From Lachnospiraceae bacterium M18-1 (lineage in GTDB: Bacteria > Bacillota > Clostridia > Lachnospirales > Lachnospiraceae): a stretch of DNA of 22,387 bases. Shown piece after piece: positions 1-22,387 of this stretch. Every line of letters begins with the position of its first letter. Position 1 is the stretch's first letter. The notes beneath the pieces are model-generated. The model ran no database searches, was not told the DNA's origin, and saw only the letters and a program-made list of their open reading frames with translations. The translations under genes were made by a program, and so were the position numbers. The stretch is from assembly GCA_000403295.2 (NCBI GenBank), contig KE159610.1, positions 1,037,970 to 1,060,356 on the forward strand, in the 5' to 3' direction.

Positions 1-126
1 CTTCCTTTACTGCCTGCAGATCATTCTTTACTACCTGCACCTCTTCCTTTACTGCCTGCAGATCATTCTTTACTACCTGCACCTCTTCCTTTACTACCTG
101 CAGATCATTCTTTATAGGCTGCAGCT
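1..126 (-). repeat. 42-bp tandem repeat inside coiled-coil gene
   Basis: Three consecutive 42-bp units (1-42, 43-84, 85-126) are present, each made of two related 21-bp halves coding for one heptad each. Units one and two are identical and the third has diverged. Because the unit is a multiple of 3, changes in copy number would alter the length of the coiled coil without breaking the frame. The array continues beyond the left edge. Confidence 0.9.
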
Positions 127-187
127 CAGATTTCAATTTTTGATCCATCATATCAGATATAGCCAACAACAATTCATTCTCAGTCAT
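1..187 (-). CDS. Coiled-coil protein, 5' part (runs off window)
   Basis: This minus-strand gene starts at the ATG at 187-185, preceded by a strong AGGGAGGG ribosome binding site, and stays open to the left edge, so the C-terminus is missing. The first residues read MTENELLLAISDMMDQKLKS. After a short spacer the protein becomes a near-perfect 14-residue repeat made of two heptads, VKNDLQA and VKEEVQV. Hydrophobic residues fall at the a and d positions and charged residues elsewhere, the pattern of a long coiled coil. No signal peptide or membrane segment is visible. Short coiled-coil proteins with this kind of start are common hypothetical proteins in Clostridia; the function is unknown. The gene is divergent from the kinase operon at 624. 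Confidence 0.75.
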   Translation of the reverse strand, partial: MTENELLLAISDMMDQKLKSELQPIKNDLQVVKEEVQVVKNDLQAVKEEVQVVKNDLQAVKE

Positions 188-291
188 GATGCCCTCCCTT
201 CGAGCAATTCCATTTCCGCCTGTGTTGTTACATATAACCTCTTCTGATTAACCGTCTGCCTGTCAGCCGGACAGACCGATTCTCTTACAAC

Positions 292-320
292 AGTATAGCA
301 CAGGGCAAATATAAAGTCTA
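292..320 (-). promoter_or_regulatory. Sigma-70-type promoter for coiled-coil gene
   Basis: On the minus strand a -35-like TAGACT (complement of 315-320) is followed by a 17-bp spacer and a -10 TATACT (complement of 292-297). It sits about 105 bp upstream of the ATG at 187 and points toward it. The -35 matches the consensus at 4 of 6 positions and the -10 at 5 of 6. Confidence 0.5.
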
Positions 321-362
321 TTGACTTTTTTTCTGATGTTCAAAGCCGGCAGCACATCAGGA

Positions 363-515
363 GTTACAGTTCACACGGCGTCGTGCACCCTGCTGCACGG
401 CGTCCGGCCAATAAAGTAACATTTGTCATAATATCCAGCCCCTCGCCGCAAGGCGACTTTTCAATGGGCTGGATGTGTTACAGTTCACGGCCGGTTAGGC
501 AGTGAACTGTAACAC
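363..515. repeat. Nested inverted-repeat element (MITE-like or structured RNA)
   Basis: This is the core of the roughly 400-bp gene-free stretch between 188 and 623. GTTACAGTTCAC at 363-374 is inverted at 502-513. An internal copy gives a perfect 14-bp hairpin, GTGTTACAGTTCAC (475-488) with GTGAACTGTAACAC (502-515). Between the outer arms lie two more hairpins: CGTGCA/TGCACG (382-387, 394-399), and ATCCAGCCC/GGGCTGGAT (433-441, 466-474) enclosing TCGCC-GCAA-GGCGA (443-456). No reading frame is apparent inside. It could be a small non-autonomous mobile element, a dispersed palindromic repeat or a folded RNA. Sequence alone does not separate these. Confidence 0.6.
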
Positions 516-553
516 CATCAGGATGTGACCAACGATCTTCAAAAAATGCCAGA

Positions 554-582
554 TTGAAGGTTCCATACATCTATGCTATGAT
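554..582 (+). promoter_or_regulatory. Sigma-70-type promoter for the kinase/regulator operon
   Basis: TTGAAG (554-559), a 17-bp spacer and TATGAT (577-582) form a good vegetative promoter about 40 bp upstream of the kinase start codon. An in-frame TTG at 582 lies within the -10 box, so it cannot be the translation start of a transcript made here. This supports the ATG at 624. Confidence 0.65.
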
Positions 583-623
583 TGTATCAGCAATCAAAAA
601 TACTGCATCAAAGGAGTGACCAT

Positions 624-2408
624 ATGAGACCCAAACTGCAGAACTTTTTTGACCGGTTCCGTATTAAAAATAAGATCATCGTGGCATGTCTGCCGTTTGT
701 CATACTGAGTTATATCATTCTTTTTCTCAGCATCACACTGATCATGTATCAGCAGATGAGGACCATGGTCTATGACCAGACCCGGCAGAATATCATAGAA
801 AAAACCAATCTGCTGGATACATTACTCAACAATTACGACCAGATCACCACCAATTATCTATATTATACCCGTGATATCCAGGAATATCTGATGACTGACC
901 AGGAACCTTTATCCCAGGATTCCATAGATAAACTGCATCAAAATCTTGCTTCCCACACAGCACTGCTGCTTACGGATCAGAATCCGGAGATCGCGCAGGT
1001 CAGCCTGTTCAACAAAAACGGAGACCTGTATACGAACAACGCCATTTATTCGAATACACTGGAGACAGCAAAAGCATATGCAGATTCCATTCATTCCCAC
1101 GCCCGGGAGCATCACGGCAAGCTGATCCTGGAGGATATTCCTTCAAGACCCCACGTGCTAACAGTTGCACGGACCGTATATATTCCGACCCTGAAAGAAA
1201 GCGATGAGGAGATCGGCTTTCTGCTGCTGGACATTTCCCGCGCCGCCCTGGAAAAACAGCTCAAAATGCAGCAGAACTCCGATGCGATCTTTACACTTCT
1301 CACAGATTCCCACGGGAAGATCCTGATCAACACCTCTCCGCTGGAAGATAAAAAATGCCAGGAGATCATACTTGCAGGCCGTTCCGGCAAGAATAAACAT
1401 TATACGGTGGACAGGCGCGCCCTGTCTTACAGCGGGTGCTTCGTCACAAGCATTATTGACGAATCCATTCTGTTTTCCAATACTTACAAGCTTTTCTGCA
1501 TCGAACTTTTTATCATACTGCTGTCCGTTTTTATCATACTGTTCGCCATCATCTATTCCGGAAATATGATCTCCGGGCAGGTGTCCCGGTTTATCCGGAA
1601 GCTGAATCAGACTCAGCAGATTGATGAAAGCGCTTATATCAATGTGGAATCAAAGGATGAATTTCAGGAGCTGGGGCTGGTTTATAACAATATGCTCTCA
1701 CGTATCGACCATCTGATCCATACCGTCTATCTGAAAGAGATCCTGACGCAGAACGCCCAGTTAGAATCTCTCCAGGCACAGATCAACCCGCATTTTCTTT
1801 ATAATACGCTGGACTGCGTCAACAGCCTGGTCGATATGGGAGAGAAGGAAAATGTCAAGAAGGTGGTAACTTCCCTGGCCAATATCATGCGGATGTCTAT
1901 CAAAGGAGAGACCTTTGTCACCGTGGAAGAAGATCTTTCTTATATAAAGCAGTATATTTTTATCCAGAAAATGCGTTTCCAGGATAAGATCCTGTTCCTG
2001 ACAGAGGTGCCCGAGTCCATGTACCAGTATTATATTCCCAAGCTCACCCTGCAGCCGCTGGTTGAAAATGCAGTTCTGCATGGGGTGTCCAACCTGACGG
2101 AGACCGGAATGATCGGCATCTTCGGCTCTGAAGACGAGCAGAATCTATATATTGATATCAAAGACAACGGAACCGGGATGCCGCCCGGGATCATCCGGCA
2201 GCTGAAGGCCCTGGATGAGAGTTCCTCCATTTCCAGCAAACACATTGGTATTTTTAATATACAAAAGAAACTGCAGATTTTATATGGTACAGACTACGGC
2301 CTGACTGTAAGCTCCATCTCTCCGCATGGAACCAGCGTTACCATATGCATTCCAAAATCCACCGTACCCTACAGAAAGGATTCCTCCCATGAAATTACTG
2401 ATCGTTGA
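624..2408 (+). CDS. YesM/LytS-type sensor histidine kinase
   Basis: This is a 594-residue membrane sensor kinase expected to autophosphorylate and pass phosphate to the regulator encoded next. A membrane helix at about residues 18-42 and another at about 289-311 bracket an extracytoplasmic sensing domain of roughly 245 residues. A HAMP-like linker follows (about 312-365), then the His_kinase domain with phosphoacceptor His390 in the motif NPHFLYNTLD. The ATPase domain shows an N box (LVENAVLHG, Asn482), a G1 box (DNGTGM, 514-519) and GIFN at 542-545. The start at 624 is chosen for its AAGGAG site seven bases upstream and the promoter at 554-582. YesM-type kinases usually sit beside sugar transporters, as here, so a carbohydrate-related signal is inferred. 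The 3' end overlaps the next gene by 20 bases, which suggests translational coupling. Confidence 0.93.
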   Translation: MRPKLQNFFDRFRIKNKIIVACLPFVILSYIILFLSITLIMYQQMRTMVYDQTRQNIIEKTNLLDTLLNNYDQITTNYLYYTRDIQEYLMTDQEPLSQDSIDKLHQNLASHTALLLTDQNPEIAQVSLFNKNGDLYTNNAIYSNTLETAKAYADSIHSHAREHHGKLILEDIPSRPHVLTVARTVYIPTLKESDEEIGFLLLDISRAALEKQLKMQQNSDAIFTLLTDSHGKILINTSPLEDKKCQEIILAGRSGKNKHYTVDRRALSYSGCFVTSIIDESILFSNTYKLFCIELFIILLSVFIILFAIIYSGNMISGQVSRFIRKLNQTQQIDESAYINVESKDEFQELGLVYNNMLSRIDHLIHTVYLKEILTQNAQLESLQAQINPHFLYNTLDCVNSLVDMGEKENVKKVVTSLANIMRMSIKGETFVTVEEDLSYIKQYIFIQKMRFQDKILFLTEVPESMYQYYIPKLTLQPLVENAVLHGVSNLTETGMIGIFGSEDEQNLYIDIKDNGTGMPPGIIRQLKALDESSSISSKHIGIFNIQKKLQILYGTDYGLTVSSISPHGTSVTICIPKSTVPYRKDSSHEITDR

Positions 2409-3975
2409 TGATGAACCATTGATCCAGAAAAGATTAGAGCAGCTTATCACCTCGTCGTCCCTTGGGATACATTCCGTAATGTCCACTTCAGATCCCGCCC
2501 GGGCCATGGAGCTTTTGAAAGAATGTCCCCCTCAGCTCCTGCTTACAGATATCCGGATGCCCAGGATCTCCGGGGTCGATCTGGCACGTTATATTCACGA
2601 AAACCAGCTGGATACCCTGGTCATATTTATTACCGGCTACTCGGATTTCGAATACGCAAAATCCGGTATCGCCTACCAGGTATTTGATTATCTATTAAAA
2701 CCCATCGACGAAGAGCAGGCGCTGCTGGCTATACGTAAGGCCGTGCACACCATACTGGAAAAGCAAAAGCACGATGAGATCCACAGTATGTTCCAGAACT
2801 ATTTTTCCACCCATTTTTCTTCTGCCAGACGCCAGTTTATCGAAAGGCTCCTCTTCCATCCGCTCACGCAGACGAAGGAACAGCTCCTGTCGGTGCAGAA
2901 GCAGTTTCAGATGGATGCTGATTTCTTCTGTCTCTGTGCGGTCCGTTTCACCTGCAGCGGCGGTTTTGGCGAGGATTTTTACTATTCCTACATGATCGAA
3001 CAGCACCTGACCCGCAATGATCCGGATTTTCTGACCTATCCTTTCGGGGATACGATCTATATCTTATGGATGTCCGAAAACCCGGCGCCCACTTCCTCTG
3101 ACATGTATCAGAGATTCCAGAATATCCGGGAAACGCTGGAGCAGAGCTATCCGATCCAAGTGTCCGTCGGTATCAGCAATTTTACAGATGACCTGTCTCA
3201 GATACCTTTTCTGCGAAAACAGGTAACACGTTGTCTGGAAAATGCAGGCATCCGATCCACTTCACCGGTCACTTTTTTCAGCGACCTGCCGGATACGCTT
3301 GTTCATGAAGAGTATTTTGATATCATCCAGTCCATCACCAGACTGATCCGGCTGATGCGGCTGGGTGAAAAGGAACCCGTTCGAAAAGAATATGAAAAGA
3401 TCACAGAACAGTTTCAGGGCCGGTCAAAAAGCTATGTAACGGAGATGATCGATCTGATCACATCCAATATACTGCTGTTCATTCAGGATTTATCCATTCC
3501 TCCCACGGAAACAGCAAAGATCGAAAACAATATCCTGACCCCTCTGCGCCAGCAGACGGAGATCCGGCTGAAGCTGCAATATCTCCAGTATTGGATCGAC
3601 TTTATCGTTGACTGGATCAACGACGCGCAGGCGGCTGAGCAGAACCATCTGATCCAGAGCATCTATGATTATATCGATGCAAATTACAGCGACAGCATCG
3701 GGCTTGCCTCTTTATCTGAGCATGTCAGCAGGAATCCGTCTTACCTGAGCCGCTTTATCAAACAAAATACGAATAAGAATTTTTCCCAGATCCTGACTGA
3801 ACGAAGGATGGAGGAAGCGAAGAACCTTTTGCGCAATTCCAATCTGAAAGTGCCCCAGATCGCTGAAAAAACAGGATACCCGAATGTACGTTATTTTACC
3901 CGCGTATTCCACAGCCAGTTTTCCATGTCGCCTACGGATTACCGAAAGATCACCTCTGCATTTTTTAATTCCTGA
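2389..3975 (+). CDS. YesN-type response regulator with AraC output domain
   Basis: This 528-residue regulator has an N-terminal receiver domain (about 1-120) with the acidic pair Asp7-Asp8, phosphoacceptor Asp54 in LLTDIRMPR, Thr82 and Lys104. A middle region of about 300 residues of YesN type follows. A C-terminal AraC/XylS DNA-binding domain (about 425-525) carries two helix-turn-helix units; the second contains PQIAEKTGYPNVRYFTRVFH and the tail reads FSMSPTDYRK. The start is the ATG at 2389, with AAAGGA eight bases upstream inside the kinase gene. It is the cognate partner of the kinase. AraC-type domains usually bind direct repeats about two helical turns apart, which matches the site at 10188-10216 ahead of the transporter operon. 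The gene ends at a strong terminator. Confidence 0.93.
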   Translation: MKLLIVDDEPLIQKRLEQLITSSSLGIHSVMSTSDPARAMELLKECPPQLLLTDIRMPRISGVDLARYIHENQLDTLVIFITGYSDFEYAKSGIAYQVFDYLLKPIDEEQALLAIRKAVHTILEKQKHDEIHSMFQNYFSTHFSSARRQFIERLLFHPLTQTKEQLLSVQKQFQMDADFFCLCAVRFTCSGGFGEDFYYSYMIEQHLTRNDPDFLTYPFGDTIYILWMSENPAPTSSDMYQRFQNIRETLEQSYPIQVSVGISNFTDDLSQIPFLRKQVTRCLENAGIRSTSPVTFFSDLPDTLVHEEYFDIIQSITRLIRLMRLGEKEPVRKEYEKITEQFQGRSKSYVTEMIDLITSNILLFIQDLSIPPTETAKIENNILTPLRQQTEIRLKLQYLQYWIDFIVDWINDAQAAEQNHLIQSIYDYIDANYSDSIGLASLSEHVSRNPSYLSRFIKQNTNKNFSQILTERRMEEAKNLLRNSNLKVPQIAEKTGYPNVRYFTRVFHSQFSMSPTDYRKITSAFFNS

Positions 3976-3976
3976 A

Positions 3977-4022
3977 ATGGGGCTGCTGCAAAATGATCAT
4001 CTCCATTTTGCAGCAGCCCCAT
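3977..4022. terminator. Shared bidirectional terminator
   Basis: A perfect 19-bp stem (3977-3995 with 4004-4022) has an 8-base loop, ATCATCTC. It starts one base after the regulator stop codon and ends five bases before the stop codon of the convergent hydrolase gene. T-runs on the plus-strand side (TATTTTTATCTTTTT) make it a standard intrinsic terminator in that direction. A weaker T-rich stretch lies on the other side. Confidence 0.9.
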
Positions 4023-4026
4023 ATTT

Positions 4027-4881
4027 TTATCTTTTTGCCCTGTCCAGCGTATATAAGACTGAAGCAAGACCGTACTGGAAAAAGTATACCTGACTCCGCG
4101 TCATGCCACATGCATCCTTTTCCCCTGACATTGGATCTTCCAGCAGCCTCTGGATACATTGTATCATGTCCTCGATATAGCGTCCGCCGATGGGTCTGAT
4201 ATAATGTCCTGGGAAGATCAGTTCATAATGTTCCTTCAGCGACTGCAGCTTTTTCAACGATTCCAGGTATACCCCCATTGTATCTGAAAATACATCCAGC
4301 ATCAGCGTGGGCGTGCTCACAATCGTATCCCCGGAAAATAAAAACCGATCGTCCCTGTCCAGAAGGCAGATGCAGTCCTTTGTATGGCCGGGTGTAAATA
4401 CTGTTTCCAGTTTCCGGCCTCCCAGGTCGAATATTTCCCCTTCTTCGATCCCCTCCAGTTCGTATTCCGCCGTTTCTTCCATGTACGCCCGCAGACTTGC
4501 CTTATAGCTGTACTCCGGCCTTGCCTCCTGCTGCAGGAAAAATTCTTTTCTGTACTCCGCCCGATTTTGCTCCCGGATCACAGGGAGCGCATTTTTATGG
4601 GCAAGCACTTTGTCAAAATGTCCGTTTCCTCCCACATGGTCATAATGGTGGTGTGAATTGACTACGATAAGCGGCTTTTCTGTCAGCTCCCTCACGACCG
4701 CGCGGATATCTCCGATGCCGATCCCCGTGTCCAGAAGCAGCGCTTTTTCGGTTCCGATGATCAGGTACATGATATCAATCCCAAACTCATCGATGGCCCA
4801 GACGTCTTTTGCTGTCTGCTGTATGGTAAAACCATTGATCTCCCTGATGTTCATATTATCTTTATAAAAAAATGGTGCCAT
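4027..4881 (-). CDS. Metallo-beta-lactamase-fold hydrolase
   Basis: This 284-residue protein has the MBL-fold metal site: the HxHxDH motif in NSHHHYDHVGG (His77, His79, Asp81, His82), His166 in FTPGHTKD, Asp185 in FSGDTIV and His226 in FPGHY. No signal peptide is seen, so it should be cytoplasmic. The fold covers thioesterases, glyoxalase II-like enzymes, phosphodiesterases and lactonases, and the substrate cannot be read from sequence. The start at 4881 is supported by AAGGAGG nine bases upstream; a second Met at codon 10 has no comparable site. It is the last gene of the transporter operon, 112 bp after the second permease, so a role in processing the imported compound is an inference. Confidence 0.88.
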   Translation of the reverse strand: MAPFFYKDNMNIREINGFTIQQTAKDVWAIDEFGIDIMYLIIGTEKALLLDTGIGIGDIRAVVRELTEKPLIVVNSHHHYDHVGGNGHFDKVLAHKNALPVIREQNRAEYRKEFFLQQEARPEYSYKASLRAYMEETAEYELEGIEEGEIFDLGGRKLETVFTPGHTKDCICLLDRDDRFLFSGDTIVSTPTLMLDVFSDTMGVYLESLKKLQSLKEHYELIFPGHYIRPIGGRYIEDMIQCIQRLLEDPMSGEKDACGMTRSQVYFFQYGLASVLYTLDRAKR

Positions 4882-4960
4882 TGTATGTTTCCTCCTTCTA
4901 ATCCCGCCCGGACTGCCGGAAGGCTCTGCGCCCTATTATGGCTGCCCGCTGTCTGGCTTC

Positions 4961-5010
4961 CTGTCTGGTTATTTGGCCGCCCCCGCTGTCTGGTTATTTG
5001 ACCGCGCCTG
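4961..5010 (-). repeat. 25-bp tandem duplication across permease stop codon
   Basis: Two units, 4961-4985 and 4986-5010, share CTGTCTGGTTATTTG and differ at a few bases after it. A partial CTGTCTGG also precedes them at 4949-4956. The second permease's TAA stop (complement of 4994-4996) lies within the right unit, so the left unit is a copy of the gene's last codons placed beyond its stop. Confidence 0.75.
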
Positions 5011-5824
5011 CTGTCAGGCCGCTTGTAATATACCTCTGCCCTGCAATATAGATCACGATGATGGGGAGCATCGAAACCACAAGCCCTGCGATCAGCAGAT
5101 TCCACTGGGCATTGGTGGCTGATTTAAACATGTATAGATTTACGGTGATCGTCCGCAGATTCCCGTCACTGATGAGGATATTCGGAAGCAGAAGGTCGTT
5201 CCACGTCCAGAGAAAAAACAGGATTCCCAGTGTCACTGTGGCTGATTTTACCAGTGGAAATACAATCTGCATCATAATGCGGAAAGGCCCTGCCCCGTCA
5301 ATCGCTGCCGCTTCCTCCAGCTCCCTGGGCACGGTCTTTAAAAATCCCACATAAGTCATAATGCCGAACGCCGTAAAGAAACCGCTGTTAAACAGGATCA
5401 GTCCCAGGTGAGTGTTATTCAGATGCAGCTTTGTAGCCATGACCGATATAGGGATCATGACCGTGTGGAAGGGGATGATCTGTCCCAGTACAAACAGAAT
5501 ATAAAACCCGTCGGAAATCTTTCCTCGCAGATGGGAAATCCCATATGCCCCCAGGAAGGAAACGCTTCCTGCCAGCAGCACCGTACAAATGGTCACGAAT
5601 ACCGTATTTTTAAAAACCACCCAGAAGTTCATGGTTTCCATTGCCTGCACAAAATTGTCCAGATACAGACCCTTCGGCAGTGATATAAAGGATGTCAGAA
5701 TCTCGCCGTTGGGTTTGAATGCATTCATAACGATCAGGAGTACCGGCAGGATAAACACAAGGCCGGCCAGAAAGCACAGCAGGCTTTTCATCCATACTTT
5801 TCCTTGATTGCTCTGACTTTTCAT
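4994..5824 (-). CDS. Carbohydrate ABC transporter permease, MalG type
   Basis: This 276-residue inner-membrane permease of the CUT1 sugar-importer family has a first helix at about residues 13-34 and several more after it. The cytoplasmic EAA loop that docks on the ATPase is at about 170-190: EEAAAIDGAGPFRIMMQIVF. The C-terminal RYITSGLTAGAVK is typical of MalG/LacG-type proteins. The start at 5824 is chosen over further upstream codons: it is one base after the preceding stop, has a GGGAGGTG site about a dozen bases upstream, and gives the normal family length. It works with the permease encoded just upstream. No ATPase gene is nearby; many Firmicutes use one shared MsmK-like ATPase for several such importers. 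Confidence 0.93.
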   Translation of the reverse strand: MKSQSNQGKVWMKSLLCFLAGLVFILPVLLIVMNAFKPNGEILTSFISLPKGLYLDNFVQAMETMNFWVVFKNTVFVTICTVLLAGSVSFLGAYGISHLRGKISDGFYILFVLGQIIPFHTVMIPISVMATKLHLNNTHLGLILFNSGFFTAFGIMTYVGFLKTVPRELEEAAAIDGAGPFRIMMQIVFPLVKSATVTLGILFFLWTWNDLLLPNILISDGNLRTITVNLYMFKSATNAQWNLLIAGLVVSMLPIIVIYIAGQRYITSGLTAGAVK

Positions 5825-5825
5825 A

Positions 5826-6713
5826 TTACATCTGCACCTCCCTCTTCCGTGTGATCCGCAGCTGAATAAACGCAATGACCGCAACCATGAAAAACAATAC
5901 CATAGATTTTGCGGATGCATAACCTGTCTTATAAGCGCCAAATGCATCTGTATAGATGTTGAGGGCTATGGTCTGGGTACTGTTCGCCGGTCCCCCGCCG
6001 GTCAGCGACAGCGGGATATCAAAGGACTTGAACGCGCCCGCTATGGAGACAAACAGATTGATCGTTACCGTAGGCATGAGCAGAGGAAGCTGGATCCGGA
6101 ATATTTTTTTCAATCCCACGCATCCGTCCAGCATGGCCGCCTCGATCACATCCCTGGGGATCGTCTGCAGCCCCGCCACGTACAGCATCATCAGAAATCC
6201 CGTAGACTGCCAAGTGGTCACGATCACCACAGCCGCCATAGACATATCCGCATTTCCAAACCAGCTGATATTTACCAGATAGTCCAGATTCAGCCGCTCC
6301 CCTACGTTGGGAATGGCATTTGTAAAAATAAAGATCCATACGAATGCTACCATAACCCCGCTGATGATATTCGGGATAAAGAAGAAAGACCGGATCACAC
6401 CTTTCCCCCGGACATTTCTGTCCAGCATAAATGCCACCGCAAATGCAACGATATTCGATAAAATGATTGATACAACCGCCAGCATTATGGTAAAACCTAC
6501 TGCATGTATAAACCTCTCGTCCTGAAACAGCTTGATATAATTTCCGAGTCCGATAAATTCTTTTTTCCCTTTGATCAGGTTCCAGTTCAAAAACGAATAC
6601 GGAAGCGACCCGATCAGCAGGGGGCCTGCCAGCGCCGCACAGTAGAGCAGCAGCGCCGGGATCAGCAGCGAAAGATAAAATTTCTTATTTTTCTTGTACA
6701 AAAAATCTGACAT
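5826..6713 (-). CDS. Carbohydrate ABC transporter permease, MalF type
   Basis: This is a 295-residue CUT1-family membrane permease. The first helix (about 13-38) is followed by FIGLGNYIKLFQD, a sequence typical of the periplasmic loop start in this family. More helices follow, and the EAA loop is at about 191-210: EAAMLDGCVGLKKIFRIQLP. The C-terminus ends in RKREVQM. The start at 6713 has a GAGAGGTG site six bases upstream; a longer frame reaching 6812 adds an uncharacteristic basic stretch and covers the intergenic hairpins. It pairs with the MalG-type permease and with the binding protein whose gene is disrupted upstream. Confidence 0.93.
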   Translation of the reverse strand: MSDFLYKKNKKFYLSLLIPALLLYCAALAGPLLIGSLPYSFLNWNLIKGKKEFIGLGNYIKLFQDERFIHAVGFTIMLAVVSIILSNIVAFAVAFMLDRNVRGKGVIRSFFFIPNIISGVMVAFVWIFIFTNAIPNVGERLNLDYLVNISWFGNADMSMAAVVIVTTWQSTGFLMMLYVAGLQTIPRDVIEAAMLDGCVGLKKIFRIQLPLLMPTVTINLFVSIAGAFKSFDIPLSLTGGGPANSTQTIALNIYTDAFGAYKTGYASAKSMVLFFMVAVIAFIQLRITRKREVQM

Positions 6714-6749
6714 ACCGCACCTCTCTTCCCTGTCAGAATACCGCACTTT

Positions 6750-6820
6750 GCAGAAAGCCTTCCATCGGCGCTTTTTCTGCGTTCGAGCGGATGAAAATGG
6801 GAGAGGATCCATCCCCTCCC
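6750..6820 (-). other. Intercistronic hairpins between binding protein and permease
   Basis: In the 127-bp gap after the binding-protein stop, the transcript can form a 10-bp stem with one G-U pair and a 2-base loop (6799-6808 with 6811-6820). A second stem of about 7 bp is at 6750-6756 and 6774-6780. Such structures after a binding-protein gene commonly raise its mRNA level relative to the permeases through RNA stability or partial termination. That role is inferred here. Confidence 0.5.
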
Positions 6821-6840
6821 CTAAACTTTTTATTCATTGT

Positions 6841-7933
6841 CTATTCCAGCAGTTCCTGACATCCGGCGTCCATCACTTCCAGCGTTTCTGCCATGTCTGT
6901 GCTTCCTGCAAAATAACCCTGAACCGCAGGACCTACCGTGTCCGCGATTCCGGAAGGAAGCTGCAGATAGATCCAGGGCTTCGAGTTTCCGGATTCCATA
7001 TATGCGGTATAGTCTTTATAATATTGCTTGTCCAACTGCATCTCAAATTCCATAGCCGGAGGTGCTGCTCCCATGGCGTCTGATGAATAATGCATCCAAC
7101 CTTCTGCATCCGTATTATCCGCAATATAGTTCAAAACCTCCAGCGTTTCCTCCAGATGCTCTGATTTCTTGTTTACCACAATGCAGATTCCCACGTCCAC
7201 GTCAAGCTTTGCGTCTGCTTCGTCATCCGTATTCGGCACGCCGAACAGCCCCACGTTCAGATCCGGATTCACGCTTTCCGCATTCAGCAAAGAAAATTCC
7301 CCGCTGGCGATCATGGCTGCTTCGCCTGATGCAAAGGCATTAAATCCGGCAGTAGAATCTGCGTCCATATAATTTGATCCGGAATTATCTTTCATCAGAT
7401 CCAGGAATCGGAACACCTCTTCTGACCTGTCATTGGCGAAGGATCCTGTTCCTTCATTCATTTCCTGAACCCAGGAATCTCCCACAACATTTCCCTGCAG
7501 GCAGCTGAATAAATGGTTCAGCGTCCAGCCGTCTTTGTAGGTTGCAGCAAACGGTGTGATGTTCTTTTCCTGCAGCTTTCTGCATACCTCTTCCATCTCT
7601 GCAAATGTTTTCGGAACCTCTGTGATTCCTGCCTCTTCAAACAGATCCACATTATAATAAATCCCCAGCATTTCCAGACACATCGGATATGCGTAAGCTT
7701 TTCCCTCATAGCTGTATGCGTCTTTCACGGAATCATAAATCTTAGAAGAAAACTCCTGGCCGCTCAGATCCAGGATCCTGTCGTTTTCCGCAAACTGCTG
7801 TACCTGTGAATAAGGATTCAGAAAGAACATATCCGGCAGGTCATCGGAAGCAACCTTTGCCCCCAGATACTGATTATAATCTCCGGTCTGCATCTCAATC
7901 TGAAAATCAATCTTATCCTGACGGCTGTTAAAT
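6841..7933 (-). pseudogene. Sugar ABC transporter binding protein, 3' part (IS-disrupted)
   Basis: This is the C-terminal 361 residues or so of an extracellular solute-binding protein of the CUT1 type. It begins NSRQDKIDFQIEMQTGDYNQ and includes a segment resembling other family members (LPDMFFLNPYSQVQQFAEND). The signal peptide and first 65 residues are on the other side of the insertion sequence at 9907-10100. An open frame can be extended to a TTG at 7965, but that lies inside the insertion sequence, has no ribosome binding site and adds no signal sequence. Any product would therefore stay in the cytoplasm. The joined gene would code for 426 residues, normal for the family. The transporter is probably inactive unless the element excises precisely or another binding protein substitutes. 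Confidence 0.9.
7928..7933. repeat. Target-site duplication, left copy
   Basis: TTAAAT here is repeated at 9907-9912, directly flanking the insertion sequence. Removing one copy with the element restores the binding-protein reading frame. A 7-bp duplication (GTTAAAT) is also possible because the base before each copy is G. Confidence 0.85.
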
Positions 7934-7982
7934 CCTAAAACCCGGATAATAAAGACTCGAATCAATCGTTACTAAAATCCGA

Positions 7983-9740
7983 CTATCCTCGAAGTTTTAT
8001 ACCAAGCTTTTCCACAAACAACATATCTCTTTTCGTTTCTTCTGTCCGCCATCCACTCTTTTTCTTGCCGGACACTTTTGTTTCTTCTATTGCATCAAAC
8101 CACGATAGTATATTATGCATGGAAGTTTTTCGAATCCAATTTTTCAGTTGCTTTTCTTCCTTCAGTTTTTCTCCGGTATCGTGCTTTACATCACCATTTG
8201 GTATCGCCAACGTATCACGTAAGTTCCTGAGCATTGACGCAAAACTCTCATGCATACTTTGGGCAAGAAACCGCGCCAGGATCTGACCGTCGAGTGTATC
8301 ATCGTCCCATACCCTGGGATGATTTCCTCCGGTATGACTTTTACTATTCTTGAAATCCTCCTCAACATACTCTCGTGATCGGTATTTCTCCAGTGCCCTG
8401 TTTGTATCCTTTTCCTTCGATGCCACGAGTATTATGAAACCATGATATCTACATCTTTTCTCATATGCTTTTTTCTTGACTTCGACCCTAGTTATCCGTT
8501 CACCCCAATAACTGATTTCCATGTACTGGTCAGCGAATTTCTGGTCTTCTGGAGTAAGATATGCTCCTGACAGAAGATCTGATTTTACAGCATCGAACTG
8601 CATTCTGAACTTAATATCTTCCTCCGCTTTTTTTAGCGAGCTGAAGTAGATGTGAACATATACGCGTCTGGAAAGGATTTCTGTATCCCCCTTTTCAAGA
8701 CCGCTTTTCTTACTGGCCCTTTGTCTCTCATACGCAAAATCATGAATCTGCATGACGGTGACTCCCGAGAACTTCGGGTCACAATGTATGATCTCTCCAC
8801 CGTTCATGAGTTTGTCTCTGTATTCATTTATCAGGGGCTGAGTCCATTTTGTGTCTGTCGGGATATGCATAATAAACGGGTAGCTATTCTTTATCATCAT
8901 AATCATGTTGCTCTCGGCGGAATACCCGCTGTCTGCCACGATCTCTACCTTGGGACACCCGAGGATGTCTAGCTGTTTGAGTGCATTCTCCACAGTGGTT
9001 CCGTCAGAAATATTTCCCGGTATCCTCGCATAGGCAATTGGCTGCCTTGATGTTATGGAATATATCTCAACAATCTTATAGACATTTTTTATCAACTTAT
9101 CCTTATGGGGAGCACTCCTTCCTACATTCAGGTTTTCAGACTCCGTGTATATGGTCGTCGAATCCAAAGCCAGCAACTCCCCGTCCCCCATCGTTTCTGC
9201 CCTGTGTTTGAAAACGGACTGTTTGATGCTTTCATTGTAACCAAGGTAAACAAAAAGGTCATGATACATATCCTGCGATATGGACGAATCACGGTACGGA
9301 AGCAGTCCGGCATATTTCGTAGTCCATGCCCTGATTCCCGGCCATGTCTCCCCATCAGTTGCAAAGGCATACCACGCCAATGTCTGGAGCTTTTGCGCTA
9401 TGCCACGATCTCTTCCTACAGCTTTGTTGATTTCTGCGGTAATGCCGGACTTATCTGCAACATGGGAAACGATGTCAAGCATTCCGACATGTCTTCTGGT
9501 TATCTCAGTGGGCGTCACCCCGGAGCCTGATGTATGATCGGCCATACGTCTTTTCGGCCTTGTATCTACAATCTCATCAGTACCATTAACTATTTTTCCG
9601 ATTAAAACCTTCGAAATGGTGTCGCTATACTTCTTATTTGGATCATATTTCGTTTTACGTTCATATATATAGATATCACCATTTTTTTGCCGTTCCCTTA
9701 TAATTCCGACATTTATGGCACCTGAAGCTTTTCGCGGCAT
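7983..9740 (-). CDS. DDE transposase, IS4 superfamily (IS1634-like)
   Basis: This 585-residue transposase cuts and rejoins the element ends. The catalytic triad is visible: Asp193 in LLALDSTTIY, Asp270 in VEIVADSGY, and Glu460 within the IS4 signature Y-(2)-R-(3)-E-(6)-K, here Tyr453, Arg456, Glu460 and Lys467. The size and the long insertion between the second Asp and the Glu fit the IS1634 group, but assignment to that group is by resemblance only. There is no frameshift or stop, so the enzyme is probably active. The start at 9740 has AAAGGGG seven bases upstream and a consensus promoter about 35 bp before it. The gene ends 50 bp from the left end of the element. Confidence 0.92.
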   Translation of the reverse strand: MPRKASGAINVGIIRERQKNGDIYIYERKTKYDPNKKYSDTISKVLIGKIVNGTDEIVDTRPKRRMADHTSGSGVTPTEITRRHVGMLDIVSHVADKSGITAEINKAVGRDRGIAQKLQTLAWYAFATDGETWPGIRAWTTKYAGLLPYRDSSISQDMYHDLFVYLGYNESIKQSVFKHRAETMGDGELLALDSTTIYTESENLNVGRSAPHKDKLIKNVYKIVEIYSITSRQPIAYARIPGNISDGTTVENALKQLDILGCPKVEIVADSGYSAESNMIMMIKNSYPFIMHIPTDTKWTQPLINEYRDKLMNGGEIIHCDPKFSGVTVMQIHDFAYERQRASKKSGLEKGDTEILSRRVYVHIYFSSLKKAEEDIKFRMQFDAVKSDLLSGAYLTPEDQKFADQYMEISYWGERITRVEVKKKAYEKRCRYHGFIILVASKEKDTNRALEKYRSREYVEEDFKNSKSHTGGNHPRVWDDDTLDGQILARFLAQSMHESFASMLRNLRDTLAIPNGDVKHDTGEKLKEEKQLKNWIRKTSMHNILSWFDAIEETKVSGKKKSGWRTEETKRDMLFVEKLGIKLRG

Positions 9741-9754
9741 AAGATGTCCCCTTT

Positions 9755-9893
9755 CGTTTCGAGTCTCCTTTTATTATATGCGTACTCGTTATAAAAATCA
9801 ACATCTTATGTCCAAAAAGCCTTATAATAACAGTATTTGTGGTGTCTTTATGACCCGACTCTAACCGAAATCAAACGTTTCGAGTCTCCTTTT
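9755..9893. repeat. 18-bp direct repeat in IS right end
   Basis: CGTTTCGAGTCTCCTTTT occurs at 9755-9772, between promoter and transposase start, and again at 9876-9893 within the terminal inverted repeat. The inner copy therefore duplicates the likely transposase-binding sequence next to the transposase promoter. This would allow autoregulation or use as an alternative end; both are inferences. Confidence 0.75.
9773..9801 (-). promoter_or_regulatory. Transposase promoter
   Basis: On the minus strand TTGATT (complement of 9796-9801), a 17-bp spacer and a perfect TATAAT (complement of 9773-9778) point to the transposase gene, whose ATG is about 33 bp downstream of the -10 box. Confidence 0.75.
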
Positions 9894-9906
9894 CCCGGGT
9901 TTTGGG

Positions 9907-9912
9907 TTAAAT
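9907..9912. repeat. Target-site duplication, right copy
   Basis: This TTAAAT is the partner of 7928-7933. It is also the last part of the 5' fragment of the binding-protein gene, coding for Phe64 and the first two bases of the next codon. Confidence 0.85.
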
Positions 9913-10100
9913 ACGTCCGCACCTTTCTGGAAATTCTCCGCCGCTCCGGACGACCAGACAACCAGCTTTACGGCAGTCTTCCCCCCGTCGCCGGAAGCCC
10001 CTTCCGTTTTGCTCTCCTGCTCTGATGTCCCTCCCTGACATCCGGCGAGTCCCAATACCATAAGGCCAGCAAGCAATACACTTATGACTTTTTTCTTCAT
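9907..10100 (-). pseudogene. Sugar ABC transporter binding protein, 5' part (IS-disrupted)
   Basis: This is the first 64 codons and part of codon 65 of the binding protein. It has a lysine start, MKKK, a hydrophobic stretch and a lipobox LAGC with Cys21 as the lipidation site. A Gly/Ser/Glu-rich linker follows, then the first strand of the mature protein, KTAVKLVVWSSG. This is the normal N-terminus of a Gram-positive sugar-binding lipoprotein. The AAGGAGG site upstream of the ATG at 10100 is strong. Translation would run on into the insertion sequence and stop at 9861, giving a 79-residue product with 15 foreign residues. The joining codon (AA plus C from position 7927) restores Asn65 and continues SRQDKIDF at 7926. 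Confidence 0.9.
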
Positions 10101-10150
10101 TACTCTTTACCTCCTTGTACTTTTGAAGTGCCTTTTTGTGTCATGAATTT

Positions 10151-10180
10151 ATCATAACACAATCCGAAGGCTGCCGTCAG
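10151..10180 (-). promoter_or_regulatory. Promoter of the transporter operon
   Basis: On the minus strand a weak -35 CTGACG (complement of 10175-10180), an 18-bp spacer and an extended -10, TGTTATGAT (TATGAT is the complement of 10151-10156), lie about 50 bp before the binding-protein start. A poor -35 with a good -10 is what is expected of a promoter needing an activator. Confidence 0.6.
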
Positions 10181-10187
10181 ACACCAG

Positions 10188-10216
10188 ATTTTTACAAATG
10201 ATGCACAAATTTTTAC
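10188..10216 (-). promoter_or_regulatory. Candidate AraC-type operator, repeats 21 bp apart
   Basis: ATTTTTAC occurs at 10188-10195 and again at 10209-10216; on the transcribed strand it reads GTAAAAAT. The repeats are exactly 21 bp apart, two helical turns, and the nearer one ends seven bases from the -35 box. AraC-family activators bind repeats with this spacing and position. The YesN-type regulator at 2389-3975 is the obvious candidate to bind here; that link is inferred. Confidence 0.55.
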
Positions 10217-10247
10217 TGTCCTTGGTACAGGAGGATCTCTGCACGCC

Positions 10248-10277
10248 AAAAAGAGCAGCCTTCCCGCCGCTCTTTTT
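10248..10277 (-). terminator. Terminator after glycoside hydrolase gene
   Basis: AAAAAGAGC (10248-10256) pairs with GCTCTTTTT (10269-10277), with two further inner G-C pairs after one mismatch. It lies about 70 bp after the hydrolase stop codon and upstream of the transporter promoter, so the two minus-strand genes are probably separate transcription units. The A/T symmetry would allow termination in both directions. The rest of the gap 10101-10344 holds the operator and promoter of the transporter. Confidence 0.75.
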
Positions 10278-10344
10278 CCACCTTTATCTATGCCGAAGCA
10301 GCAAGTGCACGGCAACATATAAACAGAAACCGTTGATCCAAGCA

Positions 10345-13002
10345 TCAGCTGCAGTATAACTCGACCTTCCCAAACATCCCCATCGGCTCTAACGCCTCAT
10401 GTGTAAAATCAAACGGCGGCTGCGGGATCTCCAGCATTTCCCTCAAGGGTGTGCCGGCCACCTCCACAACGATCTTATTCTCCCCGGCTTTGAGTCCGCC
10501 GCTGATCTCCACCTGATATGGCGGAAAGATCCGCACGCCTGCTTCGCTTCCATTAACAGTCACTTTCATCATCTCAAACACATGCTCCGCTTTCAGTACA
10601 GCCCTCTCCGGCGCCTCCTCCAGATACACCGTTTTTTCATAGCATGCTATACCAGAAAACGAGGGTTTTAAATCAGAAACAGGAATCAACTGATGCATCC
10701 TCTCCCCTTCCGGGAACTGCGGATATTCTTTAGATTTCACCAGGCTTACTGTCCAGTCTGCAGAGATATCCCTGATTTTCAATCCGTTGATCTGTTCCCT
10801 GAAACTTTTGTGTTTCGCATTGCATACTATATTTTTTTGTTCGAGTATCACGACACATTCCCCAGGTTCCAATTCCAGTGAAACTTCTATGTTTCCTTTC
10901 ACTTCACGAAAATCCGCATGCTCATACACATCTTCCATAGCATCATAATATACAACCGGCTCCACTGTCGGCAGTGTCACCTTCCCGCAAAACATCTCCG
11001 TTGCCGATTCGTTTTGGAACACAAAAATCTGCCGGTCTTTATTATAATGATAGAAGCTCAGATCCTTAAATTCCCTATCCACTTCAATATCCACAAATCC
11101 TCTTGCTTTCAGTTTCCCGGCCAGTTCTGACAGAGCGATAACCTCTCCGCCGGCCACTGCCCTGAAGCCTTCCCCGTCTTTTGCCGCGGTCCGCTCTGTG
11201 CGGCCGCCTGTTCCGATCACAGTCTCTGGTTTTCCGTCCACGAAGATCACCGGAAACTCCCCTGCCTGTTCCACAAATGCCGCCAGCCTCTCCGGAATTT
11301 CTTTCGTATGCCCGATGATCAGCGCCTGGAATTGCACCCCGTTGATATACAGCGTCTTTCCCTCCAGCCTGCCGTTATATGCAGCCAGGTCATCCAGCAT
11401 ATCCAGGCATACGATATCCAGATCGATCTGGTTCTCCAAAAGCTTTCGGATCACTTTCTGCATGGGCATATTTTTACCGGTCCAGTCTGCCTCCCCGTCA
11501 TAGAGGACCGCAGCAGAAGCCACATGCTGTCCGCCGTTTAACAGACCGCACATCCGGTTCGCATACTTCATCATCCTTGCAAAATACGGAAATTCCGGGT
11601 TATTGCCACGCGCATAGAAGTGGGGCGGGCAGTCCGGATCCGGATATTCCGCCATGGAAAATGCATGGGGAACCAGATGGTTGACTCCCTTCACCAGCAA
11701 ATGGTCCAGCAGATACTTCATATCCCGCACCCCGAAGCTCCATCCATAGGCGCCGAACAGCTCGCACATGGTCCTGCCCTGCTTCTTCGGTTCTAAGTGT
11801 CCGCAGGAAGCCCCCAGCTTCCCAAGCGTATAATGGAAAAATTCCCCGTCGCAGTCCGTCATCGCGTTGCGCTGCTCCACCGGCGCTCCGTAGAGGATCT
11901 GTCCGCCGATGCTGTCGATGCCCGCCATATGCTGTCCGGACATAGCCCGGAAATAATGGGACGGTCCCATGCCTAAACGGCTGTGGATCCCGTTGTCCTC
12001 CACCACATGCCCGATATACTCCACGCCGTGCGCCTCACACCAGTTCCCGATGGCATCGCTGAAATTCTTTTTATAAAGCTTTGACACCTGATCCATATAG
12101 TCGTAGCGTATGCCCGTCCGAAGCGCCTGCTCCTCGGACTCCGCAAACAAGAACGGAAGCGCTTTTGTCAGTTCCCCGCCGTACAGCCCGGTCAGGTTTT
12201 CCTGCAGCTCGCCGCTCCAGGGAAGCTGCATTTTCAGCCTGCCCACCTGGACATCATAATTGTTGAAGACCACCACATTTCCAAATTGAGGCTCATCCGA
12301 GAAAAAGCCTGCGATCGTCTTGCCGAACTCACTGCCGTATCTGGCATAATGAGACTCATAGACCCCCTCGATCTGAGTCGCCGCCGACTCCTTGTCGATC
12401 ATATTGATGTAGGTATCATTCCCCCCGTCTGTCCGTGTCTTGTAGAGTACAAACACCCTCCAATTCCCTTTTGGAAGGGTAAATTTTACATAGCATCCGT
12501 CATAATTCTCCGTCAGGTCAATGACTTCCTCATGGAACACATTTCCCTCTGCGTACCGCACGGCCAGTATGGCATACAGCTGGTTATTTTCCCGTTCCGC
12601 ATGATCCGCCGGATCCCCAATCTGCCAGAATCCGATGGAAGGCTTCCGCATCCGGTTCACATTCAGACTCCGCTCATGCGCTCCCCCGAAGATATCCGCC
12701 GTCGTACATGCCAGATACAGCTTTTTACGCTCCGGGTACTTCTTTTCGATCAATCCATTGGCGTATCCGGTCGGAAAATGCTTGTCGTCCAGGATCCAGA
12801 GCTTCATATCTCTCTTTTTCGCCTCGTCCAGGACAATGTCCATATCATGCCACCAGCCCGGCCCGCAGAAATCCTGGTGGGGACGTGCCTCCAGGCACAC
12901 CGCACGAATCCCGCACTCATAGATCTTCTCCATCTCTTCCCGGAGGACTGCCTCCTCTTCGCCGCGCATCCACAAAAACGGTAAAATATAATTTTTTTCC
13001 AT
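10345..13002 (-). CDS. Glycoside hydrolase-like protein (GH106/GH2-related)
   Basis: This 885-residue protein has no signal peptide and so is probably cytoplasmic. The N-terminal part looks like a TIM barrel (PFLWMRGEEEAVLREEMEKI near the start). It has the acidic motif GFFSDEPQF at about 232-240 and GHVVEDNG at about 331-338. A long conserved-looking stretch follows at about 345-400 (GPSHYFRAMSGQHMAGIDSI). The last 110 residues or so resemble a galactose-binding-like beta-sandwich as found in GH2 enzymes (KAGENKIVVEVAG). The whole layout recalls GH106 alpha-L-rhamnosidase-like proteins, but neither the family nor the substrate is certain. The start at 13002 is preferred to a TTG at 13026: the ATG has AAAGGAG 11 bases upstream, and that site is itself inside the longer frame. 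It lies just upstream of the transporter operon, consistent with cleaving an imported glycoside. Confidence 0.72.
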   Translation of the reverse strand: MEKNYILPFLWMRGEEEAVLREEMEKIYECGIRAVCLEARPHQDFCGPGWWHDMDIVLDEAKKRDMKLWILDDKHFPTGYANGLIEKKYPERKKLYLACTTADIFGGAHERSLNVNRMRKPSIGFWQIGDPADHAERENNQLYAILAVRYAEGNVFHEEVIDLTENYDGCYVKFTLPKGNWRVFVLYKTRTDGGNDTYINMIDKESAATQIEGVYESHYARYGSEFGKTIAGFFSDEPQFGNVVVFNNYDVQVGRLKMQLPWSGELQENLTGLYGGELTKALPFLFAESEEQALRTGIRYDYMDQVSKLYKKNFSDAIGNWCEAHGVEYIGHVVEDNGIHSRLGMGPSHYFRAMSGQHMAGIDSIGGQILYGAPVEQRNAMTDCDGEFFHYTLGKLGASCGHLEPKKQGRTMCELFGAYGWSFGVRDMKYLLDHLLVKGVNHLVPHAFSMAEYPDPDCPPHFYARGNNPEFPYFARMMKYANRMCGLLNGGQHVASAAVLYDGEADWTGKNMPMQKVIRKLLENQIDLDIVCLDMLDDLAAYNGRLEGKTLYINGVQFQALIIGHTKEIPERLAAFVEQAGEFPVIFVDGKPETVIGTGGRTERTAAKDGEGFRAVAGGEVIALSELAGKLKARGFVDIEVDREFKDLSFYHYNKDRQIFVFQNESATEMFCGKVTLPTVEPVVYYDAMEDVYEHADFREVKGNIEVSLELEPGECVVILEQKNIVCNAKHKSFREQINGLKIRDISADWTVSLVKSKEYPQFPEGERMHQLIPVSDLKPSFSGIACYEKTVYLEEAPERAVLKAEHVFEMMKVTVNGSEAGVRIFPPYQVEISGGLKAGENKIVVEVAGTPLREMLEIPQPPFDFTHEALEPMGMFGKVELYCS

Positions 13003-13116
13003 CTCCGCTTCTTCTCCTTTTATCAACTTCTAATATCGTGCTTCTGATCATAAGCATATACCTTTTCCGCTTTGCTGTAATGTAGATTCCTTACTTTCTG
13101 ATTGTATATTTTTGAC

Positions 13117-13165
13117 ATCCTCTTTTAAAATGATCATGGTATCCTCTAAAAAATTATGTTATCAT
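13117..13165 (+). promoter_or_regulatory. Divergent intergenic region with promoter and direct repeat
   Basis: The 218-bp gap 13003-13220 separates the minus-strand hydrolase from the plus-strand MoxR gene. ATCCTCT is repeated at 13117-13123 and 13141-13147. An extended -10 (TG at 13157-13158, TATCAT at 13160-13165) points at MoxR, without a clear -35. A single ATTTTTGAC at 13108-13116 resembles the repeat at 10188. No convincing promoter for the hydrolase was found on the minus strand. Confidence 0.4.
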
Positions 13166-13220
13166 ATAGAAGTATTTTTCAAATACACTCTAAAGCACGT
13201 AACGAAAGAGGACATTGATC

Positions 13221-14186
13221 ATGAAAAATTACAGCGAGGACGCTGACCTCCGCGGCACTCCCCGGGCAGTGATCTCCCAGGTGCAAAAAGCGGTAGTCGG
13301 AAAATTTGATATCATTGAACAGATCATGATGGCATTTCTTGCGAAAGGGCATATCCTCGTAGAGGACATCCCCGGAACCGGCAAGACCACTATGGCCCTG
13401 GCATTTTCCCACGCCATGGGCTTAAGAGCCAACCGGGTGCAGTTTACCCCGGACATACTCCCGGCAGATCTGACCGGGTTTACCATTTACCAGAAAGAGA
13501 CCGGACAGTTTGTCTACCAGCCCGGCGCAGTCATGTGCAACCTCCTGCTGGCCGACGAGATCAACCGGACCTCTCCAAAAACCCAGTCCGCACTCCTGGA
13601 GGTGATGGAAGAACGTCATGTCACCGTGGACGGCACCACCCGAAGTGTGGGAAATCCTTTTATCGTCATCGCCACGGAGAATCCCACCGGTTCTGCCGGA
13701 ACCCAGCTCCTCCCCGAATCCCAGCTGGACCGTTTCATGATCTGCGTAAAAATGGGTTACCCCACGGTCACGGAAGAGGTAGACATCTTAAAACGAAATC
13801 AGTTCGGCCGGGCAGATTCCCGGGCTGAGCGTGTATTTTCCGCCGACGGCCTGCTCGAAGCCCAGGAACAGGTGAGCGAGATCTTTGTCCATGATGCGGT
13901 CTATTCCTACATCGCCCGTCTGTCAAAAGCCACCCGGGAGCAGGAAATGATCTCCCTGGGTTTAAGTCCCCGGGGCACCATCGCGCTGGCCTCCATGGCG
14001 AAGGCATGCGCTTATCTGAACGGCAGGGAATACGTTGTTCCGGATGATGTCAGGGCCGTATTTCCCGCCGTTGCCGCACACCGCATTCAGCTCAGTACCA
14101 AGGCCAAAGTTGGACATATCCTGGCGGGCGACCTGATCCAGCAGATCCTGGACCACACGGCCGCGCCGGCACTTTCCAAAAGGTAA
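13221..14186 (+). CDS. MoxR-family AAA+ ATPase
   Basis: This 321-residue ATPase has Walker A EDIPGTGKTT (about 48-57), Walker B LLLADEINRTSPKTQ (about 108-122), a sensor-1 region IVIATENPTG and a later LSPRGTIALASMAKA helix with the conserved Arg. Length and motif order match the MoxR family, whose members act as chaperone-like ATPases and are usually encoded beside DUF58 and transglutaminase-like proteins, as here. The start at 13221 has AAGAGGA eight bases upstream; the TTG two codons earlier lies too close to that site. It is the first gene of a three-gene module likely acting at the cell envelope. Confidence 0.95.
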   Translation: MKNYSEDADLRGTPRAVISQVQKAVVGKFDIIEQIMMAFLAKGHILVEDIPGTGKTTMALAFSHAMGLRANRVQFTPDILPADLTGFTIYQKETGQFVYQPGAVMCNLLLADEINRTSPKTQSALLEVMEERHVTVDGTTRSVGNPFIVIATENPTGSAGTQLLPESQLDRFMICVKMGYPTVTEEVDILKRNQFGRADSRAERVFSADGLLEAQEQVSEIFVHDAVYSYIARLSKATREQEMISLGLSPRGTIALASMAKACAYLNGREYVVPDDVRAVFPAVAAHRIQLSTKAKVGHILAGDLIQQILDHTAAPALSKR

Positions 14187-14289
14187 TTTCAGCAGTGCAA
14201 CCGGAAATCTCCCCTGCCCGCAGCCAGATCCAGCCGGATCTCTTCCACACAGCAGGCAGTCTTCCTGATCCATGCGGAAAGGAGCACAT

Positions 14290-15390
14290 ATGATCACACG
14301 CATCATCGGATATCTGCTGGTCTTTTTCATCAGCGCCTATCTGTTTTTTATGTATGACGGAAATATCTGGACCGGCTTTCTCATCCTGGAACTCCTCTAC
14401 CCGGTCAGCTCCTGCCTGTTCCTCTGGTACATGTGCAGGCAGGTGACCGTCCGGTTCGGCAGGTTTCCGGCCATGGCCGAACGGGAAAAACGGTTTTCCG
14501 GCGTCCTGGTCATCAAAAACCAGTCCCGGATCTGGAGTGTAAAGTATAGGCTCTGTGCACAGGTGAGAAATCATTTTTCCAGACAGCCTGTCCTGCGGAT
14601 GCGAAAGGGCGGCTTCAGGAAAAGTTCCTCCCACCGGATAAAATACGCCCCTTCCGAGCTCTTCCCCGCAGAGGAGCAGCGGCTGGAGATCGAGCTGGAT
14701 TCCCGGTACGCAGGAACCGTAGAGTATCAGCTGGATGCCCTGGTCCTCTACGATCTTCTGGGAATCTTCTGCCGCAGAGTCTTGCTGAAAAAACAGCGGA
14801 CCATCGGGATCATGCCTCCTTTTGAACTGATGCCTCTGGAGATCACGCGGCGGACACGGGAATTTCTTGCAGAAGCGGACGAATATTCCACGGAAAAAAA
14901 GGGCGATGACCCCAGCGAGGTCTATCAGATCCGAGAATACCGCCCGCCCGATTCGATCCATTCGATCCACTGGAAGCTGAGCGCCAAGGAGGATCACCTG
15001 ATGGTCAAGGAGCACGGATTTCCCATGGGATGCGTGGTGCTTCTCTGGATCCGCCTGCCTCTTGCAGATACGGACAGCAAAAGCTTTAACCGTCTTCTGG
15101 AACAGGCAGCCTCCCTGTCGGTCACCCTCCTCGAGGAAAAATGCATCCATATGGCCGCATGGTTTGAGGAAAAAAGCGGCCGCGTCATTAAATGGAGAGT
15201 CAGCACAGCCGAATCTGTCTATGAATGGATCTGGCGGCTTTTGTCCACCGAGCCCTTCCAGGATGAAGAGCTGGAAAAGACCTGCCGTGAGGATGCGTTC
15301 CGGGGCATAAATTTCAGCAGTACCGTAGAGCTGAATGCAGACGGAACATTGACCGTAAACGGCGAGCCCCAGGAATTACTGCAGCTATAA
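14290..15390 (+). CDS. DUF58 domain protein
   Basis: This 366-residue protein has two closely spaced hydrophobic helices at the N-terminus (about 5-21 and 26-49) and a mostly cytoplasmic or beta-rich body. The DUF58 signature is clear at about 213-245: EVYQIREYRPPDSIHSIHWK followed by LSAKEDHLMVKEHG. The family is of unknown biochemistry but is repeatedly found in operons with MoxR ATPases, and some members have a von Willebrand A-like fold. The start at 14290 has AAAGGAGC about six bases upstream; an earlier in-frame start at 14272 lies before that site. It is 103 bp after MoxR, with no terminator between them. Confidence 0.9.
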   Translation: MITRIIGYLLVFFISAYLFFMYDGNIWTGFLILELLYPVSSCLFLWYMCRQVTVRFGRFPAMAEREKRFSGVLVIKNQSRIWSVKYRLCAQVRNHFSRQPVLRMRKGGFRKSSSHRIKYAPSELFPAEEQRLEIELDSRYAGTVEYQLDALVLYDLLGIFCRRVLLKKQRTIGIMPPFELMPLEITRRTREFLAEADEYSTEKKGDDPSEVYQIREYRPPDSIHSIHWKLSAKEDHLMVKEHGFPMGCVVLLWIRLPLADTDSKSFNRLLEQAASLSVTLLEEKCIHMAAWFEEKSGRVIKWRVSTAESVYEWIWRLLSTEPFQDEELEKTCREDAFRGINFSSTVELNADGTLTVNGEPQELLQL

Positions 15391-15418
15391 AAACATCCTA
15401 TCTGTCCGCCTGTAAAAT

Positions 15419-15449
15419 CTGCACTGCAGACAGCCGCTCTGCAGTGCAG
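15419..15449 (+). other. Perfect 12-bp hairpin between DUF58 and transglutaminase genes
   Basis: CTGCACTGCAGA (15419-15430) pairs perfectly with TCTGCAGTGCAG (15438-15449) across the 7-base loop CAGCCGC. No T-run follows, so it is unlikely to be a full terminator. It lies 29 bp after the DUF58 stop and 35 bp before the next start. It may set RNA stability or partial read-through within the operon. Confidence 0.6.
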
Positions 15450-15483
15450 GCTGGTTACAAAATACGAAAGGATCCCCCTAATT

Positions 15484-17703
15484 ATGAAGGAACGGAAAAA
15501 GATACGGGACGGGATCGCATTATATTCCCCGGCCGTCAAAAAGCAGCCCCATCCTTTCCTGCTGGCCGCAGTACAATTGTCTGCGGTCTGGTTTCTTGCG
15601 TTCTCCTGGTGGCAGAGCCTGACCGGCGTATTTCCTGTTGAGGCAGATACCCCCAGGCTGTATCTCCACTGCTTTCTTTTTACAGCCCTCCTGACCGCGC
15701 TCTGGAACAGCCCCCTGCGGGAGCTTTGGAAATACAGCGTCCTGCTTCTGCTTTTCTGCCTTGCCGGAGCCTGGATCTGGCGGCATCTGGAAGCTGCAGT
15801 CAATGTGATCAATCTGACAGCCAACGCCTATCTGGCTGTCAGAAGGCCCAATGCCGATCCCTATCCCATCCAGCCCGTCTCCGATCCGGAAATGGCGCTC
15901 ATGTTTGCGCTCTTCCTGCTGCCCCTGCTGTTTCTCTGGAGCCTGATCCTGCATCTCAGGAAGGGAAGGGTTTTCGCGTACCTCCTGCTTCTGGCTCCCG
16001 CCGCCTTCATTTTGGCGGAAACTCTGGTTCCTTCTGAGCTCTCCTGCTGGCTCCTGCTCCTCTCCGGCGGAATCTACGGAACGATCTGCGGCTGCAGGGA
16101 AGGACGCGGCGCGCTGTTCAAGGGAATCCTTTCCGCGTGCATCCTGGCCCTGCTGATCCTTCTGTCCGCCTTCACGAGCCGCCCTCTGGAAGCCTATAAG
16201 GAGCCGTCCGACGGCTTCTATGCCCGCACCCGGGAAGCCATCGAAACCGAATGGATCAAGCCCCTGCAGGATTCTTATGCCCAGGCAAAAGCAAAACGCG
16301 AAGAAAAAAAGCAGCTTGCCCAAAAAAGCAGATCCGAACAGGAAAAAGATCCAGACCAGGACAGCACAGACGAGACTCCCTCTGAAAATGTCCCTGACCA
16401 GCCGGAACAGGAACCGAACACCCCTGACCAGCCGGAGCAGGAACCAGACGCTCCGGAGACAGCGCCGGAAACAGACATCCAGCCGGATTTTTTCACAGAC
16501 TCCGCCCTGGAGACTCCGGACAGTTCCCAGCCCTCCGATGGAAATTATTCAGGAAATCCCCCGGATTCCTATATCGTTACTACTCCAGACGGAACGTTTT
16601 CCGCCAGCACAGATACATTTCCGGATCTGAACGCCCTGACCCATTTTCAGCCGGACAGCGGCGTCCGGCTCACCGTCGCCCTGGATACCAGGCCGGAAGA
16701 GACCATATACTATCCTTCCGCATATGGCGTATACTATAGAGACAGTCATTGGTATCATCTGGATTCCGAAAGCAGCACCCCTGTGGAAAGCTATCTGGAA
16801 TATCCGGAGGATCTGAAGCGCCTGAAAAAACACTGCCAGAAGCAGATTCTCACAACACTGGAAAAAACATCCGAATTTATCCAGAAAGAATTTGAGGAAT
16901 ATACCGTGTACGATTTCGAACCGGGGCCTACCCCTTCCGGGCAAGATTTTGCAGAATACTTCCTCTTTGACAATCAAAAAGGCTTCTGTGTCCATTTTGC
17001 CACAACAGCGGCACTGATGTACCGCATATGCGGATTTCCGTCCAGATATGTACAGGGCTATGCCATTCCCGCCTCCGCGTTCCGCCGCCAGGAGGACGGC
17101 AGCTACGCCGCAGAGGTCACCGGGGACATGGGACATGCCTGGTGCGAGGTTCTGGAAAATGAGGAATGGATCACCATGGAACATACCCTGCCCTATCACG
17201 GCGTCCGCCCGGAGTCCGGCATCCCTGCCGTATCCAGCGGCAGACAATCCTGGATCCGCAATGCCGCAGGCTGGCGGCTTTTTGTCCTGAAATCCTGTGC
17301 GATCGGCCTCTTCTGCCTGGCCGCTGCCGCCCTGCTCCTCTTCACCCAGGCAGCGCTCCGGAGACAGCGCAGATACCAGAAGTTCCGCAGTACCCGCCGG
17401 GGCGCCGGAATCCGGCGTATCTACCGCGCCCTCTACGATACGGCAGTGTTTCAGGGAATGGAAAAAACCGATATATTAAGCTCCCAGGGCTTTTTGAAAC
17501 TGCAGGGCTGCCTTCCCCAGATTGCTGCGGAAGATATGGAATGGCTCTATCAGGCTGTCCTGGAAACCATGTTTTATCAAAGAACTGTAACAAAAGAAGA
17601 CACAAAGCATGCATGGAAGATCTATCAGCAATTTTCACATACATTCAAAAAAGAACTGACTCTTTCCAAAAAATTCATTTACAATTACATAAAAGCACTG
17701 TGA
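15484..17703 (+). CDS. Membrane transglutaminase-like protein (TgpA type)
   Basis: This 739-residue protein has about seven predicted membrane helices in residues 25-230. A charged, proline- and glutamate-rich linker follows (about 270-360) with a repeated PDQPEQEP unit. Next are an extracellular transglutaminase core (about 395-580), a last membrane helix (about 598-622) and a cytoplasmic tail resembling DUF4129. Catalytic Cys502 (KGFCVHFATTA) and His551 (MGHAWCEVL) are present. The third position, normally Asp, appears to be Glu566 in WITMEHTLP. This is the TgpA-like partner of MoxR and DUF58; the reaction may be peptide cross-linking or hydrolysis in the cell wall and cannot be fixed from sequence. 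AAAGGA lies about 12 bases before the start at 15484. Confidence 0.92.
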   Translation: MKERKKIRDGIALYSPAVKKQPHPFLLAAVQLSAVWFLAFSWWQSLTGVFPVEADTPRLYLHCFLFTALLTALWNSPLRELWKYSVLLLLFCLAGAWIWRHLEAAVNVINLTANAYLAVRRPNADPYPIQPVSDPEMALMFALFLLPLLFLWSLILHLRKGRVFAYLLLLAPAAFILAETLVPSELSCWLLLLSGGIYGTICGCREGRGALFKGILSACILALLILLSAFTSRPLEAYKEPSDGFYARTREAIETEWIKPLQDSYAQAKAKREEKKQLAQKSRSEQEKDPDQDSTDETPSENVPDQPEQEPNTPDQPEQEPDAPETAPETDIQPDFFTDSALETPDSSQPSDGNYSGNPPDSYIVTTPDGTFSASTDTFPDLNALTHFQPDSGVRLTVALDTRPEETIYYPSAYGVYYRDSHWYHLDSESSTPVESYLEYPEDLKRLKKHCQKQILTTLEKTSEFIQKEFEEYTVYDFEPGPTPSGQDFAEYFLFDNQKGFCVHFATTAALMYRICGFPSRYVQGYAIPASAFRRQEDGSYAAEVTGDMGHAWCEVLENEEWITMEHTLPYHGVRPESGIPAVSSGRQSWIRNAAGWRLFVLKSCAIGLFCLAAAALLLFTQAALRRQRRYQKFRSTRRGAGIRRIYRALYDTAVFQGMEKTDILSSQGFLKLQGCLPQIAAEDMEWLYQAVLETMFYQRTVTKEDTKHAWKIYQQFSHTFKKELTLSKKFIYNYIKAL

Positions 17704-17722
17704 GCGGGCCAAAAGCCCGCTC
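17702..17722 (+). terminator. Probable terminator after envelope module
   Basis: GAGCGGGC (17702-17709) pairs with GCCCGCTC (17715-17722) around a CAAAA loop, starting on the transglutaminase gene's stop codon. The stem is strong, but the nearest T-run (17738-17743) is 15 bases beyond it, so termination may be partial. Confidence 0.6.
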
Positions 17723-17824
17723 CAGATCATCATCCATATTTTTCCGCCTGCACGGCTGCCTGCCATTAATTTCCGATCGCAGCAAAATCCCGGTCCAGAC
17801 TCTAACTTATCCCCCTATGGGTGG

Positions 17825-17983
17825 TTCCGCTGTCATAAAGGATACCTGGTCAACCTGAATCAGATTGACGCGATCTATCCCATGTTCAATTCCACCTATA
17901 ACATCCGGGTCAAAGGTCAAAAAGAAGAGATTCCTGTCAGCAGAACGTATTTAAAAGCATTCCGGAGTCTGCTGAATATCTGA
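17825..17983 (+). pseudogene. LytTR DNA-binding domain remnant
   Basis: In one plus-strand frame this reads FRCHKGYLVNLNQIDAIYPM, continues through NIRVKGQKEEIPVSRTYLKA and ends FRSLLNI at a TGA (17981-17983). The pattern F-x-C-H-[RK]-x-Y-L-V-N-L, then a short strand and IPVSR, is the C-terminal half of a LytTR domain of the kind found in AgrA/LytR-type response regulators. There is no upstream receiver domain, no ribosome binding site and no suitable start codon: the frame stays open back to 17702 without recognisable sequence. It is best read as the decayed tail of a lost regulator gene. The remaining 17723-17824 and 17984-18011 show nothing else. Confidence 0.75.
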
Positions 17984-18011
17984 TATTTACAATATGTTTA
18001 CATCGCCAATG

Positions 18012-18040
18012 TTGAAAATCCGCCTCAATCGTTATAAAAT
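18012..18040 (+). promoter_or_regulatory. Promoter of the OmpR-type two-component operon
   Basis: TTGAAA (18012-18017), a 17-bp spacer and TAAAAT (18035-18040) lie about 40 bp before the regulator start. This is a reasonable vegetative promoter giving the regulator, kinase and lipoprotein a transcript of their own. Confidence 0.6.
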
Positions 18041-18078
18041 AATCTTGAAAATACATTGAGAAAAAGGAACCCAACCCT

Positions 18079-18780
18079 ATGTCCTGTAAAATACTTGTGA
18101 TCGAAGATGAAGAGCACATCAACGAACTCATCTGCCTCAATCTGGAAACCGCAGGCTACGAGCCTGTCCCCTTTTTCGACGGTGCTGCACTCAGCCGGCA
18201 CCTTCCGGATGCCCCGCCCGGCTCCTACGGACTGGCGCTCCTGGACGTGATGCTCCCCGGAAAGGACGGTTTTGAACTTCTCCCTGAACTGCAGGCCCGG
18301 CGGATCCCTGTCATTTTCCTGACCGCCCGGGGCGACCTGCACAGCAAGGTAAAGGGCCTCACCGACGGTGCCGAGGACTACATCGTCAAGCCCTTTGAAA
18401 TGCTGGAGCTCCTGGTAAGAGTCGAAAAGGTGCTGGGCCGTTTCCAGAAAAAAGAAGAGGACTGTTACCGCATCCGGGATGTGGAGATCCTCCCGAAAGA
18501 ACGGATCGTGCGCAGATCCGGGACCGTCGTCCCCTTCAAGCCCATGGAGTTCGACTGCCTGCTGCTCCTGGTCCGGTATAAAAATATCGCCCTCAGCCGG
18601 GAACAGCTCCTGCAAATGCTATGGGGCGTGGAATTTCACGGCGAGACCCGGACCATCGATGTCCATGTCGGAAGAATCCGGAAAAAGCTGTGCTTCCAGG
18701 ATATCATAAAGACTGTCCCCCGTATCGGATACCGGCTGGAGGACCGTCCGGCAGAAGAACCGAATGCGGACACATCTTAA
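18079..18780 (+). CDS. OmpR/PhoB-type response regulator
   Basis: This 233-residue regulator has a receiver domain (about 1-120) with an acidic cluster at residues 10-12 (EDEE), phosphoacceptor Asp56 (LALLDVMLPG), Thr82 and Lys104. A winged-helix output domain (about 130-225) contains the usual ending VHVGRIRKKL and RIGYRLE. The start at 18079 has AAGGA about ten bases upstream. The kinase gene follows after 30 bp, so the two form one signalling pair. Its closeness to the MoxR module and the lipoprotein suggests an envelope-related response, which is inference from position only. Confidence 0.95.
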   Translation: MSCKILVIEDEEHINELICLNLETAGYEPVPFFDGAALSRHLPDAPPGSYGLALLDVMLPGKDGFELLPELQARRIPVIFLTARGDLHSKVKGLTDGAEDYIVKPFEMLELLVRVEKVLGRFQKKEEDCYRIRDVEILPKERIVRRSGTVVPFKPMEFDCLLLLVRYKNIALSREQLLQMLWGVEFHGETRTIDVHVGRIRKKLCFQDIIKTVPRIGYRLEDRPAEEPNADTS

Positions 18781-18810
18781 AGCGCCCCTGAGTATGGAGG
18801 AAAAAACACC

Positions 18811-20259
18811 ATGAAGCTGAGAACCAAGATCACCCTTGCCTCGGTCAGCCTGCTCCTGTGCCTTTCCCAGGCGTTTTCTATCTGGAACCTGTCAAAGACA
18901 CAGGAACAGATCATTGAAAATATCCGCACCTACGAATACGACAGGCTGACATCGGATGTATTTGATTACGGCAAAGCTCTGGTCCAAAAGGAGTATCACG
19001 ATATCCGCGGCGCCAAATATGCCGCCCGGCTGACCTTTACCTCCGGCTACAGCGACCATGCCGTCCTCTATTATGATGATGAAGAGTTATACAACCTCAG
19101 TCCCTACAAGTTCGACATGTCGGATCTGTCCGGCGGTCCGGAAAAAGAAGCGCTCCCCTCTGATTCAGAAAGCCTGACCGCAGGCCCCCCGCAGCAGGAT
19201 ATTTTTCAGGAAGAGATCAACGGCCGGCATCTGCTGATTCTTTTTCAGGATCAGGAAATATATAGCAGTGATGATCCCATCCGCTCGCTGGGCACCCTGC
19301 GCATCCTCCACTACCGCGACATCACCGCGGTCTACCAGTCCAAACGGCTGCTTTTTTTCCAGGGTATCGCGGCGGCCCTGCTCCTGGCCGTCCTTCTGGC
19401 TGCACTGCTTACATACATTCTCCGGCGGATCCTGGCCCCCTTCTATGTTCTGCGCGACGCGGCAAATCTGATCGCAGAGGGGGATTACGAGAAGCGTGTA
19501 GAACATCCGGGAACCGATGAGGTGGGCGAAGTCTCCCGGAGCTTCAATCAGATGGCGGAACGGATCGAGGAGCATATCCGCACTCTGGCGGAAATGAATG
19601 AAACCCAGCGCCAGCTCATCGGTTCCCTGGCCCACGAACTGAAAACTCCCATGACCGGAATCCAGGGGTATGCGGAGCTGCTACAGCGCGTCCAGCTCCC
19701 ACCCCTCAAGCAGGCCGATGCTCTGCATTATATAGAAGAGGAATGCGTCCGTCTCTCCCGACTTTCCACGAAAATGCTCCTGCTCACCGATCTGTCCCGC
19801 GAGGACACGATTGAAAAGAAGCCCTGTTCTTTGGCCGCGCTCTTCGCCCAGGTGAAAGAAGTCACTCACTTTCGTCTGAAAGAAAAGGACCTCCGCCTGC
19901 ACACAGACTTGAAACAGGATTTTCACATTGACGGGGACCCCGATCTCCTGCTGAGCTTTCTCACCAATCTCATCGACAACGCCTGCAAAGCCAGCCCTCC
20001 CGGTTCCCTTATCCGCCTGACCGGCACGGCCTCCGGCATCTTTGTAAAGGATGAAGGGATCGGAATCCCGCAGGACGAGATCAGCCGGATCACAGAGCCC
20101 TTCTACATGATAAATAAATCCCGCTCCCGAAAGCAGGGCGGCGCAGGCCTCGGACTCTCCCTCTGTCTTCAGATCGCCCGCCTGCACGGCGGAAGCCTGG
20201 AGATTCAGAGTACACCTGAAAAAGGGACTTGCATAGGAATGCATATTGATATAACATAG
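18811..20259 (+). CDS. HAMP-containing sensor histidine kinase
   Basis: This is a 482-residue membrane kinase. Helices at about 8-24 and 183-203 enclose an extracytoplasmic domain of about 160 residues. A HAMP domain (about 204-256) comes next, then HisKA with His275 in GSLAHELKTPMTG. The ATPase domain has an N box (NLIDNACKA, Asn390), a G1 box (VKDEGIGIP, about 412-420) and a G2 box (GGAGLGLSL, about 443-451). All catalytic motifs are intact. A GGAGG site precedes the start at 18811. It is the partner of the regulator just upstream; the lipoprotein gene follows after only 12 bp and may encode an accessory factor for sensing or a target of the pathway. Confidence 0.95.
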   Translation: MKLRTKITLASVSLLLCLSQAFSIWNLSKTQEQIIENIRTYEYDRLTSDVFDYGKALVQKEYHDIRGAKYAARLTFTSGYSDHAVLYYDDEELYNLSPYKFDMSDLSGGPEKEALPSDSESLTAGPPQQDIFQEEINGRHLLILFQDQEIYSSDDPIRSLGTLRILHYRDITAVYQSKRLLFFQGIAAALLLAVLLAALLTYILRRILAPFYVLRDAANLIAEGDYEKRVEHPGTDEVGEVSRSFNQMAERIEEHIRTLAEMNETQRQLIGSLAHELKTPMTGIQGYAELLQRVQLPPLKQADALHYIEEECVRLSRLSTKMLLLTDLSREDTIEKKPCSLAALFAQVKEVTHFRLKEKDLRLHTDLKQDFHIDGDPDLLLSFLTNLIDNACKASPPGSLIRLTGTASGIFVKDEGIGIPQDEISRITEPFYMINKSRSRKQGGAGLGLSLCLQIARLHGGSLEIQSTPEKGTCIGMHIDIT

Positions 20260-20271
20260 AGGAGTATTAAA

Positions 20272-21882
20272 ATGAAAAGGACACCCATGCTGCTTTTTCT
20301 CATCACGCTGTCGGTCTGTATTGCTGCAGGCTGCGGCGGCGGTTCCGAAAAGCACATTCATGTACAAGAAAAAACTGAATTAAATACAGACAGCTACCGG
20401 CAGGCCTCTGACACTCCGGAAGACTCAGAAAATCCGGACAGCGGTTCAGATTCAGACAGCGTTCCTTCCTCTGACAACCGCAGCTCAGATTCAGGCAGCG
20501 GCGCCTCAGATTCAGGCGGCAATTCCGGTTTCCTCCGCAGAGAGGCCCTGGCCAGGCGGCTGCAGATATCGGAGACAAGCCAATTTCTCAAAGAATACCC
20601 GCAGAACAGCTTCCCGCTGTCCTGCAAGGCTGAAATCGAACTCCCAGATGCGGATCAGGTCTCTGTCTGCAAGGTCGGCCAGAAGCCCTTTGATCAGGAA
20701 TGGATCGACCGGGTCACACACGTTTTCTTCGGCGGCCTCCCTGTTTATGACTATACCAGTTATCAGCAGCCTACGAAGGAATGGGCGCGCGAAAAGTTGC
20801 GGCGGCTCAGGACATTTCAGGCTCAGGGCATTACGGATCCATACGGCCATATCGCATCCTGCCGGGCCGGCGGCAGTAAAAATCCAGAAGCCGTCTATAA
20901 CCTGGAAAAAGATATCGAGCATTGGGAACAGATTTATAATGAAGCTCCTGATACAGTTCAAAAAGTAAAAGTATCCCCTGGTTTCAATCCGCCTGCTTCC
21001 GGATCCGATGCTGCGGATGACGTTTTTGCACGCAGCGATTTTTCCGGGATCGTCGAAATGGACGGTGATGTATTCCAATACTTTTTCAAAAAAAGCGGTC
21101 CAAGTCACATGGAAATCCAGATTTTACGAGAAAGCGGAGCAGATCCTGATGAAACATGGTTCGGCTATGACTGGCTGCCCTATGCTTCCGTTTCCGAAAG
21201 TGATCACGCTCCTTCGTCGGAGATAAAAGAGCGTATCGAAAAGTTCACCCCTTCCCAGGCCATAGAAATAGCAGACCGGTATTTGGAAGAGCTCGGGCTT
21301 TCTGATTTTTCTGCAAAGTATACGGAAAAAAGCATCAGCTACTGTATGCCGGAAGACCTTCAGGCAGAACGGATTTTTATAGACGGGGGCTACAAAATCG
21401 TATATACACGGGACATCAACGGATTTCCGATCACATACGAGCTCAGTCCCGGATGCAGTATTCCGTCCGGACAATCCCCGGTGAATACCTGGGCTAACGA
21501 ATCTGTCGAATTTTACATCAATCAGGACGGGCTGCAAAAAGCATCTATCCGAAATCTATATGAGATTGAGGAAGTAGTGGCTGACAACATAGAACTGCTG
21601 ACATTTCCAGAAATCATGGAGCTCTTCGGACAGCTGATGCCGATCTGTTATTCCGAAAACGTCGACAGCCTGACCGTCGACAGGATCACCCTGGGTTATG
21701 CCAGAATCTATGACCCGGGCATGGACAGCACCACCGCACTTCTGGTGCCTGTCTGGGATTTTTTTGGAACAACGGTCATCATCGCTGACGGCGAACCTCG
21801 TACTCTGGACGATCCTGCCGAGAGCCTCCTGACTATCAATGCGGCTGATGGGACAGTCATCAACCGCAGGTACGGATATTAA
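20272..21882 (+). CDS. Lipoprotein of unknown function (possibly DUF6034 family)
   Basis: This 536-residue protein has a lipoprotein signal peptide ending in the lipobox IAAGC, with Cys21 as lipid anchor. A Ser/Asp/Gly-rich flexible linker follows (about 35-85), then a folded body of about 440 residues without a motif I can assign with confidence. It ends DGTVINRRYGY after VPVWDFFG and VIIADGE, segments that look like a PepSY-like or YycH-like beta fold. Proteins of this build beside two-component systems in Lachnospiraceae have been grouped as DUF6034, a tentative recollection. GAGGAG lies seven bases before the start. It is probably cotranscribed with the kinase and located on the outer face of the membrane. 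Confidence 0.8.
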   Translation: MKRTPMLLFLITLSVCIAAGCGGGSEKHIHVQEKTELNTDSYRQASDTPEDSENPDSGSDSDSVPSSDNRSSDSGSGASDSGGNSGFLRREALARRLQISETSQFLKEYPQNSFPLSCKAEIELPDADQVSVCKVGQKPFDQEWIDRVTHVFFGGLPVYDYTSYQQPTKEWAREKLRRLRTFQAQGITDPYGHIASCRAGGSKNPEAVYNLEKDIEHWEQIYNEAPDTVQKVKVSPGFNPPASGSDAADDVFARSDFSGIVEMDGDVFQYFFKKSGPSHMEIQILRESGADPDETWFGYDWLPYASVSESDHAPSSEIKERIEKFTPSQAIEIADRYLEELGLSDFSAKYTEKSISYCMPEDLQAERIFIDGGYKIVYTRDINGFPITYELSPGCSIPSGQSPVNTWANESVEFYINQDGLQKASIRNLYEIEEVVADNIELLTFPEIMELFGQLMPICYSENVDSLTVDRITLGYARIYDPGMDSTTALLVPVWDFFGTTVIIADGEPRTLDDPAESLLTINAADGTVINRRYGY

Positions 21883-21997
21883 TGAGCAATTCCTAAACCT
21901 GAAATTCATTCCATACGATACCCTGCTACGCTGCGCACGCCGCCAGCCGCGGTCAGTTATCACTAAACTATATTATATTTAACAAGGAGAACTACCC

Positions 21998-22387
21998 ATG
22001 AACCCAACAGACACCCCTATCACAGGCAGTACGCAGAACAACCCGAAGGAAACACCAAAGGCTGATTCCATGAAGAACCCGGGGAACCATTCCACTCCGC
22101 AGAATATTTCTCAGGGCAGGCCGCAGGATGATCCAGAGCGCAGTTCTGCCGGTTCCTCACAAGGTTCATCCCAGGAGGACTCTCTGCACGGCTCCGCTGA
22201 TTCCCCACAAGCTTCTTCCCCGAAAGACTCTGTACACGATTCCCAGGAGGACTCTGCTGGCAGTTCCGGGGACTCCTCACAGAGTTCTTCCCAGAAGGAC
22301 TCTAACGGTAGCTCCGGGGACTCCTCACAGAGTTCTTCCCGGAAGGACTCTAACGGCAGCTCCGGAGACTCCTCACAGAGTTCTTCC
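21998..22387 (+). CDS. Serine-rich repeat protein, N-terminal part (runs off window)
   Basis: The ATG at 21998 follows a good AAGGAG site and opens a frame that stays open for 130 codons to the right edge. The visible part is low complexity: Asn, Pro, Gln and Ser at the start, then increasingly regular Ser/Asp/Gly repeats (GDSSQSSSQKDSNGSS). There is no signal peptide at the N-terminus, so this is not a typical exported serine-rich adhesin. It may be a disordered cytoplasmic tail of a membrane protein whose folded part lies outside the window. The 115 bp before it (21883-21997) has an AT-rich stretch around 21969-21979 that could be a -10 region. It follows the lipoprotein in the same direction. 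Confidence 0.7.
   Translation, partial: MNPTDTPITGSTQNNPKETPKADSMKNPGNHSTPQNISQGRPQDDPERSSAGSSQGSSQEDSLHGSADSPQASSPKDSVHDSQEDSAGSSGDSSQSSSQKDSNGSSGDSSQSSSRKDSNGSSGDSSQSSS
22268..22387 (+). repeat. 48-bp tandem repeat in serine-rich gene
   Basis: Two and a half in-frame 48-bp units start at 22268, 22316 and 22364 and code for the 16-residue unit GDSSQSSSQKDSNGSS with Q/R variation. DNA identity between units is nearly complete, so copy number could vary. Degenerate relatives of the unit precede it from about 22139. The array continues beyond the window. Confidence 0.9.

Follow-up and report, generated by a model that had tools for sequence, protein, structure and literature searches.

Interruption of a sugar-binding lipoprotein gene by an IS1634-family insertion sequence in Lachnospiraceae bacterium M18-1

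Two pieces of what reads as one ABC sugar-binding protein gene lie on either side of a transposable element in the stretch of DNA analysed here (22,387 nucleotides, referred to below as the window). This arrangement raises the question of whether the pieces do belong to a single gene and, if so, whether the element that divides them has caused a mutation or forms part of a switch. We are highly confident that codon 65 of a CUT1-type ABC sugar-binding lipoprotein gene was the target of a complete IS1634-family element, which entered by ordinary DDE transposition, and that the result is a loss-of-function mutation, either fixed or segregating (Table 1). The insertion duplicated six A/T bases, as the two copies in the sequence show, and the DDE chemistry is what would be expected of the element's family.

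That a single lipoprotein gene had been split by a complete insertion sequence, leaving its frame recoverable, was the central proposal of an earlier note, and it is borne out when the two flanks are joined with one copy of the duplication: the join rebuilds Asn65 (AA + C) and gives 426 codons from the start at 10100, upstream of which stands AAGGAGG. Read from the same start into the element, the gene instead meets a stop after 79 codons. By eye, the 5' part carries a signal peptide and, under the general lipobox rule, a lipobox-like LAGC. The 3' part belongs to a 374-residue frame that begins with TTG inside the element and extends to the native stop, and in which SBP_bac_1 and SBP_bac_8 score above the Pfam cut-off (97.0 and 95.5 bits). 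The gene thus combines the Pfam domain, the lipoprotein signal and the adjacent permease genes by which we recognize an ABC sugar-binding protein.

Intact relatives tell the same story at the protein level. With the 3' part (362 residues) as query, the best of the 101 proteins listed is P0001 (99% identity over the 362 residues), an uninterrupted public protein of 426 residues whose cluster has 64 member sequences and whose best solved relative is annotated as a maltose-binding protein (9xor, E 5.7e-42). The earlier note held that an intact relative at odds with the joined sequence would count against it; P0001 is equal in length to the joined protein, aligns to it without gaps and shares 419 of its 426 residues. 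The next proteins, P0002 to P0005, are identical to the joined protein at 395 of 426, 378 of 432, 356 of 427 and 320 of 428 aligned positions, respectively. At six of the seven positions where the window protein and P0001 differ, the window residue recurs among the 14 relatives aligned (of the 101 listed); the exception is Gly121, which none of the 14 has (10 Asp, 3 Glu, 1 Ser). The assertion that neither half is otherwise damaged therefore stands as regards frameshifts and stops, of which there are none, and is qualified by this private substitution. The claim that the insertion is recent is weakly supported by the clean halves, which do not date it.

The locus is also found unbroken at the DNA level. 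While a single-protein scan of genome contigs gave 28 pattern matches and no relative, an alignment-based scan gave four loci from 29 matches, the closest match found being L001 ("Eubacteriaceae bacterium isolate B36_36_MI_H genome assembly, contig: MGBC000105.9"; Clostridia), in whose name MGBC stands for a mouse-gut catalogue. In L001 the binding-protein gene runs without a break, its DNA being 76% identical to that of the window over 1,295 aligned positions, and the target hexamer occurs once, as GTTTAA, compared with ATTTAA on the coding strand of the window. A locus without the element, such as the earlier note had suggested looking for, is present in a related genome, and the pieces do not turn out to belong to different genes there. 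Gene order after the binding protein is identical: permease 1 (84% identity), permease 2 (87%), an MBL-fold gene (76%), a response regulator (75%) and a histidine kinase (80%). L001's genome has three weak matches to the transposase, the best at 28% identity, and the binding protein was found at E <= 1e-60 in at least two of 295 genomes drawn as relatives of that genome, L001's own included (at most six first-look candidates were scored per genome).

Table 1. Features of the interrupted locus and its cassette, in window coordinates (L001, related locus with the gene unbroken)
Feature	Position	Strand	Basis or remark
Histidine kinase and AraC-type response regulator	582..3975	+	Pfam; relatives beside cassette in L001-L004
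MBL-fold hydrolase, same cassette	4027..4881	-	PF00753; L001 76%
ABC sugar permease 2, intact	4994..5866	-	PF00528, L001 alignment; true start probably slightly inside frame
ABC sugar permease 1, intact	5826..6719	-	PF00528, L001 alignment
Sugar-binding lipoprotein gene, whole span including element	10100 down to 6841	-	Interrupted in codon 65
3' part of binding-protein gene with one duplication copy	6841..7933	-	Last base of codon 65 to stop, 7927-6841
Target site duplication TTAAAT, left copy	7928..7933	strandless	
IS1634-family insertion sequence, 1,973 bp	7934..9906	-	Ends, duplication and transposase family
Terminal inverted repeat, left	7934..7961	strandless	
Transposase, 585 aa	7983..9740	-	NF033559, PF01609; D193, D270, E460
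Exact 18-bp inner copy of right-end sequence	9755..9772	strandless	Between predicted promoter and transposase start
Predicted transposase promoter TTGATT-17-TATAAT	9773..9801	-	Consensus scan only
Terminal inverted repeat, right	9879..9906	strandless	
Target site duplication TTAAAT, right copy	9907..9912	strandless	
5' part of binding-protein gene	9907..10100	-	Signal peptide, codons 1-64 and two bases of codon 65

The boundaries of the element are well defined. Its two terminal repeats agree at 22 of 28 positions, a figure reached by none of 20,000 dinucleotide shuffles of both ends (maximum 21), and the probability that a 6-bp repeat would fall exactly at them by chance is about 1 in 4,096. 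A 1,973-bp element flanked by TTAAAT duplications had been reported earlier, and we confirm both.

The element belongs to the IS1634 family, a group of DDE transposases split from IS4: its transposase scores 204.4 bits against the NCBIfam IS1634 model NF033559, for which the cut-off is 100. IS1634 elements are described in PMC2266710 as 1,500-2,000 bp long (Table 1 of that source), with 5-6 bp duplications in A/T-rich tracts, and the window element, with 1,973 bp, a single transposase frame and an A/T-rich 6-bp duplication, agrees with this. The same source gives IS1634 transposases a long spacer before the E, compared with a D-E spacer of 100-150 residues in IS4; here 76 residues separate D193 from D270 and 189 separate D270 from E460. 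The YREK motif is complete (Y453-R456-E460-K467), and in keeping its arginine the transposase differs from most members, five of 32 having it as reported there (PMC2266710). The family's ends are described as poorly conserved, with a printed consensus of C-----YT (PMC2266710); both ends of the window element start with C as in that consensus but have AC, not YT, at positions 7-8. Unlike the family's namesakes IS1634 and IS1549, which in this account make long variable repeats of 8-514 bp (PMC2266710), the window element makes none.

Close relatives of the transposase are to be found among proteins. The nearest, P0102, differs at three of 585 residues and belongs to a cluster whose 165 member sequences are spread over 11 contigs of up to 2,424 bp, which suggests a repeated element as seen in short-read assemblies; P0103-P0109 are 82-84% identical. 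In genome searches that scored at most four first-look candidates per listed genome (295, 295 and 391 genomes), the element's DNA gave at least two short matches, of 48 and 33 bp (E about 1e-3), among 295 relatives, and the transposase was found in at least one of 295 relatives at E <= 1e-80 and in at least one of 391 genomes of the class at E <= 1e-100. The element's DNA had no match among plasmids, where the transposase matched four records, all below 26% identity; the transposase matched nothing among phages and one locus (31%) among viral contigs.

The element further departs from the description of its family in that 18 bp of its end sequence recur internally. The sequence AAAAGGAGACTCGAAACG stands at 9876-9893, at the right end, and again exactly at 9755-9772 as a direct repeat; no exact direct repeat of 18 bp or more arose in 1,000 dinucleotide shuffles of the element (longest 16), a comparison that weighs the copy against chance only. 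The inner copy lies directly after the predicted -10 box and ends ahead of the ribosome-binding site presumed for the transposase gene, a placement suggesting that the transposase could attach close to where its gene begins and so repress it. Promoter-like matches in 6600-10500 are at chance level (7 compared with 6.8 expected), and we regard it as possible, though doubtful, that the transposase binds this copy over its predicted start site and represses its own gene. The 18-bp motif was not found in viral contigs. The DNA relatives of the element, L012, L013 and L014, are distant (44%, 31% and 37% identical); no similar repeat is listed for L012, whose transposase begins 38 bases from the contig edge so that the upstream region is missing, and none occurs in the part of L014 that was covered (its first 2,600 bases out of 3,697).

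Could the two halves be different genes, or the contig have been mis-assembled around a repeated element? Copies of insertion sequences often confuse assemblers, and the closest transposase is indeed confined to 11 short contigs, none above 2,424 bp. A false join, however, is unlikely to leave a 6-bp duplication at both ends together with the two halves of a 426-residue protein, and the gene in L001 is unbroken. On these grounds we reject both the mis-assembly and the two-gene readings, to which we attach very little probability. Less probable still, in our view, is that the split gene goes on working, with its 3' frame expressed from the element and yielding a usable binding protein. The TTG-started frame of 374 residues would allow for such expression, but its product is without signal peptide, lipobox and the 64 N-terminal residues.

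There is somewhat more to be said for a reversible on/off switch, in which precise excision between the TTAAAT copies would leave some of the population with a restored gene, although we consider this too to be quite improbable. The duplication is intact, the halves are free of frameshifts and stops, and public sequence data include a protein that is uninterrupted and 98% identical. That protein, P0001, nevertheless carries its seven residue differences, which indicate another strain rather than an excised copy of the window gene, and a duplication is by itself no sign of switching. Target duplications that permit precise excision are left by most insertions of this kind, and the earlier note's description of the event as reversible finds no support beyond the presence of TTAAAT. 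The excision switch of IS492 is similar in that an insertion sequence lies inside a gene whose frame its precise loss would restore, but IS492 belongs to a different family. The insertion is a loss-of-function mutation and not a demonstrated switch, and an IS1634-family disruption of a sugar-binding protein gene is an ordinary event.

Turning to the consequences of this mutation, the 3' part retains an open frame but no signal peptide, so that an exported binding protein is not expected. CUT1 importers need such a protein to work, and the two intact permeases would be left without their own. Unless a different binding protein takes its place, this importer most probably does not function. It is a reasonable reading of the locus that the importer is off, as the earlier note had it, and plausible that another binding protein encoded in the genome could serve the permeases. 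Both permease genes are intact downstream, as was also claimed, to judge from PF00528 and from alignments to L001 that cover 297 of 297 residues of permease 1 and 273 of 290 of permease 2 (counted from the upstream frame start). The element and the operon have the same orientation, and a consensus scan lists no terminator within the element beyond the transposase stop, so permease transcription may continue from the element.

The cassette resembles CUT1 importers with a YesM/YesN-like two-component regulator, sharing with them the binding lipoprotein, two permeases, histidine kinase and AraC-type response regulator; likewise, none of the window proteins scanned is an ABC ATPase. The histidine kinase, whose Cache domain scores below the cut-off, and the response regulator are likely to regulate the cassette. 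Unlike such cassettes, the one in the window has an interrupted binding-protein gene, and a weakly GH106-like gene lies upstream. That gene (10345-13026, a frame of 893 residues) resembles alpha-L-rhamnosidases below the cut-offs (PF17132, 26.0 against 29; NF045579, 43.3 against 50; NF049897, 88.4 against 1300) and matches a single PDB entry, 6q2f. The stretches retrieved for L001-L004 (20-21 kb each) and L009 (4.2 kb) contain no counterpart that we could find. Downstream of the binding-protein gene and ahead of permease 1, nine base pairs form a predicted stem-loop (6799-6820); its equivalent in L001 also has nine pairs and occupies the same place but differs in sequence (11292-11317, coordinates by hand). 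Hairpins in this position are common.

Elsewhere in the window, 13215-17703 holds a row of genes for a MoxR-type ATPase, a weak DUF58 protein (below cut-off) and transglutaminase-core proteins, and 18079-21882 a second two-component pair followed by a 536-residue DUF6034 protein with a lipoprotein-like start (by eye). A serine-rich frame with DNA repeats at 48 and 72 bp spacing (21998-22387) runs off the window end, and repeats with a 21-bp step occupy the left edge (5-149), where the one minus-strand frame translated contains stops. No tRNA was found in the window, and no Rfam family reached its gathering score there.

Lastly, the inner end copy offers a small lead on possible self-limitation of IS1634-family elements. 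For the organism, what the locus presents is one insertion that probably disables a sugar-uptake cassette while its permeases and regulators stay intact, and automatic annotation would likely list the pieces of the binding-protein gene as separate genes and so mis-predict sugar use.
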